Source: an alpha proteobacterium HIMB5 (GTDB lineage Bacteria; Pseudomonadota; Alphaproteobacteria; Pelagibacterales; Pelagibacteraceae). From it: 64,000 bases of DNA. A program made the translations under genes and the position numbers. This document shows positions 1-64,000 of this stretch, one piece after another (within the stretch, counting starts at the first letter, position 1; each line of letters begins with the position of its first letter). The notes beneath the pieces are model-generated. The model was not told the origin of the DNA and made no database searches. It saw nothing but the letters and a program-made list of their open reading frames with translations. The stretch lies in NCBI GenBank assembly GCA_000299095.1, contig CP003809.1:806001-870000 (forward strand), in the 5' to 3' direction.

Positions 1-335
1 TGATCGGTTAACAAGTATGACAATATAATTTTCCATCCCATTGGAAGTTTATTTAAATACTCACTAAAAATTGCGCCGTACAAAAAGTGTCTAGAATTAA
101 CAACAAATGCAGATGAAACTGCAATAATTTGTGAAGCTCCGCCAGATAACAATTGTAAAAAAACTATTTGAGACGCCCCTCCAAAAATAACAAATGAAGT
201 TGCAAAAGTTTCTAAAACACTAAAGCCCAATTCAATCCCAATTGCACCAAGTATTATTCCAAAAGGAACTACAGGAATTAGCAAAGGTAGAATATTAACA
301 GATCCTTTTAATGTAATTTTTAATTTTTCATTCAT
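1..335 (-). CDS. azlC: AzlC family membrane protein (partial, N-terminal part)
   Basis: Only the first 111 codons lie in the window; the gene runs off the left edge. The protein begins MNEKLKITLKGS and shows the AzlC pattern: PFGIILGAIG in the first hydrophobic segment, FGGASQIVFLQLL in the second, then VNSRHFLYGA and a LLTDQ at the cut end. AzlC proteins pair with small AzlD partners to export branched-chain amino acids through the inner membrane. It follows the iron transporter ATPase gene by only 14 bases in the same direction, so it may be read with that operon, though a functional link is not evident. The azlD partner would lie outside the window. Family call is firm; substrate is inferred. 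Confidence 0.85.
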   Translation of the reverse strand, partial: MNEKLKITLKGSVNILPLLIPVVPFGIILGAIGIELGFSVLETFATSFVIFGGASQIVFLQLLSGGASQIIAVSSAFVVNSRHFLYGAIFSEYLNKLPMGWKIILSYLLTD

Positions 336-349
336 TTGTGAGACGTTTA

Positions 350-1405
350 CTAAAAGCAAACTATATGATCAATATGAATCGGTCTTTTGATACCAAATTT
401 TTCATCAATTTCATGTTGATGAATGTGGTGTGAATGAACAAAAACAGGTATTAACATTTCACTAGGTGTTTTGAGAGTATAAATAAAGTTTGTGCCTCTA
501 AATTTTCTATCAACAACTTCTAATTTTAAATTACTTTTATCATCATGTTCTAGATCTTCAGGTTGAAGAAGTAATTTTACCTCTGATCCTTTTGGATAAT
601 GTTTAATAAAATTACCTTCTATAGTCCCTAGATCTTTATTTTCTAATGAGTTTTCACCTGTAACTTTTGCAGGAATTAATATTCCTCTATTTAAGAAATT
701 AACTACTTCTACTGAATTTGGAAAATGATAAACATTGTAAGGATCGTCGTACTGTTTTAGTTGACCATTTAAAATAATCCCACATTTGCTTCCTAAGTAA
801 AATGCCTCATAAGAGTCATGTGTAACAATTATAGTTGTTATTTTATACTCATTTAAAATCTGCTTTAACTTTACTTGAATTTCTTCTTTAAAACTTTGAT
901 CAACATTTGAAAGTGGCTCATCTAATAATAAAAGATCTGGCATTGATAATAAAGATCTTGCTAAAGATGCCCTTTGAGCTTCTCCTGAACTTATTTGGTG
1001 AGGATATTTATTTACAATATGATCAAGATGTAAAAAATTTACTACATCATCAATTTTTAATTTTTTTTTACGTTTATTTCTTTCAGCACCAAAAGAAATA
1101 TTTTCTAAAACTGTATAGTGTGGAAATAATGAATTATCTTGAAAAGCTAAGGATATATTTCTTTTTTCAGGTTCAACATGTTTTTCTTTTGATGACAACA
1201 ACCTGTCATTAAGAACTATTTTACCTGAATTAATTTTTTCTAATCCTGCAATTGTTCTAAGAATTGTAGTTTTGCCAATACCAGATGGCCCAAGTAGACA
1301 AACAACATCTCCTTCATTTTCAATATTAAAAGAAACATTATTAACTTTGTTTTTATTGCTAGCTGCAAAAGTTACGTTTTCAATTTCTAAAAAACTTTTT
1401 TTCAT
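350..1405 (-). CDS. fbpC: Ferric iron ABC transporter ATP-binding protein (FbpC type)
   Basis: 351-residue ABC ATPase that would power Fe(III) import at the inner face of the cytoplasmic membrane. Walker A GPSGIGKTT at 39-47, Q-loop Gln89, a signature read as ISSGEAQ at 138-144 (second Gly kept, first position Ser), Walker B LLLLDEP around 158-164 and switch His196 are all present. A C-terminal extension after residue 240 fits the TOBE-type regulatory domain of FbpC/PotA-like proteins. Its ATG overlaps the permease stop by one base (TAATG), so translation is coupled. The operon is substrate-binding protein, permease, ATPase, in that order from a shared promoter at about 4150. Iron rather than another cation is inferred from the binding protein and the Fur-like operator. 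Confidence 0.88.
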   Translation of the reverse strand: MKKSFLEIENVTFAASNKNKVNNVSFNIENEGDVVCLLGPSGIGKTTILRTIAGLEKINSGKIVLNDRLLSSKEKHVEPEKRNISLAFQDNSLFPHYTVLENISFGAERNKRKKKLKIDDVVNFLHLDHIVNKYPHQISSGEAQRASLARSLLSMPDLLLLDEPLSNVDQSFKEEIQVKLKQILNEYKITTIIVTHDSYEAFYLGSKCGIILNGQLKQYDDPYNVYHFPNSVEVVNFLNRGILIPAKVTGENSLENKDLGTIEGNFIKHYPKGSEVKLLLQPEDLEHDDKSNLKLEVVDRKFRGTNFIYTLKTPSEMLIPVFVHSHHIHQHEIDEKFGIKRPIHIDHIVCF

Positions 1406-3006
1406 TAATCTCTCAATATATATTTAGATGTAGTTAAAATAAAAATACTTGCAATAACAATTAGTATTAAAGATGGAGCCGCAGCTGCTTCTAATAAATC
1501 TTGCGATGCAAATGTATAAGCTTTAGTTGCAAACGTTTCAAAATTAAATGGTCTCATTATTAATGTAATTGGAAGTTCTTTTATAATCTCAATAGATAAC
1601 AAAATTCCTATTAATAAAATTGAATTCTTTAAATATGGTAAGTGAATATTAGTAAAAGTTTTAAACTTTGAATAACCTAATAAATATGCACTTTCATCAA
1701 TAGAATAATTTATTTTCAAATATCCAGATTTAATTCCATTATTAGCCAACGAATAAAATCTTATAAAATAAACTATAACTAAACCAAAAATTGATCCGAT
1801 AAAGATTGATTTAATATTTATACCAGTATGAAGATCTACAAAAGAAACAAATGTGATAAATGCTACTGCTAAGATTATTCCAGGTATGGCATAACCTGAA
1901 ATCGAAAAAGTCGTTAATAGATCTAATAATTTGCTCCTAGAAATTCTATTTCCATAATTAGATAAAAAAGAAAAAGATGTGAGTACTAAACAAGACAAAA
2001 CAACTAACAATAACGTATTAAATGATAACTGTAATACATTTAAATCTGATAAATGTTTTGGAAATTTTAAAGTCCAATACAACATTTGAGAAATTGGAAA
2101 AATAAAGCTGATAAAAAATACTGAAAAACAAACTGCGGTTGCTAAAAAAGACTTATAACCATTTAATTTAATTTTAGTTTTAGATCTAATACCACCTTTG
2201 GCCGGTGTGTGATATTGGGCTTTTTTCCTAGAAAAATTCTCTAACAAAAACAAAGCTAAAATAAATATCAATAAAAAGAATGAAATTCTATTTGCCAAAA
2301 CTAAATCATCAAAAGAAGTCCAGGCATTATAAATTCCAGTGGTTAAAGTAGATATCCCAAAAAAAGAAACAGCACCAAAATCTGACAAAGTTTCCATAGC
2401 TACTAGAGACAAGCCAGCAACAATTGCGGGTCTTGCAGAAGGTAAAATTATTCTAAAAAAAGTTTCTGATTTATTGAAACCAAGGTTTTTTCCAAGATCG
2501 ATTAAATTTTGAGACTGATAATGAAAAGAGGCTCTTGTTAAAACATAAACATATCCAAAAATTGAGAATGAAATAGCTATTATTGCACCAAGTAGTCCAT
2601 CCATTTTAGGTATAAATTTATTATAATTTCCCTCACCAAATAAACTTTTAAAAATAGTGAAAGCTGTTCCATAATTCTCAAAAAAAGCTGTAAGAGAATA
2701 TGAGTAAATATAAGCAGGGACAGCAAAGGATAAAATTAAAGCCCATTTAAAGAAATTTGCACCTGGAAATTCATAAAATGAAACAAGATATGCAGATCCT
2801 ACACCTATTATAAGTGTTATAAACAAAACTCCAATTAATAAAAATATTGAATTAAGAATGTAATCAAATAAAAAAGTTTCTCTTAATATTGAGCTATAAT
2901 TTCCAGTTGTTTCGAAAAAACTTCCAAAAACTGTTAAAATAGGAATTGCAACAATAGTAGAAATAATTAATGAACTTAAGTACCAAATGTTTATTTTATT
3001 ATACAT
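1405..3006 (-). CDS. fbpB: Ferric iron ABC transporter permease (FbpB type, two fused halves)
   Basis: 533-residue integral membrane protein with roughly a dozen hydrophobic segments. It contains two binding-protein-dependent permease modules in one chain, each with an EAA-like loop: one around NLGFNKSETFFRIILP in the N-terminal half and one around YLLGYSKFKTFTNIHLP in the C-terminal half. This internal duplication is typical of FbpB/SfuB iron permeases, which therefore need no second permease gene. It starts 68 bases after the binding-protein gene; that gap shows no convincing terminator or second promoter. The ATPase gene follows with a one-base overlap. Family call is firm, metal specificity is inferred from neighbours. 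Confidence 0.88.
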   Translation of the reverse strand: MYNKINIWYLSSLIISTIVAIPILTVFGSFFETTGNYSSILRETFLFDYILNSIFLLIGVLFITLIIGVGSAYLVSFYEFPGANFFKWALILSFAVPAYIYSYSLTAFFENYGTAFTIFKSLFGEGNYNKFIPKMDGLLGAIIAISFSIFGYVYVLTRASFHYQSQNLIDLGKNLGFNKSETFFRIILPSARPAIVAGLSLVAMETLSDFGAVSFFGISTLTTGIYNAWTSFDDLVLANRISFFLLIFILALFLLENFSRKKAQYHTPAKGGIRSKTKIKLNGYKSFLATAVCFSVFFISFIFPISQMLYWTLKFPKHLSDLNVLQLSFNTLLLVVLSCLVLTSFSFLSNYGNRISRSKLLDLLTTFSISGYAIPGIILAVAFITFVSFVDLHTGINIKSIFIGSIFGLVIVYFIRFYSLANNGIKSGYLKINYSIDESAYLLGYSKFKTFTNIHLPYLKNSILLIGILLSIEIIKELPITLIMRPFNFETFATKAYTFASQDLLEAAAAPSLILIVIASIFILTTSKYILRD

Positions 3007-3074
3007 ATAACATCACGCTAATTACACCAATCAGGCTAATGTTTTGATGTAATAAGCATGACATGTTAACCTCT

Positions 3075-4091
3075 TTATTTCCAACCAGCTTTAAGCATCA
3101 TCTCAAAAGCATCAGATTGATATTTAATATAATTTTTTACAGGTGTATTTAAATCCTGTTTAAACTCACCCATTTTTTTAATTAATTCATGTGGTTCCAC
3201 ATTATCTAAAATTGAGTATTCAAAAGTGTTTTGCACAATATGTGTTTGTGCCTCTTTTGTTAATAAAAATTCTAGTAGCTTTCTGGCATTTTCTGGATTT
3301 GGAGAATCTTTTAAAATTCCACCACCACTAATATTAATATGTGTTCCTCTATCTGATTGATTAGGAAAGAATGGAATAACTTTTTTTGCAGCATTTTGTT
3401 GTTCTTCACCTTTTTGACCAGATAACATCAATGCATAATAATAAGTATTTGCTACAGCCAAATCTGCTTCGCCCGCTGCTACTGATAAAATTTGAGCCCT
3501 ATCATTTCCTTTTGGAGATCTTGCAAAATTATTTACAAAACTTTTCATCCATTTTTCTACATTTTTTTTTCCGTTATTATGGATTAATGAAGCTATTAAT
3601 GATTGATTGTATATGTTGTCAGATTTTCTTATTGCAATTCTATTTTTCCATTTTGCATCAGCCAAATTTTCATAAGTCAGATTTTGTATTTCACTTGAAT
3701 TAACTCTTTCCTTTGAATAATAAAAAATTCTCGCCCTTTTAGCTATTCCAGTCCAATTCTCAGACCTTAAATTTTTTGGCACTTGTTTTTCAATTTTGCT
3801 TGAATTTAGTTTTTGAAACATCTCCTTCTGATCAAAAGCTCCTAATCTTCCTGCATCTGCAGTAATATAAATGTCTGCCTTTGAATCTTTGCCTTCTTCA
3901 ATCATTCTTTTTTGAAGCGCTTTATCTTTTCCAGAGACAACGTTGACTTTTATTCCAGTTAAAGATGTGAATTTTTCATATAACTGAATATCAGTGTCGT
4001 AATGTCTTGAACTGAATACGTTAACTTCATTAGCATTAGCTAGATTATTAAATACACCTAATACAAATAATAAAATTGTTATAATTTTCAT
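3075..4091 (-). CDS. fbpA: Ferric iron-binding periplasmic protein (FbpA type)
   Basis: 338 residues with an N-terminal signal peptide (hydrophobic IITILLFVLGVF, probable cleavage after NLANA near residue 20). The mature protein starts EVNVFSSRHYDTD, the usual opening of FbpA/FutA iron-binding proteins. A tyrosine cluster in ANTYYYALMLSG, near residue 218, matches the place where this family uses adjacent tyrosines to hold Fe(III). ARSPKGNDRAQI and GTHINISGGGIL are further family-typical stretches. It is the first gene of the fbpABC operon, as expected for the most abundant component. The promoter and operator sit 47-83 bases upstream of the ATG. Confidence 0.9.
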   Translation of the reverse strand: MKIITILLFVLGVFNNLANANEVNVFSSRHYDTDIQLYEKFTSLTGIKVNVVSGKDKALQKRMIEEGKDSKADIYITADAGRLGAFDQKEMFQKLNSSKIEKQVPKNLRSENWTGIAKRARIFYYSKERVNSSEIQNLTYENLADAKWKNRIAIRKSDNIYNQSLIASLIHNNGKKNVEKWMKSFVNNFARSPKGNDRAQILSVAAGEADLAVANTYYYALMLSGQKGEEQQNAAKKVIPFFPNQSDRGTHINISGGGILKDSPNPENARKLLEFLLTKEAQTHIVQNTFEYSILDNVEPHELIKKMGEFKQDLNTPVKNYIKYQSDAFEMMLKAGWK

Positions 4092-4121
4092 GTTTTTTAT
4101 TTCTCTAGCCTGAGTTGATAA

Positions 4122-4140
4122 AATTAGAATTGATCTAATT
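4122..4140. promoter_or_regulatory. Inverted repeat AATTAGA-N5-TCTAATT beside the fbpA operator
   Basis: Two perfect 7-base arms (4122-4128 and 4134-4140) separated by ATTGA. It lies on the downstream side of the fbpA -10 region and shares three bases with the larger palindrome at 4138-4162. It could be a second half of an extended operator or simply AT-rich coincidence. No known consensus is recognised. Confidence 0.35.
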
Positions 4141-4162
4141 GCGAATGATTATCAATCGCAAT
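4138..4162. promoter_or_regulatory. 25-base near-palindrome, probable Fur-family operator of fbpABC
   Basis: The 25-base site has arms ATTGCGA at the left and TCGCAAT at the right around ATGATTATCAA. It equals its own reverse complement except at positions 8, 13 and 18. The GAATGATTAT/ATCA core resembles Fur-type boxes. It covers the predicted -10 element of the fbpA promoter, so binding would block transcription when iron is sufficient. The identity of the regulator (Fur, or another alphaproteobacterial iron regulator) is inference. Confidence 0.7.
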
Positions 4163-4174
4163 AGGGATTGTCAA
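4148..4174 (-). promoter_or_regulatory. Predicted sigma70-type promoter of fbpABC
   Basis: Reading the minus strand, a perfect TTGACA (4169-4174) is followed after 15 bases by GATAAT (4148-4153), or after 17 by TAATCA. Either choice puts the -10 inside the 25-base palindrome. The 5' leader to the fbpA ATG at 4091 would be about 50 bases. Confidence 0.5.
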
Positions 4175-4183
4175 GCCTTATAT

Positions 4184-5074
4184 TTATGAATTCCAATCTC
4201 CTATTTTACTAAATAAGAAATTTCTAAATGCTTGAACTCTTGCAGTATTCTTTAATGATTGAGGATAAACGAAATGTGCTTCAGTTATTGGTCCTTCTGA
4301 TTTTGGAAGAACTTTTATTACATTTGAAGAATTAGTAACTAAATATTCAGGTAATGCAGCTAACCCAACCCCAGACTCTACTGCTAGAAGTAAACCCATT
4401 ACGCTGTTTACTTTCATGATAGTTTTTCTTTTTTTTCCATCAGGCATACCTAATTTTAATGCCCAGTCTGGATTATAAACCGGTGAAGGGGCACCTTTAC
4501 CAAATGAGATAAATTTATGCTTATTTAAGTCATTTACAGTTTTTGGCATTCCAAATTTTTCTAGATATTTATTTGAACCATAGATGTAATACTTAAGATC
4601 AATCAATTTTTTTTGAATATAATTCAATTGCTTTGGTCTTCTCATGAAAATACCAATGTCTGCTTGTCTTGTGCTCAAATCTAATTCTTTATCTTCAAAA
4701 ATTAATTCAATTTCTATTTCAGGATTTAGCCTCATAAATTCTTGAATTCTTGGTGTTAACCAGTGTGTTCCAAAGCTTCTTACTGTTGTAATTGTAAGTT
4801 TTCCAGTTGGCTTATTTTTTTGATCTCCTAAAGAAGTTTCTACTTCTTTTAATTTACTAATAACTTCGTGAGCAGTTTTAAATACATATTCACCATTTTC
4901 TGTAAGTGTAAGTCCTCTTGCATGTCTTTCAAATAATTGAACTTTTAAATCTTGTTCTAAAGATTGAATTTGTCTACTGATTGCTGATTGGCTTAGATTT
5001 AAATTAATTGTTGCGTTAGTAAAACTTCCAGCTTCTGCAACTGCATGAAAAATTTTTAGTTTATCCCAATCCAT
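4184..5074 (-). CDS. LysR-family transcriptional regulator
   Basis: 296 residues. The N-terminal winged helix (about 1-60) has the LysR pattern AVAEAGSFTNATINLNLSQ followed by SAISRQIQSLEQ and LFERHARGLTLTENG. The rest is the two-lobed effector-binding domain, with LTITTVRSFGTHWLTPRIQ opening it. Its ATG overlaps the stop of the upstream acuI-like gene by one base, so it is co-translated with the enzyme rather than divergent from its target as in most LysR pairs. The effector is unknown; control of the acuI-like gene, or of a distant target, is a guess from position. Confidence 0.88.
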   Translation of the reverse strand: MDWDKLKIFHAVAEAGSFTNATINLNLSQSAISRQIQSLEQDLKVQLFERHARGLTLTENGEYVFKTAHEVISKLKEVETSLGDQKNKPTGKLTITTVRSFGTHWLTPRIQEFMRLNPEIEIELIFEDKELDLSTRQADIGIFMRRPKQLNYIQKKLIDLKYYIYGSNKYLEKFGMPKTVNDLNKHKFISFGKGAPSPVYNPDWALKLGMPDGKKRKTIMKVNSVMGLLLAVESGVGLAALPEYLVTNSSNVIKVLPKSEGPITEAHFVYPQSLKNTARVQAFRNFLFSKIGDWNS

Positions 5075-6075
5075 TACTTATTAAGATCAACTAAAACTCT
5101 TCCTGATATCTCTCCTTTTAATATTTTAGGATAAGTTTCAATTAACTCCTCTAAACTTACATTTTGAACAGATGGTTCTATTAAACTAAAATCGATTAAA
5201 TTTGCTGCTTCTCCCCAAATAAATTCTCTTCTTTTAATACTACAATTTGCTGAATCCATTCCCCATAATTTAATTCCTCTCAACATAAATGGAATTACAT
5301 TTGTATTAAGTTCGTTAGTATTTGCATTTCCACAAACAGCTATTATGCCATTTGGTTTTGTTTGCACAATTGTATTAGCCAATATTTTTCCACCAACAGT
5401 ATCTACAACTCCATCCCATAAACCTTTATCAATTAACTTTGGATCTTTATCAAATTCAGATCTATTAATTACATTTTTTGCCCCAAGTGATTTTAAGTAA
5501 TCTGCTTTAGAATCTTTTCCTGTTACTGCAGTAACATTGTATCCAAGTTTACTTAAAGCAATTACCGCTACGCTACCTACTCCACCAGTTGCACCAGTTA
5601 CCAAAACATCATTAACTTTTTCACCTAATAATATTCCTTCACGAGCTTGAATTGTAAATGCACTCATTAATGATGTAAACCCAGCTGTACCTAAAATCAT
5701 AGCTTGTTTAGAAGTAAGGTTTGATGGTTTTTTTACTAAAAAATTTCCGTCAACTTTTGCTATTTGAGAATAGCCACCATAAAAAACTTCACCAACTCTA
5801 AATCCTGTAAGAATAACTTCATCGCCTTCTTTGAATTTTGAGTTTTCACTTTCAATAACTGTCCCTGAAAAATCAATACCAGGTATATGAGGAAACTCTT
5901 TAACAAGTCTTCCACCATTTTTTAAGATCATTCCATCTTTAAAGTTTAAATCAGAGTAATCAACTTTTACTGTTACATCACCGTGTTTTAAAAAACTTTT
6001 GTCTATTGATTTAATTTCTCTTGTAAAGTTCTCACCATCTTGATTAAGAACTATAGCTTTGAAATTATCTGGCAC
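5074..6075 (-). CDS. acuI: AcuI/YhdH-family NADPH-dependent enoyl (acrylyl-CoA) reductase
   Basis: 333-residue medium-chain dehydrogenase/reductase of the YhdH/AcuI branch. The GroES-like N-terminal domain includes VDYSDLNFKDGMIL and FPHIPGIDFSGTV, and the nucleotide-binding domain has TGATGGVGSVAV near residue 160. AcuI reduces acrylyl-CoA to propionyl-CoA and detoxifies acrylate made from DMSP; related proteins act on other small 2-enoyl compounds. No dmdA, dddP or dmdBC neighbour is visible, so the acrylate role is family inference. Length is normal for the family. It lies one base from folE and overlaps the LysR gene. Confidence 0.78.
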   Translation of the reverse strand: MPDNFKAIVLNQDGENFTREIKSIDKSFLKHGDVTVKVDYSDLNFKDGMILKNGGRLVKEFPHIPGIDFSGTVIESENSKFKEGDEVILTGFRVGEVFYGGYSQIAKVDGNFLVKKPSNLTSKQAMILGTAGFTSLMSAFTIQAREGILLGEKVNDVLVTGATGGVGSVAVIALSKLGYNVTAVTGKDSKADYLKSLGAKNVINRSEFDKDPKLIDKGLWDGVVDTVGGKILANTIVQTKPNGIIAVCGNANTNELNTNVIPFMLRGIKLWGMDSANCSIKRREFIWGEAANLIDFSLIEPSVQNVSLEELIETYPKILKGEISGRVLVDLNK

Positions 6076-6076
6076 T

Positions 6077-6682
6077 TTATTTTGTTATGAATCTTAAATA
6101 TCTATTTTGGAAGCTTAAATCATCTTTAAACAACCCAAGATAATAATTAGTTACTGTTGTTGCGTTTTCTTTTTTTATTCCTCTCATCGTCATGCATTGA
6201 TGAGTTGAGTCAATTGTTACTGCTACACCTTTTGCGTCTAGTGACTCCATAATTGTTTTTGCAATCTGCATTGTTAGTCTTTCTTGAGTTTGTAATCTTT
6301 TTGAGAAGACTTCAACAACTCTTGCAAGCTTACTTAAGCCAACTACTCTATCTTTTGGAATATATGCTACATGAGCTTTTCCAATAATAGGAGCCATATG
6401 ATGCTCACAATGACTTTGCACTGAAATGTTTTTTTGGACCACCATGTCGTCATACCCATCCACGTCTCCAAAAGTTTTATCTAAAACTATTCTTGGGTCT
6501 TCATGATAACCTTTAAAATATTCTTTAAATGCTTTTGTTACTCTTTTTGGGGTTTCTAACAATCCTTCTCTATTTGGATCTTCACCCATCCATGCCAAAA
6601 TTGTTCTAAAAGCATCCTCTGCCTCTTTGTCAGATACTTTTTTTTGTTCTTGAACAGTTTTGTCTTCTTTTACTAATTTCAT
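6077..6682 (-). CDS. folE: GTP cyclohydrolase I
   Basis: 201-residue type I enzyme that converts GTP to 7,8-dihydroneopterin triphosphate, the first step of tetrahydrofolate synthesis in the cytoplasm. Zinc-site residues are visible: Cys92 and His94 in SHCEHHMAP and Cys163 in HQCMTMRG. YIPKDRVVGLSKLARVVE and RLQTQERLT are family hallmarks. The window is full of folate-dependent demethylases, so local pterin supply is fitting, although the gene may be here by chance. It is divergent from hisI across 77 bases and reads toward the acuI-like gene with a one-base gap. Confidence 0.95.
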   Translation of the reverse strand: MKLVKEDKTVQEQKKVSDKEAEDAFRTILAWMGEDPNREGLLETPKRVTKAFKEYFKGYHEDPRIVLDKTFGDVDGYDDMVVQKNISVQSHCEHHMAPIIGKAHVAYIPKDRVVGLSKLARVVEVFSKRLQTQERLTMQIAKTIMESLDAKGVAVTIDSTHQCMTMRGIKKENATTVTNYYLGLFKDDLSFQNRYLRFITK

Positions 6683-6759
6683 GAAAAAGTCTTATACCGA
6701 TAAATTAATATTTTTAAAATATTTAATATAGACAAATATATGCTACATAATCACTACTT

Positions 6760-7227
6760 ATGTTCAAAAAAAGAGAAAATGTTGAGGAAATAGAAGAAGG
6801 AAATCTTCTTTCACCAAAATTCGATAATGACGGATTAATTCCAGTCATTACTATGTGTGCTAAAACTAAAGATATTCTAATGCATGGTTATATGAATGTT
6901 GAGGCATTTCAAAAAACAATAGAAACTAAAGAAGCTCATTATTTCAGTAGATCAAGAAAAGCTATTTGGCATAAAGGTAAAACAAGTGGTTTTGTTCAAA
7001 AAGTTACAGAGATCAGAATTGACGATGACCAAGACTCGGTTTGGCTTACAGTAGATATTGGAGAAGGTGCAAGTTGCCATGTTGGATACCGTTCATGTTT
7101 TTATAGATCAATTCCTTTAGGTCCAATTGATAATGCAAGAAAAATTGAAATGAAATTTCTTGAAGATGAAAAAAAATTTGATCCTGAAGAAGTTTATAAA
7201 GGTCAACCTAATCCAACAAAAATTTAA
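6760..7227 (+). CDS. hisI: Phosphoribosyl-AMP cyclohydrolase
   Basis: 155 residues. It catalyses the third step of histidine synthesis, hydrolysing phosphoribosyl-AMP. The acidic metal-binding stretch IDDDQDSVW (about 87-95) and the zinc cysteines in GASCHVGYRSCFYR (Cys106, Cys113) identify the family. The HisE pyrophosphohydrolase domain is not fused, so it must be encoded elsewhere. It begins MFKKRENVEEIEEG and is divergent from folE. The stop overlaps the next ATG by one base. Confidence 0.93.
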   Translation: MFKKRENVEEIEEGNLLSPKFDNDGLIPVITMCAKTKDILMHGYMNVEAFQKTIETKEAHYFSRSRKAIWHKGKTSGFVQKVTEIRIDDDQDSVWLTVDIGEGASCHVGYRSCFYRSIPLGPIDNARKIEMKFLEDEKKFDPEEVYKGQPNPTKI

Positions 7228-7601
7228 TGTCAGAAAAACAAAAAAATGTTCTTGGAGAAGAACTTGAGGATTGCTCACAAGATCCACTAACAGGTTGGTA
7301 TAGAGATGGATGTTGTAACACTGATGACAATGATCGTGGTGTTCACACTGTTTGTGCAAAAGTTACAACTGAATTTTTAGAATGGTGTAAAGAAGCTGGT
7401 AATGATTTAATTACACCTCATCCAGAATTTGGGTTTCCAGGATTAAAAGATGGAGATGGATGGTGTGTTTGTGCAACTTGGTATGCACGAGCAGTTGAAG
7501 CTGGTAAAGGTTGTCCAATTAAATTGAAAAGCACTCACGAGAATACATTAAAACTAATTCCAATTGAAACTTTAAAAAAATTTGCAATAGATCTTTCTTA
7601 A
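7227..7601 (+). CDS. DUF2237 family protein
   Basis: 124-residue cytoplasmic protein starting MSEKQKNVLGEEL. It is rich in conserved Cys, Trp and Gly: GWYRDGCCNTD, TPHPEFGFPGLKDGDGWCVC and WYARAVEAG. This matches the DUF2237 family, a small widespread family with no established function as far as I recall. It is translationally coupled to hisI (TAATG) and converges on the ETF-QO gene, whose stop is four bases away. The pairing with hisI may be simple compaction. Confidence 0.8.
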   Translation: MSEKQKNVLGEELEDCSQDPLTGWYRDGCCNTDDNDRGVHTVCAKVTTEFLEWCKEAGNDLITPHPEFGFPGLKDGDGWCVCATWYARAVEAGKGCPIKLKSTHENTLKLIPIETLKKFAIDLS

Positions 7602-7608
7602 AGATCTA
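7588..7608. terminator. 9-bp hairpin between convergent genes, weak bidirectional terminator candidate
   Basis: TAGATCTTT and AAAGATCTA pair across a three-base loop and span the two stops. There is no good T-run on either side, so factor-independent termination is doubtful. Confidence 0.3.
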
Positions 7609-9225
7609 CATATTTCCATACTTAGGACCACCACCACCTTCAGGAGTTACCCAAGTAATATTTTGAGACGGTTCTTTTATGTCACATGTTTTGCAGTGAA
7701 TACAATTTTGAGAATTGATGACAAATTTATTTATATCTCCTTCCTTTTGAACTTCATAAACACCAGCTGGACAATATCTTTGTGCAGGCTCATCAAATTT
7801 TTCTAATGTATATTTTATGGGTAATTCTGGATCTTTTAATTTTAAATGAACTGGCTGATTATCTTCATGGTTAGTACCAGTTAAATATACTGAACTTGTT
7901 TTATCAAATGTAATAACATTATCAGGTTTAGGATAATCAATTTTTGGCATTTCATTAGCTGGTTTTAAAGTTTCGTGATCTGCATGCTTATGTTTAAGAG
8001 TAAAGGGTAATTTACCTCTAAATAAAATTTGATCTATACCTGTAAAAATTATACCTAAAATTAATCCCCAGCTAAAACTTGGTTTTACATTTCTTGCTCT
8101 AAACAATTCTTCATGCAACCAACTATTTTTAAATCTTTCCTCAAAACTAGATAAATCTTTATTTTCTTTTAAATGATCAACTATTGTTTCAGCTGCAATC
8201 ATCCCACTTTTCATAGCAGTATGAGATCCTTTTATTTTTGGCATATTTAATGTTCCAGCATCACAACCGACTAATAATGCTCCTGGCATAAACATTTTTG
8301 GTAAACTTTGAAAGCCACCTTCAATTAATGCTCTTGCTCCATAAGAAATTCTTTTTCCACCCTCAATTATTTTTTTTATTGCTGGATGGGTTTTAAATCT
8401 TTGAAATTCATCAAATGGTGAAAGATGAGGGTTTTTATAATCTAAACCAATAACATAACCTAGAAACACCTGTTTATTTTCTGCATGATACATAAAACTT
8501 CCACCGTAAGTGTTATTATCTAAAGGCCAACCTGCTGTATGCATAACCAAACCTTCTTCATGAGTTTTTTCGCTTACTTCCCAAATTTCTTTAAAACCAA
8601 TTCCATATTGTTGGGGATCTTTACCTTTATTTAATTCAAATTTACTTATTAATTGTTTTCCTAAATGGCCTCTACACCCTTCTGCAAATACTGTTACTTT
8701 TCCATGTAATTCCATACCAGGTTCATAGCTGTCTTTTTTATTACCTTCTCTATCTATACCCATATCTTGAGTAGCAACGCCTTTTACAGAACCATCATCA
8801 TTATAGAGAATTTCACTTGCTGGGAAACCTGGGAATATTTCAACACCTAAAGCTTCTGCTTGTTCTGCAAGCCATCTACATAAATTAGCTAAGCTAATAA
8901 TATAATTTTTATGGTTCTGCTGTACCGATGGTAATAACCATGTAGGCCAACTAATTGATTTTTCTTTTCCTAAAAATAAAAATTTTTCCTTACTTACTTT
9001 AGTTTTGATAGGTGAATTTAATTCTTTCCAATTTGGCAAAAGCTCATCTAAAGCTCTAGTTTCAAAAACATTTCCACTTAAAATATGTGCTCCAATTTCT
9101 GAAGCCTTTTCTAAAAGACAAACGTTCAGATTAGAGTCTAATTGTTTAAGTTTGATTGCTGTAGCTAATCCTGATGGTCCTCCACCAATAATTACAACAT
9201 CATATTCCATCGACTCTCTTGTCAT
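7606..9225 (-). CDS. etfD: Electron transfer flavoprotein:ubiquinone oxidoreductase
   Basis: 539 residues. The enzyme takes electrons from reduced ETF and passes them through FAD and a [4Fe-4S] cluster to ubiquinone at the inner membrane. The N-terminus carries the FAD fold YDVVIIGGGPSGLATAIKL; the C-terminus has CIHCKTCDIKEP plus an upstream RYCPAG cysteine that together provide four cluster ligands. GYVIGLDYKNPHLSP and RALIEGGFQSLP are typical. Either the first Met or Met6 (MEYDVVII) could be the start. It is the last gene of a DMGDH-etfB-etfA-etfD operon, which explains how methyl-oxidation electrons reach respiration. Confidence 0.94.
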   Translation of the reverse strand: MTRESMEYDVVIIGGGPSGLATAIKLKQLDSNLNVCLLEKASEIGAHILSGNVFETRALDELLPNWKELNSPIKTKVSKEKFLFLGKEKSISWPTWLLPSVQQNHKNYIISLANLCRWLAEQAEALGVEIFPGFPASEILYNDDGSVKGVATQDMGIDREGNKKDSYEPGMELHGKVTVFAEGCRGHLGKQLISKFELNKGKDPQQYGIGFKEIWEVSEKTHEEGLVMHTAGWPLDNNTYGGSFMYHAENKQVFLGYVIGLDYKNPHLSPFDEFQRFKTHPAIKKIIEGGKRISYGARALIEGGFQSLPKMFMPGALLVGCDAGTLNMPKIKGSHTAMKSGMIAAETIVDHLKENKDLSSFEERFKNSWLHEELFRARNVKPSFSWGLILGIIFTGIDQILFRGKLPFTLKHKHADHETLKPANEMPKIDYPKPDNVITFDKTSSVYLTGTNHEDNQPVHLKLKDPELPIKYTLEKFDEPAQRYCPAGVYEVQKEGDINKFVINSQNCIHCKTCDIKEPSQNITWVTPEGGGGPKYGNM

Positions 9226-9248
9226 GAGATAATTTTGTACAGGATTTG

Positions 9249-10202
9249 TTATTTTTGTATAGTGTTTAATTTGTTCAATTCTTCTAAGAATTGAGGAAGC
9301 GCTTCAAATAAATCTGCTTCTAAACCATAGTCGGCTACACTGAAAATTGGTGCTTCACCATCTTTGTTGATTGCAACTATAATTTTACTTTCTTTCATTC
9401 CGGCTAAATGTTGAATTGCGCCTGAAATACCAACTGCAATATATAAATCTGGAACTACTACTTTTCCAGTTTGTCCAACTTGATGATCATTACTTATATA
9501 GCCTGCATCTACAGCAGCTCTTGATGCTCCGATTGCTGCATTTAGTTTATCAGCTATTGCTGTAATAAGTTTAAAGTTATCTCCATTCTGCATTCCTCTT
9601 CCTCCAGAAACAACAACTCTAGCTGTTCCAAGTTCAGGTCTATCAGATTTTATTTCTTCTCTTTTAACAAATTTTGTAGATGCAAATTCATCACTTGGAT
9701 CAACTTTTTCAATTGGAGCTGAGCCACCGCTTGTTTCACAAGGATCAAAAGAAGTTGGTCTAATTGTTACACATTTTTTTGGGTCATTGCTTTTAACTGT
9801 TGCAAATGCATTACCTGCATAAATAGGTCTTAAAAAAGTATCTGCGGAAATAACTTTAGTTATATCGCTAATCTGAGATGTATCTAAATTTGCTGCTATT
9901 CTTGGCATTAAATTTTTTCCAAACGTATTAGCTGAACAAACAATGTGAGAATAATTTTCAGCTAATTTAATTACAACTGGTGCAAAATTTTCTGCAACAA
10001 AATTTTCATAATATGGTGCTTCGACAGTTAGAACTTTCTTAACCAAAGGTAACTCGGATAAAGCTTTTGCTGCATCTGCAGAATTATTTCCTATAACTAA
10101 AGCATGAACATCTGCATCAATTTGTGAAGCAGCTGTTACTGCGTTTAGAGTAAAAGGTTTAAGTTCTTTGTTATTATGTTCAGCTATAAGTAAAACCGCC
10201 AT
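9249..10202 (-). CDS. etfA: Electron transfer flavoprotein alpha subunit
   Basis: 317 residues. EtfA holds the FAD of the ETF heterodimer. The C-terminal FAD domain is visible in VVVSGGRGMQNGDNF, GASRAAVDAGYI and GQTGKVVVPDLYIAVGISGA; the N-terminus [15 protein letters not shown] is typical. It overlaps the etfB stop by one base, allowing equal expression of the two subunits. Its position directly after a dimethylglycine dehydrogenase-type gene makes that enzyme the likely electron donor. Confidence 0.95.
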   Translation of the reverse strand: MAVLLIAEHNNKELKPFTLNAVTAASQIDADVHALVIGNNSADAAKALSELPLVKKVLTVEAPYYENFVAENFAPVVIKLAENYSHIVCSANTFGKNLMPRIAANLDTSQISDITKVISADTFLRPIYAGNAFATVKSNDPKKCVTIRPTSFDPCETSGGSAPIEKVDPSDEFASTKFVKREEIKSDRPELGTARVVVSGGRGMQNGDNFKLITAIADKLNAAIGASRAAVDAGYISNDHQVGQTGKVVVPDLYIAVGISGAIQHLAGMKESKIIVAINKDGEAPIFSVADYGLEADLFEALPQFLEELNKLNTIQK

Positions 10203-10951
10203 TAGATTACCTTTGCCTCATTTTTTAATTTTTGAACAAGTTCAGCAACATTTGCTACTTTAATTCCTGCTTTTCTTTTTGGTGGCTCTTCAACTTTTAA
10301 GATTTCCACTCTTGGAGCTGTATCAACACCAAGATCTGCTGCATTTAATTGTTCTATTGGTTTTTTCTTTGCTTTCATTATATTGGGTAATGAAGCATAT
10401 CTAGGTTCATTTAATCGTAGATCACATGTAACAATCGCAGGTACATTTATTTCAATTGTCTCTAAACCTTCGTCAATTTCTCTAACAACTTCTAATTTTC
10501 CATCTTTAACATCTATTTTTGAAGCAAAAGTTGCTTGAGGCCATTTTAATAAAGCACTTAACATTTGACCAGTTTGGTTACAATCATCATCAATTGCTTG
10601 TTTACCCATAAATACTAAATCTGGATTTTCTTTTTCTACAATTTTTTGTAATAATTTTGATACTGCTAAAGGTTCAATCATTCCATCAACTTTAACATGA
10701 ATACCTCTATCAGCACCAACCGCTAAAGCTTTTCTAACTGTTTCTTGAGCTTTTTCTTCTCCAATAGTAACTGCAACTACTTCAGTTGCTTTTCCTGCTT
10801 CTTTAATTTTTACTGCTTCTTCAACTGCATTATCATCAGGCGGATTAGTTGACATTTTAACATTGTCAGTAACAACACCTGTTCCATCTTCTTTAACTCT
10901 TATTTGTACGTTGTAATCAATAACTCTTTTTACTGCGACTAAGATTTTCAT
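10202..10951 (-). CDS. etfB: Electron transfer flavoprotein beta subunit
   Basis: 249 residues beginning [19 protein letters not shown], the standard EtfB start. [16 protein letters not shown] and [17 protein letters not shown] are family hallmarks, and [16 protein letters not shown] lies in the C-terminal arm. EtfB binds AMP and contributes the docking surface for dehydrogenases. Its start overlaps the DMGDH stop by one base and its stop overlaps the etfA start, so the three are a tightly coupled unit. Confidence 0.95.
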
Positions 10952-13383
10952 TAAGCTCTCAATAAATTATTTTCTGGATCGTATGGACTTTCATCTAATA
11001 CAGTAGCGTCATACATTTTACCTAAAATATCAACTTTTAATTTTTCGCCAACTGTCGCAACGTCGGGTTTCACCATTGCAAGAGCTATAGATTTATCTAA
11101 TCTAAATCCATATTCCCCACCCGTTGCTCTACCTACGACTTTGTCGTTTTGATATATTGGGTTGTTTCCTAACACATCTGCATCTTCAGTATTGTGAACT
11201 TCTAATGTAACAAGTTTGTTATCAAAACCTTTTTCTCTCCATTTATTTAAAGCTTCAAGACCAATAAATTTTCCTTTGTTAGGATGTATAAATCTATCAA
11301 GACCAGACTCGTAAGGTGAATATTCAATTGAAAGCTCTGTACCAACTAATTTATAAGATTTCTCAACTCTCAAACTATTCATTGCTCTAATTCCAAATGG
11401 TTTAATTCCAAATTCCTTTCCTGCTTCCATTAATTTATCAAATATATGATTTTGATATTCAATTGGATGGTGCAGTTCCCAACCTAACTCACCAACAAAG
11501 TTGACTCTCATTGCATTTACTGGTGCGTAACCAACATCTACTTTTTTAGCTGTTAACCATTTAAAGTTTTCATTTGAAAAATCGTCTTTAGAAACTTTTT
11601 CCATTAGTTTTCTTGCTTTTGGACCAGCAACAACCAACACACCGTTGCTGTTTGTAAGATCTTCAAATATTACCGATCCATCTGTTGGCATCCACTTTTG
11701 TATCCAATCATGATCTAATCTAAGGTTAGCTCCAGCTGAAACCAAATAATAACTATTCTCTGCTTCTTTCATGATTGTAAATTCTGAATGAACTCCACCC
11801 TTTGTATTAAGGGCATGACATAAATTTATTCTTCCAACTTTTTTAGGAAGTTTGTTTGCAACTAAGAAATCTAAAAATTCTTCTGCTTTAGGTCCTTTAA
11901 TTCTACATTTAGCAAATGCTGTCATATCTAATAGACCAACATTTTCTTTTACATTCTGACATTCTTTTTTAATTGCATCAAACCATTTGGATCTTCTAAA
12001 TGACCAATCATCTTTTTGCTCCATTCCATCTGTTGCAAAAAAGTTTGGTCTTTCCCATCCAAACTTTTGACCAAATACTGCACCTAAGTTTTTCATTCTC
12101 TCATAGCAAGGAGAGGTTCTTAAAGGTCTTGCAGCAGGTCTTTCTTCATCTGGATAATGAACAATAAATACATGACTATAAGCTTCTTCATTTTTAGCTT
12201 TTAAATATGATTTAGAACAATAATTACCATATCTTCTTGGTTCTACACCAAGCATATCAATAGTTGGTTCACCATCTACAATCCATTCTGCTAATTGCCA
12301 ACCTGCTCCACCCGCAGCAGTAATACCAAAACTGTGTCCTTCATTAATCCAGAAATTTTTTAAACCCCATGCAGGACCAACAATGGGATTTCCATCTGGT
12401 GTATAACAAATTGCACCATTATAAACTTTTTTAACACCCACTTCTCCAAAAGCTGGAACTCTATGAATTGCACCTTCAATGTGTGGCGCAAGTCTATCTA
12501 AATCTTCTTGAAATAATTCATACTCAGATTCTTTTGATGGACCTTCAACATAACAAGCTGGTGCTCCATCTTCATAAGGACCTAAAATTAATCCACCAGC
12601 TTCTTCTCTCATGTACCATCTGCTATCACTATCTCTTAAAACTCCCATTTCAGGTAAGCCTTCTTTTTTTCTTTTTTGAATTTCTGGATGGGGTTCTGTA
12701 ACAATGTATTGATGTTCAACAGGTATTACTGGAATTTCCAAACCAACCATCTCACCTGTTTGTCTAGCAAAGTTTCCTGAACAAGATATTATATGTTCAC
12801 ATTCAATAGATCCTTTGTCTGTTTCAACAATCCAACCATCTTTGGTTTGTCTCATTGCTAAAACCGTAGTGTTTCTATAAATCTCTGCTCCTCTATTTCT
12901 TGCACCTGTTGCAAGAGCTTGAGTTAAATCAGCTGGTTGAATATATCCATCTTCAGGGTGTTGAATTGCTCCAACTAAATCATCTGTATGGCACAATGGC
13001 CAAATTTCTTTTACTTGTTCTGGTTTTAAAAATTTTACATCTACTCCAATTGTTTTTGCTACACCTGCATACTGATAATATTCATCCATTCTATCTTTTG
13101 TGCTTGCAAGTCTAATGTTTGATACAACACTAAAGCCAACATTTTTTCCTGTTTCTTCCTCGAGTGTTTTATATAAATTTACTGCGTACTTATGAAGTTG
13201 CCCGACTGAGTAACTCATGTTGAATAAAGGAAGCAAACCTGCTGCGTGCCAAGTTGAACCTGAAGTTAATTCTTTTCTCTCAACTAAAACTACATCTGAC
13301 CAACCTTTTTTTGCTAAATGATAAAGAGCACTTACGCCAACAACTCCACCACCAACAACGACTACTTTTGTTTTAGTTTTCAT
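10951..13383 (-). CDS. Dimethylglycine dehydrogenase-type FAD/GcvT fusion enzyme
   Basis: 810 residues. The N-terminal half is a DAO-type FAD domain with [18 protein letters not shown] at 7-24. [10 protein letters not shown] motif follows, whose His46 is in the position that carries covalent FAD in mitochondrial dimethylglycine and sarcosine dehydrogenases. The C-terminal half (about 430-800) is a GcvT-type tetrahydrofolate domain ([39 protein letters not shown]). Such enzymes oxidise an N-methyl group and load the C1 unit on tetrahydrofolate as 5,10-methylene-THF. The downstream ETF genes fit an ETF-linked dehydrogenase rather than an oxidase. Dimethylglycine is the best substrate guess; sarcosine cannot be excluded. 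Confidence 0.82.
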
Positions 13384-13441
13384 TTTTCAGATTCCTACTA
13401 AATTTTTAGATAATCCGAAACAAAAATGTATCTGTGGATAA

Positions 13442-13915
13442 TTAAATTGAGTTACCTAGAGATATAGGTTGGGACACCATGGTCGTTAGCCAGCATTCAT
13501 TAAGTGGGCCATCAGAAGATAATTTTTCAACCTGCCAATTGAATTTATGATAGTTTTTATCTTTCCCTAAAATTATGACCTCAAACTGAGCCCAATTGTC
13601 GCCGAATGCAAGTTGGGTAACCGTATGTTCTAAATGATCTATCATCATTGAATAAGACTTTCCTTTGAGCATAGTCTTAAATCTTGGAAGTGGACCTGTA
13701 ACCTGTTTATTGGCTGGATGTGCAAAATTCCATGTTTGCTCAATACCACTATCCATAAAATCTTTATCATTATTCATTAATCCTTTTAGCTGAATTTCAA
13801 CTACTTGTTTTGGGGAAATATTTTTGTTTGGCTTTATTAGATCTGCCTTTGCCAAACAAGTAAGTAATAATAGAATAGTTAATGATCTAAACGCTATTTG
13901 CAGTTTCTCTAACAT
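13442..13915 (-). CDS. Exported DUF4864-like protein
   Basis: 157 residues with a hydrophobic N-terminal segment SLTILLLLTCLAKA that looks like a signal peptide. The rest reads as a small NTF2-like domain (ISPKQVVEIQLKGLMNND, GIEQTWNFAHPANKQVTGPLP), resembling DUF4864 proteins. No catalytic motif is seen. The first 29 bases overlap the end of the upstream flavodoxin-fold gene, so translation may be coupled. Function is unknown. Confidence 0.7.
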   Translation of the reverse strand: MLEKLQIAFRSLTILLLLTCLAKADLIKPNKNISPKQVVEIQLKGLMNNDKDFMDSGIEQTWNFAHPANKQVTGPLPRFKTMLKGKSYSMMIDHLEHTVTQLAFGDNWAQFEVIILGKDKNYHKFNWQVEKLSSDGPLNECWLTTMVSQPISLGNSI

Positions 13916-14456
13916 CTTTTAAAAACTCTTTTCTTTTTTCTTCACCTACAAAAGGTACAGCAAAGTATCTTCTGTAGTTTATATTATAAATTCCACACAT
14001 ATGGAAAACTCCTCTTTTTAATCTTCTTATCGGTAAGTTTAAAAAGAAAGTTGTAATAGCTAGTCTAGGAGATCCATATGTACAAAAAATTACAGCTTTT
14101 TTATTTTTTAAGTTCCCAATTGGATAACCATAGTTTCCAACTAGTTGTTTAAATCTGAAAGCCCAAGGTGGCGCTAAAACTTTATCTATCCAACCTTCAA
14201 CGATTGCTGGCATTCTAAAATTCCATATTGGAGCTATTAAAACAATAGTGTCAGCTTCTTCTATTCTTTTTCTGTGATCTAGGACTTCTTTATCAGGTTC
14301 TTCGCCTGCAAAAACAGGATTAAATTTCTCTTTATATAAATCAACAACATCAACTTGGTTACCCTTCTCTTTTGATGTTTTTATGAACTCATCTCTAATT
14401 GCAGCATTAAAAGATGCGTCATTGTAGTGGCCATATACTAAAAAAATTTTCTTCAT
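13887..14456 (-). CDS. Flavodoxin-fold NAD(P)H oxidoreductase
   Basis: 189-residue protein of the NQO1/KefF/MdaB-like family. Visible features are MKKIFLVYGHYNDASFNAAI at the FMN/FAD site, IEEADTIVLIAPIWNFRMPA followed by GWIDKVLAPPWAF, and FCTYGSP. These enzymes use NAD(P)H to reduce quinones or related compounds by two electrons. It runs into the DUF4864-like gene with a 29-base overlap and is divergent from the small gene at 14486. The physiological substrate is unknown. Confidence 0.82.
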   Translation of the reverse strand: MKKIFLVYGHYNDASFNAAIRDEFIKTSKEKGNQVDVVDLYKEKFNPVFAGEEPDKEVLDHRKRIEEADTIVLIAPIWNFRMPAIVEGWIDKVLAPPWAFRFKQLVGNYGYPIGNLKNKKAVIFCTYGSPRLAITTFFLNLPIRRLKRGVFHMCGIYNINYRRYFAVPFVGEEKRKEFLKDVRETANSV

Positions 14457-14485
14457 AATTTGAGAACTAGTTATATAAGGATTTT

Positions 14486-14683
14486 ATGGAAAATTACTAT
14501 GTAATTGAAGGTGATCATGTTGATCCTAACGATATAAAATCAATAAAAGAAGATACAAAAAACCAACATGGCCCTTTTGCTAAAGATAAAGCAGAAGATT
14601 TTGCAAAGAGTTTAATTCAAAAAAATATTGATAATTTTTATCACCGAGCTTGGGTCGTGGATTCAAATAACCTGACTAAATAA
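14486..14683 (+). CDS. Small conserved-looking hypothetical protein, 65 residues
   Basis: Begins MENYYVIEGDHVDPNDIKS; it is hydrophilic and includes HGPFAKDKAEDFAKSLIQ and NFYHRAWVVD. A Shine-Dalgarno-like AAGGA lies five bases before the ATG, which supports translation. There are no transmembrane segments. It is divergent from the flavodoxin-fold gene across 29 bases and its last 43 bases overlap the 3' end of the convergent YeeE/YedE gene. I do not recognise a family; the compact fold-like composition suggests a real protein. Confidence 0.6.
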   Translation: MENYYVIEGDHVDPNDIKSIKEDTKNQHGPFAKDKAEDFAKSLIQKNIDNFYHRAWVVDSNNLTK

Positions 14684-15063
14684 AACCCAATAAACATCGA
14701 TATAACAAAAGTAATTGAGTAATAATTAATTAGAGCAATTGAAGAAATTGCTGGACCTGGACATAGACCACCAAGCCCCCAACCTGCTCCAAAAATTACT
14801 GATCCTAAAATCAATTTTTTATTTATCTCTTTATTATTTGGAATATTGAATGAAACTTCACATATAGGTTTTTCTTTATTTTTTATAAGATGGAATAAAG
14901 GTGAAGATACCGCTAAAGCTCCTATCATTACGAAAGCTAATGAAGGATCCCAATTACCAAATAAATTTAAAAAACCTAAAACTTTTTCAGGATTAATCAT
15001 TTCACTTATAACCAAACCTATTCCAAAAATAATTCCTGAAACTAATGAAATAACTCTAGTCAT
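14641..15063 (-). CDS. YeeE/YedE family transporter, second half (PmpB-like)
   Basis: 140 residues with about four membrane segments. GAGWGLGGLCPGPAI carries the conserved cysteine of the family, and INPEKVLGFLNLFGNWDPSL is typical of the DUF6691/PmpB half. YeeE/YedE proteins move sulfur compounds such as thiosulfate across the inner membrane using conserved Cys residues. The preceding gene encodes the matching half with a four-base overlap, so the two together form one transporter. The 3' end overlaps the convergent small gene by 43 bases. Confidence 0.8.
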   Translation of the reverse strand: MTRVISLVSGIIFGIGLVISEMINPEKVLGFLNLFGNWDPSLAFVMIGALAVSSPLFHLIKNKEKPICEVSFNIPNNKEINKKLILGSVIFGAGWGLGGLCPGPAISSIALINYYSITFVISMFIGFYLVRLFESTTQAR

Positions 15064-15479
15064 ACAAAATTTTTAATTAAAACTGTTAAAATTCCAACAA
15101 CCATAAAAGTTATGGTTGCTATAATTGATCTTAAAGAAAATCTGCCAATTCCACTAATACCATGTCCGCTTGTACAGCCTCCACTTATTCTTGTCCCAAT
15201 ACCAACTAATAATCCTGCTACAATTAATAAAGGTAAAGAATTTGAAATTGAAATATTAATTTCTTTATTTGAAATTAAAGCATATAGAATTGGACCTATA
15301 ATTAAACCTACTAAAAATAAAATATTATCAATTCTTCTTTCTTTTTGATTTAAAGCATTAGCTGCAATTCCACTAATTCCAACTAATCTTCCATTAAATA
15401 AGAATAAAATTACTACAGCTAAACCTATAATTATTCCTCCAATCAATGCAGAATAAGGCGTGAAATTTACTATTGTCAT
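15060..15479 (-). CDS. YeeE/YedE family transporter, first half (PmpA-like)
   Basis: 139 residues, four hydrophobic segments. LFNGRLVGISGIAAN and GTRISGGCTSGHGISGI are the diagnostic family motifs, the latter with the conserved Cys. It forms a split transporter with the next gene. A sulfur-compound cargo is family inference; no sulfur-oxidation gene is adjacent. It overlaps the CoA-binding protein stop by one base and is part of a run of four coupled genes (enoyl-CoA hydratase, CoA-binding protein, two transporter halves). Confidence 0.82.
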   Translation of the reverse strand: MTIVNFTPYSALIGGIIIGLAVVILFLFNGRLVGISGIAANALNQKERRIDNILFLVGLIIGPILYALISNKEINISISNSLPLLIVAGLLVGIGTRISGGCTSGHGISGIGRFSLRSIIATITFMVVGILTVLIKNFV

Positions 15480-15919
15480 TAATTATTTAAAACTGGAAAC
15501 GCTTGTCTGATTTTAAGAAAGTGTTTTTGGTATTCCATTTTTGTACATCGGTTTTCAATATACTCAATATTGTTTTTTGAAGTAATACTTTTAGCTTTCT
15601 CACATTTAATACCAAGTTGGAGCCATAAAGTTTTTGCTTTTATTTGTACAGTTTCATTTGCAAAACCTTCTGCTTCTTTGGAAGGCCTGAAAACATTAAC
15701 TATATCAACTTGTTCTTTTATTTCATTTAAACTTCCCACAAACTCCTCACCTAATACTTTCTCACCTTTAGATCGTGGGTTTACAGGAATAACTTTAAAT
15801 CCATATTCTTGCATATATTTCATAACTATAGTCGAAGTTTTACTTGTATTTTTGCTAACTCCAATCATTGCAATTGTTTTAGAATTTGACAAAATTTCTT
15901 TTATTTTTTCATCTGTCAT
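15479..15919 (-). CDS. CoA-binding domain protein (YccU-like)
   Basis: 146-residue single Rossmann-type CoA_binding domain. TIAMIGVSKNTSKTS opens the fold, with VIPVNPRSKGEKVLGE and VDIVNVFRPSKEA following, as in stand-alone YccU/YneT-like proteins. The role of this family is not well defined. It sits between an enoyl-CoA hydratase and a split YeeE/YedE transporter, with one-base overlaps on both sides. Confidence 0.85.
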   Translation of the reverse strand: MTDEKIKEILSNSKTIAMIGVSKNTSKTSTIVMKYMQEYGFKVIPVNPRSKGEKVLGEEFVGSLNEIKEQVDIVNVFRPSKEAEGFANETVQIKAKTLWLQLGIKCEKAKSITSKNNIEYIENRCTKMEYQKHFLKIRQAFPVLNN

Positions 15920-16692
15920 TATCTATTTTTCCAAACAGGTTTTCTTTTTTGAAGAAATGCAGAAATTCCTTCTTGTGCATCCATTGCCATCATATTTAAA
16001 GTCATCATTTTACTCGTATAAGCATAAGCTTTACTTAATGGCATTTCTAATTGTTTATAAAAAGCTTGCTTACCAATTTTAATTGTAAGATTAGATTTTG
16101 AGGCAATTTTTTTAGCAACTTTTAAAACTTCATTGTTTAATTTTGATTTAGCAAAACAGTCATTAATTAAACCTAATTCTTTTGCATAATCTGCTTTAAT
16201 CGGTTCCCCAGTTAATAACATTTTCATCATAGGTTTTCTTTGAATTTTTCTGCTAACCGCAACCATAGGGGTACTACAAAATAATCCTATGTTTACTCCT
16301 GGTGTTGCAAACAACGCATCTTTTGTACTGTAAGCTAAGTCACAACTTGCAACCAATTGACATCCTGCAGCATAAGCAGCACCATGGACTTTGGCAATAA
16401 CAGGTTTTTTTCCTTCAACAATTTGCAACATCAATTTTGAACAAAGATTAAATAACTTTTGATATTTATTTTTAACTTTTAGACTTTTGACTTCTTTTAA
16501 ATTATGCCCTGCACTAAAACCTTTGCCAGCTCCTTCTAAAATTATAACCTTAGTTTTTTTATCTTTATCAAGCTTCTTAAATACTTTGATTAAATCACTT
16601 AAATTTTTAAACGATAAAGAGTTATAAGTTTTTGGTTCATTGATAGTAACTAAGGCAATACTGTTTTGAATAATCTTATATTTAATATTCAT
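15919..16692 (-). CDS. Enoyl-CoA hydratase/isomerase family protein
   Basis: 257-residue crotonase-fold protein. The oxyanion-hole stretch GAGKGFSAGHNLKEV and the GAAYAAGCQLVASCDLAY helix are present, as is GVNIGLFCSTP. The AGHNLKE form resembles ECHDC3-type members more than classic FadB/EchA hydratases, where Glu residues do the hydration, so the reaction is uncertain. It starts a four-gene coupled run and is separated by 48 bases from the enolase-superfamily gene upstream. Confidence 0.82.
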   Translation of the reverse strand: MNIKYKIIQNSIALVTINEPKTYNSLSFKNLSDLIKVFKKLDKDKKTKVIILEGAGKGFSAGHNLKEVKSLKVKNKYQKLFNLCSKLMLQIVEGKKPVIAKVHGAAYAAGCQLVASCDLAYSTKDALFATPGVNIGLFCSTPMVAVSRKIQRKPMMKMLLTGEPIKADYAKELGLINDCFAKSKLNNEVLKVAKKIASKSNLTIKIGKQAFYKQLEMPLSKAYAYTSKMMTLNMMAMDAQEGISAFLQKRKPVWKNR

Positions 16693-16740
16693 AATTAATT
16701 AGAACCTATATTAAAAAAGATTTAATTTCTTTCTTTAAAA

Positions 16741-17844
16741 TTAATCAAGAATAACAGTAGGTTTTCCTAATATATTTAAGTCTGGTTCAACTCCTAAACC
16801 TATACCATCTGGAGCTGAAATTTTTCCTTTATTTCTAGTAGGTCCATTTTTATCCAGTCTTGGAGAAACATAACCAGATAAGTCACAAACATTTAGTAAT
16901 CTCGAAGGTTCGCAGCTAGTGCCTAGATGTAATAATGCTGAGGTTGTTATGTCACTTCCCCAAGTATCTTCAATACACATCTTAGTTCCAAAATAATTAC
17001 AAAGCTCTCTTGCATATCTTACTGCGCTCACTCCACCAAATTTAGAAAGTTTCAGTGCAGCTACATCCATAATTCCTTTTTCATGTCCTTCTAAAAGAGT
17101 TTTTGTATCATAAACTCCTTCATCTAATTTCATCGGAAGACCTGTTGCTTGTTTTACTAAAGCACACTCAGATAAGGTAACACAAGGTTGTTCTAGCATA
17201 ATATCTAAATGAGCTACAGCTCGACTTGTTCTTATTGCATCAAGTGGTGTTGCTCCGCAATTCCAATCACCATAAACTAAAAAACCATCATCAATAACTT
17301 CTCTAATTTTAATCAATCTTTCAGTGTCAATTCTCCAATCATTATCAACACCAAGTTTAACTTGAAACTGAGTTATACCTTCTTTTTGTTTTTCCTTTGC
17401 AATTTTAACCATTTCATCTGGAGCAATACAAGTTATGGAATGATATAAAGGCATGTCTTTTTGTTTTTGACCACCAAGTAATTTATATAAAGGTAAATTT
17501 GCAACTTTTGCTGTGATATCCCATAACGCAATATCCAAAGGTGATTTTGCATAAGGATGCCCTTGTAAATATTTATTTACCTTTGCCATCAACGCCTCTG
17601 GTCCAACTGGATCAGATCCTATAATTACAGGTGCTATCTCGGTCAATGCAGGAGTTATTCCTTTAGCATATGCTGGCAAATAATGAGGAATCGGACAACA
17701 TTCACCCCAACCTTTAATGCCACTATCAGTATCTACTGAGATAATTATACTCTCTACTTCATCACAAGTTTTATTACCTGCCATATAATATGTTTCATGA
17801 CTTTTCAGATTAATATTCCAAATTGATAATTTAGTTATTTTCAT
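16741..17844 (-). CDS. Enolase-superfamily enzyme (MR/MLE branch; possible betaine epimerase)
   Basis: 367 residues. The N-terminal capping domain contains GIKGWGECCPIPHYLP. The barrel has metal ligands Asp193 (VYGDWNC), Glu218 (LEQPC) and Asp241 (KLDEG), and general acid/base lysines Lys163 (FQVKLG) and Lys265 (ALKLSKFGG). The first lysine motif is QxK instead of the common KxK. Lysines facing each other across the barrel support 1,1-proton transfer (epimerisation) or dehydration. Length and the two lysine positions recall 4-hydroxyproline-betaine 2-epimerase, but that is from memory. It is last in a five-gene overlapping operon whose other members do not match the known betaine cluster. Superfamily call is firm; substrate is open. 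Confidence 0.85.
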   Translation of the reverse strand: MKITKLSIWNINLKSHETYYMAGNKTCDEVESIIISVDTDSGIKGWGECCPIPHYLPAYAKGITPALTEIAPVIIGSDPVGPEALMAKVNKYLQGHPYAKSPLDIALWDITAKVANLPLYKLLGGQKQKDMPLYHSITCIAPDEMVKIAKEKQKEGITQFQVKLGVDNDWRIDTERLIKIREVIDDGFLVYGDWNCGATPLDAIRTSRAVAHLDIMLEQPCVTLSECALVKQATGLPMKLDEGVYDTKTLLEGHEKGIMDVAALKLSKFGGVSAVRYARELCNYFGTKMCIEDTWGSDITTSALLHLGTSCEPSRLLNVCDLSGYVSPRLDKNGPTRNKGKISAPDGIGLGVEPDLNILGKPTVILD

Positions 17845-19061
17845 AATTTACCAACTCTCTTTGCAACACCTTCTTCTTGTTTTTTATTAAAATCATTATC
17901 ATTTAATTTATACAATTCTTCAATTCTCAAATTTTTAGTATTAATTGATGGTAAATTATTTTTTTTCATTCCTTGGTGTCTTGCATATACTGCTTGTTTT
18001 TTTGTTGTTTGATGAGGTTGAAAATCTTTTATATCATCAATAGTTATTTGATCCCCTTTCACAAGATATCCATTTTCAACAGCTTCATTAAAAATTTTAA
18101 TTCCTTTTTTTGTTCGCATTACTGCAGCATTGAAACCTTCATCTTCTCCTTTTGGAGAACCGCCCCTCCAGGTATCAAGTGCTGCTATATCTGCACTTTC
18201 ACCAATTGCATCTGGACAAATTTTACATCTAAAAGGAACTTTCCAATTACTTTCATCTCCCCAGAATGAATTATAATCTTTATCAAACTCTTTTTGATCT
18301 TTAGTTTTTATATACATTCTACCTGGATTTCCAAAACCTCTATACCTAAACTCCTCAAGCTCTTGTTCTTTAACATTAAAACTATCAATAAATTCTTGTG
18401 ACTTTGTTAATTCTTGAAAACCACCACAAACTAATGTGAAAATATATTTGCAATATTGATCAACTCGTTCATCGAATTTAGCAAGTAATCTTATTGCTCC
18501 TGCATCACAAGGTTTTCCAACAAATGCGAAAGTTTGTTTTTTATCCAATGCTTTATGGAATTTACTCAAAGGTGATGATGGACCATATCTTGATCTACTT
18601 TCACAATTTAATAAGTCATCTTTGGAATAGCTATATTTAACAACGTTACGCATTGGGTTTTCCTTATCACCAGCTGTATGCATAATAAAATCAACTTTAT
18701 TTTTTTCTAGCAAATATAAAGATAATCCATTTAACAACCCTCCTGTTGAACTTTGAAATCTAATTTTTGGATCGCTAGACCATGAATAATATAAACTAAA
18801 ATAATTTCCCCAGATAATATCTTTATTTGATCCTTCGTTTTCCTCTTGATCCTCTGGTCCTTCTGCAATTACCCCTGGACAAACTTTTTTAATATTTTCA
18901 AATGTTTGATTGCTAATAGATTTTAATTCTTTAGGTTCTAAATTACCTTTGTCACTCATTTCCATCTTTAGTGAATTATTACCTGCAATACTTTTGCAAA
19001 GTCCGCAGCCAATACAAAGGCCATTGTCTACAATGTCAGCTAAAGAATTTATTTGTATCAT
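17841..19061 (-). CDS. Coenzyme F420 hydrogenase/dehydrogenase beta-subunit family iron-sulfur protein
   Basis: 406 residues. The N-terminus has CIGCGLC (about 16-22) and a later VCPG cysteine, forming one [4Fe-4S] site. The FrhB-like core includes SSTGGLLNGLSLYLLE, CESRSRYGPSSPL, VGKPCDAGAIR and FRCKICPDAIGESADIA. Members of this family move electrons between flavin, iron-sulfur centres and organic substrates; several act on sugar- or amide-like compounds rather than F420. There is no sign that this organism makes F420. It overlaps the aldolase stop by one base and the enolase-superfamily start by four, so it belongs to the same pathway. Confidence 0.8.
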   Translation of the reverse strand: MIQINSLADIVDNGLCIGCGLCKSIAGNNSLKMEMSDKGNLEPKELKSISNQTFENIKKVCPGVIAEGPEDQEENEGSNKDIIWGNYFSLYYSWSSDPKIRFQSSTGGLLNGLSLYLLEKNKVDFIMHTAGDKENPMRNVVKYSYSKDDLLNCESRSRYGPSSPLSKFHKALDKKQTFAFVGKPCDAGAIRLLAKFDERVDQYCKYIFTLVCGGFQELTKSQEFIDSFNVKEQELEEFRYRGFGNPGRMYIKTKDQKEFDKDYNSFWGDESNWKVPFRCKICPDAIGESADIAALDTWRGGSPKGEDEGFNAAVMRTKKGIKIFNEAVENGYLVKGDQITIDDIKDFQPHQTTKKQAVYARHQGMKKNNLPSINTKNLRIEELYKLNDNDFNKKQEEGVAKRVGKL

Positions 19062-19792
19062 TACTCTTTGTAAGATGGATCTTTAGCATCACACCTTCTT
19101 AGTAATGCTGGCCACTCATTTAATCCTGGTGAAAATAAATCATACTGTTTTTGAGATAATTTCCACATTTCCTCAGTAGCTCTCTCAAGAGGCAAACCTG
19201 AACTTGTTGCTTGAATAGCAACTTCACACATTCTAATTGCATAATACATATTCATAAAAGCTTCACCGGCTGTAGCTCCAACAGTCAATAATCCATGGTT
19301 CTTCATGATTAAAACTTTGTTGTCTCCCATGTTTTCTGCAATTCTAACTCTTTCATCTTTGTTTATCGATAAGCCTTCCCATTCATGATATCCAACTTTT
19401 CCATAAAGCATTGAACTATCTTGAACTAAATGAGGAATACCGTCTTTAAGAGCTGTAGCAGCTAATGCTGAAGGTGGATGAGCATGAAATACAAATTTTG
19501 CATTAGGATGATTTAGATGAATTGCACTATGAATAATAAATCCTGCAGTGTTTGCTTTTTCTGGTCCCTCTAAAACTTTTCCATGTTCATCAACTTTAAT
19601 TAAGTTTGACGCTTTAACTTCTTCATACAACAAACCCATCTCATGCATAAAGAATGTATGATCTGTTCCTGGTGCTCTGGCAGTTATATGGTTCCAAACA
19701 GTATCATCCCAACCCATCATATTAGTCAATCTAAACATGGCTGCAAGATCTACTCTTACTTTCCAGTCTGCTTCACTGATGTTATTTTTCAT
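19061..19792 (-). CDS. Class II aldolase/adducin family protein
   Basis: 243 residues. Zinc ligands are seen in FHAHPPSALA and in MKNHGLLTVG; TARAPGTDHTFFMHEMGLLYEEV is a family-typical start of the active-site region. Members cleave or decarboxylate small hydroxy-acids and sugar phosphates (fuculose-phosphate aldolase, oxo-tetronate-phosphate decarboxylase) or act in other ways. It is coupled to a beta-hydroxyacid dehydrogenase, a pairing familiar from tetronate catabolism (dehydrogenase plus decarboxylating aldolase), but the expected sugar-acid kinase is missing. Exact reaction unknown. Confidence 0.82.
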   Translation of the reverse strand: MKNNISEADWKVRVDLAAMFRLTNMMGWDDTVWNHITARAPGTDHTFFMHEMGLLYEEVKASNLIKVDEHGKVLEGPEKANTAGFIIHSAIHLNHPNAKFVFHAHPPSALAATALKDGIPHLVQDSSMLYGKVGYHEWEGLSINKDERVRIAENMGDNKVLIMKNHGLLTVGATAGEAFMNMYYAIRMCEVAIQATSSGLPLERATEEMWKLSQKQYDLFSPGLNEWPALLRRCDAKDPSYKE

Positions 19793-20688
19793 CTTCCCTC
19801 CTTTGAAAAAGTTAATTTATTATTTTGTTCTAAAAGTTTAATTACTTTTAAGTGATTAGAATTAGGTCCAAATTTTTTAATAGCTTTTTTATAAATTTTT
19901 GATGTTAAATTCATTATTGGTAGATCTAATTTTTGTAATTTAATTATTTCATTAGCAAGATTTAAGTCTTTCATCGATAAACCTAAAAAGAATGAAGGAT
20001 CATAGTCACCATTAATCATATTTGGTCCATATCTTGTGGATGTATAACCGCCACTTGCGCTCTTATCTATAATCTCCAACATAGTTTTTGGTTTAATACC
20101 TGATTTTACTCCAAGCATTAGAGACTCCGAAAGGGAAAGATAATTCAAATAGCAAAGGCTTACTTGAGCAATTTTAGCAGCATAACCTGCTCCAGCTGTA
20201 TTTAGATAATAAAGATTTTTGCCTAAAATATTGAAAATAAATTTAAGCTTATTTACTGTTTTTTTTTGGCCTCCCACGAATATGGATAGATCTCCTGATT
20301 GAGCTTTTAAATTTCCACCTGATATTGTGGCATCAACAAATTGATTGATTTTTCTCTTAAGTTTTTTTTTCAAAAAATTGAAACAACTAAGAGAATTAGT
20401 TGAACAATCTATCCAAACTTTATTTTTGTCTAATTGATCAATAATTTTATTTTTTCCTACTGATAATAATTTTATTTGTTTGGGTCCAGGTACACAGCTT
20501 ATTATGATGTCAGAAAAATTAATCAACTCTTTCAAAGAGTTAGTTGCTTTTGCTTTTTTTGATTTAAATTTTTGAATTGTTTTTTGACTAACATCATATC
20601 CTAATAAATCAATTTTTTTTGATTTATGAAGATTTAAAGCCATCGGCATTCCCATATTACCTAAACCAATAAAGCCTACTTTAATCAT
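19789..20688 (-). CDS. NAD(P)-dependent beta-hydroxyacid dehydrogenase (3-HIBDH/6PGDH-like)
   Basis: 299 residues. The Rossmann motif VGFIGLGNMGMPMALNL opens the chain, followed by SDIIISCVPGP, a substrate loop ISGGNLKAQSGDLSIFVGG and GAGYAAKIAQ with the catalytic lysine. The usual Asn four residues after that Lys reads Gln/Val here (KIAQV), which is a departure from the KxxN pattern. These enzymes oxidise small 3-hydroxyacids such as 3-hydroxyisobutyrate, tartronate or threonate. Four-base overlap with the aldolase gene and one-base overlap with the oxygenase gene tie it to the operon. Confidence 0.85.
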   Translation of the reverse strand: MIKVGFIGLGNMGMPMALNLHKSKKIDLLGYDVSQKTIQKFKSKKAKATNSLKELINFSDIIISCVPGPKQIKLLSVGKNKIIDQLDKNKVWIDCSTNSLSCFNFLKKKLKRKINQFVDATISGGNLKAQSGDLSIFVGGQKKTVNKLKFIFNILGKNLYYLNTAGAGYAAKIAQVSLCYLNYLSLSESLMLGVKSGIKPKTMLEIIDKSASGGYTSTRYGPNMINGDYDPSFFLGLSMKDLNLANEIIKLQKLDLPIMNLTSKIYKKAIKKFGPNSNHLKVIKLLEQNNKLTFSKEGR

Positions 20689-21533
20689 TAATCTACCAAA
20701 TCATCATCACGTTTTTTATTTCTTTCATAATGAATAGGCATTGCTCTACCATAAACAATCTTTGAATGTGCAGGGGTGTTAACTCTCCAGCTATCCAAAA
20801 CATAAGTTGGTAAAGCAATGTAACGAGTTGTGTTACCTTTAATTTTCGTTACGCGATGCATTGAAAATCTTCCTTTAAAAATTTGAAGATCACCTTCTCC
20901 TAATTTTAATACTCTCACTTTTTCTCTATCACCATTTAAAACTCTTTTGACCTCTTCAAATTTATTGTCACTTGGAGCTCTTAGATTTGGAACATATTCA
21001 AAATCTCCTCCTTCATCTGCTTTTTTTACTAAAATACTTAAAGTAAATTCATTACTATCAAAATGCCAAGGTAGTGTGTGCCCTGGATCCATGCAGTTAT
21101 AAGGATTTCTACCTAATGGATCTGCCCATTGAAAAATAGGTTTAACTCCTAGACAATCTGAAACAAAATCTTTTAATTCGTCAGTTTCGTAAATATATCT
21201 TAAATCGCTATCATCACTCAAAACATCAGAATTCAAATAACCATTTTTTCTCTCATTAAATGTATTTATTGGATGATCTTTTTCATATTGATCATCTTTG
21301 ACACTAAAATATGGATTATGACTTTCATCTGACCAATAGATATGTTTTCGTCTTGCTATAACCTCCTTAAACATTTTATCAAGAGACTCTTGTTTGATAA
21401 AATTTGGAATTTTACAACAACCAACTTCATCAAGTTCATTTTTATAATGAGAAATCATTTCCTTACGTTCTTTTGAATGAACGTCGTGAATTGGATATCT
21501 TTTTAAATCTACTATTTCTTCTAATTTATTCAT
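20688..21533 (-). CDS. 2-oxoglutarate/Fe(II) oxygenase of the HalD/PhyH type
   Basis: 281 residues, cytoplasmic. The facial triad is His157-x-Asp159 (WHFDSNEF) and His226 (SMHRVTKIKG), with Arg237 placed to bind 2-oxoglutarate. GGDFEYVPNLRAP and LNGDREKVRVLKLGEGDLQI recall the HalD/BesD-like family of PhyH-related enzymes that act on free small molecules. Asp159 is kept, which argues for hydroxylation, not halogenation (halogenases replace it with Gly). It is the first gene of the operon, with a purine-rich GGAGGAAAATG start. Its product may be the hydroxy compound that the dehydrogenase and aldolase then process; substrate unknown. Confidence 0.78.
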   Translation of the reverse strand: MNKLEEIVDLKRYPIHDVHSKERKEMISHYKNELDEVGCCKIPNFIKQESLDKMFKEVIARRKHIYWSDESHNPYFSVKDDQYEKDHPINTFNERKNGYLNSDVLSDDSDLRYIYETDELKDFVSDCLGVKPIFQWADPLGRNPYNCMDPGHTLPWHFDSNEFTLSILVKKADEGGDFEYVPNLRAPSDNKFEEVKRVLNGDREKVRVLKLGEGDLQIFKGRFSMHRVTKIKGNTTRYIALPTYVLDSWRVNTPAHSKIVYGRAMPIHYERNKKRDDDLVD

Positions 21534-21580
21534 TTTCCTCCTTTTAAAATAATTTATTTAGATTGCCTAAGAAGGAAATT

Positions 21581-21724
21581 TTACAGTTTGGTAGGAGTAG
21601 AAAAATTTAAATGATTTTTACAATCTGTCTTTTCAAGTAATAATGAGAATAATTTTGAGGATAGTTTAGAACCTAATCCAACTCTTGCAAGTCTATGATG
21701 GTGAGTCGATAAATTAAAATTCAT
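21581..21724 (-). CDS. Possible 47-residue protein, unrecognised
   Basis: ORF in the 246-base gap between the oxygenase operon and the nucleotidyltransferase gene. It begins MNFNLSTHHHRLARVG and ends FSTPTKL, is basic and has no obvious membrane segment. No Shine-Dalgarno sequence is clear. It is the only sizeable ORF in the largest gap of the window. It could instead be a leader or an untranslated RNA. Confidence 0.3.
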   Translation of the reverse strand: MNFNLSTHHHRLARVGLGSKLSSKLFSLLLEKTDCKNHLNFSTPTKL

Positions 21725-21779
21725 AAGATTACGTTATTATATTTTAATTCTTTGGTAAATATAAATTATACAGAGTGAT

Positions 21780-22151
21780 CTAAAGTTTTCCTTCTTCTCT
21801 CATTTTGGCTCTAATCTTGGTAGCTGAGATTTTTTGAACTTCTTCAGACAAAACAATTTCCTCAATCTTGTAACCAACACCTCTTCCATAACAAATATTC
21901 GTAATATTTGGTACTAACATGATTTTAAATCTACCCTCAAACTCAGGATTAAGTCTTTCTTCTATATTTTTTTTAACTGTTTCAAAATCAAAAGGATTAT
22001 CATCAACCCCTTGAACATCTCTAATTTGAATACAAACTTGACCAGTTTTTTTTATAATTTCTTTAAATAAAGTGTAATGGCCATCATGAAAAGGTTGCCA
22101 TCTTCCTAACATTTGTGCAGTTGGTTTTTTATTGTCCCATTCGTAAGCCAT
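21780..22151 (-). CDS. Cytidylyltransferase-like nucleotidyltransferase
   Basis: 123 residues. The HxGH nucleotidyl-transfer motif appears as HDGH (His22-His25) in GRWQPFHDGHYTL, and the second signature ISATKIRAKM lies at 108-117 (family ISxTxxR). Such enzymes join a nucleotide (CMP or AMP) to a phosphorylated small molecule. The preceding gene is an APS-kinase-like P-loop kinase overlapping by one base, so kinase then nucleotidyltransferase may make a nucleotide-activated compound. The substrate is not known. It ends the Rieske operon. Confidence 0.8.
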   Translation of the reverse strand: MAYEWDNKKPTAQMLGRWQPFHDGHYTLFKEIIKKTGQVCIQIRDVQGVDDNPFDFETVKKNIEERLNPEFEGRFKIMLVPNITNICYGRGVGYKIEEIVLSEEVQKISATKIRAKMREEGKL

Positions 22152-22558
22152 TATTTTATCTCCTTTAATATTTTTGGTGCCCAGTTTTTAGCATCTTGTG
22201 TTGTTACATGAAAGTCAAACTTGTCAGGTTTCACAAACATTTTGTTTGTATCATCAAATCTCCCTTCTTTTATTGTATCTACCCAAATAACAAAATCAGC
22301 TGGAAATAATTTTCTTGCTTCTGGTGTTGGGCAAATAAAATCTGCAACTACATTATTTCCATTTTCTCTCATCTTTAGAGCAAAGTCAGCCATTCTTTTT
22401 GATTGTCTTTTTCTTCCTTCCTCTGAAAAATCCCAATCATTAGCCTCTCTTCTAACTTCATCTGCATTAAGTCTTTTTGCATTTAGCAATGGTGCTAATT
22501 CATTAGCTAAAGTTGTTTTTCCCGATCCTGGAAGACCCATGATTAAAATTATTTTCAT
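22151..22558 (-). CDS. P-loop kinase, APS-kinase-like
   Basis: 135 residues. Walker A GLPGSGKTT at 8-16; then RLNADEVRREANDWDFSEEGR and NNVVADFICPTPEARKLF, which follow the layout of adenylylsulfate kinases (DxxR, F-I-x-P). It is shorter than a true CysC and no ATP sulfurylase is near, so phosphorylation of some small alcohol other than APS is more likely. ATGA overlap with the Rieske gene upstream and one-base overlap with the nucleotidyltransferase downstream. Confidence 0.75.
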   Translation of the reverse strand: MKIILIMGLPGSGKTTLANELAPLLNAKRLNADEVRREANDWDFSEEGRKRQSKRMADFALKMRENGNNVVADFICPTPEARKLFPADFVIWVDTIKEGRFDDTNKMFVKPDKFDFHVTTQDAKNWAPKILKEIK

Positions 22559-23763
22559 AGTAAATTAGTTGCAACCCACTTATGAAATTGATGTGTTGGT
22601 TGATCCATAACTGGAGAAAAATTTCCACCATTATATACTGGTGAATTTCTACCCTCTTGCATTCCTTCTATAGCTTTTATGTCTTCTATCATTACATCTT
22701 TCCAAAATCTTGAATTTTCTTTTCTTAATTCTTTAAGTTCTTCACCGTTAGCACTTTCATTTCCTACATAATACATTTGCATATGTTCACGAGTTTTATT
22801 CATAGCTAAAGGCTCTAACCAATAAACGTAAAAATGATCTATGTGTAAACCTATCATTACATTAGGGAACAATGCTATATATTCTGAATTCTTAAGTTTT
22901 GTTTTGTCCCAATTAGGGAAAGTGTCAAACTTTTTGTTACCTTTTACAGGTTGTTCGTATTTTTTACTTCCTTGACCTGCAAATCTATTTGGCAAACCTT
23001 GAATATGATAATGATCATTAATATTTGAAACTTTATTTAATTCAGGATGAATTGTTGGTAAATGATAACTTTCACAATAATTTTCTATTGCAAACTTCCA
23101 ATTACAATTAACGTCTAAATTAAAATAACCATAATCATTAGAATGAACGATTAATTTTTGGTCATCTTTGTTGATAAAACTAGACCATCTAGCTTCGAGA
23201 GGTTTAATATAATCATCAAATTCTATTTCATTAGAATTGATATTTACAAAAATTATATCCATCCAAACTTTAGATTTTACCTCTTTTAAATTACTTTTAT
23301 TTTTATCGAATTTTTCTGATTGGTGGTTATTAAGACCACCAATATGTGGAGTTGCAATTAGGTTTCCTTTAAAATCATAAGACCAAGAATGATAAGGGCA
23401 CCTAATCACATTTTTTAAAGTACATGGATTATCAACAAGCTTAAATCCTCTATGGCTACATACATTATGAAATACTTTAATATCCATATCTTTGTCTCTT
23501 ACCAAAATCAAAGGAATTCCAAGCAGATTATATGGTCTAGCATCTCCTGGGTTTGGAATTGAGCTTGCGACACCTATTACAATCCATTTATTACAAAAAA
23601 TTTTTTCTCTTTCGTAATATAAATAATCAGCATTTGTGTAACATTCATTAGGGAGGCCATTTGCATTCTCAATTGGCATGTCTACATTTTTAAGCTTATC
23701 AATTTCCAAAATTCTTGAGAGGGTTGAATTTGTGAATTTCTGAGACATAGAAAAAATTACCAT
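22555..23763 (-). CDS. Rieske non-heme iron oxygenase, alpha subunit type
   Basis: 402 residues. The Rieske [2Fe-2S] ligands are Cys102-x-His104 (CSHRG) and Cys122-x2-His125 (CPYHSW). The catalytic iron ligands are His234 and His239 in ENYCESYHLPTIHPE. The bridging residue three before His234 is Glu231, where most ring hydroxylases have Asp; Glu here is a trait of oxygenases acting on quaternary ammonium compounds (carnitine, glycine betaine, stachydrine types). A betaine or N-methyl demethylation role is therefore plausible. No reductase gene is in the window. Start may be Met6 (MSQKFTN, at 23748). It heads a coupled operon with a kinase and a nucleotidyltransferase and diverges from a MetF/GcvT pair. 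Confidence 0.82.
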   Translation of the reverse strand: MVIFSMSQKFTNSTLSRILEIDKLKNVDMPIENANGLPNECYTNADYLYYEREKIFCNKWIVIGVASSIPNPGDARPYNLLGIPLILVRDKDMDIKVFHNVCSHRGFKLVDNPCTLKNVIRCPYHSWSYDFKGNLIATPHIGGLNNHQSEKFDKNKSNLKEVKSKVWMDIIFVNINSNEIEFDDYIKPLEARWSSFINKDDQKLIVHSNDYGYFNLDVNCNWKFAIENYCESYHLPTIHPELNKVSNINDHYHIQGLPNRFAGQGSKKYEQPVKGNKKFDTFPNWDKTKLKNSEYIALFPNVMIGLHIDHFYVYWLEPLAMNKTREHMQMYYVGNESANGEELKELRKENSRFWKDVMIEDIKAIEGMQEGRNSPVYNGGNFSPVMDQPTHQFHKWVATNLL

Positions 23764-23812
23764 GGGTTAAATTTTTAGCAATAAATTTTCTAAGAGTAAG
23801 AAATGAATTTCT

Positions 23813-24580
23813 TTGACAGAGATTTTCAAAAAAGATACGAGTCGGGGAAGAATGAATTTTTCTTTAGAAATTGGTCCTCATACGGATCTTAGCACTCTTC
23901 CTGCTGTGAAGGATGTTTACGTAACACTATTGCCTGGAGGAGACTATAAAGAGACAGCAAAAAAATCAGGAGATTTAGTTAAAGAGGGTTTTAACCCTGT
24001 TCCACATGTTCCAGCTCGTTCAATAAGCAACGATGAAGAGCTAAAAGATTATATGAATATGTGTAAAGATTTAGGAGTTAAACAAGCTTTAGTAATTGGT
24101 GGAAGTAGAGAACCAATTGGAAAATTTGATAGTTCATTTCAAATTCTCGAAACAGGATATTTAGAAGGAATTAAAATTGGAATAGCAGGACACCCTGAAG
24201 GAAGCCCTGATATTTCTGACCAAGATTTAGAAAAAGCAATGATAGATAAAAAGCCTTATGCTGATTATATTGTAACCCAATGGTTATTAGATACTCAGCC
24301 TATTATTGATTTCATTTCTAAACAAAGCGTACCAGTGCATGTTGGAATTACTGGGCCCATGAAAATTTCAAGCTTAATAAAGTTTGCAAATATCGTTGGT
24401 GCGAAAAATTCCATTAACTTTCTTAAATCTAATTTTAGTAAGGCGTTAGATTTATTAAAACCTAAAGACCCTAATGATTTAATTGGGAAGGTTAAATCGC
24501 ATACTGATAACTTCCACATTTATACATTCGGCGGCTTGAAGGAAACAAACAAGTGGTTGAAGGAGAACAAATATGTCTAA
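23813..24580 (+). CDS. Methylenetetrahydrofolate reductase-like protein (MetF family)
   Basis: 255 residues, somewhat shorter than canonical MetF (about 290). NFSLEIGPHTDLS holds the conserved Glu of the active site near residue 20, then VPHVPARSISND, QALVIGGSREP, IGIAGHPEGSPD and VPVHVGITGPM follow the MetF barrel. Start codon is TTG, giving M in the product, just after an aaatgaatttc leader. It overlaps the next gene, a GcvT-like methyltransferase, by eight bases. The likely job is to oxidise 5-methyl-THF made by that enzyme to methylene-THF, as in the LigM/MetF arrangement known from lignin-degrading sphingomonads. Confidence 0.82.
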   Translation: MTEIFKKDTSRGRMNFSLEIGPHTDLSTLPAVKDVYVTLLPGGDYKETAKKSGDLVKEGFNPVPHVPARSISNDEELKDYMNMCKDLGVKQALVIGGSREPIGKFDSSFQILETGYLEGIKIGIAGHPEGSPDISDQDLEKAMIDKKPYADYIVTQWLLDTQPIIDFISKQSVPVHVGITGPMKISSLIKFANIVGAKNSINFLKSNFSKALDLLKPKDPNDLIGKVKSHTDNFHIYTFGGLKETNKWLKENKYV

Positions 24581-25931
24581 AGAGTTCGATTACGACAAAG
24601 TAAGGCATGTAACGTCAGTAGATCAGTCTGACAGAAAGGTACCATATAACTTAAGACAAAGTGGTCCTACTAAAGTAGAAATGTTAATATCAACGAGAGT
24701 AAGAAAATCTCCATATTGGCATTTATCAATGAAAGCAGGTTGTTGGAGAGCAACTGTTTACAATCGTATCTATCACCCAAGAGGATATGTAAAACCAGAA
24801 GATGGTGGTGCAATGGTTGAGTATGATGCAATTGTAAATCACGTAACAATGTGGAACGTAGCTGTAGAAAGACAAATTCAAGTTAAGGGTCCAGATGCAG
24901 AAAAATTTGTTGATTACGTAATCACAAGAGATGCAACTAAGATCTCACCTATGAGAGCTAGATATGTAATTCTGTGTAATGCTTATGGGGGAGTTCTTAA
25001 TGACCCAATCCTTTTAAGAATTTCTGAAGATGAGTTTTGGTTCAGTTTATCTGATAGTGATATTGGAATGTATCTGCAAGGAGTGAATGCAGATGGAAGA
25101 TTTAATGTCGATATAAATGAAATCGATGTCAGTCCAGTTCAAATTCAAGGTCCAAAATCAAAAGCATTAATGAAAGATCTTTGTGGAGATCAAGTTGATT
25201 TTGATGACATGCCATTCTACGGTTTAGCTTCTGCTAAAGTTGGAGGAAGAAATGTTATTATTTCTCAATCTGGTTTTTCTGGAGAAGCAGGATATGAAAT
25301 TTACCTAAGAGACTCTACTTTATATGCTGAGGATATGTGGAATGCTGTTCTTGATAAAGGTAAAGCGCATAACTTAATGGTTATTGCACCAGCTCACCAT
25401 AGAAGAATTCAAGCAGGAATTCTTTCATGGGGTCAAGATTTAGATCAACAGCACAATCCTTTTCAATGTAACTTAGGTTATCAAGTTTCATTATCTGGAA
25501 AAGGTGAATGGAAAAAGAAAGGTGATTATGTTGGAAAGGCTGCTCTCGAAAAAATGGGAGCTGATCTTAAAGCAGGTAAAAAACCATACAAACTTCAGTT
25601 AGTTGGTCTTGAGCTAGGTGGAAAACCTATTGAAGAATACGCTCCTGATTTTTGGTTAATATCAAATGCAGATGGTGGTGATCCAGTTGGTTTTGTTACC
25701 TCTCCTTGGTATCACCCTGAGAAAAAACAAAATATCGCAATGGGATATGTACCTTTTGATGGAACATTAAATGCTAATGGCTTTCCAAAAGGTAAATTAG
25801 GTACAAAGTACAAAATACATTTACCTGACCAATATGCAGACAAACCAGGTCAACCTGTAGATGCTGTAGTCGTTGATATTCCATTTAAAGAATCTTACAA
25901 CGCAAATACAAGAGAAGTTGTAAAAGGTTAA
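24573..25931 (+). CDS. GcvT/DmdA/LigM-like tetrahydrofolate-dependent demethylase
   Basis: 452 residues. A GcvT fold is seen from VAVERQIQVKGPDAEKFVDY through ISQSGFSGEAGYEIYL to NPFQCNLGYQVSL. SDSDIGMYLQG resembles DmdA, but the chain is some 80 residues longer than DmdA and has inserts (GGDPVGFVTSPWYHPEKK), closer in size to the O-demethylase LigM. Such enzymes move a methyl group from S-, N- or O-methyl compounds to tetrahydrofolate. Eight-base overlap with the MetF-like gene implies a joint methyl-transfer and oxidation step. Substrate unknown; a betaine or methoxy compound is possible given the divergent Rieske gene. Confidence 0.8.
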   Translation: MSKEFDYDKVRHVTSVDQSDRKVPYNLRQSGPTKVEMLISTRVRKSPYWHLSMKAGCWRATVYNRIYHPRGYVKPEDGGAMVEYDAIVNHVTMWNVAVERQIQVKGPDAEKFVDYVITRDATKISPMRARYVILCNAYGGVLNDPILLRISEDEFWFSLSDSDIGMYLQGVNADGRFNVDINEIDVSPVQIQGPKSKALMKDLCGDQVDFDDMPFYGLASAKVGGRNVIISQSGFSGEAGYEIYLRDSTLYAEDMWNAVLDKGKAHNLMVIAPAHHRRIQAGILSWGQDLDQQHNPFQCNLGYQVSLSGKGEWKKKGDYVGKAALEKMGADLKAGKKPYKLQLVGLELGGKPIEEYAPDFWLISNADGGDPVGFVTSPWYHPEKKQNIAMGYVPFDGTLNANGFPKGKLGTKYKIHLPDQYADKPGQPVDAVVVDIPFKESYNANTREVVKG

Positions 25932-25943
25932 TTTTTATTTTTA

Positions 25944-25964
25944 GGGGGCAAATACATTGCCCCC
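25944..25964 (+). terminator. GC-rich hairpin terminator after the MetF/GcvT pair
   Basis: GGGGGCAA and TTGCCCCC form an 8-bp stem with loop ATACA, 12 bases after the stop at 25931, followed by TTTAAATT. It is one of the few GC-rich stems in the window. The T-run is short. Confidence 0.7.
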
Positions 25965-25972
25965 TTTAAATT

Positions 25973-26077
25973 ATGTCAAAAACTTTCCTAATCGCTGTTT
26001 GCATTATCATTGCGATTGCTTTAATAATATTTCCACTAATTGTTTCATATAAAGAACAAAAAGATAAAAAAAAATAA
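25973..26077 (+). CDS. Single-span small membrane protein, 34 residues
   Basis: ATG at 25973, TAA at 26075-26077. The product begins MSKTFLIAVC, has a central hydrophobic stretch of about 20 residues rich in Ile and Leu, then a charged tail SYKEQKDKKK: a one-pass membrane protein with a cytoplasmic positive tail. It starts nine bases after the terminator hairpin and ends three bases before the YIP1-family gene, suggesting a shared message with it. Function unknown. Confidence 0.5.
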   Translation: MSKTFLIAVCIIIAIALIIFPLIVSYKEQKDKKK

Positions 26078-26080
26078 AAT

Positions 26081-26626
26081 ATGTTTGGTGAATTTTTAAA
26101 TATTGTTTTTAAATCAATTAAACTAGATCGATCACTTTATAAAGATAATAAAAATTTTGGAGAAGCTGCAATTTATTTTGCTGGTCTTATCATGATTTTA
26201 GATGGTGTAGCTGGGGCAGTTGCAGCTAACACAGTTGTTAAAACTGCTATTGGTGTCTCAGGTTTAACTGCAATTATTACATGGTTTGTATGGGCAATAT
26301 TGATTTATGTTATTGGTGTTAAGTTATTTCCAGACAAAGATACTAAAATACCATTTAAAAAAGTATTAACTGCTGTCGGGTTTGCTCATGCACCAGGCTT
26401 AATTAGGTTTTTTGCTGTAACACCAGAATTAATGATACCAATTATTTTTCTTACGCAATTTTGGATTTTTGCTGGTTTGATTATTTCAACTAAACAAATT
26501 CTCAATCTTAAATCCAATATGAAATCATTTGGTATAGTGTTCTTATCTTTTCTAATAATTGTATTTTTATCTATCTCATTTGTAATGAGCAGAATGGATG
26601 CAATGCCAATAAGTCAGGTAAGTTAA
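26081..26626 (+). CDS. YIP1 family membrane protein
   Basis: 181 residues with about five hydrophobic segments. FGEAAIYFAGLIMILDGVAG and KKVLTAVGFAHAPGLIRFFA match the bacterial Yip1-domain proteins, in which the conserved segment sits between membrane spans. Function in bacteria is not established. Its last four bases overlap the end of the convergent zinc-ribbon gene. Confidence 0.75.
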   Translation: MFGEFLNIVFKSIKLDRSLYKDNKNFGEAAIYFAGLIMILDGVAGAVAANTVVKTAIGVSGLTAIITWFVWAILIYVIGVKLFPDKDTKIPFKKVLTAVGFAHAPGLIRFFAVTPELMIPIIFLTQFWIFAGLIISTKQILNLKSNMKSFGIVFLSFLIIVFLSISFVMSRMDAMPISQVS

Positions 26627-26793
26627 AGAGGAAATATAGTTTTAGAAACTCTACAAGACTTGCAAATTTTATATCCAGTTAATATTAGGTTTTGAGTAAC
26701 ACTTTGATGTTCTTGCTTACATTCATCACAAATATTATTTAATTCTTCCTCGTTAACATCTTCTAAAACAAGCTCATCATTATTTTCAATCAT
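26623..26793 (-). CDS. Zinc-ribbon microprotein, 56 residues
   Basis: ATG at 26793, TAA at 26623-26625. After an acidic start (MIENNDELVLEDVNEEEL) come two CxxC pairs, ICDECKQEH and ICKSCRVSK, spaced 18 residues apart, which would hold one zinc ion. The ATG lies inside the end of the DUF3726 gene (eight-base overlap), so translation is coupled and it belongs to that operon. The 3' end overlaps the YIP1 gene by four bases. It was found by direct reading of the minus strand. Function is unknown; nucleic acid or protein contact is typical of zinc ribbons. Confidence 0.7.
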   Translation of the reverse strand: MIENNDELVLEDVNEEELNNICDECKQEHQSVTQNLILTGYKICKSCRVSKTIFPL

Positions 26794-27394
26794 TATCTGT
26801 TAATCCTGCTCCTGCTCCACCTTGTTTTAAACTTTCAGATTCTTCAACAAATGTATCTTCACTCAATTTATAAAGATTTTTCCATTCATCTTCAGAAAAT
26901 GAGTCAGTATTTTCTAAAAAACTAATTTCAACATCTTCACCTTTTAAAATTATATCTGAAAAATTATTATCTGAATAAATATTAACATTAAAATTAAGTA
27001 TTATTTGTGCTTGATTAAATTCTAGCTTTATTCTTTTTCCAATAATTTCTGAACTTCTGCTTAAGAATGGAATAAATAATATTGGATAAGCAATATTGTC
27101 AATTGAGATAATCTTATCTTTTAAATTATCTATCTGATCTAAGAAGCTGATACCAGTTGAAATTGGGCAAAAATGATTTTTATTAGATTTATTTGTTTCT
27201 GAAATTAAATTTAAATTCTCAAATCTATTATTTTTTTTTTCTGACAAAAATAAGTTTAAATTTTTTATTCCAGGCAAACCAAACAATTCTAATAATCTTA
27301 TATTTTTTCCTATTTCTTCTGCTTCTCCCCAACTAAAACCAGCTGCCCTACTAGCTCTTTTCGATACTGTTTCAATTTCACTGAGAGATCTCAT
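26786..27394 (-). CDS. DUF3726 family protein
   Basis: 202 residues from the chosen start, which opens MRSLSEIETVSKRASRAAGF and continues SWGEAEEIGKNIRLLELFG, the N-terminal pattern I associate with DUF3726. A longer reading to 27430 adds 12 residues but overlaps the preceding gene; the start at 27394 lies one base after that gene's stop. No catalytic motif is evident; the tail is GGAGAGLTDND. It lies between a 553-residue unknown and the zinc-ribbon gene, all apparently one operon headed by an M19 peptidase. Confidence 0.65.
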   Translation of the reverse strand: MRSLSEIETVSKRASRAAGFSWGEAEEIGKNIRLLELFGLPGIKNLNLFLSEKKNNRFENLNLISETNKSNKNHFCPISTGISFLDQIDNLKDKIISIDNIAYPILFIPFLSRSSEIIGKRIKLEFNQAQIILNFNVNIYSDNNFSDIILKGEDVEISFLENTDSFSEDEWKNLYKLSEDTFVEESESLKQGGAGAGLTDND

Positions 27395-27395
27395 T

Positions 27396-29057
27396 TTAAA
27401 TCTGGGTTTTATAAACCCATTGCTCATCATAATTTTTTAAATCATTTGGAAGAGGTGCTCCTTGAAACATACAAATTCTTAACCATTTATCTGATCTAGG
27501 ATCAAACTTTAATGCTCCAAAATATGACAACTTAAGTCTTAACATGTCTATCGGCATAATTGATTTACCTATAGTGTTATCTTGAATTTCAGAATAAGGA
27601 AATTTTTCAATTATAAAAACACGTCTTACAACATGTCTCAAATCAGCATTTTCAATTAAAAACTCTGCAACAGAAATTGGTTTTTTTAATTTGTCTACTT
27701 TTTGATGTAATTTTTTTATATCTCTTGCAATAGCTAGTGGTTGCTCTAGTTCAGATCCTTGTTCATCAAATCTATCTGCAAGTCTAGGTTCTTCTTTATT
27801 TTTGGATATAAACCAGAAATTTTGATTATTTTCTTTATTTTCAAAATCAATTTTTAAAATTTCTGAATATCTATCTTTTAAAATTTTATTTAAATCATTT
27901 GTTGATCTATTTGTTGGAATATTAAAAAATTTTTCTTCATCAGAACTCATTTTTTGAATTAAAGGTTCCACAATTTCATCATATGGTTCAAGCATGATTG
28001 AAACTATATATTCAATTGCCTCTTCGCACATATTTTGATCGATCCAGTTGTAAATTTCATTGAATAAATAATCTTTACTCGTATCCAGTTCATTATCTAT
28101 AAATTTTATAAATTTATTTATATCAACCAAAAGAGATTTAATTTTCTTAATTTGATATTCACTATCAGAGTTCCAGCTAGTTATATTAGTCAAAGAATTT
28201 TTCAAACAAGTACAAAATAATTGAAAATCTTGATCTTTAACATTTTTAATTTCTCTAATTTTTTTTAGAGCAGTTTCTCTCATCAATATCCAATTGTTCA
28301 ACAACGTTGGGTGATTTACTATAAAAGGTGCCATACCTAAACCAGTTGAGTTGCCTATGCCTAAATTTTTAGAAATTTTATTATCTAAAGAGATTGCTTT
28401 TTTAGGATTTCGACATTTCGCAATATGATTTACTTGGTCAAACGTGAATTGTCTTACTAAGTAAACTAACATCATTTCTAATCTAAATGGACCATTGATT
28501 TCTTCTCTATTTTTTATTCTAAACCTATCTGCCAATCCAAATTTTCCAGAACCATATACAGCAGTAGTTCTGTATAAATATCCAACCTTAGACAACAATT
28601 CCAAATCAGGTTGTTCTCCGTTACTTAATTTTTCAACAACATGATTAAAAACTCTTACAGATTTATTTGCTCTAGATAAGGTTAGTTCTTTGTAAGACAT
28701 TCTTCCAACTTCTTGCTTTGGAACTTCATTTCTTAATCTTTCAATATCTTTTTTTTCAGGAATTCCATCATGAAGAGTGAAGGCAGCATCCCATTTTGTG
28801 GCAATTACTCTATCTGATCTTTCATTATCATCAATTTGATTTGCAAAACATACTAGAGAATAAACTCTCTCATCTTTTCTAAATGAATATACAGCAGTTC
28901 CAAATCCTTCTTTATTAAGATCAAATAAATCTCTTCTATACTCCCAATCTTTAAACTCTTTTAAAAAACTTCTTAAAAAAGAAAGTTTTGATTGATGAAA
29001 TGATCCAAGTCTTGATAATTTCATAACTTTGTCTGGACTTCGTAACTCAATATTCAT
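27396..29057 (-). CDS. Uncharacterised 553-residue protein
   Basis: I cannot assign a known function. It starts MNIELRSPDKVMKLSRLGS (Met12 is an alternative) and is hydrophilic with no membrane segments or signal peptide. Notable stretches are WEYRRDLFDLNKEGFGTAVY, KWDAAFTLHDGIP, RTTAVYGSGKFGLADRFRI, MLVYLVRQFTFDQVNHIAKC and ADLRHVVRRVFIIEKFPYSE. The ordered conserved-looking blocks suggest an enzyme or a large binding protein. It starts two bases after the M19 peptidase stop and is followed one base later by the DUF3726 gene, so the four genes look like one functional unit. Confidence 0.6.
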   Translation of the reverse strand: MNIELRSPDKVMKLSRLGSFHQSKLSFLRSFLKEFKDWEYRRDLFDLNKEGFGTAVYSFRKDERVYSLVCFANQIDDNERSDRVIATKWDAAFTLHDGIPEKKDIERLRNEVPKQEVGRMSYKELTLSRANKSVRVFNHVVEKLSNGEQPDLELLSKVGYLYRTTAVYGSGKFGLADRFRIKNREEINGPFRLEMMLVYLVRQFTFDQVNHIAKCRNPKKAISLDNKISKNLGIGNSTGLGMAPFIVNHPTLLNNWILMRETALKKIREIKNVKDQDFQLFCTCLKNSLTNITSWNSDSEYQIKKIKSLLVDINKFIKFIDNELDTSKDYLFNEIYNWIDQNMCEEAIEYIVSIMLEPYDEIVEPLIQKMSSDEEKFFNIPTNRSTNDLNKILKDRYSEILKIDFENKENNQNFWFISKNKEEPRLADRFDEQGSELEQPLAIARDIKKLHQKVDKLKKPISVAEFLIENADLRHVVRRVFIIEKFPYSEIQDNTIGKSIMPIDMLRLKLSYFGALKFDPRSDKWLRICMFQGAPLPNDLKNYDEQWVYKTQI

Positions 29058-29059
29058 AT

Positions 29060-30031
29060 TTAAATATTTTTATAAAAATTGTACCAATTGTTTCCTAAAA
29101 TTCCATTCACATCTTCCTCAGAAAATCCAATCTTTCTTAAACCACTTTCAATATTATCAAATCCCCTTGCATCTTTGAACCAACTAGGTTGATCTGGAAA
29201 ACCAGGTTTACTTTTTGAGCCTTCACCATAATTTTTAGTTTTAGTCCATGTTCCATTACGCATCCATTCAACAACTTCATCAGGTTGATTAAGGCAAAGA
29301 TCAGAACCAATACCAATATTTTTTACATCCATAATTTCTGCAGTTTTTGCAACCATTTCGCAAAAATTTTCTAATGTGCATTTACTATTATTATGTAAAT
29401 GATGAGGGTACAAAGAAAGACCTAACATACCGTTGCTATCATTTAATGCCTTTAAAAGATCATTTGATTTATTTCTTTTTGCTGGATGCCAAAAAGATGG
29501 ATTAGCATGAGTAATCGCAATTGGTTTTTCGCTTATCTCAATTGCATCTAAACTGCTTTTTTCTGCCGAGTGTGACATATCAATTACAATTCCCACTCTA
29601 TTCATTTCTCTGATTACTTCTCTTCCAAAATTTGTTACGCCACTATCATTTCTTTCATAACAGCCTGTTGCTAGTAGAGATTGGTTATTATATGTAAGTT
29701 GCATAAATCTACACCCAAGTTGATGTACTTTCTCAACTAACGAAATATCATCTTCAATTGGTGAACAATTTTGAAATCCAAAAAATACTGCGGTCTTATT
29801 AAGTTTTTTTGCTTTCTCTATATCTGTCGAATTATTAGCTAAAAAAATCAAATCAGAATTATTTTCAGCTAATTTTTGCCATTTCTTAATTTCTAATAAT
29901 AATTCACCATAGTTCTCGTGATAAACTATTGTTACATGTACAGCATCTAATTTTGCTTCTCTATTGATCTGAAAAATTTCTCTAGACCAATTACAATACT
30001 GAAGATTATCAATTCTATAATTATTACTCAT
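29060..30031 (-). CDS. Membrane dipeptidase family (peptidase M19) protein
   Basis: 323 residues of the amidohydrolase-like M19 fold. Metal-site and family segments are DAVHVTIVYHENY, LGCRFMQLTYNNQS, RVGIVIDMSHSAE, PIAITHANPSFWHPAKRN and NIGIGSDLC; the usual leading HxD at the N-terminus is replaced by an atypical stretch. The family hydrolyses dipeptides or related small amides and is often found in betaine-catabolic loci of pseudomonads (from memory). No signal peptide is seen, so it is probably cytoplasmic. It begins the minus-strand operon and is divergent from purE across 93 bases. Confidence 0.8.
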   Translation of the reverse strand: MSNNYRIDNLQYCNWSREIFQINREAKLDAVHVTIVYHENYGELLLEIKKWQKLAENNSDLIFLANNSTDIEKAKKLNKTAVFFGFQNCSPIEDDISLVEKVHQLGCRFMQLTYNNQSLLATGCYERNDSGVTNFGREVIREMNRVGIVIDMSHSAEKSSLDAIEISEKPIAITHANPSFWHPAKRNKSNDLLKALNDSNGMLGLSLYPHHLHNNSKCTLENFCEMVAKTAEIMDVKNIGIGSDLCLNQPDEVVEWMRNGTWTKTKNYGEGSKSKPGFPDQPSWFKDARGFDNIESGLRKIGFSEEDVNGILGNNWYNFYKNI

Positions 30032-30124
30032 GATGATGTAAATAGTCTATCAATCTCATGTTCAATTTCTATAAATTTATTGAAATTTTACTAAGAGTTT
30101 GAAATAAAGATTTTAAAGGTTTCA

Positions 30125-30610
30125 ATGAAGAAAAATAAAAAAGTATCAATAGTTATGGGTAGTCAATCTGATTACAAAACTATGAAATTAGCTGAAAATA
30201 TATTAAAAAAAATTGGCGTTTCTTTTGAAACTAAAATTATATCAGCACATAGAACTCCTGAAAGAATGTATCAATTTGCTAAAAATGCTGAAAGAAATGG
30301 CACAGGCGTAATAATTGCTGGCGCTGGTGGATCAGCACATTTACCGGGGATGATTGCAGCGATCACATCTTTACCTGTATTAGGTGTTCCTATTGAGAGT
30401 AAAAAATTAAAAGGACTCGATAGTCTGCTTTCTATTGCTCAAATGCCAAAAGGTATTCCAGTAGGTACATTAGCAATTGGTGAAGATGGAGCAATTAATG
30501 CAGCCTTATTATCAGCATCAATTTTGGCGAATGATAATAGTAAAATTAAAAATAAGTTGAAGTCTTGGAGAAAATCACAAACAAATAAAGTTAAGAAGAG
30601 ACCCAAATAA
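30125..30610 (+). CDS. purE: N5-carboxyaminoimidazole ribonucleotide mutase
   Basis: 161 residues, class I Pur[15 protein letters not shown] opens the chain, then [15 protein letters not shown] and [14 protein letters not shown] follow, and [19 protein letters not shown] completes the family pattern. It moves the carboxylate of N5-CAIR to give CAIR in purine synthesis. purK lies five bases downstream, so the two steps are produced together. Confidence 0.95.
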
Positions 30611-30615
30611 AGTAA

Positions 30616-31662
30616 ATGTCAAATATTTCTTTAGGGATAATTGGTGGTGGACAACTAGGTAGCATGTTAACTGTTGCCGCAAAAAAGTTTAATATAAAAG
30701 TTGTTGTATACTGTGATGATAAAGATGGACCAGCACAAAATTTCTGTGATGAATATATTCATGCAGCTTATAATGATCAAAACAAAATAAATGAATTTGT
30801 TCAAAAAGTAGATCTAATTACATACGAGTTTGAAAATATTCCTTATCAAACTTTGAATGAAATGAATAATTCAAAACCTGTTTTGCCTAAACCTTCTGTA
30901 AATAGAATTATACAACACCGTATCGCAGAAAAAGATTTTGTTAATAAATTCAATATTAGAACAACAAGATATGCAGTGGTTGAAAAAAAATCTGACTTAG
31001 AAGCTTTAGGAGATTTATTACCAGGAATTCTTAAAACCACAACTTTGGGATATGACGGTAAAGGTCAATACCCAATTAAATCTCATGAAGATATAGAAAA
31101 ATTAAACATAGATTTTTCTAAAGAATATATTTTAGAAAGACTAATTAAGTTAAAACAAGAGATATCTGTAATTGTTACTAGGTTTGGTGTTAATAGTTAT
31201 GAGGTGTATGAGCCAATAGAAAATAAACACGAAGATCAAATTTTAAAATATTCAGAGATACCAGCGAATATAAGTGAAAATATTTTAAATCAATCTAAAG
31301 AATGGGCCACATTGCTTGCTGAAGAATTAAAATATGTTGGGACTATGTGTGTAGAATTTTTTGTTGATAGAAACGACAATCTTTATGTTAATGAAATTGC
31401 GCCTAGAGTTCATAACTCTGGTCATTTAACAATAAATGCATTCAATGTAAGCCAATTTGAAAATCATATAAGAGCAGTTTGTAAATTAGATAGAATACCT
31501 CTAAAAAAATTATCAAATGCAAAAATGATTAATCTAATTGGTGAAGATATTCTACATTATAGACAGAACCCTACACTTGAAAAAAATCAATTCTTTTTTG
31601 ACTACTTAAAAAAAGAAGTTAAAAAGAAAAGAAAAATGGGTCACCTAACAACACTTATATAA
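30616..31662 (+). CDS. purK: N5-carboxyaminoimidazole ribonucleotide synthase
   Basis: 348-residue ATP-grasp enzyme that carboxylates AIR with ATP and bicarbonate. LGIIGGGQLGSMLTVAAKKF at the start, TTTLGYDGKGQYPIK in the ATP-binding region and NEIAPRVHNSGHLTINA near the active site are PurK hallmarks. It directly follows purE and overlaps the next ATG by one base. Confidence 0.95.
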   Translation: MSNISLGIIGGGQLGSMLTVAAKKFNIKVVVYCDDKDGPAQNFCDEYIHAAYNDQNKINEFVQKVDLITYEFENIPYQTLNEMNNSKPVLPKPSVNRIIQHRIAEKDFVNKFNIRTTRYAVVEKKSDLEALGDLLPGILKTTTLGYDGKGQYPIKSHEDIEKLNIDFSKEYILERLIKLKQEISVIVTRFGVNSYEVYEPIENKHEDQILKYSEIPANISENILNQSKEWATLLAEELKYVGTMCVEFFVDRNDNLYVNEIAPRVHNSGHLTINAFNVSQFENHIRAVCKLDRIPLKKLSNAKMINLIGEDILHYRQNPTLEKNQFFFDYLKKEVKKKRKMGHLTTLI

Positions 31663-32126
31663 TGATTAAATCAATTGAGGGAAATTTTGAAAATCCTGAA
31701 GTTAATGAATTGCTTATAAAACATTTCATAGAATTGAGAGCTGCATCTCCAGAAGGAAGTGCACATGTTTTGGATATTCCAGGATTAAAAGATCCAACAA
31801 TAAAATTTTGGAGTTTATGGGAAAATAATAATCTAATGGGGTGTGGTGCTCTAAAATTTTTAGATAAAGAGCATGGTGAATTTAAATCAATAAGAGTTCA
31901 CGATAAATTTAGAGGCCAGAATAATGGAATAAAAGTCATCAATCATCTTATTGAAGAAGCAAAAAAACTCAAAATTAAAAGATTAAGTATAGAAACTGGT
32001 GCTGGAAAATTTTTCTTACCAGCAAGGAAATTATTTGATAAGTGTGGTTTTAAAGTTTGTGAGCCTTTTGCACATTACAAAGAAGATATTAACTCAATGT
32101 ACTACACAAAACTTATTAATGAATAG
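31662..32126 (+). CDS. GNAT family N-acetyltransferase
   Basis: 154 residues. The acetyl-CoA-binding core shows EFKSIRVHDKFRGQNNGIKV (an R-x-x-G-x-x/G variant of motif A) followed by LSIETGAGKFFLPARKLFDKCGF. It resembles small YsnE/ElaA-like acetyltransferases with the ASPEGSAHVLDI opening. Substrate is unknown. Coupled to purK by a one-base TAATG overlap. Confidence 0.8.
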   Translation: MIKSIEGNFENPEVNELLIKHFIELRAASPEGSAHVLDIPGLKDPTIKFWSLWENNNLMGCGALKFLDKEHGEFKSIRVHDKFRGQNNGIKVINHLIEEAKKLKIKRLSIETGAGKFFLPARKLFDKCGFKVCEPFAHYKEDINSMYYTKLINE

Positions 32127-32139
32127 GATTAATTAATTT

Positions 32140-32886
32140 ATGATTGGTATTCTTGGTGGGATGGGAACTCAAGCAGGACTTGATTTTTGCAATAAACTTG
32201 CAACTCAATATAGAGGTAAAATAGATCAAGATTATCCTCTTTTCTTTTTATATAACAAATCAAATATTCCTGGAAGACCTGAGTCTATAGGCAAAACTAC
32301 TGGAGCACTCTCTAATAGGTTTGAAAATATTTCATCAAAAAGAAAGTATGAAAAAGTTTTAAAAAGTTTAATTGATGGATGTAAAAAATTAGAAAAAGCA
32401 AAGTGTAGATTTATTGTTATACCATGTAACACCGCACACTATTGGTACGATGATTTACAAAAAAAGATAGGAATACCAATTATAAATATGCCTAAAGAGG
32501 TTTTTAATCATACCAAAAAAACATGTAAAAAAAATTCAAAGATTGGTCTTCTTGCAACAGAGGGTACTTTAAAGACAAAAGTATATGATAAAATTTTTAG
32601 TAAAGATTATGAATTATGTTTTCCAACAAATAAACTTCAAAAACAAAGTGTAAACAAAGCTATTAAAGAAGTTAAAATGGGTAACGTAAAAAAAGCAGCT
32701 AAAGTTATTCAATCATCAATAAAATATTTAATTAAGAATAAATGTAAAAAAATTATTTTAGGTTGTACTGAACTTCCAATTGCTATTTTTGCATTCAAAT
32801 CTATCAAGACCGCAAAAACATCAAAAATTTTTTTAGATCCAAATTTAATTTTAGCTACATCTGCAGTAAAAAAATACAAGAAGTAG
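32140..32886 (+). CDS. Aspartate/glutamate racemase family protein
   Basis: 248 residues. The two catalytic cysteines of the racemase fold are present: Cys96 in IPCNTAHYWYD and Cys209 in LGCTELP. The N-terminus IGILGGMGTQAGLDFCNKL is characteristic of the aspartate racemase branch. It would interconvert L- and D-amino acids (aspartate most likely) in the cytoplasm without cofactor. It lies 13 bases after the acetyltransferase gene in the same direction. Confidence 0.88.
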   Translation: MIGILGGMGTQAGLDFCNKLATQYRGKIDQDYPLFFLYNKSNIPGRPESIGKTTGALSNRFENISSKRKYEKVLKSLIDGCKKLEKAKCRFIVIPCNTAHYWYDDLQKKIGIPIINMPKEVFNHTKKTCKKNSKIGLLATEGTLKTKVYDKIFSKDYELCFPTNKLQKQSVNKAIKEVKMGNVKKAAKVIQSSIKYLIKNKCKKIILGCTELPIAIFAFKSIKTAKTSKIFLDPNLILATSAVKKYKK

Positions 32887-32889
32887 AAA

Positions 32890-33330
32890 GTGAAAATTTC
32901 AAAAGATAAACCATATATTCTTTATGTTGCTGAACTAATTTATTTAAAAGTAGTTCAGATAAAAAAAGAAAATCCTGGAATAACTAATATCGATGCTGTT
33001 GATAGATTTATTGGGTCTGAGTTTTACAAAGAAATTAGCAGTGGAAAATTTCATGATGATTGGTTTGAAGAATTAAAAAAAAATAATTTTGTAGATAAAA
33101 AAACAAAAAAGAAAATTCCTGAAGAAACTATCAGACTTTTAAATATCCAAAAAGATATGATGGTTAAACAATTAATTCAATTTTCTGGATTATACTATGC
33201 AAAAAGTCATTATCCATTGGAGATATCTCAAAGAGCTTTTGATCATTTATGGAGAACTTGTGAAAGTTACGAATTATGGTGTAAAGAAACTAAACAAGAA
33301 AATCTAATCAAATTAAATATGATTGACTAA
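32890..33330 (+). CDS. Unknown conserved-looking protein, 146 residues
   Basis: GTG start at 32890, four bases after the racemase stop. Hydrophilic and helical: DAVDRFIGSEFYKEISSG, DDWFEELKKNNFVDKKTKK and QRAFDHLWRTCESYELWCK. No membrane segment or recognised catalytic motif. It is in a run of closely spaced plus-strand genes but its function cannot be told from the sequence. Confidence 0.6.
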   Translation: MKISKDKPYILYVAELIYLKVVQIKKENPGITNIDAVDRFIGSEFYKEISSGKFHDDWFEELKKNNFVDKKTKKKIPEETIRLLNIQKDMMVKQLIQFSGLYYAKSHYPLEISQRAFDHLWRTCESYELWCKETKQENLIKLNMID

Positions 33331-33332
33331 TA

Positions 33333-34181
33333 GTGATTAAATTATTTCCATTTATATTTATCATTCTTTGGTCTTCTGCTTTTATAACAACAAAACCTCT
33401 TACTGATAATAGTGATCCATTCTCAGCTCTGGCATTTAGATTTTTTTTGGTTTCATTAGGATTTGCCATTTATTCAATTTATACAAATCAAAAACTTTTA
33501 GTTAACAAAAAAAATATTATTGAGTCTTTGTTGAGTGGTGTTTTATTTCATGGACTTTATCTAGGTGGCGTTTTTTACTCTGTATCAAAAGGAATGCCAA
33601 CGGGTATAGCTGCTTTAATAGTCACTCTTCAACCAATACTAACAAATACTTTAAGTGGTCCTATTTTAAATGAAAAAGTAACTTTCAAACAATGGCTTGG
33701 AGTAATACTTGGTTTTATTGGATCAGCAATGGTCTTAGGACTAGATATTGGTGTTGAGATTCCAGTTTTGGGTTTAGCTGCAACCATTATAGCTTTATTA
33801 GCAATAACAACATCAACTCTTTGGCAAAAAAAAATAAGCAACAATTTATCATTAGGGGTTAGTAATTTTTATCAAGCAGTCGGTGGTTTTTTATTTCACA
33901 TTGTAATTATTGTCTTCTTTGCAAATCCTTACATAAATTTTACTAAAACCTTTTTAATTGCAATGGCACATCAAGTTTTTCTTGTTTCCTTTGGTGCTTT
34001 TACAATTTTGATGTTTCTAATAAAAAAAAATTCAGCAAGCAAAACAGTTTCTATATTTTTTCTAATTCCACCAACCTCAGCTTTAATGGCATGGTTTTTT
34101 TTAGGAGAGAAATTAAGTAATTTAGATATAGTTGGATTTCTGATTGCTACTGCTGGTGTATATATTGCAACAAGAAAATAG
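33333..34181 (+). CDS. EamA/DMT family transporter
   Basis: 282 residues with ten predicted membrane spans arranged as two five-helix EamA repeats. IILWSSAFITTKPLTDNSDP and PTGIAALIVTLQPILTN mark the first repeat, and IFFLIPPTSALMAWFFLGE the second. GTG start at 33333, directly after the previous stop. These proteins usually export metabolites or amino acids; the cargo is unknown. It converges on soxG with one base between stops. Confidence 0.88.
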   Translation: MIKLFPFIFIILWSSAFITTKPLTDNSDPFSALAFRFFLVSLGFAIYSIYTNQKLLVNKKNIIESLLSGVLFHGLYLGGVFYSVSKGMPTGIAALIVTLQPILTNTLSGPILNEKVTFKQWLGVILGFIGSAMVLGLDIGVEIPVLGLAATIIALLAITTSTLWQKKISNNLSLGVSNFYQAVGGFLFHIVIIVFFANPYINFTKTFLIAMAHQVFLVSFGAFTILMFLIKKNSASKTVSIFFLIPPTSALMAWFFLGEKLSNLDIVGFLIATAGVYIATRK

Positions 34182-34182
34182 A

Positions 34183-34767
34183 TTAAACTGATTTATACCC
34201 AAATTCTAAACAAGCATCAGTTATAGAATGGTGCAATGACTCACCAAAGCTTCTCAATCCTGATATTCTAACTTTCTTTGGATTATCTGAGATAAAATCT
34301 AATGTTACTGTAATTCCATTGTAAACAGAATTCGCACAATCACCTTCTTTTAGAGAATTTATATCTAATGGGCATCCTTTTTTTAATACTTCATCTACTA
34401 AATTTCCCTCTATTTCTATAATAGTTCTCGAATGTGAGATATCAGTGATTGCTAAATGCTTATCATCAAATTGATCCTTTTCTTTTTGAATTAGATCTAA
34501 ACTAGAGGAAAAAACTAACCAATTATCAGGTCCTAACCATAGTATTCTTGTCTTTGAATTTGAGGACGATTTTAAAGATGATGGTAATTCAAGATTATCA
34601 ATTTTAATTTTTGATGTATCAAAATCAGAATTTCGATATTTTGCAATTTGGAATATTAATAGTTTGTTTATTTCCGAAACTTTTAATAAGTCATTTTCAT
34701 TTTTCCCTTCAAAATCCCCGAATTTGCCAGTCTTGTGTACAAAATTAAGTGGTGAAACATTTGTCAT
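34183..34767 (-). CDS. soxG: Sarcosine oxidase gamma subunit
   Basis: 194 residues, SoxG family. ILWLGPDNWLVFSSS, ITDISHSRTIIEIEG and VLKKGCPLDINSLKEGDCA match the GcvT-like small subunit that helps assemble the tetrameric enzyme. Its ATG overlaps the soxA stop by four bases. It is the last gene of the soxBDAG operon. In some bacteria the same set of subunits forms N-methylglutamate dehydrogenase (MgdABCD); the sequence alone does not separate the two. Confidence 0.85.
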   Translation of the reverse strand: MTNVSPLNFVHKTGKFGDFEGKNENDLLKVSEINKLLIFQIAKYRNSDFDTSKIKIDNLELPSSLKSSSNSKTRILWLGPDNWLVFSSSLDLIQKEKDQFDDKHLAITDISHSRTIIEIEGNLVDEVLKKGCPLDINSLKEGDCANSVYNGITVTLDFISDNPKKVRISGLRSFGESLHHSITDACLEFGYKSV

Positions 34768-37760
34768 GATCTAACTCTCTTTCCCTCGTGATCCACATAA
34801 TGAGAAGATATAACTTCAACTTCAATTGCAGTATTTTTTAATGGTGACACTGCAAATAATTTTTTACCAATCATATTCTTTCCATCTTTAACAATGGCTA
34901 ATGAAAAAGGATTATTATTTTCAACACTCCAACAAGAAGAAGACACATGACCTAATTTCGGGTTCGGTAATTTTGCGTTTTTATCTACTACTAAGTGAGA
35001 TCCTTCTGGAATGCTAGATTTTTTATCTAATGGGACAAGTCCTACAATTTTTTGTCTATCATTCGTATTAAAAGCTTCTTTTTGCAATGATCTTTTGCCA
35101 ATAAAATCTTTTTTCTTAGATACTAATCCTTCTAAAGAAACATCATATGGAATTGTTCTTCCATCTAACTCGGGTCCAGCGACATGTCCCATTTCTATTC
35201 TCAGTGTTGATAGCGCCTCTGTTCCATAAGGTTGAATATTGAATTCTTTTCCGACCTCCATCATTTTTTCCCACATAAAAAGACCATGATCAGAAGCAAC
35301 ATTTATTTCATAAGCTAATTCACCCGAGAAAGAAATTCTAAAAATCTTTGCATTAACTCCGAATAAATCTCCTTCTGTGTAACCCATAAAAGGTAAAGCT
35401 TCATTACTTACATCTAGATCTGGAAATAATTTTGATAATACATCTCTTGACTTTGGTCCAGCTAATGCTGCCCCAGCCCATTGTTCAGTTGTTGAAATTA
35501 CATTTACATTCAATTCTGGCCAAACAACTTGTAAATAATATTCTAAATGAGATAAGACATTAGCTGCTTGAGCAGTTGTCGTTGTCATATGATAATGGTT
35601 TTCTGAAATTCTTGTTGTTGTTCCATCATCCATTACAATTCCATCTTCTCTTAACATTACCCCATATCTAGCTTTACCAATTGGTAGTTTTAACCATGCA
35701 TTAGTATAAACTCTGTTTAAAAATTCTGCAGCATCTGGTCCTTTAATATCTATTTTTCCAAGTGTTGTTACATCACAAATACCAACATGATCTCTAACAT
35801 TTTTCGCTTCTCTTTTAGATGCTTCAAATAAAGTTTCGTTTCCTTGCTTATAATACCTAGGTCTTTTCCAAGCTCCTGCATCAACAAACACAGCGTTGTT
35901 TTCTTCGTGCCATGAGTGCATTGGAGTTTTTCTTGTTGGCATGTATTCCATATCAACTTCTCTTCCAACAATTGTACCAATAGTAATAGGAGTAAATGGT
36001 GGTCTAAAAGTTGTATGTCCAACCTGTGGAACAATTTTTTTCTCAACATTTGCAACTAATTGAAGACCATTTAAATTACTTGTTCGACCTTGATCTGTTG
36101 CCATTCCTAATGTTGTATATCTTTTAACATGTTCAATTGATCTGTAACCTTCTCTTAAAGCCACTTCAATATCAGACACTGCAACATCGTTTTGAAAATC
36201 TACAAATCTTTTATAATTTTTTCCTTCTGGTAAAGGTGAACACCAAAATTTATCATGAACATTTTTTTTAGGTTCATTTGAGTTTGGGGTAGGAATTGAC
36301 ACATCATTATTTGTTAAATTTTTTGAGACTTCAAATCCAGTTTTAAATCCTTCATCTAAAGTTTTCTGTAAAGTGAAAGTACCTTTTGATGCACCAATAG
36401 ATGTTTCGTTTTGTTTTGATTTATCTGGGACAAAAGCATCTATCTGATCATTAAATTTAAGTTTGTTTCCTGATTGTGAAGCTAAATGCACTGTTGGTGT
36501 CCAAAAACCAGAAACACAAATACAATCACATTCAATTATTTCAGACGATTCAAATCCAGTTTTATCTTTATTGAGTTTACCAATTTGAGCTGATTTTACT
36601 TTTTTATATCCATTTGCTGCTATTACTGCATGAGAAAATTTAATCATTATATTTTGATTTTTTGCTGCATCTATTAATTCAGATGATTGCTCTTCTCTTG
36701 TATCTAAAATAATTGGTTCAACACCTTGTTTTTTAAATTCCAAAGCAGTCTCATATGCACTGTCGTTGTTAGTAAATATTAAAGGCTTCTTTCCAACTAA
36801 AACACCATAAACTTTAATGTATTCCTTAGCTGCTGCAGATAAAAATACTCCTGGTGTATCATTGTTTCCAAAAACTATAGGTCTTTCAATCGAACCTGTT
36901 GATAACAAAACTTCTTTTGCTCTTATGTACCATAGTCTTTGCCTTGGGGTATATTTGGGTTTTTCTTTTAAATGATCACCTGTTCTTTCAAACATCACCA
37001 TCATATTGTGATCATAGTATCCAAAAACTTGAGATCTATTTTTCACAATCACATTTGGCATTTCTTTTAACTCGGTAATGATTTTATCAGTCCATGCCTT
37101 TCCGGATAAATTATCAATCGTAACATCATCTGTTAAAAGTGATCCACCAAATCTTGGTTTGTCTTCAGCTAAAATAACTTTTGCACCATTTTTGGCTGCA
37201 ACATATGCGCTTGATAATCCAGCTGGACCTGATCCAGTAACTAACAAATCGCAATATTCATATTTATGTTCGTATCTTTCTTTATCTTTTTCTATTGATG
37301 CAACACCTAGGCCTGCAGCTTTTCTAATAAAAGGTTCATATATTTTATACCAAAAGCTTTTCGGCCACATAAATGTTTTGTAATAAAAACCAGCTGGAAA
37401 AAATTTGTTTAAAAAATTATTTATTGCTCCTACATCAAATTCGACTGATGGCCAGCAGTTTTGACTTGTAGCCTCTATACCATCAACTAGTTCAATTTCT
37501 GTTGCATTAGCATTTGGTTCTGAATGACCATTCAATTGAATTTGTAATTTCGCATTAGGTTCATCAACACCTGCACCAAAAAAACCTCTTGGTCTATGAT
37601 ATTTAAAACTTCTTCCAACTAAATGAACACCATTTGCTAATAAGGCTGAAGCTAAAGTATCCCCTTCATAACCAACATATTTTTTTCCATTAAAAGAAAA
37701 AGTTATTTCTTTATTTCTATTGATTAAACCTTCGTTAGTTAAACGGTGTGATTGACTCAT
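34764..37760 (-). CDS. soxA: Sarcosine oxidase alpha subunit
   Basis: 998 residues. The N-terminal part includes GDTLASALLANGVHLVGRSF (2Fe-2S-like fold seen in this family), then a nucleotide-binding domain with VTGSGPAGLSSAYVAAKNG, and from about 620 a GcvT domain with GICDVTTLGKIDIKGPDAAE and SFSGELAYEINVASD. The enzyme oxidatively demethylates sarcosine to glycine and loads the methyl carbon on tetrahydrofolate as 5,10-methylene-THF. It overlaps soxD and soxG by four bases each, supporting a fixed subunit ratio. A role in N-methylglutamate oxidation is the alternative. Confidence 0.88.
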   Translation of the reverse strand: MSQSHRLTNEGLINRNKEITFSFNGKKYVGYEGDTLASALLANGVHLVGRSFKYHRPRGFFGAGVDEPNAKLQIQLNGHSEPNANATEIELVDGIEATSQNCWPSVEFDVGAINNFLNKFFPAGFYYKTFMWPKSFWYKIYEPFIRKAAGLGVASIEKDKERYEHKYEYCDLLVTGSGPAGLSSAYVAAKNGAKVILAEDKPRFGGSLLTDDVTIDNLSGKAWTDKIITELKEMPNVIVKNRSQVFGYYDHNMMVMFERTGDHLKEKPKYTPRQRLWYIRAKEVLLSTGSIERPIVFGNNDTPGVFLSAAAKEYIKVYGVLVGKKPLIFTNNDSAYETALEFKKQGVEPIILDTREEQSSELIDAAKNQNIMIKFSHAVIAANGYKKVKSAQIGKLNKDKTGFESSEIIECDCICVSGFWTPTVHLASQSGNKLKFNDQIDAFVPDKSKQNETSIGASKGTFTLQKTLDEGFKTGFEVSKNLTNNDVSIPTPNSNEPKKNVHDKFWCSPLPEGKNYKRFVDFQNDVAVSDIEVALREGYRSIEHVKRYTTLGMATDQGRTSNLNGLQLVANVEKKIVPQVGHTTFRPPFTPITIGTIVGREVDMEYMPTRKTPMHSWHEENNAVFVDAGAWKRPRYYKQGNETLFEASKREAKNVRDHVGICDVTTLGKIDIKGPDAAEFLNRVYTNAWLKLPIGKARYGVMLREDGIVMDDGTTTRISENHYHMTTTTAQAANVLSHLEYYLQVVWPELNVNVISTTEQWAGAALAGPKSRDVLSKLFPDLDVSNEALPFMGYTEGDLFGVNAKIFRISFSGELAYEINVASDHGLFMWEKMMEVGKEFNIQPYGTEALSTLRIEMGHVAGPELDGRTIPYDVSLEGLVSKKKDFIGKRSLQKEAFNTNDRQKIVGLVPLDKKSSIPEGSHLVVDKNAKLPNPKLGHVSSSCWSVENNNPFSLAIVKDGKNMIGKKLFAVSPLKNTAIEVEVISSHYVDHEGKRVRS

Positions 37761-38026
37761 TTTATTTCTTCATTCATTTTTGCAGTTTGAAAAATTTCAT
37801 GAGTAACTGTGTCTCTATGAACTTTAAACCATTGTCTACAACCTGCTATATGATGCCATAACTCAATATGTTTACCTCTTGGACTTTTTCTCAAATAAAC
37901 AAACTCATTCCATTTCTCATCAGATACTTCTTGATTTAACCCAGGTCTTTTTACAGTTCCATCTCCACCGTAAGCAAATTCTTTATGACCTCTCATTCCG
38001 CAATATGGGCATTTAATATTTAACAT
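37757..38026 (-). CDS. soxD: Sarcosine oxidase delta subunit
   Basis: 89 residues. A single zinc site is expected from Cys6, Cys9 (CPYCG), His59 and Cys63 (LWHHIAGCRQW), which is the arrangement in SoxD of heterotetrameric sarcosine oxidase. The small subunit stabilises the complex. Start is one base after the soxB stop and its own stop overlaps soxA. Confidence 0.9.
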   Translation of the reverse strand: MLNIKCPYCGMRGHKEFAYGGDGTVKRPGLNQEVSDEKWNEFVYLRKSPRGKHIELWHHIAGCRQWFKVHRDTVTHEIFQTAKMNEEIK

Positions 38027-39283
38027 TTATGAAATCCAAGTTTTTGTTCCAAGACCTTTTTCGTCTAACAAATAACCTTTATCAAATCTACCAAGACTTA
38101 ATTCGGAATTTAATTCGTGTATTCTATCTTGAGCGATTGTATGTGCAAACGTCCAACCAGACGCTGGAACAGATTTGAAACCACCATAGCACCAACCACA
38201 ATTTAAATACAAACCATCAATGTGAGTTTTATCAATAATTGGAGAACCATCCATAGACATATCCATGATACCACCCCATGTTCTAAGCATTTTAAGTCTA
38301 CTTAAAAAAGGAAATAGAGCTATACCTCCAGTTAAAACATGTTGGATTGTAGGTAAATTTCCTTTTTGCGCATAACTGTTGTAACCATCTAAATCACCAC
38401 CCATTACCATTTCACCTTTGTCAGATTGACTTATATAAAAGTGACCTGCACCAAAAGTTACTACTCCATCTAAAATAGGTTTGACTGGCTCTGATACGCA
38501 TGCTTGTAATAAATGTGTTTCAATCGGTAACGTCATATTAAGTTGTTCAGCTAAAACGTTTGAACTTCCAGCAACACATAGTCCAATTTTTTTTGTTTTT
38601 ATATTTCCTCTACTAGTTCTAACACCTTTAATTTTCCCGTTTGCTACATCAAACCCGGTTACTTCACAATTTTGAATTATATCAACTCCCATTGAGTCAG
38701 CTTGTCTAGCATATCCCCAAGCTACCGCATCATGTCTTGCAGTTCCTGCACTTGGTTGCGCAAGACCTCCAAAAATTGGATATCTAACATCGTCTGAAAA
38801 ATCAGCCATAGGTATCATTTTTTTTATTTGCTCTCTATTTAACAATTCAGCATCAATTCCGTTCAATCTCATTGAATTACCTCTTCTTGCGTAAGCATTC
38901 ATTTGTGCATCAGAGTGAGCTAAATTAACTATTCCTCTTGGAGAAAACATTACGTTGAAATTTAATTCCTGACTCATATTTCTCCATAAGTCCATTCCAA
39001 ATTCATTAAATCTTGCGTTAGCATCGTACATAAAGTTAGATCTAATAATTGTTGTGTTTCGGCCAATATTTCCTCCACCGATCCAACCTTTTTCAATTAT
39101 AGCAACTTTTGTAATATTATGTTCTTTAGCTAGGTAATATGCTGTAGCCAAACCATGACCTCCACCACCGATTATTACTACATCGTATTCTTCTTTTGGT
39201 TCAGGGTCTTTCCAAGCTAAATCCCAGTTTTGATGATTAGAGAAAGCATTTTTGACGAGACTAAAAATTGAATATTTTTGCAT
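38027..39283 (-). CDS. soxB: Sarcosine oxidase beta subunit
   Basis: 418 residues, DAO-type flavoprotein. DVVIIGGGGHGLATAYYLAK binds FAD, and His184 in TARHDAVAWGYAR is in the place where the family attaches FMN covalently. NCGWCYGGFKSVPASG near the C-terminus is typical of SoxB. It starts the soxBDAG operon and is divergent from fhs across 106 bases, so sarcosine demethylation and formyl-THF handling could share control. The same fold serves as MgdA in N-methylglutamate dehydrogenase. Confidence 0.88.
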   Translation of the reverse strand: MQKYSIFSLVKNAFSNHQNWDLAWKDPEPKEEYDVVIIGGGGHGLATAYYLAKEHNITKVAIIEKGWIGGGNIGRNTTIIRSNFMYDANARFNEFGMDLWRNMSQELNFNVMFSPRGIVNLAHSDAQMNAYARRGNSMRLNGIDAELLNREQIKKMIPMADFSDDVRYPIFGGLAQPSAGTARHDAVAWGYARQADSMGVDIIQNCEVTGFDVANGKIKGVRTSRGNIKTKKIGLCVAGSSNVLAEQLNMTLPIETHLLQACVSEPVKPILDGVVTFGAGHFYISQSDKGEMVMGGDLDGYNSYAQKGNLPTIQHVLTGGIALFPFLSRLKMLRTWGGIMDMSMDGSPIIDKTHIDGLYLNCGWCYGGFKSVPASGWTFAHTIAQDRIHELNSELSLGRFDKGYLLDEKGLGTKTWIS

Positions 39284-39389
39284 AAAATGATTTTAGCGAA
39301 AAATATCTAAACTTTTCTTATTATTTTTTATATATATTTTTTAGAAGTTTAAAACAAAATGAAATTGAATAAAACGTCGTGATTATTTT
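39284..39389. promoter_or_regulatory. Divergent soxB/fhs control region
   Basis: 106 AT-rich bases between two divergent starts must hold both promoters. I see only T-rich tracts and no clear palindrome or consensus -35/-10 pair that I would stand behind. Confidence 0.4.
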
Positions 39390-41069
39390 ATGCCAAAGTC
39401 AGATATAGAAATAGCAAGAGAAGCAAAAATGCAACCTATCAAGGAGATCCTTGATAAGATTAATGTACCAGATGAGCCTGAAGCCTTTAGCCCAATGGGC
39501 AGACATATTGCAAAAATAAATCTTGAATATCTTGATAAATTAAAAAGTAATAAAGACGGAAAACTAATTCTAGTTACAGCGATCACTCCTACGCCAGCTG
39601 GAGAAGGTAAAACAACTACATCTGTGGGCTTAAACGATGGTTTAAATAAAATTGGAAAAAAATCCATCGTATGTTTAAGAGAGCCAAGCTTAGGTCCTTC
39701 ATTTGGAATGAAAGGTGGTGCAGCTGGTGGTGGTTATGCTCAAGTTGTTCCTATGGAACAAATCAATTTACATTTTACTGGTGACTTTCATGCCATTACA
39801 TCTGCGCATAATTTACTTTCAGCGCTGATTGATAATCATATTTATTGGGGAAATAAACTTAATATAGATGTTAGAAGAGTAGTCTGGAAAAGAGTAATGG
39901 ATATGAATGATAGATCATTAAGATCTATAGTAGTTGACTTAGGTGGTGTAGCTAACGGTTTTCCTAGACAAGATGGTTTTGATATAACTGTTGCTTCAGA
40001 AATAATGGCTATATTTTGTCTAGCGACAGATTTAAATGATTTGGAAAAAAGAATTGGAAATATTACTATCGGATATACTAGAGATAAAAAAGCTGTTTAT
40101 GCTAAAGACTTAAATGCACAAGGTCCAATGACTGTTCTTTTAAAAGAAGCTATTAGACCAAATGTTACTCAAACTTTAGAAAATAACCCTGCAATTATTC
40201 ATGGCGGGCCATTTGCAAATATAGCACACGGATGTAATTCAGTAATAGCTACTAAAGCGGGTCTTAAACTATCAGACTACGTTGTAACAGAAGCAGGATT
40301 TGGTGCTGACCTTGGAGCTGAAAAGTTTTTAGATATTAAATGTAGAAAATCAGGAATTAAACCAGATTGTGTAGTTATTGTTGCAACTATTAGAGCTTTA
40401 AAGATGCATGGAAGTGTAGCAAAAGACGATCTTAAAAAAGAAAATATTGATGCCTTAAAGAAAGGTTTAGTTAATTTAGAAAGACACATTAATAATACAA
40501 GAAAATTTGGTCTACCAGTAACTATTGCTGTTAATCACTTTATAACTGATACAGATAATGAAATGAATGCTTTGTTAGATTTTTGCAAAACTCTTGGTGT
40601 TAAAGCCTCTAAATGTACTCACTGGTCTGATGGTGGAGAAGGCACAAAAGAATTAGCAAAAAATGTAGTTGAAATTTGTGAAGAAAATAAAAGCACGTTT
40701 AAATATTTATACGAAGATAAACTTCCATTGTTTAAAAAAATAGAAAAAATCGCTCAAGAAATTTATCACGCTAGTGAAGTTGTTGCTGATACTAAAACAA
40801 GACAACAGTTAAAAGATTTTGAAGAAAAAGGTTATGGAAATTTACCAGTGTGTATTGCTAAAACACAATATAGTTTTTCAACAGATCCTAATCTCAAAGG
40901 AGCTCCAACTGGACATGTTTTACCAGTAAGAGAAGTAAGATTATCATCAGGAGCAGAGTTTATTGTGGTGGTATGTGGAGAGATAATGACAATGCCAGGA
41001 TTACCAAGAGTTCCAGCTGCAGACTCAATTAGACTTAATGCTAAGGGTGAGATAGAAGGATTATTTTAA
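39390..41069 (+). CDS. fhs: Formate-tetrahydrofolate ligase
   Basis: 559 residues, normal length. The ATP-binding P-loop lies in [15 protein letters not shown] (67-80), and [20 protein letters not shown] and [12 protein letters not shown]-like stretches ([16 protein letters not shown]) are hallmarks. It interconverts formate plus THF with 10-formyl-THF using ATP. Next to soxBDAG it can drain methyl-derived C1 units toward formate with ATP gain, or supply formyl-THF for purines. It faces the class I amidotransferase gene with three bases between stops. Confidence 0.95.
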
Positions 41070-41072
41070 TCT

Positions 41073-41855
41073 TTAGTTAATAAAGTTTAGCCAATTCCTT
41101 AGTTCCATCATTGTTTTATCTTTATTAGATATTGCAATCTCTTTTTTAATAAAATCAATATGATTATCAATATCCTCTATAGACTTAAATGCTTTACGTA
41201 TCTCAACAAGTTTTTCTTTTCTAAATTCAATAAGACTTATCATTTTTTCATAAGTAATTTCTGGATGATATTGAAGTCCCCAGACTTTGGTTTCATTAAT
41301 TTCAAAATATAAACTTTGAACATTGTTTATTTTATTTGAAGCTAAACAAATTCCATTATCAGGAATTTTTACTACCTCATCAAAATTAAACGCTGGTGTA
41401 TTAAAAATTTTATCTTTATCTTTGTACAAAGGGTGACTTAATCCTTTTTCATTAATCTTTACATCATTTGCTATACCAATATTTGAATTGTCTGCTTTTT
41501 TTACTTCACCACCTGCAGCGGTGACCGCTACTTGCATTCCCCAACAAATAGCTAAAATTTTTTTAACCTTCTTTTGACACTCTCGCATGAATTCAATTTG
41601 TCTTCTTATCTCTGGAGTATCATTATAAATATTCAAACTACTCCCTCCCCATATCAAACCATCATAAGTTGAAAGTTTTTGAACAATAGGTTCAATATTT
41701 TTATCAGATGAAGGATTTACAACATCAAATGTTAAATCATTTGTGAAATAAGCCAAACTATCTTTTAAGCTTTGAGTGTGAGTTTGTATTCCAACTTTTG
41801 AAAAGCTGTCATTTTCTTCTCTTAGATTGCCCTCAACAATTAGAATTTTTTTCAT
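41073..41855 (-). CDS. Class I glutamine amidotransferase-like protein
   Basis: 260 residues, GMP-synthase-like GATase fold. Triad Cys104 (AICWGMQ), His197 and Glu199 (LQYHPEIT) are all present, so it should hydrolyse glutamine or a gamma-glutamyl compound. IWGGSSLNIYND and the C-terminal YHPEITYEKMISLIEF region are typical of stand-alone members. Given the gamma-glutamylmethylamide pathway nearby, hydrolysis of a gamma-glutamyl amide is an attractive but unproved guess. It diverges from tmm across 100 bases that contain palindromes. Confidence 0.82.
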   Translation of the reverse strand: MKKILIVEGNLREENDSFSKVGIQTHTQSLKDSLAYFTNDLTFDVVNPSSDKNIEPIVQKLSTYDGLIWGGSSLNIYNDTPEIRRQIEFMRECQKKVKKILAICWGMQVAVTAAGGEVKKADNSNIGIANDVKINEKGLSHPLYKDKDKIFNTPAFNFDEVVKIPDNGICLASNKINNVQSLYFEINETKVWGLQYHPEITYEKMISLIEFRKEKLVEIRKAFKSIEDIDNHIDFIKKEIAISNKDKTMMELRNWLNFIN

Positions 41856-41880
41856 AAAACTAAGATCCTTAGTCGCACTT

Positions 41881-41912
41881 AGGATAAAATAATTTGTTGA
41901 TAATTTTATCCT
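41881..41912. promoter_or_regulatory. 10-base inverted repeat around the tmm -35 region
   Basis: AGGATAAAAT (41881-41890) and ATTTTATCCT (41903-41912) are perfect arms with a 12-base spacer that contains the predicted -35. A further ATCCT lies just upstream. It could be an operator for a dimeric regulator. No regulator family is recognised. Confidence 0.5.
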
Positions 41913-41926
41913 ATTTAGATTATGAT
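41897..41926 (+). promoter_or_regulatory. Predicted tmm promoter
   Basis: TTGATA (41897-41902), 18 bases, TATGAT (41921-41926). Transcription would start near 41933, leaving a leader of about 23 bases that contains the Shine-Dalgarno sequence AGGGAG at 41941-41946. Confidence 0.55.
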
Positions 41927-41932
41927 AATCTA
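41916..41932. promoter_or_regulatory. 17-base palindrome over the tmm -10 element
   Basis: TAGATTAT-G-ATAATCTA has 8-base perfect arms. It covers the predicted -10 and start site, a location suited to repression. Not matched to a known consensus. Confidence 0.55.
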
Positions 41933-41955
41933 TTAAGAAAAGGGAGAGAGAAATT

Positions 41956-43287
41956 ATGACAAAAGTCGCATTAATAGGTGCAGGTCCGTGTGGTCTGTCA
42001 TTTCTAAGAGCAATAGAGCAAGCAGAGAAAAAAAGTGAAAAAGTTCCTGAGGTAGTTTGTTTTGAAAAGCAAGAAGATTGGGGAGGTTTGTGGAATTACA
42101 GTTGGAGAACAGGTTCAGATCAATATGGTGATCCAGTTCCTAATAGTATGTATAGATATTTATGGTCTAATGGCCCAAAAGAATGTTTAGAGTTTGCTGA
42201 TTACTCTTTTGATGAACATTTTGGTCGACCTATTCCTTCTTTTCCACCAAGAGAAGTTCTATACGACTATATTGTTGGAAGAGTAAAGAAAGGCAAATCT
42301 AAAAATAAAATAAAATTTAATACTAGAGTTGCAAATATTGAATTTAAAAATGATAAGTTCGATGTAAGTTACCAAGACAAAGTTAATAATGAGATGTCTA
42401 AAGAAACATTTGATTATGTTGTTGTTTCATCTGGACATTTCTCTGTTCCTTTTATTCCTGAATATAAAGGAATGAATTCTTTTCCTGGAAGAATAATGCA
42501 TTCTCATGATTTTAGAGACGCTGAAGAATTTAGAGGTAAAGATGTAATAGTGCTAGGTAGTAGTTATTCTGCAGAAGACGTTGCGCTTCAATGTAACAAA
42601 TATGGCGCAAAAAGTGTAACTATTGGCTACAGACACAATCCGATGGGTTTCAAATGGCCTAAGGGAATGAAAGAAGTTCATTATCTAGATAGACTTGAAG
42701 GTAAAAAAGCTATTTTTAAAGATGGAACTGAACAGAATGCTGATGCTATAATTTTATGTACTGGTTATCTTCATCACTTTCCATTCATTGATGAAAGTTT
42801 GAAATTAAAAACTCATAACAGATTATATCCACCAAAATTATACAAAGGCGTAGTATGGCAGGATAATCACAAAATGATGTACCTTGGAATGCAAGATCAA
42901 TTTCATACATTTAATATGTTTGATTGCCAGGCTTGGTTTGCAAGAGATGTCATCATGGGCAAAATTAAAATGCCTGACTCAAAAAAAATTGAGTCTGATA
43001 TTAATAAATGGGTTGCGATGGAAGAAAAACTTGAAAACCCAGATCAAATGATTGACTTTCAAACTGAGTATACAAAAGAGTTGCATGAAATGTCTGATTA
43101 TCCAAAAATTGATTTTGAACTAATCAGAACTCATTTTAAAGAATGGGAACACCATAAAGTAGAAGATATAATGACTTACAGAAATAAGTCTTTCTCTTCA
43201 CCAGTAACAGGATCTGTTGCGCCAGTTCATCATACACCGTGGGAAACTGCGATGGACGATTCTATGAAAACTTTTTTGGATCAGTAA
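41956..43287 (+). CDS. tmm: Trimethylamine monooxygenase
   Basis: 443-residue flavin-containing monooxygenase that oxidises trimethylamine to TMAO with NADPH and O2. FAD motif GAGPCG at 8-13, the FMO fingerprint FPGRIMHSHDF at 176-186 and the second nucleotide motif LGSSYSA at 200-206 are present. Long stretches agree with the bacterial Tmm enzymes I know, including DWGGLWNYSWRTGSDQYGDP and QDQFHTFNMFDCQAWFARD. Such Tmm also oxidise dimethylsulfide and other methylamines. Single-gene unit with its own palindrome-rich promoter and a strong Shine-Dalgarno sequence. Confidence 0.95.
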   Translation: MTKVALIGAGPCGLSFLRAIEQAEKKSEKVPEVVCFEKQEDWGGLWNYSWRTGSDQYGDPVPNSMYRYLWSNGPKECLEFADYSFDEHFGRPIPSFPPREVLYDYIVGRVKKGKSKNKIKFNTRVANIEFKNDKFDVSYQDKVNNEMSKETFDYVVVSSGHFSVPFIPEYKGMNSFPGRIMHSHDFRDAEEFRGKDVIVLGSSYSAEDVALQCNKYGAKSVTIGYRHNPMGFKWPKGMKEVHYLDRLEGKKAIFKDGTEQNADAIILCTGYLHHFPFIDESLKLKTHNRLYPPKLYKGVVWQDNHKMMYLGMQDQFHTFNMFDCQAWFARDVIMGKIKMPDSKKIESDINKWVAMEEKLENPDQMIDFQTEYTKELHEMSDYPKIDFELIRTHFKEWEHHKVEDIMTYRNKSFSSPVTGSVAPVHHTPWETAMDDSMKTFLDQ

Positions 43288-43292
43288 TTAAT

Positions 43293-44324
43293 TTACTTCC
43301 AATCAATTTTGAGTTTTTCATTGTTGCAAATGCATTCAATCATGCTGAGTAACAATGGAAACTCTTTTTTATCAAATTCCTTTAATATCTTTGGGCCAAT
43401 TGCAAAAGCTAAATCAGCTCCTTCAACAGTTATTTCTTTCATAAATTTATCTTTAGCATCTTTAAAGGTATGTCCTTTTCCAAGATAAAAACCCATTTTA
43501 CTATTCCTTCCACCAGCAGAACTTACATGCAAATCTCCTAAACCAGCTAATCCATAAGCAGTGTCTGGTTTACCATTAAGTTTTTTTGTAAGATTTTTCA
43601 TTTCAGATACTGCTTTATAAAATAAGGAAGCAGCAGTATTTAGATAATACTTATTTTTTATTTCATCATTTTGATCTTCGCTACTTAAACCCTCTGAAGC
43701 TCCAATTAACATTGAATATATATTTTTTGTTGCAGCACACACTTCAACACCCATAAGATCATCTGAATATTCTGTTGAATAATATTTTGTTGATATCATT
43801 GATCCTATTTTTTTTACAATATCTAAATTTTCATTTGCTAAAACTACACTACTTTTTATTCTATTTGCCAATCCACTTGCTAAACATGGTCCACCTACTG
43901 CTGAAATTTTTACTTCTTTAATTTTTTTTTCTTCTAAAATTTTATTTAATTTTTCAGCTAGAGTCTCAAATTTATTATCAATCACAGCTAAACCTTTTGT
44001 AAGTAAAAGAATATTTGTTGAATGATTATAAAATTTAGATAATTCTTCTCCGATCCATTCTATCCCTTTTGAACTTACACCTACCACTAATAAATCAATA
44101 TCTTTTTTTATTTCATCATTAAATTCAGAAAATTTTAATACTTTAATTGAAGATGGAAGTTGACATTTTAAAGTTGGATGGAAATTTTTATTCAAATTTA
44201 TTTCTTCAATTACTTTATCTTCTAAAAATGAACCAACTAAAAAAACTTCATTGGAATTGTCTGCGCAAGGAACTGCAAAAGCTGATCCCATTGCACCTGC
44301 GCCTATAATTACTATCTTGCTCAT
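43293..44324 (-). CDS. gpsA: NAD(P)-dependent glycerol-3-phosphate dehydrogenase (GpsA-like)
   Basis: 343 residues. IVIIGAGAMGSAFAVPCADN binds NAD(P), LLTKGLAV follows, and the catalytic lysine is in VEVCAATKNIYSMLIG. The C-terminal GLGDLHVSSAGGRNSKMG matches the GpsA substrate-binding segment. It is the last gene of a glycerol uptake operon, so it probably oxidises glycerol-3-phosphate to dihydroxyacetone phosphate, the reverse of the usual biosynthetic direction; no quinone-linked GlpD is in the cluster. Whether it also supplies lipid precursor is unknown. Six-base gap to the DUF2160 gene. Confidence 0.85.
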   Translation of the reverse strand: MSKIVIIGAGAMGSAFAVPCADNSNEVFLVGSFLEDKVIEEINLNKNFHPTLKCQLPSSIKVLKFSEFNDEIKKDIDLLVVGVSSKGIEWIGEELSKFYNHSTNILLLTKGLAVIDNKFETLAEKLNKILEEKKIKEVKISAVGGPCLASGLANRIKSSVVLANENLDIVKKIGSMISTKYYSTEYSDDLMGVEVCAATKNIYSMLIGASEGLSSEDQNDEIKNKYYLNTAASLFYKAVSEMKNLTKKLNGKPDTAYGLAGLGDLHVSSAGGRNSKMGFYLGKGHTFKDAKDKFMKEITVEGADLAFAIGPKILKEFDKKEFPLLLSMIECICNNEKLKIDWK

Positions 44325-44330
44325 GAATTT

Positions 44331-44696
44331 TTAAACGTACCTAAATACAAATATTGCAAAAACAAATGATAAAATAGTAGCAATCCAAAGCATTGGTCCG
44401 ACTAAACCGAGCCAACCTAAGTGAATATAAGCTGAGCTTAATAAAGAAATAAATAACCTATCTCCTCTGGTAGTATCTAATCCTAAAATTCCTCTTCTAG
44501 GACTTCCACCAGGTTTTTTCTTTTCCCATAAAACCATGACTACAAAACATAAAATTATGAATAAAAAAAACGCTGCAGTCTGCCAAGTCCAAGCCATCCA
44601 TGTAATGAATTCAAAATCAAAAAAACCTTTTTTTTGAGTTTCAGCTACAGAGCCCCAAGTATTAGTTTCAGCTGCAAATGAATTAGTAAAAATCAT
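44331..44696 (-). CDS. DUF2160 membrane protein of the glycerol ABC transporter locus
   Basis: 121 residues with about three hydrophobic segments. FITWMAWTWQTAAFFLFI, VLWEKKKPGGSPRRGILGLDT and HLGWLGLVGPM match the DUF2160 family, which is found in rhizobial glycerol transporter operons between the permease and dehydrogenase genes. It may help assembly or gating; function is not established. Its start overlaps the GlpQ stop by four bases. Confidence 0.82.
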   Translation of the reverse strand: MIFTNSFAAETNTWGSVAETQKKGFFDFEFITWMAWTWQTAAFFLFIILCFVVMVLWEKKKPGGSPRRGILGLDTTRGDRLFISLLSSAYIHLGWLGLVGPMLWIATILSFVFAIFVFRYV

Positions 44697-45493
44697 ACCC
44701 TACCTAATGCAAATCCTTTCGCGATATAATTTCTTACGAAATAAATTACTATAGCCCCTGGAACAATTGTTAAACTACCAGCTGCAGCCAATAATCCAAG
44801 TTCGTATCCTGATGTACTGGCGGTCCTAGTCATCGTAGCTGCAATTGGTTTTGCGGCAACTGCTGTTAAAGTTTTAGCTAGTAATAGCTCAACCCATGAA
44901 AACATGAAACAGAAAAACATTGTAATTCCAATTCCTGCAGTAATTGTTGGTATAAAAATTTTAAAGAAAAATTTAGTAAATGAATATCCGTCAACATAAG
45001 CTGTTTCATCTAATTCTTTTGGAACTGCTGACATAAACCCTTCTAAAATCCAAACAGCTAAAGGAATATTAAATAGACAATGCGATAAAGCTACAGCTAC
45101 GTGTGTATCAAACAAATTTACTGAAGAATAAAACTGAAAGAATGGTAATGCAAATACTGCTGGTGGTGCCATTCGATTTGTAAGTAACCAGAAAAATAAA
45201 TGTTTATCACCTAAAAATTTATATCTTGAAAAAGCATATGCAGCTGGCAATGCAGCCGCAACAGAAATAATGGTATTTAAAACTACATAATAAATTGAAT
45301 TTAAATAGCCAGTGTACCAAGTGCTATCTGTAAATATTTTTTTATAGTTTTCTAAAGTAAATTCTTGAGGCCATAATGTGTAAGTATTTATAATTTCAGT
45401 TGTTGTCTTAAAAGACATGTTTAATAACCAATAGATTGGTAGCATTAAAAAAATTATATAAATTGTAGGTACTAACCACTTAACTTTTTTCAT
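44693..45493 (-). CDS. glpQ: Glycerol ABC transporter permease GlpQ
   Basis: 266 residues, six membrane spans. The ATPase-contact loop is visible in ETAYVDGYSFTKFFFKIFIP (EAA-type with G at the usual place). Inner-membrane half of a carbohydrate-type importer with the following-upstream permease. Four-base overlaps on both sides keep subunits in equal amounts. Confidence 0.88.
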   Translation of the reverse strand: MKKVKWLVPTIYIIFLMLPIYWLLNMSFKTTTEIINTYTLWPQEFTLENYKKIFTDSTWYTGYLNSIYYVVLNTIISVAAALPAAYAFSRYKFLGDKHLFFWLLTNRMAPPAVFALPFFQFYSSVNLFDTHVAVALSHCLFNIPLAVWILEGFMSAVPKELDETAYVDGYSFTKFFFKIFIPTITAGIGITMFFCFMFSWVELLLAKTLTAVAAKPIAATMTRTASTSGYELGLLAAAGSLTIVPGAIVIYFVRNYIAKGFALGRV

Positions 45494-46356
45494 GACTGGC
45501 TCTCATTTTTCATCATTAAATTATAAAAAACCCAACAAACAGTAAGAACAATAAAGAAATATATTAATGACATTGCAGCTGCTGGTCCTAAATCAAATTG
45601 TCCTAATGCCATTTTAACTAAATCAATAGATAAGAAAGCTGTTGCATTTCCTGGCCCTCCCCCAGTTAAAACAAAAGGCTCAGTATAAATCATAAAACTG
45701 TCCATAAACCTTAGAAGGATTGCAATAGTTAAAACTTTTTTCATCTTAGGTAATTCTATGTGTCTAAATACAGCCCATCTGGTTGCACCATCGATTTCAG
45801 CTGCTTGATAATAAGCAGGTTGAATAGATCTCAATCCTGCATACGAAAGTAAAACAACCAATGAAGTCCAGTGCCAAACATCCATCAAAATAGTAGTAAA
45901 CCACGCATCACCACTTTGTTGTGTAAAATTATAATCAAAACCCATTGCATTTAATGAGTGACCTAAAAAACCAATATCTGGTAGCGCAAAAATATTCCAC
46001 ATTGCTCCAACTACATTCCAAGGAATTAATAGTGGCATAGACATTAAAACTAAACAAATTGGAACTCCAATTCCCTCTTTTGGCATATTCAATGCTATAA
46101 AAATTCCTAAAGGTATCTGAATAACTAAAATAATTAATGTGAATAAAACTTGTCTACCTAAGGCAGCATGAAATCTTTCGGAAACTAAAATTTGTTTAAA
46201 CCATCTTGTTCCTTCCCACATAAAAACATTATTTCCAAAGGTTTCTTGAAAGGCATAATTAACAACCGTCATCAATGGAATGATTGCATTAAATGCAACA
46301 AGAACAAAAACAGGTATTACAAAAAACCAGGCTTTTTGATTTACAGTTTTATTCAT
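45490..46356 (-). CDS. glpP: Glycerol ABC transporter permease GlpP
   Basis: 288 residues, six membrane spans. The EAA loop reads YYQAAEIDGATRWAVFRHIE followed by LPKMKKV. MSMPLLIPWNVVGAMWNIFA and the FVLTGGGPGNAT segment are typical of the MalF-like permease partner. It overlaps glpT by one base and glpQ by four bases. Confidence 0.88.
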   Translation of the reverse strand: MNKTVNQKAWFFVIPVFVLVAFNAIIPLMTVVNYAFQETFGNNVFMWEGTRWFKQILVSERFHAALGRQVLFTLIILVIQIPLGIFIALNMPKEGIGVPICLVLMSMPLLIPWNVVGAMWNIFALPDIGFLGHSLNAMGFDYNFTQQSGDAWFTTILMDVWHWTSLVVLLSYAGLRSIQPAYYQAAEIDGATRWAVFRHIELPKMKKVLTIAILLRFMDSFMIYTEPFVLTGGGPGNATAFLSIDLVKMALGQFDLGPAAAMSLIYFFIVLTVCWVFYNLMMKNESQS

Positions 46357-47423
46357 TAATCAACTATCCAGTTGTCCCCATACACATAAGTGTATTCTTT
46401 TTTAAATGTTAAGAAAGCTGAGCCTTCTGGTATTTTTTCTGAAGCTTTAGTAATTAATTTTATTTTTCCACTATCACTTTCAGTTTCAATAATCTTATTT
46501 TTTCCAGTGTTACTAACGTTAAGTATTTTTACTGGTAAACCTTCCTTATTAAAGGAAATAAACTCAGGTCTCACACCAATTTCTATTTTGGAAAAATTAG
46601 AATTATCTATTTTTGAATTTGAAGTCTCAATTTTTGTTCCATTAACAGCGACTGCCCCTTTATTGATTTCACATGGAAGAATATTCATTCCTGGAGAACC
46701 TATAAAATGACCAACAAAAGTGTGTTTAGGTTTTTCAAATAATTCCACGGGTGTTCCTGTTTGAACTATTTGACCTTCATGCATAACAACTACTTGATCA
46801 GCAAAAGTTAAGGCTTCTGTTTGATCGTGTGTTACATAAATCATAGTTCTCTTAATTTTTTGGTGAAGTTCTTTAAGTTTTGATCGTAACACCCACTTCA
46901 AATGGGGATCAATAACAGTTAAAGGTTCGTCAAACATAATTACATTTACATCCGACCTAACCAGTCCTCTTCCAAGTGATATTTTTTGTTTTCCATCAGC
47001 TGTTAAGCCTGAAGCTCTGTTATGTAATGTTGAAGTAAGTTCTAACATTTCAGCAATCTCATTAACTTTTCTTGTTATCTCTTCCTCTGGAATTTTTCTG
47101 TTTCTCAATGGGAATGCTAAATTTTCAAAAACAGTCATAGTGTCGTAGATTACAGGGAACTGAAATATTTGAGCTATGTTTCTTTCTACTGGGTTTTTTT
47201 CAGTAATATCCTCATCATTAAATAAAATTTTTCCACGAGTAGGAATTATTAATCCTGAAATAATATTAAGTAATGTTGTCTTTCCACATCCAGAAGGTCC
47301 AAGTAAAGCATATGCTCCTCCATCCTCCCAATCAATATTTACATTTCTAATTGCCCAATCTTCATCTTTACTTTGTGACTGTAAATAACTATGGCTTAAT
47401 TCATTTAAGGTTATTTTAGACAT
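46356..47423 (-). CDS. glpT: Glycerol ABC transporter ATPase GlpT (degenerate signature)
   Basis: 355 residues. Walker A is normal (GPSGCGKTT, 42-50), Walker B holds Glu166 (MFDEP) and the switch histidine is His199 (YVTHDQ). The signature motif, usually LSGGQ, reads LTADGKQ at 140-146, so its half-site should not support normal ATP closure. The second ATPase GlpS is the mirror image (good signature, missing His). The pair therefore keeps one complete composite site. C-terminal residues 240-355 form the regulatory domain of MalK-type ATPases. It overlaps glpS by eight bases. Confidence 0.88.
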   Translation of the reverse strand: MSKITLNELSHSYLQSQSKDEDWAIRNVNIDWEDGGAYALLGPSGCGKTTLLNIISGLIIPTRGKILFNDEDITEKNPVERNIAQIFQFPVIYDTMTVFENLAFPLRNRKIPEEEITRKVNEIAEMLELTSTLHNRASGLTADGKQKISLGRGLVRSDVNVIMFDEPLTVIDPHLKWVLRSKLKELHQKIKRTMIYVTHDQTEALTFADQVVVMHEGQIVQTGTPVELFEKPKHTFVGHFIGSPGMNILPCEINKGAVAVNGTKIETSNSKIDNSNFSKIEIGVRPEFISFNKEGLPVKILNVSNTGKNKIIETESDSGKIKLITKASEKIPEGSAFLTFKKEYTYVYGDNWIVD

Positions 47424-48480
47424 TTCCTACCAATCTATTATTGCTGTCGAAATATAAAAATTCATCAGCATTCATGAAAAGTTTTGTATTTTCTCCCACA
47501 TCTTTTTGATGAATTCCCTCTGACAATGATACCCAATTTAAATCTCCATTATTAAAATGAATCATGCTTTCAGATCCACTCAGTTCTGAAATGATTACCT
47601 TTCCATTTATTTCTATAGAATTATCTCCTTCTTTATATGTTGTGATATTATGAGGTCTAATTCCTACTTTATAATTTCCATCTTTTAGATTTAGATTTGT
47701 TTTCCAGCTAACTTTATCTGATAACAATGAACATGTTTCTCCTTTTTTGCTTATATCCGCAATATTCATAGGTGGATCACTAAAAACTTTTGCTGAGTCT
47801 AGATTATTTGGTTTGTTGTACACATCTAAAGTTTTACCATGTTGGATTACCTTTCCCTCTAAGAGTGTTGCAGTGTAACCTCCAATCAATAAGGCGTCTG
47901 ATGGTTCTGTGGTTGCGTATACCACAATACAATCTCTATCTTTAAATAATTTTGGTAATTCTTCTCTTAACTCTTCTCTTAGTTTGAAGTCTAAATTAGC
48001 TAATGGTTCATCTAGCAAAATTAAATCTGAGTCTTTTACTAAAGCTCTAGCTAATGCTGTTCTTTGTTGTTGGCCTCCAGATAATTCCATTGGTTTTTTA
48101 GTCAACATTGGAGTAAGTTTTAATAAATCTGCAACTTTACCAACTCTTTGATCTATCTCACTTTTTTCAATCCCAATTATTTTTAGTGGTGATGCAATGT
48201 TTTCGTAAACTGTAAAATTTGGATAGTTTATAAACTGCTGATAAACCATCGAAACATTTCTTTTTTGAACTTTCACACCAGTTACATTATTGTCATTAAA
48301 CCAAATCTCACCTGATGTTGGCTTGTCTAAACCAGCCATTATTTGCATCAAAGTTGTTTTTCCAGCTAAAGTGGAACCTAATAAAACATTGATAGTATTT
48401 TTTTCGAATTTTAAATCTGTATTGTAAATATGAGTTTCTTCACCTACTTTTTTTTCAATACCTTTTAATTCTAAACTCAT
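47416..48480 (-). CDS. glpS: Glycerol ABC transporter ATPase GlpS (non-canonical Walker A, no switch His)
   Basis: 354 residues. Walker A reads GSTLAGKTT (35-43), lacking the usual central glycine-serine pattern; the signature LSGGQQQR (133-140) and Walker B LILLDEP (153-159) are normal. The switch position is Thr191 (YATTEP) instead of His. It should therefore contribute mainly its signature to the functional site formed with the GlpT Walker A. MalK-like C-terminal domain. It lies 75 bases downstream of the binding-protein gene, with a stable hairpin in the gap. Confidence 0.86.
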   Translation of the reverse strand: MSLELKGIEKKVGEETHIYNTDLKFEKNTINVLLGSTLAGKTTLMQIMAGLDKPTSGEIWFNDNNVTGVKVQKRNVSMVYQQFINYPNFTVYENIASPLKIIGIEKSEIDQRVGKVADLLKLTPMLTKKPMELSGGQQQRTALARALVKDSDLILLDEPLANLDFKLREELREELPKLFKDRDCIVVYATTEPSDALLIGGYTATLLEGKVIQHGKTLDVYNKPNNLDSAKVFSDPPMNIADISKKGETCSLLSDKVSWKTNLNLKDGNYKVGIRPHNITTYKEGDNSIEINGKVIISELSGSESMIHFNNGDLNWVSLSEGIHQKDVGENTKLFMNADEFLYFDSNNRLVGNV

Positions 48481-48503
48481 ATAAAAAAATTTTGTGATTA
48501 AAA

Positions 48504-48529
48504 CAAAGAGGGGTTTTAACCCCTCTTTG
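48504..48529 (-). terminator. 26-base perfect hairpin between glpV and glpS
   Basis: CAAAGAGGGGTT and AACCCCTCTTTG are perfect 12-base arms around a TT centre, followed on the minus strand by TTTTAAT. It lies between the binding-protein gene and the rest of the operon, where partial termination or mRNA-end protection would raise glpV transcript above the transporter genes. Confidence 0.7.
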
Positions 48530-48555
48530 ATATAGATTTTATTTACAAAATAAAA

Positions 48556-50274
48556 TTAGTTCCAAGCTTTTTCGTAAGGAACAGTTTTACCTTGTGGTTT
48601 CTCATCACGCTTAGCTTTTGGTGATCCTGGTTGACCTAACCAATAATCTGCACCTTTAGGTTCAGATAATCTTGGACCACATCCACCGTATGTATTGTTA
48701 GCTTTGTCTGCAGCTTCCATACGTGACATTACTAAGTTCATCTCTTCTGCAAGACGATCCATAGCTTCTTGTGGAGTAAACGCACCTGAGTTCACATCTC
48801 CAATTTGTTGCCACCAAATTTGTGCTAGTTTCGGATAATCCGGAACGTTAACACCAGTTGGCGACCACAATACTCTGTTAGGAGATCTGTAGAATTCTAC
48901 TAATCCACCTAACTTAGGAGCTCTCTCAGTGAAAGATTTGTGATTAATATCACTATCTCTTATGATTGTTAAACCTACGTGGCTTTTCTTTAATGATACA
49001 GTTTTTGATACAACGAACTGAGCATACAACCATGCAGCTTTTCTTCTCTCAACTGGAGTAGACTTAAATAAAGTCCATGATCCAGCATCTTGATAACCAA
49101 GCTTCATACCTTCATCCCAGTAAGGTCCTTTTGGTGATGGACCCATTCTCCATAAAGGATTACCATTGTCATCAACTGTTTTATTTCCAGAACTCTTAGG
49201 CGCTACCATTGATGCAGTAAACGCTGTGTACCAGAAAATTTGTTGAGCAACGTTACCAGATGATAATGCAGGTAGTGACTGATAGAAGTCCATACTTGCA
49301 GCACCTGGAGGAGCATAAGCTCTTAACCACTCATCCCATTTTCTAATTGCGTAAACAGCAGCAGGACCATTTGCAGCTCCACCTCTAGCTACGTCAGCAC
49401 CAACTGGGTTACAAGTACCTTGTTCCATTCTTATACCCCACTCGTCTACTGGTATACCATTAGGTTTTCCAACTGAACCTGCTCCAGCCATTGATAACCA
49501 AGCATCAGTCATTCTCCAACCTAAGTCCGGAGCTCTTTTACCATAGTCCATATGACCATAAACTCTCACACCATCAATCTCTTTAACATCATTAGTAAAA
49601 TATTCAGCTATGTCCTCATAAGCTGACCAGTTAACTGGTACACCTAAATCATAGCCATATTTTGCTTTGAAGCCTTTTTTGATGTCTGCTCTGTCAAACC
49701 AGTCTTTTCTAAACCAGTATAGGTTAGCAAATTGTTGGTCTGGTAATTGGTATAATTTTCCGTCTGGACCAGTTGTAAATGATTTACCGATGAAATCATC
49801 GATATCTAAAGTTGGTAAAGTAACTGCTTTACCTTCTCCAGCCATCCAGTCAGTCAAATTTACAGCAAGCTGTAATCTTGAGTGTGTACCAATTAAGTCA
49901 GAGTCATTAATATAGGCATCGTATAAATTTCTGCCTGTTTGCATTTGTGTTTGTACAGCTTGTACAACTTCACCTTCTCCTAAAAGTTGGTGATTGACTT
50001 TAATACCTGTAATTTCCTCAAATGCTTTTGTTAGTGTTTTAGACTCATATTCGTGAGTTGGAATCGTTTCAGAAAGTACATTGATTTCCATTCCTTTGAA
50101 TGGTTTTGCAGCTTTTTGAAACCACTTTAGTTCTTTAATTCTTTCTTTTTCAGAAAGAGTAGAAAGACTAAACTCACCAGTTGCATACTTCTTAACTGCG
50201 TCTGCATAAGAAGATGTTGCTAGTAATGAGAATGAAACAACAAAAGCTAGGAAAGTCTTGATATGTTTAAACAT
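48556..50274 (-). CDS. glpV: Glycerol ABC transporter periplasmic binding protein GlpV
   Basis: 572 residues. Signal peptide with hydrophobic LAFVVSFSLLATSSYA and likely cleavage near residue 24. LGEGEVVQAVQTQMQTGRNL, YAYINDSDLIGTHSR-like sequence (DAYINDSDLIGTHSR) and VNVPDYPKLAQIWWQQIGD are stretches of the large solute-binding proteins of rhizobial glycerol transporters. A Shine-Dalgarno AAGGGAGA precedes the ATG by six bases. It is the first gene of the glp transport operon, separated from the rest by a hairpin. The gap of 155 bases upstream should hold its promoter. Confidence 0.86.
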   Translation of the reverse strand: MFKHIKTFLAFVVSFSLLATSSYADAVKKYATGEFSLSTLSEKERIKELKWFQKAAKPFKGMEINVLSETIPTHEYESKTLTKAFEEITGIKVNHQLLGEGEVVQAVQTQMQTGRNLYDAYINDSDLIGTHSRLQLAVNLTDWMAGEGKAVTLPTLDIDDFIGKSFTTGPDGKLYQLPDQQFANLYWFRKDWFDRADIKKGFKAKYGYDLGVPVNWSAYEDIAEYFTNDVKEIDGVRVYGHMDYGKRAPDLGWRMTDAWLSMAGAGSVGKPNGIPVDEWGIRMEQGTCNPVGADVARGGAANGPAAVYAIRKWDEWLRAYAPPGAASMDFYQSLPALSSGNVAQQIFWYTAFTASMVAPKSSGNKTVDDNGNPLWRMGPSPKGPYWDEGMKLGYQDAGSWTLFKSTPVERRKAAWLYAQFVVSKTVSLKKSHVGLTIIRDSDINHKSFTERAPKLGGLVEFYRSPNRVLWSPTGVNVPDYPKLAQIWWQQIGDVNSGAFTPQEAMDRLAEEMNLVMSRMEAADKANNTYGGCGPRLSEPKGADYWLGQPGSPKAKRDEKPQGKTVPYEKAWN

Positions 50275-50429
50275 TTATTTTCTCCCTTGTTGTTTTTAGA
50301 ACTATAAAGTTAACAAAGAAATGTATTTGATGTAAAGATGGTAATTTTGTATTTTTTTTGATTTATGAACAACAAAAAATTATAGAGAATTTAATATATT
50401 TAGATTAATTTTATACTACCTGAAGTTGT
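50275..50429. promoter_or_regulatory. Upstream region of glpV
   Basis: 155 AT-rich bases between the glpK stop and the glpV start. A TTTACA followed after 17 bases by TTAACT is a weak candidate promoter on the minus strand. No convincing operator was seen. Since glpK ends here, the region also must contain the 3' end of its message. Confidence 0.3.
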
Positions 50430-51911
50430 TTATGTTATTAAACTTCTTTTGATAGCTTTTTCCCAACCAGTGATAAGTGTTTTTCTTTTTGAATTTTTCA
50501 TTTTGGGAGAAAACTTTTTGTCTAAAGACCAATTTTTAGAAATATCTTTTAAAGATTTGTAAACACCAATTTTTAAACCAGCCATAAATGCAGCACCTAA
50601 TGCAGTTGTTTCATCAACTTTTGGCCTTAAAACTTTAACATTAACTACATCACTCAAAAATTGAGAAAACCAATTATTCTTTACCATACCACCATCAACT
50701 CTTACTAGTTTTGGTCTAAGACCATCATTTTTCATTGCTTCAAATAAATCGTAAGTTTGATAAGCAACAGACTCTACTGTTGCTCTTACAATTTCATTTA
50801 CACCTGTGTCTCTAGTCAAACCACTTAATACACCTCTAGATTTTGCATTCCAATACGGCGTCCCTAATCCAGTAAACGCAGGAACTAAATAAATTCCACT
50901 ATTAGAGTTTAGTTTTTTAATTAATTTTTCAGTGTCAGATGCTTTTTTTATAAAATTGATTTTATCTCTTAGCCATTGTACTCCAGCACCTGCAATAAAT
51001 ATTGAACCCTCGAGTGCATAAGTTGTTTTTCCGTTCAATCTATATCCAATAGTAGTTAATAATTTATTTTTTGAATAAATTATTTTATTACCAGTATTTA
51101 ATAGTAAAAATGCACCAGTACCGTATGTACTTTTTAAAGAACCAGGTTCAAAACAACATTGGCCTACAGTTGCTGATTGTTGATCTCCTATCATCCCTGT
51201 AATTGAATAAGACTCGCCTGTTATCTTGGGATCTGTATGTCCAAAATCATCAGAGCAATCTTTTACTTCGGGCAATATGTGCTCAGGTATTTTAAGCATA
51301 TCTAAAATTTGTTTATCCCACTTATTGTTAGTTATATTAAACAACATTGTTCTGCTAGCATTAGAGGCGTCTGTAAAATGATTAGTGCCTCCTGTTAATC
51401 TCCACAATAAAAAACAATCTACTGTTCCAAATAATAATCTTTTTTGTTTAATTAGTTCTTTTGCCTTAGGAACATTATCAATTATCCATTTAATTTTTGT
51501 TGCTGAAAAATAGGCATCAATAAGTAATCCTGTTTTATTGTAAACAATTGTTTCTTTTTTTTGCTTAATAAGTTTATTACAATAATCGACTGCTCTTCTA
51601 TCTTGCCAAACAATTGCATTGTATACTGGTTTACCAGTGTGTTTATCCCAAAGAATTGTAGTTTCTCTTTGATTGGTAATTCCTATTGTTAAAATTTTAC
51701 CTTTTAATTGTTTGCTTTTTTTTATTACATCTCTCAAAACTTTTTGAGTAGTTGACCAAATTTCCTCTGGGTTATGTTCAACCCATCCATCTTTTGGAAA
51801 GTATTGAGTAAATTCCATTTGTGATACAAATTTTGGCTTACCTCTTAAATCAAATAAAATTGCCCTACTCGAAGTTGTTCCTTGATCTATAGAGATTATA
51901 AATTTTTGCAT
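50430..51911 (-). CDS. glpK: Glycerol kinase
   Basis: 493 residues from Met at 51911; a longer reading to 51950 adds 13 residues but overlaps the transporter gene and does not fit the family N-terminus. The true start opens FIISIDQGTTSSRAILFD, the FGGY kinase phosphate motif. AIVWQDRRAVDYC, TDASNASRTMLFN and GTGAFLLLNTGN are family hallmarks, and the C-terminal half has RVDGGMVKNNWF. It phosphorylates glycerol to glycerol-3-phosphate. Its ATG overlaps the tmoV stop by one base, so a glycerol gene is translationally coupled to the TMAO importer. Confidence 0.93.
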   Translation of the reverse strand: MQKFIISIDQGTTSSRAILFDLRGKPKFVSQMEFTQYFPKDGWVEHNPEEIWSTTQKVLRDVIKKSKQLKGKILTIGITNQRETTILWDKHTGKPVYNAIVWQDRRAVDYCNKLIKQKKETIVYNKTGLLIDAYFSATKIKWIIDNVPKAKELIKQKRLLFGTVDCFLLWRLTGGTNHFTDASNASRTMLFNITNNKWDKQILDMLKIPEHILPEVKDCSDDFGHTDPKITGESYSITGMIGDQQSATVGQCCFEPGSLKSTYGTGAFLLLNTGNKIIYSKNKLLTTIGYRLNGKTTYALEGSIFIAGAGVQWLRDKINFIKKASDTEKLIKKLNSNSGIYLVPAFTGLGTPYWNAKSRGVLSGLTRDTGVNEIVRATVESVAYQTYDLFEAMKNDGLRPKLVRVDGGMVKNNWFSQFLSDVVNVKVLRPKVDETTALGAAFMAGLKIGVYKSLKDISKNWSLDKKFSPKMKNSKRKTLITGWEKAIKRSLIT

Positions 51912-54064
51912 TAAGCTATTCCAAGAAGTTTCTTTTTTTGACCTACCCAAGTTCTAATTAGGTTATCAAAAATTAAACCAATGAATGCAACACAAATCCC
52001 AAGCGTTAAACCTTTTCCTCCACCTTGCTTATCAGATAAAGCTTTTAAAATATATTGACCTAAATCTTCAGTTCCAATGAATGCACCAATAATTACCATA
52101 AATAAAGCAAACACAATTGTTTGATTTAAACCTAACATGATGTGTGGAAAGGCTAATGGAAACTCAATTTTTGTTAATCTTTGAAATTTAGTTACACCTG
52201 ACATTGTTGCTGCATCATGTAAAGCAGGTGAAACTCCTCTTAATCCTTCAATTGTATATCTTGTTGCTGGTATTGTTGCATAAACTATTACCGCAATTAA
52301 AACCGATGTGTCTGTAATTCCAAATAACATCATAACTGGGATTAAATATACAAAAGATGGGAATGTTTGAAAAATATCACAGACACCCAACATAAAATTT
52401 GTAGAATGTTTGTTTTGAACACAGATAGTACCAACAATTAATCCTATTATCATTGATACTACTACACCAAAAGTTGCCATGTATGTAGTAACTAAAGCTC
52501 TATCCCACCATGGACTAAAAGCTATAAATAATGTTAAACCACCAACAACCATTGCAGATCTTACTCCACCAATAATGTAACCAGCACCTACAACTAAAAC
52601 TAAAGTTGCAACAGCAGGCATTCTTAAAAAGAGTGCTCTCATTGGCTGTAACACTTCTGTTATAAGCCACGTATTAAATGCTTTTATGTAAACAAAAAAA
52701 GTTTCAAAAATCCAATCTACACCTTTATTCCAAAATGCAGCTGTTGAAATACCTTTGTTATGTGGAATTTCATATAAATAATTAAAAGTATCTTTAAAAA
52801 TTAGAGTTCCAGAATATGCAAGTATCGATCCAATAATTACAGCTCCAATAAAAAATATAGAGTTCTTATATTTTTGATAAAAAGTTAAATTTCCAAAATA
52901 GTCTTCTTGTTTATTTGCCCAAGCTAATGACATTTTGTCTAGAAGAATTGCAATTAAACTGATACACAACCCTGCTTCTAAAGCTAAACCAATATTAAGT
53001 TGATTAAGAGCTAATAATAAATTCCAACCTAAGCCTTTCGCTCCAATAAAGGCTGCAATAACCGCCATTGAAAAACAAACCATAATCACTTGGTTAACTC
53101 CTATTAGAATATCTCTTCTTGCAGTTGGAATTAGAACTTTGGTCATCAACTGAAAGTTTGTACATCCACTCATTTTGCCTGCTTCAATTACTTCTGGCGG
53201 AACTGCTCTCAGTCCAAGCAGTGTTAAAAGTATCATAGGTGGTATTGCAACAACCATTGTGATTATAACTGCAGCATGATCCCCGATTCCAAATAATACC
53301 ATTGCAGGAACTAAGACTGCATATTGAGGCATTGTTTGCATAACTAGAAGAATTGGATAAAGAGCTTTTTCTACTCTTTTACTTTTGAAGGCCATAATTC
53401 CTAATGTTATTCCAAAAATAAAAGATAATGGTACAGCAACTAAAATGAACGACAAAGTTTGCATTGATGGTTTCCACTGACCAAAAATTGAAATGTAGAT
53501 CATTGTGAAAGCAGCAAAGATAGCTAATCCTTTACCACTTAACTTGTAACATAAAATCGTAACACCAGCTGCAACGATAGTCCAAGGTAAACCAGGTAAC
53601 TCTGCCCAAGGATTTGCGTCTATCCAGTCCCAACTAGTAAAAGAAACTATTGTCTCAACACCTCCTAATAAAAACTCTCTAAAAAATTCAATTAAGAATG
53701 TCATGAAAGAAGTTATATTCCTTGTAATTTGAAGAACAAGTGGACGAGTTTTGTATTCTTGAGTGTCTTCATTCCAAATTTCAATCGGCATCCACTCCTC
53801 AAGGAGAAAAAATAATCCATCATTAATCCAGATTGGCAACCAGCCTAGTAACGGGGGTAATCGCCAAAAATTATCAAAAGCATAATATCGGACTTCTTTT
53901 CCAAGAAAAAAATATACACTTTGATTGGGGTCTTTGACGAATTCTGCTTGACCTCTTATAAATTTATAAGTTTCAGGTACATCAATTGCAAAACATAAAC
54001 CAAAAAAAACTGCCAGTAAAAACAACCATTGAAATGTTTTTGGATGTTTTTTTAATAGCTCCAT
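51911..54064 (-). CDS. tmoV: TMAO ABC transporter permease TmoV (two fused halves)
   Basis: 717 residues with two permease modules of the quaternary-ammonium (ProW/OpuAB) type. The EAA loops are PEVIEAGKMSGCTNFQLMTK and the similar HDAATMSGVTKFQRLTKIEF. The first 100 residues contain a charged membrane-anchored extension. Forms the channel of an importer with TmoW and TmoX. TMAO as cargo is inferred from linkage to tdm and tmm; a betaine importer of the same family would look alike. It starts 10 bases after tmoW and its stop overlaps the glpK start. Confidence 0.85.
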   Translation of the reverse strand: MELLKKHPKTFQWLFLLAVFFGLCFAIDVPETYKFIRGQAEFVKDPNQSVYFFLGKEVRYYAFDNFWRLPPLLGWLPIWINDGLFFLLEEWMPIEIWNEDTQEYKTRPLVLQITRNITSFMTFLIEFFREFLLGGVETIVSFTSWDWIDANPWAELPGLPWTIVAAGVTILCYKLSGKGLAIFAAFTMIYISIFGQWKPSMQTLSFILVAVPLSFIFGITLGIMAFKSKRVEKALYPILLVMQTMPQYAVLVPAMVLFGIGDHAAVIITMVVAIPPMILLTLLGLRAVPPEVIEAGKMSGCTNFQLMTKVLIPTARRDILIGVNQVIMVCFSMAVIAAFIGAKGLGWNLLLALNQLNIGLALEAGLCISLIAILLDKMSLAWANKQEDYFGNLTFYQKYKNSIFFIGAVIIGSILAYSGTLIFKDTFNYLYEIPHNKGISTAAFWNKGVDWIFETFFVYIKAFNTWLITEVLQPMRALFLRMPAVATLVLVVGAGYIIGGVRSAMVVGGLTLFIAFSPWWDRALVTTYMATFGVVVSMIIGLIVGTICVQNKHSTNFMLGVCDIFQTFPSFVYLIPVMMLFGITDTSVLIAVIVYATIPATRYTIEGLRGVSPALHDAATMSGVTKFQRLTKIEFPLAFPHIMLGLNQTIVFALFMVIIGAFIGTEDLGQYILKALSDKQGGGKGLTLGICVAFIGLIFDNLIRTWVGQKKKLLGIA

Positions 54065-54074
54065 AAATTATAGT

Positions 54075-55097
54075 TTATTTTTTTCCTCCAAAAACAGTAT
54101 CAATAATTTTAGAAGGTTTAATTGAACCAATGATCTTGTTATTTTCGTCTGTAACTCCTACAATACTTTCTTGAGTTAAAATTTTTTCCGCAACATCCTC
54201 TATAATATCATTTTTTGAAACCTTAATGCTTCCCAAAGCATCAGTATTTTGTTTATCCATAACATCTTCTATTTTTAAAACTTTTTCTCTTGGAACTTCT
54301 TCAGTGAATTTTCGAACATATTCAGTAGCAGGATTTAAAACTATGTTTGCTGGCGTATCTAATTGTTCAATTATACCATCTTTCATAATTGCAATTCTAT
54401 CTGCAAGTTTTAAGGCTTCATCAAAATCATGTGTAATAAACATAATTGTTTTTTGAAGTTTTTCTTGAAGTCTTAAAAATTCATCTTGCATTTCTTTTCT
54501 GATAAGTGGGTCTAGTGCTGAAAAAGGTTCATCTAGAAACCATATATCAGGTTCTACTGCTAGTGATCTTGCAATTCCAACTCTTTGTTGCTGACCGCCA
54601 GAGAGTTCTCTTGGAAAGTAATTTTCTCTACCCTCAAGACCAACTAATTTTACCATGTCTAATGCTTTATTAATACTTTCTTCAGTTTTAATACCTTTGA
54701 TCTGAAGAGGAAAAGCAATGTTTTCAATAACTGTTTTGTGAGGTAACAGAGCAAAACTTTGAAACACCATACCCATTTTATTTCGTCTCAATTCAATTAA
54801 ATCCTTATCTTTTAAAGATAATAAATCCTGTCCTTCTATAAAAACTTTTCCAGCTGTAGCATCAGTTAATCTTGAAATGCATCTTAATAAAGTAGATTTA
54901 CCGGAACCTGATAAACCCATAACAACTAACATTTCGCCTTTCGCAACCTCAAAGGAGGCATTGTTAACACCAACTATACATCCATTTTCTTGAAAAGTTT
55001 TTGCATCTACATTGCCGTCAGCTTTTTCAAGCATCTCTTTGGCATTAGCACCAAAAATTTTGTAAACACTTTCACATTTTATTACTGCTTCAGACAT
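54075..55097 (-). CDS. tmoW: TMAO ABC transporter ATPase TmoW
   Basis: 340 residues of the ProV/OpuAA kind. Walker A GLSGSGKST at 61-69, signature LSGGQQQR at 165-172, Walker B IWFLDEP near 185, and THDFDEAL with the switch His. The C-terminus (about 275-335) carries a CBS-type domain (IEDVMDKQ, VTDENNKIIGSI) used in this family for sensing ionic strength. Probable cytoplasmic motor of the TMAO importer. It begins the tmoW-tmoV-glpK run and lies 63 bases after an unknown membrane protein gene. Confidence 0.88.
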   Translation of the reverse strand: MSEAVIKCESVYKIFGANAKEMLEKADGNVDAKTFQENGCIVGVNNASFEVAKGEMLVVMGLSGSGKSTLLRCISRLTDATAGKVFIEGQDLLSLKDKDLIELRRNKMGMVFQSFALLPHKTVIENIAFPLQIKGIKTEESINKALDMVKLVGLEGRENYFPRELSGGQQQRVGIARSLAVEPDIWFLDEPFSALDPLIRKEMQDEFLRLQEKLQKTIMFITHDFDEALKLADRIAIMKDGIIEQLDTPANIVLNPATEYVRKFTEEVPREKVLKIEDVMDKQNTDALGSIKVSKNDIIEDVAEKILTQESIVGVTDENNKIIGSIKPSKIIDTVFGGKK

Positions 55098-55160
55098 AAA
55101 TTACTAATAGCCTACACAAAAAACTAAATAAAATAAACTGTATAAACTTTCTCAATCCTC

Positions 55161-55694
55161 CTAAAAATTTTTTATATAATAAACTCTGGTATCAATACCT
55201 GTACTTAAAAAACTTAATGCTTCCCCACTAACTGTAATTGATTCAATTGTACCATCATCTAGTGGTCCTTCTAGAGTAAAGCCAGCAAAACATTTATCGT
55301 TTTCCCATTTTACAAATGTTTCTTTAATCAAATTTCCGTTATTAGTATAAATTTGAAAAGCTTTATAATTAATTAAATTTGCTCCCATTACTGCACGTTG
55401 TGGAATTAATTTTGTTACTTTACATACTGACTCGTAAATTTCGTCAGTTAATCTATGATTTTCAGTACCATCATAAGCAACTAAAATTCCCGATGGAAGT
55501 TTTGAAATAACTTCGTTCAATTTTCTCTCTTGGGCAATTCTTTCCTCTTCTGCTTTCATCTTTGCAATAAGTTCATCACCACCACCAAAAATATTATTTA
55601 AAATTGTAAAAAATAAAATTACAACTACAGTGACAGTAATAAGACCAACAAATTGTTTTATATTATCAGGAAGAGTTTTAAATTTTTCAACCAT
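55161..55694 (-). CDS. Single-span membrane protein of unknown function
   Basis: 177 residues. One hydrophobic segment (about 15-38, FVGLITVTVVVILFFTIL), then a charged helical linker KMKAEEERIAQERKLNEV and a soluble domain with LTDEIYESVCKVTKLIP and GTIESITVSGEALSFLSTGI. Three bases separate it from the MORN-repeat gene. It lies inside the tmo region between tmoX and tmoW, but nothing in the sequence shows a transport role. Confidence 0.6.
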   Translation of the reverse strand: MVEKFKTLPDNIKQFVGLITVTVVVILFFTILNNIFGGGDELIAKMKAEEERIAQERKLNEVISKLPSGILVAYDGTENHRLTDEIYESVCKVTKLIPQRAVMGANLINYKAFQIYTNNGNLIKETFVKWENDKCFAGFTLEGPLDDGTIESITVSGEALSFLSTGIDTRVYYIKNF

Positions 55695-55697
55695 AAT

Positions 55698-56075
55698 TTA
55701 TTTTTGAAGCTCTCCGTTTTTCCAAACTCCAACTGTTTCTGTGCCATCAGGTAATGTGAATTTTCCTTCTCCATTCATAAAACCATTTTCCCAATTACCT
55801 TCATATTTTGAACCATCAGGAAACGTCAAAATACCTTGGCCGCTCCAAACGCTATTTTTAAATTCACCTTTATATATATAACCATTCGGCCATGTCTCTG
55901 TTCCTTGGCCATGTTTTTTTGTTGCTACCCACTCACCTTCATAGGTAGTCTTATCTGTATAGATCCATTTACCATAACCATTTTCACAATTTCCTTCTTT
56001 ACAGCCAGTGCTTCTTGCCAAAACCGACGTCGAAATTAACAAAGTAAAAATTAAAGTTAAAAATAAATTTTTCAT
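55698..56075 (-). CDS. Exported MORN-repeat protein
   Basis: 125 residues. A signal peptide (LFLTLIFTLLISTSVLA) is followed by about four MORN repeats: GKWIYTDKTTYEGEWV, GQGTETWPNGYIYKGEF, GQGILTFPDGSKYEGNWENG and GEGKFTLPDGTETVGVWKNG. Two cysteines (GCKEGNCENG) lie early in the mature part. MORN repeats usually mediate lipid or protein contact. It is an odd insertion between the TMAO-binding protein and ATPase genes, after the tmoX terminator, so it may have its own promoter. Confidence 0.75.
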   Translation of the reverse strand: MKNLFLTLIFTLLISTSVLARSTGCKEGNCENGYGKWIYTDKTTYEGEWVATKKHGQGTETWPNGYIYKGEFKNSVWSGQGILTFPDGSKYEGNWENGFMNGEGKFTLPDGTETVGVWKNGELQK

Positions 56076-56100
56076 TTCATTATCTTACATAAAATAATTA

Positions 56101-56136
56101 AAAAAAAATCTCCCCCAACTAAGTTGGGAGAGATTT
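56101..56136 (-). terminator. Hairpin terminator after tmoX
   Basis: On the minus strand a 15-base stem with one G-U pair (arms at 56106-56120 and 56122-56136) is followed by eight T residues. It lies 22 bases after the tmoX stop, which would let the binding protein be made in excess of TmoVW. Confidence 0.8.
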
Positions 56137-56158
56137 AAAAGTTTATTTTGATTTACCT

Positions 56159-57103
56159 TTATTTAGTAAATGGCTTCCAAACACTCTCATTATCAGCTAA
56201 CCATTTTTTAGCAGCATCTTCATGGGAAAGTTTGTCGATATCAACTAAAGATGCCATTGCACCAATGTGACTTGTTGAAAAAGACATTTTCTTAAATGCT
56301 GCAGCTGCTGCTGGATGAGTTTTTGGGAAATCTGCGTTAACAGCTTTCTTCAAGTAACCATCAGGAGAACCACATTTTCCATCACCACCATCTTCTGGTC
56401 TGCAACCAGCTGTGTATGGAGGGAAGTCGATAAACGTAAAACCAGCACCATCAGTAAAGTTTGGTGTCCAGTTGAAAATTATAGTTCCTCTACCTTCTTT
56501 TTCTGCGGCTGCTAATTCTGCCCATAATGCATCTGCACCACCAGCAAATTTAACAGTCCATAAATCACCTAATCCAAGAGCTTCTACTCTTTGAGGGATT
56601 AAGTCACCGTGCCAAGATTGTGGACCTTCTAACATTCTCCCTTTACCACCAGAGTCAGGTGTTACAAAGTTTTTTGCACAGTCAGGATTTTTTAAAGCAG
56701 TCCAGTCTGGAAGACCTGGGCATAGACCTTTTTCTGCAACCCAGTTTGGATAACCCATATCTTCAAGAGTTCTTGCTTCATGATCACCCCAGTCAAGGAT
56801 ACCACCTTTTTCGAGAGCTGTTGTAAATGATTTACCAAAAGCTGATTCCCATACTTCATGTGAGATTGTTACATCGCCAATTCTGATTGACTCGTAAACA
56901 GCTTGAGAGTCTGCTGGTACATATTTTACATTGTTACCCATAGACTCAAAAATACCACCGATTACATAAGCCATTACTACTTGTGAAGACCAGTTATGAG
57001 TTGGGATAACTATTGGTTTTTTACTATCTGCTGCATTAGATACTCCAGCAAAACTTACTAGAGAAATAACTAATGCCGATAGAATAGACATTAACTTTTT
57101 CAT
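56159..57103 (-). CDS. tmoX: TMAO-binding periplasmic protein TmoX
   Basis: 314 residues. Signal peptide with SILSALVISLVSFAGVSNA (cleavage near 24). Mature start AADSKKPIVIPTHNWSSQ. Aromatic and acidic residues expected in a quaternary-ammonium box are spread through HNWSSQVVMAYV, SHEVWESAFG and NWTPNFTDGAGFTF; two Cys pairs occur. Together with the downstream permease and ATPase it makes a TMAO (or betaine) importer. Strong Shine-Dalgarno AAGGAAAGGG before the ATG. Divergent from tdm, which encodes the first intracellular step for the cargo. Confidence 0.87.
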   Translation of the reverse strand: MKKLMSILSALVISLVSFAGVSNAADSKKPIVIPTHNWSSQVVMAYVIGGIFESMGNNVKYVPADSQAVYESIRIGDVTISHEVWESAFGKSFTTALEKGGILDWGDHEARTLEDMGYPNWVAEKGLCPGLPDWTALKNPDCAKNFVTPDSGGKGRMLEGPQSWHGDLIPQRVEALGLGDLWTVKFAGGADALWAELAAAEKEGRGTIIFNWTPNFTDGAGFTFIDFPPYTAGCRPEDGGDGKCGSPDGYLKKAVNADFPKTHPAAAAAFKKMSFSTSHIGAMASLVDIDKLSHEDAAKKWLADNESVWKPFTK

Positions 57104-57232
57104 TTTTTCCCTTTCCTTATTCCTAATTAAGAATATCTAACTATAAAATTAAACTACCTTCAACATTAATTATTTTTTTTATATATAAAAAATATAAACA
57201 AGTTATAATTATTATTAAAATATAAGTATTTC
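57104..57232. promoter_or_regulatory. Divergent tmoX/tdm control region
   Basis: 129 very AT-rich bases must hold both promoters. On the minus strand a TTGAAG followed after 18 bases by TAGATA is a possible tmoX promoter. Operators are not clear to me. It is the natural target for the winged-helix regulator encoded after tdm. Confidence 0.4.
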
Positions 57233-59569
57233 ATGAAAACGACTTTGGATGTTAAAGAGCCTGGACTAAATGTCCTACCTCCAGGAGTAGAAAGGCACGT
57301 CGTTAACGGTGGAGGGCTAACAGCTTTTCAATTGTTTCCTGACGATGAAGTTGAAATCATAAATAATGAAGGAAATCAAATTTGTGAAATAATTTGTTTT
57401 AATAAAGATGGTAAGTCAGAAGTCGGTATTCTTAATCTTAAAGAAAATTCAGATAAAAATTTTATAAGAGATATTTTAAATGGAAAAGATGAAACTATTC
57501 TAGCAACAAATTATCAATTAAAAAAAAGAAGCTTAAATATTACTCAATCAAAATCATCTATAGTCTTTGACAAAGATACTCCACCAGGTGAAAAAATTAA
57601 ATTAAAATCAAAAGATAAATGTTACGCAATTTTCTCCGCTCCAAGTGAAGATATGTTGGTAACAAACCAAAATCCTCCAAGTGAATTAACTATTTTTATT
57701 AAAAGAGCAAAAATTATAAATGATAAAGAACTGAATATAATTCCTGATCCAATATTTGAACCTTTGTATGAACAAAATATAGATAAAGAAACTTCTATTG
57801 CTTATGAGGTTAAAGAAGGTGATTATATTCAGGTAATTAGTCCAACAGGTAGACAATGTTCTGACTTTGTAGCTTTTGATACAAGAAAATTGAATAAAGG
57901 AATTGAAAAAGGTTTAGATTGGCAAACAACAAGAACCTTTATGGGAAATACATTTCCAGGCCCAGGATTATTTTCGAAATTTTATGATACAGATCATGAA
58001 CCATTAGTAGAGGTTATAAGAGATACTGTTGGAAAACATGATACTTTCAACTTAGCATGTACTTCAAAATATTATGAAGATGCAGGTTACTTTGGACATC
58101 CTAATTGTTCAGATAATTTATCAGAGTCCATGTCAAAGTATGGTGTTCAAAAACAAAAAGGATGGCATGCAATAAATTTATTTTTTAATACATCGGCTGC
58201 TGGATTAAATTCTGTTATATCAGATGAGTCTTATTCAAGGCCTGGCGATTATGTGATGTTTAGAGCCTTAAAAGATTTAACAATTGGTACTACGGCATGT
58301 CCAAGTGATATCGATGCATGTAATTCGTGGAATCCTACAGATATTTTTGTTAGAACTTACGATAAAAAAAAAGAATTTAGCAAATCTTTTGCATTTAGAA
58401 TGAAAACAGACTCTGAGAAAAAACTTACAAAAAATTCTGGCTTCTATGAAAGAACATCAAAACTAACAAGAAACTTTGTAGATGCTAGAGGTTTTTGGTT
58501 ACCTAATGATTATACAAAACATGGTCTAGTTAACGAATATAATGCTTGTAGAGAAAAAGCTGTTTTAATTGATTTATCATCTTTAAGAAAATTTGAAATT
58601 ATAGGACCTGATGCAGAAGAATTATGCAACTACACACTTACTAGAAATATTAAAAAATTATCTGTTGGACAAATTGTTTATTCTGCAATGTGCTACGAAA
58701 ATGGAATGATGTTTGATGATGGAACATTATTTAGATTAAGTGAAACTGGTTTTAGATGGATTTGTGGAGATGAGTATGCTGGTGAATGGTTAAAAGAAGT
58801 AGCCAAAAAGAAAAACTATAAAGTTATAATAAAAAATTCTACTGATCAGATTAGTAACGTTTCTGTGCAAGGGCCAATGAGTAGAGAAATTTTAAAAAAA
58901 ATAATTTTTACTCCACCTACTCAACCATCTATTGATGAACTTGGTTGGTTTAGATTTACAATATGTAGAGTTGAAGAATTGCAAGGTATCCCTTTAATTG
59001 TTTCAAGAACTGGTTACACAGGTGAACTAGGTTATGAAGTATGGTGTCATCCAAAACATGCTCCTGAAGTTTGGGATAAACTAATGGAGGCTGGAAAAGA
59101 ACATGGAATTATTCCTGCAGGCTTTGCTGCTTTAGATAAACTTAGAATAGAAGCAGGATTAATTTTATTCGGTGCTGAATTTGATGGTCAACAAGATCCA
59201 TTTGAAGCTGGTATAGGATTTGCTGTTCCATTAAAAACGAAAGAAGAAGATTTTATTGGAAAAGAAGAATTAAAGAAAAGAAAAGAAAACCCTCAAAAAA
59301 AACTTGTTGGTTTAGAATTAATTGGAAAAGAGCCTGCGGGACATGGTGATTGTGTTCACATTGGCAGATCACAAGTTGGAATTGTTACTAGCGGATGTTT
59401 ATCAACTACTTTAAATAAAAATGTTGCTTTGTGTAGAATCGATGCACAGTACTCAGAAATTGGAACTGAAGTAGAAATAGGAAAAATTGATGGTCATCAA
59501 AAAAGAATTTCAGCTAAAGTGGTTAGGTTTCCTTTTTATGATCCTGACAAAACAAGAGTAAGAGCGTAA
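57233..59569 (+). CDS. tdm: Trimethylamine N-oxide demethylase
   Basis: 778 residues. The N-terminal half (about 1-390) is a DUF1989 domain; Cys276 (LACTSKYY), Cys356 and Cys363 (TTACPSDIDACNSWN) are candidates for the zinc site of this family. The C-terminal half (about 410-775) is GcvT-like (RTGYTGELGYEVWCHP, EDFIGKEELKK). Tdm splits TMAO into dimethylamine and formaldehyde, which can be captured by tetrahydrofolate in the second domain. It is divergent from the importer gene tmoX and is followed directly by a winged-helix regulator. Confidence 0.93.
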   Translation: MKTTLDVKEPGLNVLPPGVERHVVNGGGLTAFQLFPDDEVEIINNEGNQICEIICFNKDGKSEVGILNLKENSDKNFIRDILNGKDETILATNYQLKKRSLNITQSKSSIVFDKDTPPGEKIKLKSKDKCYAIFSAPSEDMLVTNQNPPSELTIFIKRAKIINDKELNIIPDPIFEPLYEQNIDKETSIAYEVKEGDYIQVISPTGRQCSDFVAFDTRKLNKGIEKGLDWQTTRTFMGNTFPGPGLFSKFYDTDHEPLVEVIRDTVGKHDTFNLACTSKYYEDAGYFGHPNCSDNLSESMSKYGVQKQKGWHAINLFFNTSAAGLNSVISDESYSRPGDYVMFRALKDLTIGTTACPSDIDACNSWNPTDIFVRTYDKKKEFSKSFAFRMKTDSEKKLTKNSGFYERTSKLTRNFVDARGFWLPNDYTKHGLVNEYNACREKAVLIDLSSLRKFEIIGPDAEELCNYTLTRNIKKLSVGQIVYSAMCYENGMMFDDGTLFRLSETGFRWICGDEYAGEWLKEVAKKKNYKVIIKNSTDQISNVSVQGPMSREILKKIIFTPPTQPSIDELGWFRFTICRVEELQGIPLIVSRTGYTGELGYEVWCHPKHAPEVWDKLMEAGKEHGIIPAGFAALDKLRIEAGLILFGAEFDGQQDPFEAGIGFAVPLKTKEEDFIGKEELKKRKENPQKKLVGLELIGKEPAGHGDCVHIGRSQVGIVTSGCLSTTLNKNVALCRIDAQYSEIGTEVEIGKIDGHQKRISAKVVRFPFYDPDKTRVRA

Positions 59570-59573
59570 ATAA

Positions 59574-59924
59574 ATGCCAAAGTCATCAAAAGATCTTCTA
59601 GAGTTTTGGGAAGAGCAAATGAAACTTTCACATACATCTAGCAATTATTTTTTTAGAAAATCACCTTCTCATTATCATATGATGTTAATTGTAATGCATT
59701 CATATAAGAAGAGTGAGAATCTCTCGGTAGAAGAACTTAAAACAAGACTGTTTAAAACTTCTAGACCTAAGTCTGCTCTGATGATTAAAGAAGCGTGTGA
59801 GAAGAATTTCTTTAGTTTGGAAAAAAAAGGAAAAGACCATCGGAAAAAATATGTAGTGCCTACCCAAGGATTTATTGAGGAATTCAGTAATTATTTGACA
59901 ACTCTCAAAAGTCTTAGCTTCTAA
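59574..59924 (+). CDS. Small winged-helix (MarR/PadR-like) regulator
   Basis: 116 residues. A winged-helix fold is suggested by NLSVEELKTRLFKTSRPKSA and then EKKGKDHRKKYVVPTQGFIEEF, where the HRKKYVVPT wing is typical of MarR-type proteins. It starts four bases after the tdm stop and must be co-transcribed with it, so it is a candidate controller of tdm/tmoX. Ligand unknown. 99 AT-rich bases follow before the next gene. Confidence 0.72.
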   Translation: MPKSSKDLLEFWEEQMKLSHTSSNYFFRKSPSHYHMMLIVMHSYKKSENLSVEELKTRLFKTSRPKSALMIKEACEKNFFSLEKKGKDHRKKYVVPTQGFIEEFSNYLTTLKSLSF

Positions 59925-60023
59925 AATTTATCAACAATTAATAGTTGCAGATCTAAAACTTCTAAAAATTATATATAAAAAATAATATATTCTTTTGTTT
60001 TACAAAAAAATATGGTTTGAATT

Positions 60024-61349
60024 ATGTCTATACCTTCAAAAGCAAAAGTTGTTATCATTGGTGGTGGTATTCATGGATTGAGTACTGCTTGGAAATTATC
60101 TGAAACTTATAAAAACCCTGGCGATATAGTTGTTCTTGAGAAAAAAGATACAGCAGCAGGTGCTAGTGGAATTGCATGTGGAGTTGTTAGAAATAACTAT
60201 TTCCAACCTGCAATGAGAGAATTAATGGCTCACTCAGTGGAAGTTTGGGAGAGTGATCCTAAAGCATTTAAATACAATGCTGTTGGTTACTTACAAATAT
60301 CACCAGAAGTAATGCATGCGGATGTTGCAACAATTTACGAACAACAAAAAGCTATTGGATATGAATCTGAATTTATTGAAGGTGAAAAAGATTGTATGAA
60401 GTACATGAAAGGCATGTTTGATGACTGGCAAGCGCAAGGTATTACGTCTGTACTTCATGAAAAAAAAGGTGGATACGCATTCAACAAAGATTCAATTAAA
60501 GCACTAGAAAACAAATCAACTTCTAACGGTGTTCAGGTTATTAAAGGCGTAACAGTCAATGGTTTCAAAAGAGGTAGCAATAGTAAAGCTGTTACAGGAG
60601 TAGAAACTGACAAAGGTGTTATTGATTGTGAACAAGTAGTAATTGGTGCTGGCCCTTGGGCAAGAGATTTTTGGAACATGTTAGAACTTCCAAAAACAGC
60701 AAATATTAAAGGCAAAGATGGTAAAATGCACACAACTGATATGTGGACATACTGGATGTTACAAGAGGGTGTTATAGGTGTTGAGCCAGATTTTTTAAAA
60801 ATGAATAATGGTGAACAGCCACCGGTAATACACGTTGACAGTACTGCACCTTTATATTCAGATAAAACAAAAAAATTAATAACAGATAAAATTTGGGGAA
60901 TTTATTACAAACCAGATATTGAAGGTCTAGGCGTTCAAGGTGGAACTTCTCCTTACATAGTTGACAAACATTTTGATCAAGTAAATGTTGACCCTTACGG
61001 AATAGAGTCGCCAGAGTACCAAACTACTGAAGCATTTAATGAAATGTGGTGCTCTGCATTAGCTCATTGTCAAAAAAGATTTGAAGGTAAATCTCATCTT
61101 TATAGAAAAGGGCCATCTGGTGGACTAGGATGTATGACACCAGACTCTTTTCCAATCTTTGATAGGTTTTTAGAAAATGTATATTTAATTGCTGATGCTA
61201 ACCATGGATATAAAATGATAGGAGTTGGTGAGCTAGTTGCAAAAGAAATTTTAGGGCAAGAAAGTGAATTGTTAAAACCGTTTAGATTCAACCGGTACGA
61301 GAAGGGTGAACTTCACCCTACTTCTAACAGTCCGTTCCCTTGGAGCTAA
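60024..61349 (+). CDS. FAD-dependent DAO-family oxidoreductase (methylamine locus)
   Basis: 441 residues. KVVIIGGGIHGLSTAWKLSE binds FAD, with GASGIACGVVRNNYFQPAM after it and NHGYKMIGVGELVAKEIL at the C-terminus, as in sarcosine-oxidase-beta-like or glycine-oxidase-like enzymes. It is not followed by small Sox-type subunits. Placed between the tdm regulator and gmaS, an N-methyl amine or N-methylglutamate substrate is plausible; no direct evidence distinguishes it from other amine oxidases. A single gene, not fused to a GcvT domain. Confidence 0.8.
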   Translation: MSIPSKAKVVIIGGGIHGLSTAWKLSETYKNPGDIVVLEKKDTAAGASGIACGVVRNNYFQPAMRELMAHSVEVWESDPKAFKYNAVGYLQISPEVMHADVATIYEQQKAIGYESEFIEGEKDCMKYMKGMFDDWQAQGITSVLHEKKGGYAFNKDSIKALENKSTSNGVQVIKGVTVNGFKRGSNSKAVTGVETDKGVIDCEQVVIGAGPWARDFWNMLELPKTANIKGKDGKMHTTDMWTYWMLQEGVIGVEPDFLKMNNGEQPPVIHVDSTAPLYSDKTKKLITDKIWGIYYKPDIEGLGVQGGTSPYIVDKHFDQVNVDPYGIESPEYQTTEAFNEMWCSALAHCQKRFEGKSHLYRKGPSGGLGCMTPDSFPIFDRFLENVYLIADANHGYKMIGVGELVAKEILGQESELLKPFRFNRYEKGELHPTSNSPFPWS

Positions 61350-61416
61350 TTATCCAAGTAGACAGGCTTTTTAATTTCAGCTAACTTTTTGTTCTGAAAA
61401 TTAAAGAGGGGAAAAA

Positions 61417-62886
61417 ATGACTGATCTAGAAAAACATGTAAATCAACCAGGCAGAGATAAGCTTGTTAAAAAAGTTAGAGAAAAAATTAACGAATTAGGA
61501 ATTACTTATATTTACTTCCAATTCATTTCAGTGACAGGAAGAGTTGTTGGTAAAGGTATTCCAGCAGACCATTGGGAAAGAACTGCAGAAAAAGGTTTCC
61601 AGCTTGTTTACGGTGCAACTGCAAACTTATTTTTAGATCGTCATAATAATTATATTGGTTACGGACCAGAAGCCATGGAATTAGTTGGTATACCTGACCC
61701 TGAAACTTTTGTTCAATTACCTTGGGACAAAAGAGTTGGAAGAGTTTTTTGTACATGTTTTAGAAATAGAGAAGAAAGAGAAAATCCAGGTGGTCATTTA
61801 ACTTCTGATAGCAGAGGAAACTTAAGAATATTTATGGATGAGTTTCAAAAGAAACATGGTTTAGAGTTAAGAGTTGGAACAGAGCCAGAAATGATGTGGT
61901 TAACTAAAAACGCTGATGGAACTCCTACAGGTTCAGGTTTCTCAAAACCATTCTGTTATCATATTGATCAATTTGAGTCTTTAAGACCGGTATTCATGAA
62001 GGTAATTGAATATTCAAAAGCAATGGGTCTTGATATGATTCAAGGTGACCATGAAGATGCACCAGGTCAGTTAGAATTAAACTGGACATATGATAACGTT
62101 TTAAGAAATGCAGATAGACTTTCTACTTACAGACAAATATGTGCTCAGGTTGCTAGAGAAAATAATTTGATTGCATGTTTTATGACAAAACCATTCATGG
62201 GTGTATCTGCTAGTGGTTGTCACACTAATATGTCTTTATGGAAAGGTGGAAAAATAAAAGTTAATAAGCTTGGCCATAAAGCATTACCAGGAGTAGATGA
62301 GGTCTTTAGTTATGTTGAAGGTGGAGAAAATACTTTCATGCCAGACACTAAAGATATGCAAATGCCAGGTAAGATTGGTTTACAATCGATCGCTGGAATT
62401 ATGGATCATTTACCAGCTTTAACAGCTTTAGGATCTTCAACAGTAAATTCTTATAGAAGATTATGGGATCAAGGTTTCTGGGCTCCAGTTTATGCAGACT
62501 GGGGATACCAAAATAGAACTTGTGGATTAAGAGTATCTGCACCTGGAAGATTTGAATACAGATCTGTAGACTCAATGCATAATCCATATTTATTAGGTGC
62601 AGCTTTATTAAAAGCTTGTGATGATGGTATAAGCAATAAGAAACAACCAGCTCCACCTGAATCTAGAAATATTTATGAAGCACAAAAAGCAGGTAAGGAT
62701 GTTAAAAAACTTCCGCTTAGCCTTGGTGAAGCTTTAGAAAGATTATCTGAAGACGAGGTAATCAAATCTGCAATGCCAGATGAAATGTATAAAGTTTTCC
62801 ATTGGTATAAAAATGATGAGTGGGAAAGATTCCTTGGGGCAACAACTCAATGGGATCTAGATACTTACTTGGATTGTCTACCATAA
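61417..62886 (+). CDS. gmaS: Gamma-glutamylmethylamide synthetase
   Basis: 489 residues, glutamine-synthetase fold. The catalytic core is visible in EPEMMWLTKN, GDHEDAPGQLELNWTYDN, ASGCHTNMSLW and NSYRRLWDQGFWAPVYADWG. GmaS joins methylamine to glutamate with ATP, making gamma-glutamylmethylamide, the entry point of the indirect methylamine pathway. Ordinary GlnA is a possible confusion, but the next genes (mgs) and the locus favour GmaS. Shine-Dalgarno AGAGGGG lies eight bases before the ATG. Confidence 0.9.
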   Translation: MTDLEKHVNQPGRDKLVKKVREKINELGITYIYFQFISVTGRVVGKGIPADHWERTAEKGFQLVYGATANLFLDRHNNYIGYGPEAMELVGIPDPETFVQLPWDKRVGRVFCTCFRNREERENPGGHLTSDSRGNLRIFMDEFQKKHGLELRVGTEPEMMWLTKNADGTPTGSGFSKPFCYHIDQFESLRPVFMKVIEYSKAMGLDMIQGDHEDAPGQLELNWTYDNVLRNADRLSTYRQICAQVARENNLIACFMTKPFMGVSASGCHTNMSLWKGGKIKVNKLGHKALPGVDEVFSYVEGGENTFMPDTKDMQMPGKIGLQSIAGIMDHLPALTALGSSTVNSYRRLWDQGFWAPVYADWGYQNRTCGLRVSAPGRFEYRSVDSMHNPYLLGAALLKACDDGISNKKQPAPPESRNIYEAQKAGKDVKKLPLSLGEALERLSEDEVIKSAMPDEMYKVFHWYKNDEWERFLGATTQWDLDTYLDCLP

Positions 62887-62932
62887 TAGAGGTAAAGGAA
62901 AATAAATTAACAATTTAACATAAGGAAAAGAT

Positions 62933-63877
62933 ATGTGTGGAATAGCTGGACTTATTCATAGAAATAAATCTTCTAATGTTGGAAGCGAACTTCAAGGGAT
63001 GCTTCAGGCTTTAAAACATAGAGGAGAAGATTCTACTGGTTATGCATTATACGGTGATACTGATGGAAAAAATTTCATCATGAGATTTAAAGTAGGTGAA
63101 AATGTAGGTGAAGGAAGTTCATCAGTGATGGAGGATGTTTCTGTTTATGATGAAAGAATAAAAATCGTAAATGCAAAATTGAAAGAATTAGGTGCTAACA
63201 TTGTTAAGGAAGAAAGAATACTTCCCTACTCACTAAGATATGAGATTACTTATGACGCAAAAGATTTAAGAGATTTGTCTGAAAAAATCGAGAGTGTTCC
63301 AGGAGTAGAAATATTGTCTTTAGGTAAATCTTTAGAAGTAATTAAAGATCTTGGAAATGCTAAAGAAGTTTGTGACAGATATAGCTTAGGTAACTTAGTT
63401 GGTACTCACGCAATAGGTCATGCTAGAATGGCAACTGAGTCTGGTGTAGATATTAAATCTGCTCACCCATTTTGGGGTTATCCATTCAGTGATGTTTCTG
63501 TTGTTCACAATGGTCAACTTACAAACTATTGGAATAATAGAAGAGTACTTGAAAATAAAGGCATGAGATTTATGTCAGAATGTGACTCTGAACTTATTGC
63601 AGTATACCTTGCTGACAAAATGAGAAATGGAGCTTCACTTGAAGAAGGAATGAAAGACTCTTTACATGAGTTAGACGGAGTATTTACATATTTTGTTGCG
63701 ACTAAAAATTCGCTAGGAATGGCAAAAGATACAATGGCAGCAAAACCGTTAGTATTATATGAATCAGATGATCTTGTGGCAATGGGATCTGAGGAAATAG
63801 CAATTAGATCAGTGCTACCTCAAGAGATTGACACTTATGATCCATTTAATGGAGAGGTTAAAGTATGGCAAATTTAA
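62933..63877 (+). CDS. mgsA: N-methylglutamate synthase subunit A (class II amidotransferase)
   Basis: 314 residues. N-terminal nucleophile Cys2 (MCGIAGLIHR) and LKHRGEDSTGYALYGD, HAIGHARMATESG and VVHNGQLTNYWNNRR are the GltB-type glutaminase motifs; MgsA is the corresponding subunit of N-methylglutamate synthase. It would hydrolyse gamma-glutamylmethylamide and pass methylamine to the FMN subunit. It follows gmaS by 46 bases with Shine-Dalgarno TAAGGA. Its end overlaps the next start by 13 bases. A different glutaminase is the alternative. Confidence 0.85.
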   Translation: MCGIAGLIHRNKSSNVGSELQGMLQALKHRGEDSTGYALYGDTDGKNFIMRFKVGENVGEGSSSVMEDVSVYDERIKIVNAKLKELGANIVKEERILPYSLRYEITYDAKDLRDLSEKIESVPGVEILSLGKSLEVIKDLGNAKEVCDRYSLGNLVGTHAIGHARMATESGVDIKSAHPFWGYPFSDVSVVHNGQLTNYWNNRRVLENKGMRFMSECDSELIAVYLADKMRNGASLEEGMKDSLHELDGVFTYFVATKNSLGMAKDTMAAKPLVLYESDDLVAMGSEEIAIRSVLPQEIDTYDPFNGEVKVWQI

Positions 63878-64000
63878 AGACTGAAAAATCAAAAGCTCGT
63901 TCAATGGGTATGCACACTGAGGTGCTTACTGGAAGAACACAGCAGAAATTCTTTAATCCTGATGAGGCTGAAAATTTCTTTTATTTTGGAACATACGATG
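63865..64000 (+). CDS. mgsB: N-methylglutamate synthase subunit B, start only
   Basis: The first 45 codons are visible: MANLKTEKSKARSMGMHTEV then LTGRTQQKFFNPDEAENFFY. The frame is open to the window edge. Its ATG overlaps the mgsA stop by 13 bases. In the known gene order this would be the GXGXG-domain subunit, but too little is visible to confirm; the call is by position. Confidence 0.6.
   Translation, partial: MANLKTEKSKARSMGMHTEVLTGRTQQKFFNPDEAENFFYFGTYD

Follow-up and report, generated by a model that had tools for sequence, protein, structure and literature searches.

A mobile SAR11 operon that may feed betaine-class osmolytes into demethylation pathways

Introduction

Much of the methylated amines and betaines dissolved in the ocean is turned over by SAR11 cells, and we know of no described catabolic route for many of these compounds. 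The complete 1.34-Mb chromosome of the SAR11 strain HIMB5 carries, within the 64,000-nucleotide stretch analyzed here (the window), five overlapping genes predicted to encode a HalD-like oxygenase, a HIBADH-type dehydrogenase, a class II aldolase-fold enzyme (AldII), an FrhB-like protein and an enolase-superfamily enzyme. The question raised by this locus is what substrate such a set would act on and where the products would go. The first-pass annotation knew of no described pathway with these five genes, and no published match was found here; a homarine-degradation operon, reportedly published for marine bacteria, lay outside the comparison. A literature search also found no paper joining F420-hydrogenase-like genes, betaine, Rieske and catabolism. 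The preferred reading, with a probability of about 0.45, is that of a laterally exchanged cassette through which a methylated or cationic amino-acid osmolyte of the betaine class enters the neighboring demethylation and C1 pathways.

The operon and its chromosomal setting

All five genes are on the minus strand, and their Pfam assignments are all above the curated cut-offs. They are the HalD gene (positions 20688–21533), the HIBADH gene (19789–20688), the AldII gene (19061–19792), the FrhB-like gene (17841–19061) and, last and optional, the enolase-superfamily (MLE-type) gene (16741–17844). Successive genes in the open reading frame list overlap by 1, 4, 1 and 4 bp, which bears out the proposed five-gene operon. 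A 47-codon gene on the same strand (21581–21724) is the first of the operon.

The upstream neighbors (21780–23763, minus strand) are a nucleotidyltransferase-like gene (21780–22151), an APS-kinase-like gene (22151–22558) and a Rieske oxygenase gene (22555–23763). They mark a conserved slot that holds the inserted cassette and whose downstream border (15479–16692, minus strand) consists of an enoyl-CoA hydratase family gene (15919–16692) and a CoA-binding protein gene (15479–15919). In relatives, a single HalD gene of clade I is found between the same flanks. The window also carries genes for Tmm (trimethylamine monooxygenase), SoxA and SoxB (sarcosine oxidase), a DMGDH-like protein, ETF/ETF-QO, a Rieske oxygenase and a DmdA-like protein. 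The cassette itself contains no transporter or substrate-specific gene.

Recurrence and exchange in SAR11

Scatter among relatives, named earlier as the outcome that counts against the proposal, is not what is found. The genes stay together and the order HalD-HIBADH-AldII-FrhB recurs in nine other SAR11 genomes; with that of the window, the cassette is present in at least ten. Codon changes relative to one other cassette (L033) are mostly synonymous in HIBADH, AldII and FrhB, with 83 synonymous and 2 non-synonymous changes in AldII. Because the four-gene order recurs and the codon changes are mostly synonymous, the operon is more than a chance arrangement.

The cassette is a mobile, laterally exchanged SAR11 operon. 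Standalone cassettes are located elsewhere on the chromosome, away from the methylated-amine region, and in some other SAR11 genomes HalD and FrhB are found inside a carnitine/choline island. The window AldII is 99% identical to those of other cassettes, and HIBADH and FrhB are 86–90% identical, but HalD is only 56% identical; judged from these sequences, the hydroxylase has been exchanged within the window's cassette. The window HalD belongs to clade III of the HalD tree. Its closest relatives (L036, L037) adjoin glutamine synthetase III and an agmatine-deiminase-like gene and not betaine genes. These neighbors count against the preferred reading, as do the remote location of the standalone cassettes, the lack of a transporter or substrate-specific gene in the cassette and the absence of a carnitine dehydrogenase orthologue from HIMB5. 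Carriage of the cassette by phage was considered and rejected, as neither AldII nor HalD has a relative on any viral contig.

An Arctic SAR11 glycine-betaine/carnitine genomic island (PMC12421898) is also mobile and contains carnitine dehydrogenase, gamma-butyrobetaine dioxygenase, BKACE, a class II aldolase, a HIBADH-type dehydrogenase and a betaine transporter. In related loci, HalD-FrhB copies are present among such island genes. However, the island gene list has no HalD, FrhB-like or enolase-type gene, its class II aldolase is of a type only about 30% identical (L031), and it includes carnitine dehydrogenase, which HIMB5 lacks.

The 47-codon gene and its leader

The 47-codon gene product displays 75–85% amino acid identity to its counterparts upstream of other cassettes. 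In the aligned cassettes the differences at the three codon positions number 6, 4 and 20, with no insertions or deletions. Strong matches occur in 5 of 197 genomes of the order, exactly those five that bear the cassette. The predicted structure consists of helices only and is of low confidence (pLDDT 59).

A promoter-like TTTAC..TATAAT sequence (21736–21765, minus strand) stops 11 bases before the ATG of this gene. Both boxes are conserved across the aligned cassettes while their flanks diverge. The sequence is the top consensus match of the region in a promoter scan that was overall at chance level. A regulatory RNA ahead of HalD was rejected: the window contains no Rfam family and the conserved leader has the character of coding sequence. 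The first-pass annotation had overlooked the small gene and the hydroxylase exchange, and also that the operon lies within a methylated-amine region.

Component enzymes and the proposed pathway

HalD scores 47.3 bits against PF23169 (cut-off 26), and its top Foldseek matches, at probability 1.00, are HalB, HalD, HalA, BesD and a lysine hydroxylase. The alignment shows an H157-x-D159 motif (H157-F-D159), together with H226 and R237. The protein is thus predicted to be a HalD/BesD-family Fe(II)/2OG oxygenase of the hydroxylase (HxD) type. A halogenase role is rejected because H157-F-D159 replaces the HxG of the halogenases. The Pfam family, the fold and the iron and 2-oxoglutarate ligands are common to the window protein and the lysine/ornithine halogenases and hydroxylases of this family; the window protein differs in being of the HxD type, in its 13–19% identity to the solved members and in its clustering with dehydrogenase and aldolase genes. 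Other HalD copies lie among genes for gamma-butyrobetaine dioxygenase, a choline/betaine ABC transporter, carnitine dehydrogenase and BKACE, and those of Pseudomonas and Caballeronia adjoin a DddP-like gene and betaine transporters. Together with the methylated-amine genes of the window and the roseobacter demethylase clusters described below, these settings speak for a betaine-class substrate. In the proposed pathway, HalD would first hydroxylate the substrate with the help of Fe(II), 2-oxoglutarate and O2; the probable site is the carbon beta to the carboxylate.

HIBADH is a HIBADH-type NAD-dependent beta-hydroxyacid dehydrogenase by Pfam and NCBIfam, with NAD_binding_2 and NAD_binding_11 both above cut-off and an unusual active-site motif, KIAQV. 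It would turn the new alcohol into a beta-keto acid. In nine loci of other SAR11 genomes, a carnitine-dehydrogenase-like enzyme, which is another beta-hydroxyacid dehydrogenase, stands in for HIBADH, and this swap therefore supports hydroxylation followed by oxidation. The order suggested earlier, in which C-C cleavage comes third, still appears the most sensible.

AldII scores 142 bits against Aldolase_II PF00596 (cut-off 22). Alignment with FucA and YgbL shows that the metal-binding histidines are kept (HxH and a third His). The catalytic Glu common to FucA and YgbL is missing, and Gly is present at this position in all aligned cassette copies. The metal-dependent enzyme would then cut a C-C bond, where decarboxylation or O2-dependent cleavage is likelier than a classical retro-aldol reaction.

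The FrhB-like protein displays the FrhB_FdhB_C domain (96 bits, cut-off 23) and eight conserved Cys residues. It has both Pfam domains and the Fe-S cysteines of the FrhB family, but scores far under the FrhB equivalog cut-off (43 bits against 331.5) and has no hydrogenase partner in the operon. No CofD was found in a search of the HIMB5 genome, which rules out synthesis of F420 by the cell itself, though not its uptake. The "F420" in the original label, F420-hydrogenase-beta-like iron-sulfur protein, is thus misleading. The protein is presumably an iron-sulfur flavoprotein linked to ferredoxin. It may move electrons between ferredoxin, rather than F420, and a pathway intermediate, with a C=C or C=N bond as the likeliest site. 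The FrhB genes in polysaccharide loci of roseobacters (30–34% identical) were set aside as belonging to a different context.

The enolase-type protein (MR_MLE_C, 109 bits, cut-off 29) keeps the catalytic lysine pair K163/K265 and the metal ligands D193, E218 and D241, all invariant in the alignment, as well as W295. It is a putative epimerase or dehydratase. Orthologues of both FrhB and this gene are found in roseobacter Rieske/FAD-GcvT demethylase clusters, and the two occur together in a Shimia locus (L147). Its inclusion in the set holds in part: it adjoins FrhB, in the same place, in the window and in one other cassette (L080), but with 2 of at least 10 cassettes it is an optional add-on. 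By epimerization or dehydration, the enzyme could open the route to another epimer of the substrate or to one of its hydroxylated relatives.

Alternative readings

A specific form of the cassette reading, which we consider unlikely, takes methylated lysine (trimethyllysine/laminine or lysine betaine) as the substrate. HalD would hydroxylate a methylated lysine or ornithine, and AldII would cleave the hydroxylated or oxidized product. In island-bearing relatives the fragment would be converted to glycine betaine by the successive action of aldehyde dehydrogenase, gamma-butyrobetaine dioxygenase, carnitine dehydrogenase and BKACE. This agrees with the action of the HalD fold matches on free lysine and ornithine, with the agmatine-deiminase-like gene beside the sister of the window HalD, and with loci in which HalD copies are accompanied by thioesterase and betaine-aldehyde-type dehydrogenase genes as well as those for the dioxygenase, carnitine dehydrogenase and BKACE. 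However, no carnitine dehydrogenase orthologue was found in HIMB5, where the best match, part of a longer frame, has only 30% identity across 189 residues. The known 3-hydroxytrimethyllysine aldolases depend on PLP, whereas AldII is not a PLP enzyme, and the known route needs no dehydrogenase step.

Modification or biosynthesis instead of catabolism is improbable. The model is TqaL/TqaM, where a 2OG oxygenase works with a class-II-aldolase-like oxidative decarboxylase to form aminoisobutyrate; TqaM is a non-heme iron oxidative decarboxylase (PMC12192607). AldII, which lacks the aldolase Glu, is related to TqaM (2e-19) and NovR (1.2e-21), with 3ocr and adducin being closer among its PDB relatives. 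The TqaLFM system, however, is fungal, has no dehydrogenase or FrhB, and its sequences are distant from those of the cassette. The surroundings in HIMB5 are catabolic throughout and related loci include uptake systems, while secondary-metabolite genes are rare in streamlined SAR11.

Degradation of cis-3-hydroxyproline or hydroxyproline betaine, with the enolase-type gene as key enzyme, is very unlikely. The best NCBIfam model is cis-3-hydroxy-L-proline dehydratase (NF043002) and the best PDB match is 4mgg; the window enzyme shares both catalytic lysines, the metal ligands and W295 with the group of cis-3-hydroxy-L-proline dehydratase and betaine epimerases within the enolase superfamily (4mgg, 4e8g/4izg/4j1o). 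Identity as the dehydratase is nevertheless rejected, since the score is 330 bits against a cut-off of 500, the protein forms an orthologous group of its own, 38–39% identical to annotated dehydratases, and those adjoin proline racemase and DHDPS-like genes while this gene lies in Rieske/demethylase or HalD clusters. In addition, the gene is absent from 8 of 10 cassettes.

A sugar-acid (tetronate-type) pathway lacking its kinase is largely refuted: the pairing of a beta-hydroxyacid dehydrogenase with a class II aldolase-fold enzyme is that of tetronate catabolism (YgbJ/YgbK/YgbL), and enolase-superfamily enzymes are often aldonate dehydratases, but the threonate-dehydrogenase and 3-oxo-tetronate-phosphate-decarboxylase (OtnC) models give only 137 bits (cut-off 350) and 20 bits (cut-off 250), AldII lacks the Glu, the enolase-type enzyme groups with amino-acid and betaine enzymes and apart from the aldonate dehydratases, and the oxygenase, FrhB and enolase-type genes are extra. 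The tetronate kinase had correctly been called missing, its domain PF07005 being absent from the entire HIMB5 genome, yet with such scores and an AldII without Glu no kinase need be expected.

Significance

If the cassette does feed a betaine-class osmolyte into demethylation, a bolder version can be put forward, although it is rather doubtful as a whole. This is a new O2-dependent degradation of a methylated basic amino acid or betaine in SAR11, the most abundant bacteria of the ocean, in which a conserved HIBADH-AldII-FrhB back end would be fed by exchangeable HalD hydroxylases of differing substrate range. It would include cleavage by a Glu-less aldolase-fold enzyme and an F420-free FrhB in an aerobe, and the 47-residue protein would control or complete the operon.

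If the substrate belongs to a pathway that is already published, the cassette would be a new member of it. The cassette would put an iron-sulfur flavoprotein of the FrhB type into an aerobic pathway that lacks F420 synthesis, and its small protein gene is conserved and open to study. Mobile and equipped with exchangeable hydroxylases, the cassette would provide named, testable enzymes for a route of methylated-amine and betaine use in SAR11.

Gene content and distribution

The window lies on a complete chromosome of 1,343,202 bases whose nearest relatives in the collections belong to the Pelagibacteraceae (SAR11). The first-pass annotation proposed five reading frames (16741–21533) that overlap end to end by 1 or 4 bases. 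These coordinates and overlaps are correct (minus strand; 1, 4, 1 and 4 bases), and all five frames score above the curated cut-offs for the families it named: a HalD/BesD-family Fe(II)/2OG oxygenase (HalD), a beta-hydroxyacid dehydrogenase (HIBADH), a class II aldolase-fold enzyme (AldII), an F420-hydrogenase-beta-like iron-sulfur flavoprotein (FrhB) and an enolase-type enzyme. The genome has one HalD and one Aldolase_II gene. The tetronate kinase domain is absent from the genome, in line with the missing kinase noted in the annotation.

The order HalD-HIBADH-AldII-FrhB is found in the window, in the SAR11 genome G020 (L029) and, among the best 80 of 372 loci from a scan of named genomes, in at least eight named SAR11 genomes (L071, L072, L074, L076–L080). 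L080 has an enolase-type gene (88% identical) directly after FrhB, thus the five-gene form occurs at least twice. The window's cassette occupies the slot kinase-NTase-...-ECH-CoA-binding, which in many relatives holds a single HalD of clade I; in all four genomes whose own coordinates were examined, the cassette is located elsewhere. The gene set is a mobile cassette. Cassette-type FrhB (at least 64% identity) is present in 9 of 197 genomes of the order and all nine carry HalD, compared with 41 of the 197 overall; the genomes are related and not independent, and these are counts, not probabilities.

The surroundings of the slot display several other features. In many SAR11 genomes, HalD is preceded by genes for a nucleotidyltransferase-like protein (123 aa; 89%–97% identical) and an APS-kinase-like P-loop protein (135 aa), which overlap by one base (window 21780–22558, minus strand). 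In locus L032, the kinase-like and nucleotidyltransferase-like genes of this slot are separated by two large inserted genes (positions 4923–9324; products of 707 and 750 aa), the 750-aa product having an autotransporter domain; L110 and L043 have inserts of similar size. Beyond the ECH gene, a Sulf_transp half gene adjoins a DUF6691 gene (14641–15479, minus strand), and relatives have other genes (457 and 536 aa) in that place. At 23813–25931 (plus strand) a weakly matching MTHFR-like protein is encoded ahead of a DMSP-demethylase-like GcvT protein of 452 aa, which is not DmdA itself (235 bits, cut-off 410). Locus L075 is labelled Lewinella yet is 87% identical to SAR11 FrhB, and L135 (Alphaproteobacteria) and L136 (Anaerolineae) show the same gene neighbourhood; all three are likely mis-binned contigs.

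The 47-codon gene

A 47-codon frame not in the first-pass annotation is found at 21581–21724 (minus strand), between the nucleotidyltransferase-like gene (21780–22151, minus strand), which is upstream, and HalD. It also precedes HalD in other cassettes, with amino acid identities of 75%–85%. The frame behaves as coding, because differences from the cassette of locus L033 fall at codon positions 6/4/20 with no indels. A profile search gives strong matches (E <1e-29) in exactly 5 of the 197 genomes; weaker matches (E 0.002–0.01), mostly with stops, are in four more. These five, one of them the window's own genome, are those in which FrhB is 87% or more identical to the window's copy. Gene and cassette thus occur together in 5 of 5, a count among related, non-independent genomes that gives no probability. 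A copy of about 56% identity precedes a second HalD in L107 and L108. The product has no Pfam match, and structure prediction gave no confident fold.

A TTTAC box is followed downstream by a TATAAT that ends 11 bases short of the ATG; both are kept across the aligned cassettes while the flanks diverge. An mRNA starting at this gene may therefore be nearly leaderless. Promoter scans by themselves performed at chance level and are left out of the evidence.

Exchange of the hydroxylase

In 100-base bins against L033, HIBADH, AldII and FrhB are 71%–93% identical and the bin inside the 47-codon gene 80%, whereas HalD is 53%–81% identical. In a quick tree, the window's HalD, a long end branch, groups with L036/L037 of another family of the order (98% SH-aLRT), apart from HalD of the other cassettes. 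The hydroxylase of this cassette has been exchanged. AldII differs from that of L033 by 2 non-synonymous and 83 synonymous codon differences, the strongest constraint in the set.

Predicted enzymes

The HalD model (pLDDT 84) has HalB, HalD, HalA, BesD and a lysine hydroxylase as best structural matches. The enzyme should be a hydroxylase, because H157-x-D159, H226 and R237 are conserved; judging from the family, it would act on a free amino acid, probably a cationic one, or on a related compound. HIBADH has Asp (D32) where NAD-dependent enzymes carry Asp, and its catalytic Lys is K172. The usual K..NN motif of the family is replaced by KIAQV, as in a 41% identical homologue on a Pseudomonas plasmid. 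AldII retains the metal His residues but lacks the Glu common to FucA and YgbL. Its PDB relatives include NovR and TqaM, the latter described as an oxidative decarboxylase (PMC12192607). FrhB keeps eight Cys; CofD, required for F420 synthesis, is absent from the genome. Both catalytic Lys residues are present in the enolase-type enzyme, as are the metal ligands and W295; the enzyme forms a group of its own with 38%–39% identity to annotated cis-3-hydroxyproline dehydratases.

As a separate observation, L022 (plasmid of the Antarctic Pseudomonas sp. MPC6) has a 30-kb stretch dense in genes of betaine and hydroxyproline type, with two HalD, three MR/MLE, BCCT and ProXWV-type transporters, FrhB, RidA and aconitase X.

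Substrate class

Among the window's other genes are those for trimethylamine monooxygenase, sarcosine oxidase (alpha and beta), a Rieske oxygenase, the DMSP-demethylase-like GcvT protein and, together with ETF and ETF-QO, a DMGDH-like enzyme. At least nine SAR11 loci have the order HalD-AldII-CDH-FrhB, with a carnitine-dehydrogenase-like enzyme replacing HIBADH, often behind Rieske and DddP-like M24 genes. Further copies of HalD, or of the pair HalD-FrhB, have neighbours of the gamma-butyrobetaine-dioxygenase-like, choline/betaine ABC transporter, SDR, carnitine-dehydrogenase-like and BKACE types. A related island has been reported from Arctic SAR11 (PMC12421898); its gene list is without HalD, FrhB or an enolase-type gene.

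For GC-rich loci, gene calls took the longest frames, and labels came from BLAST searches of annotated references. Pseudomonas MPC6 has HalD, a DddP-like gene and FrhB in one run with a betaine ABC transporter nearby, and Caballeronia has HalD, M24 and ProXWV genes in one run. In roseobacters, FrhB and enolase orthologues are both found in clusters with MurR/RpiR, Rieske, ALDH and FAD-GcvT demethylase genes, some with a HemL-like aminotransferase; Shimia (L147) has both orthologues inside one cluster.

Combined, these neighbourhoods favor a betaine or methylated amine as the substrate. However, next to the nearest relatives of the window's own HalD lie genes for a glutamine synthetase of type III and an agmatine-deiminase-like protein, which favors basic amino acids. 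As a guess, a methylated basic amino acid would fit both lines.
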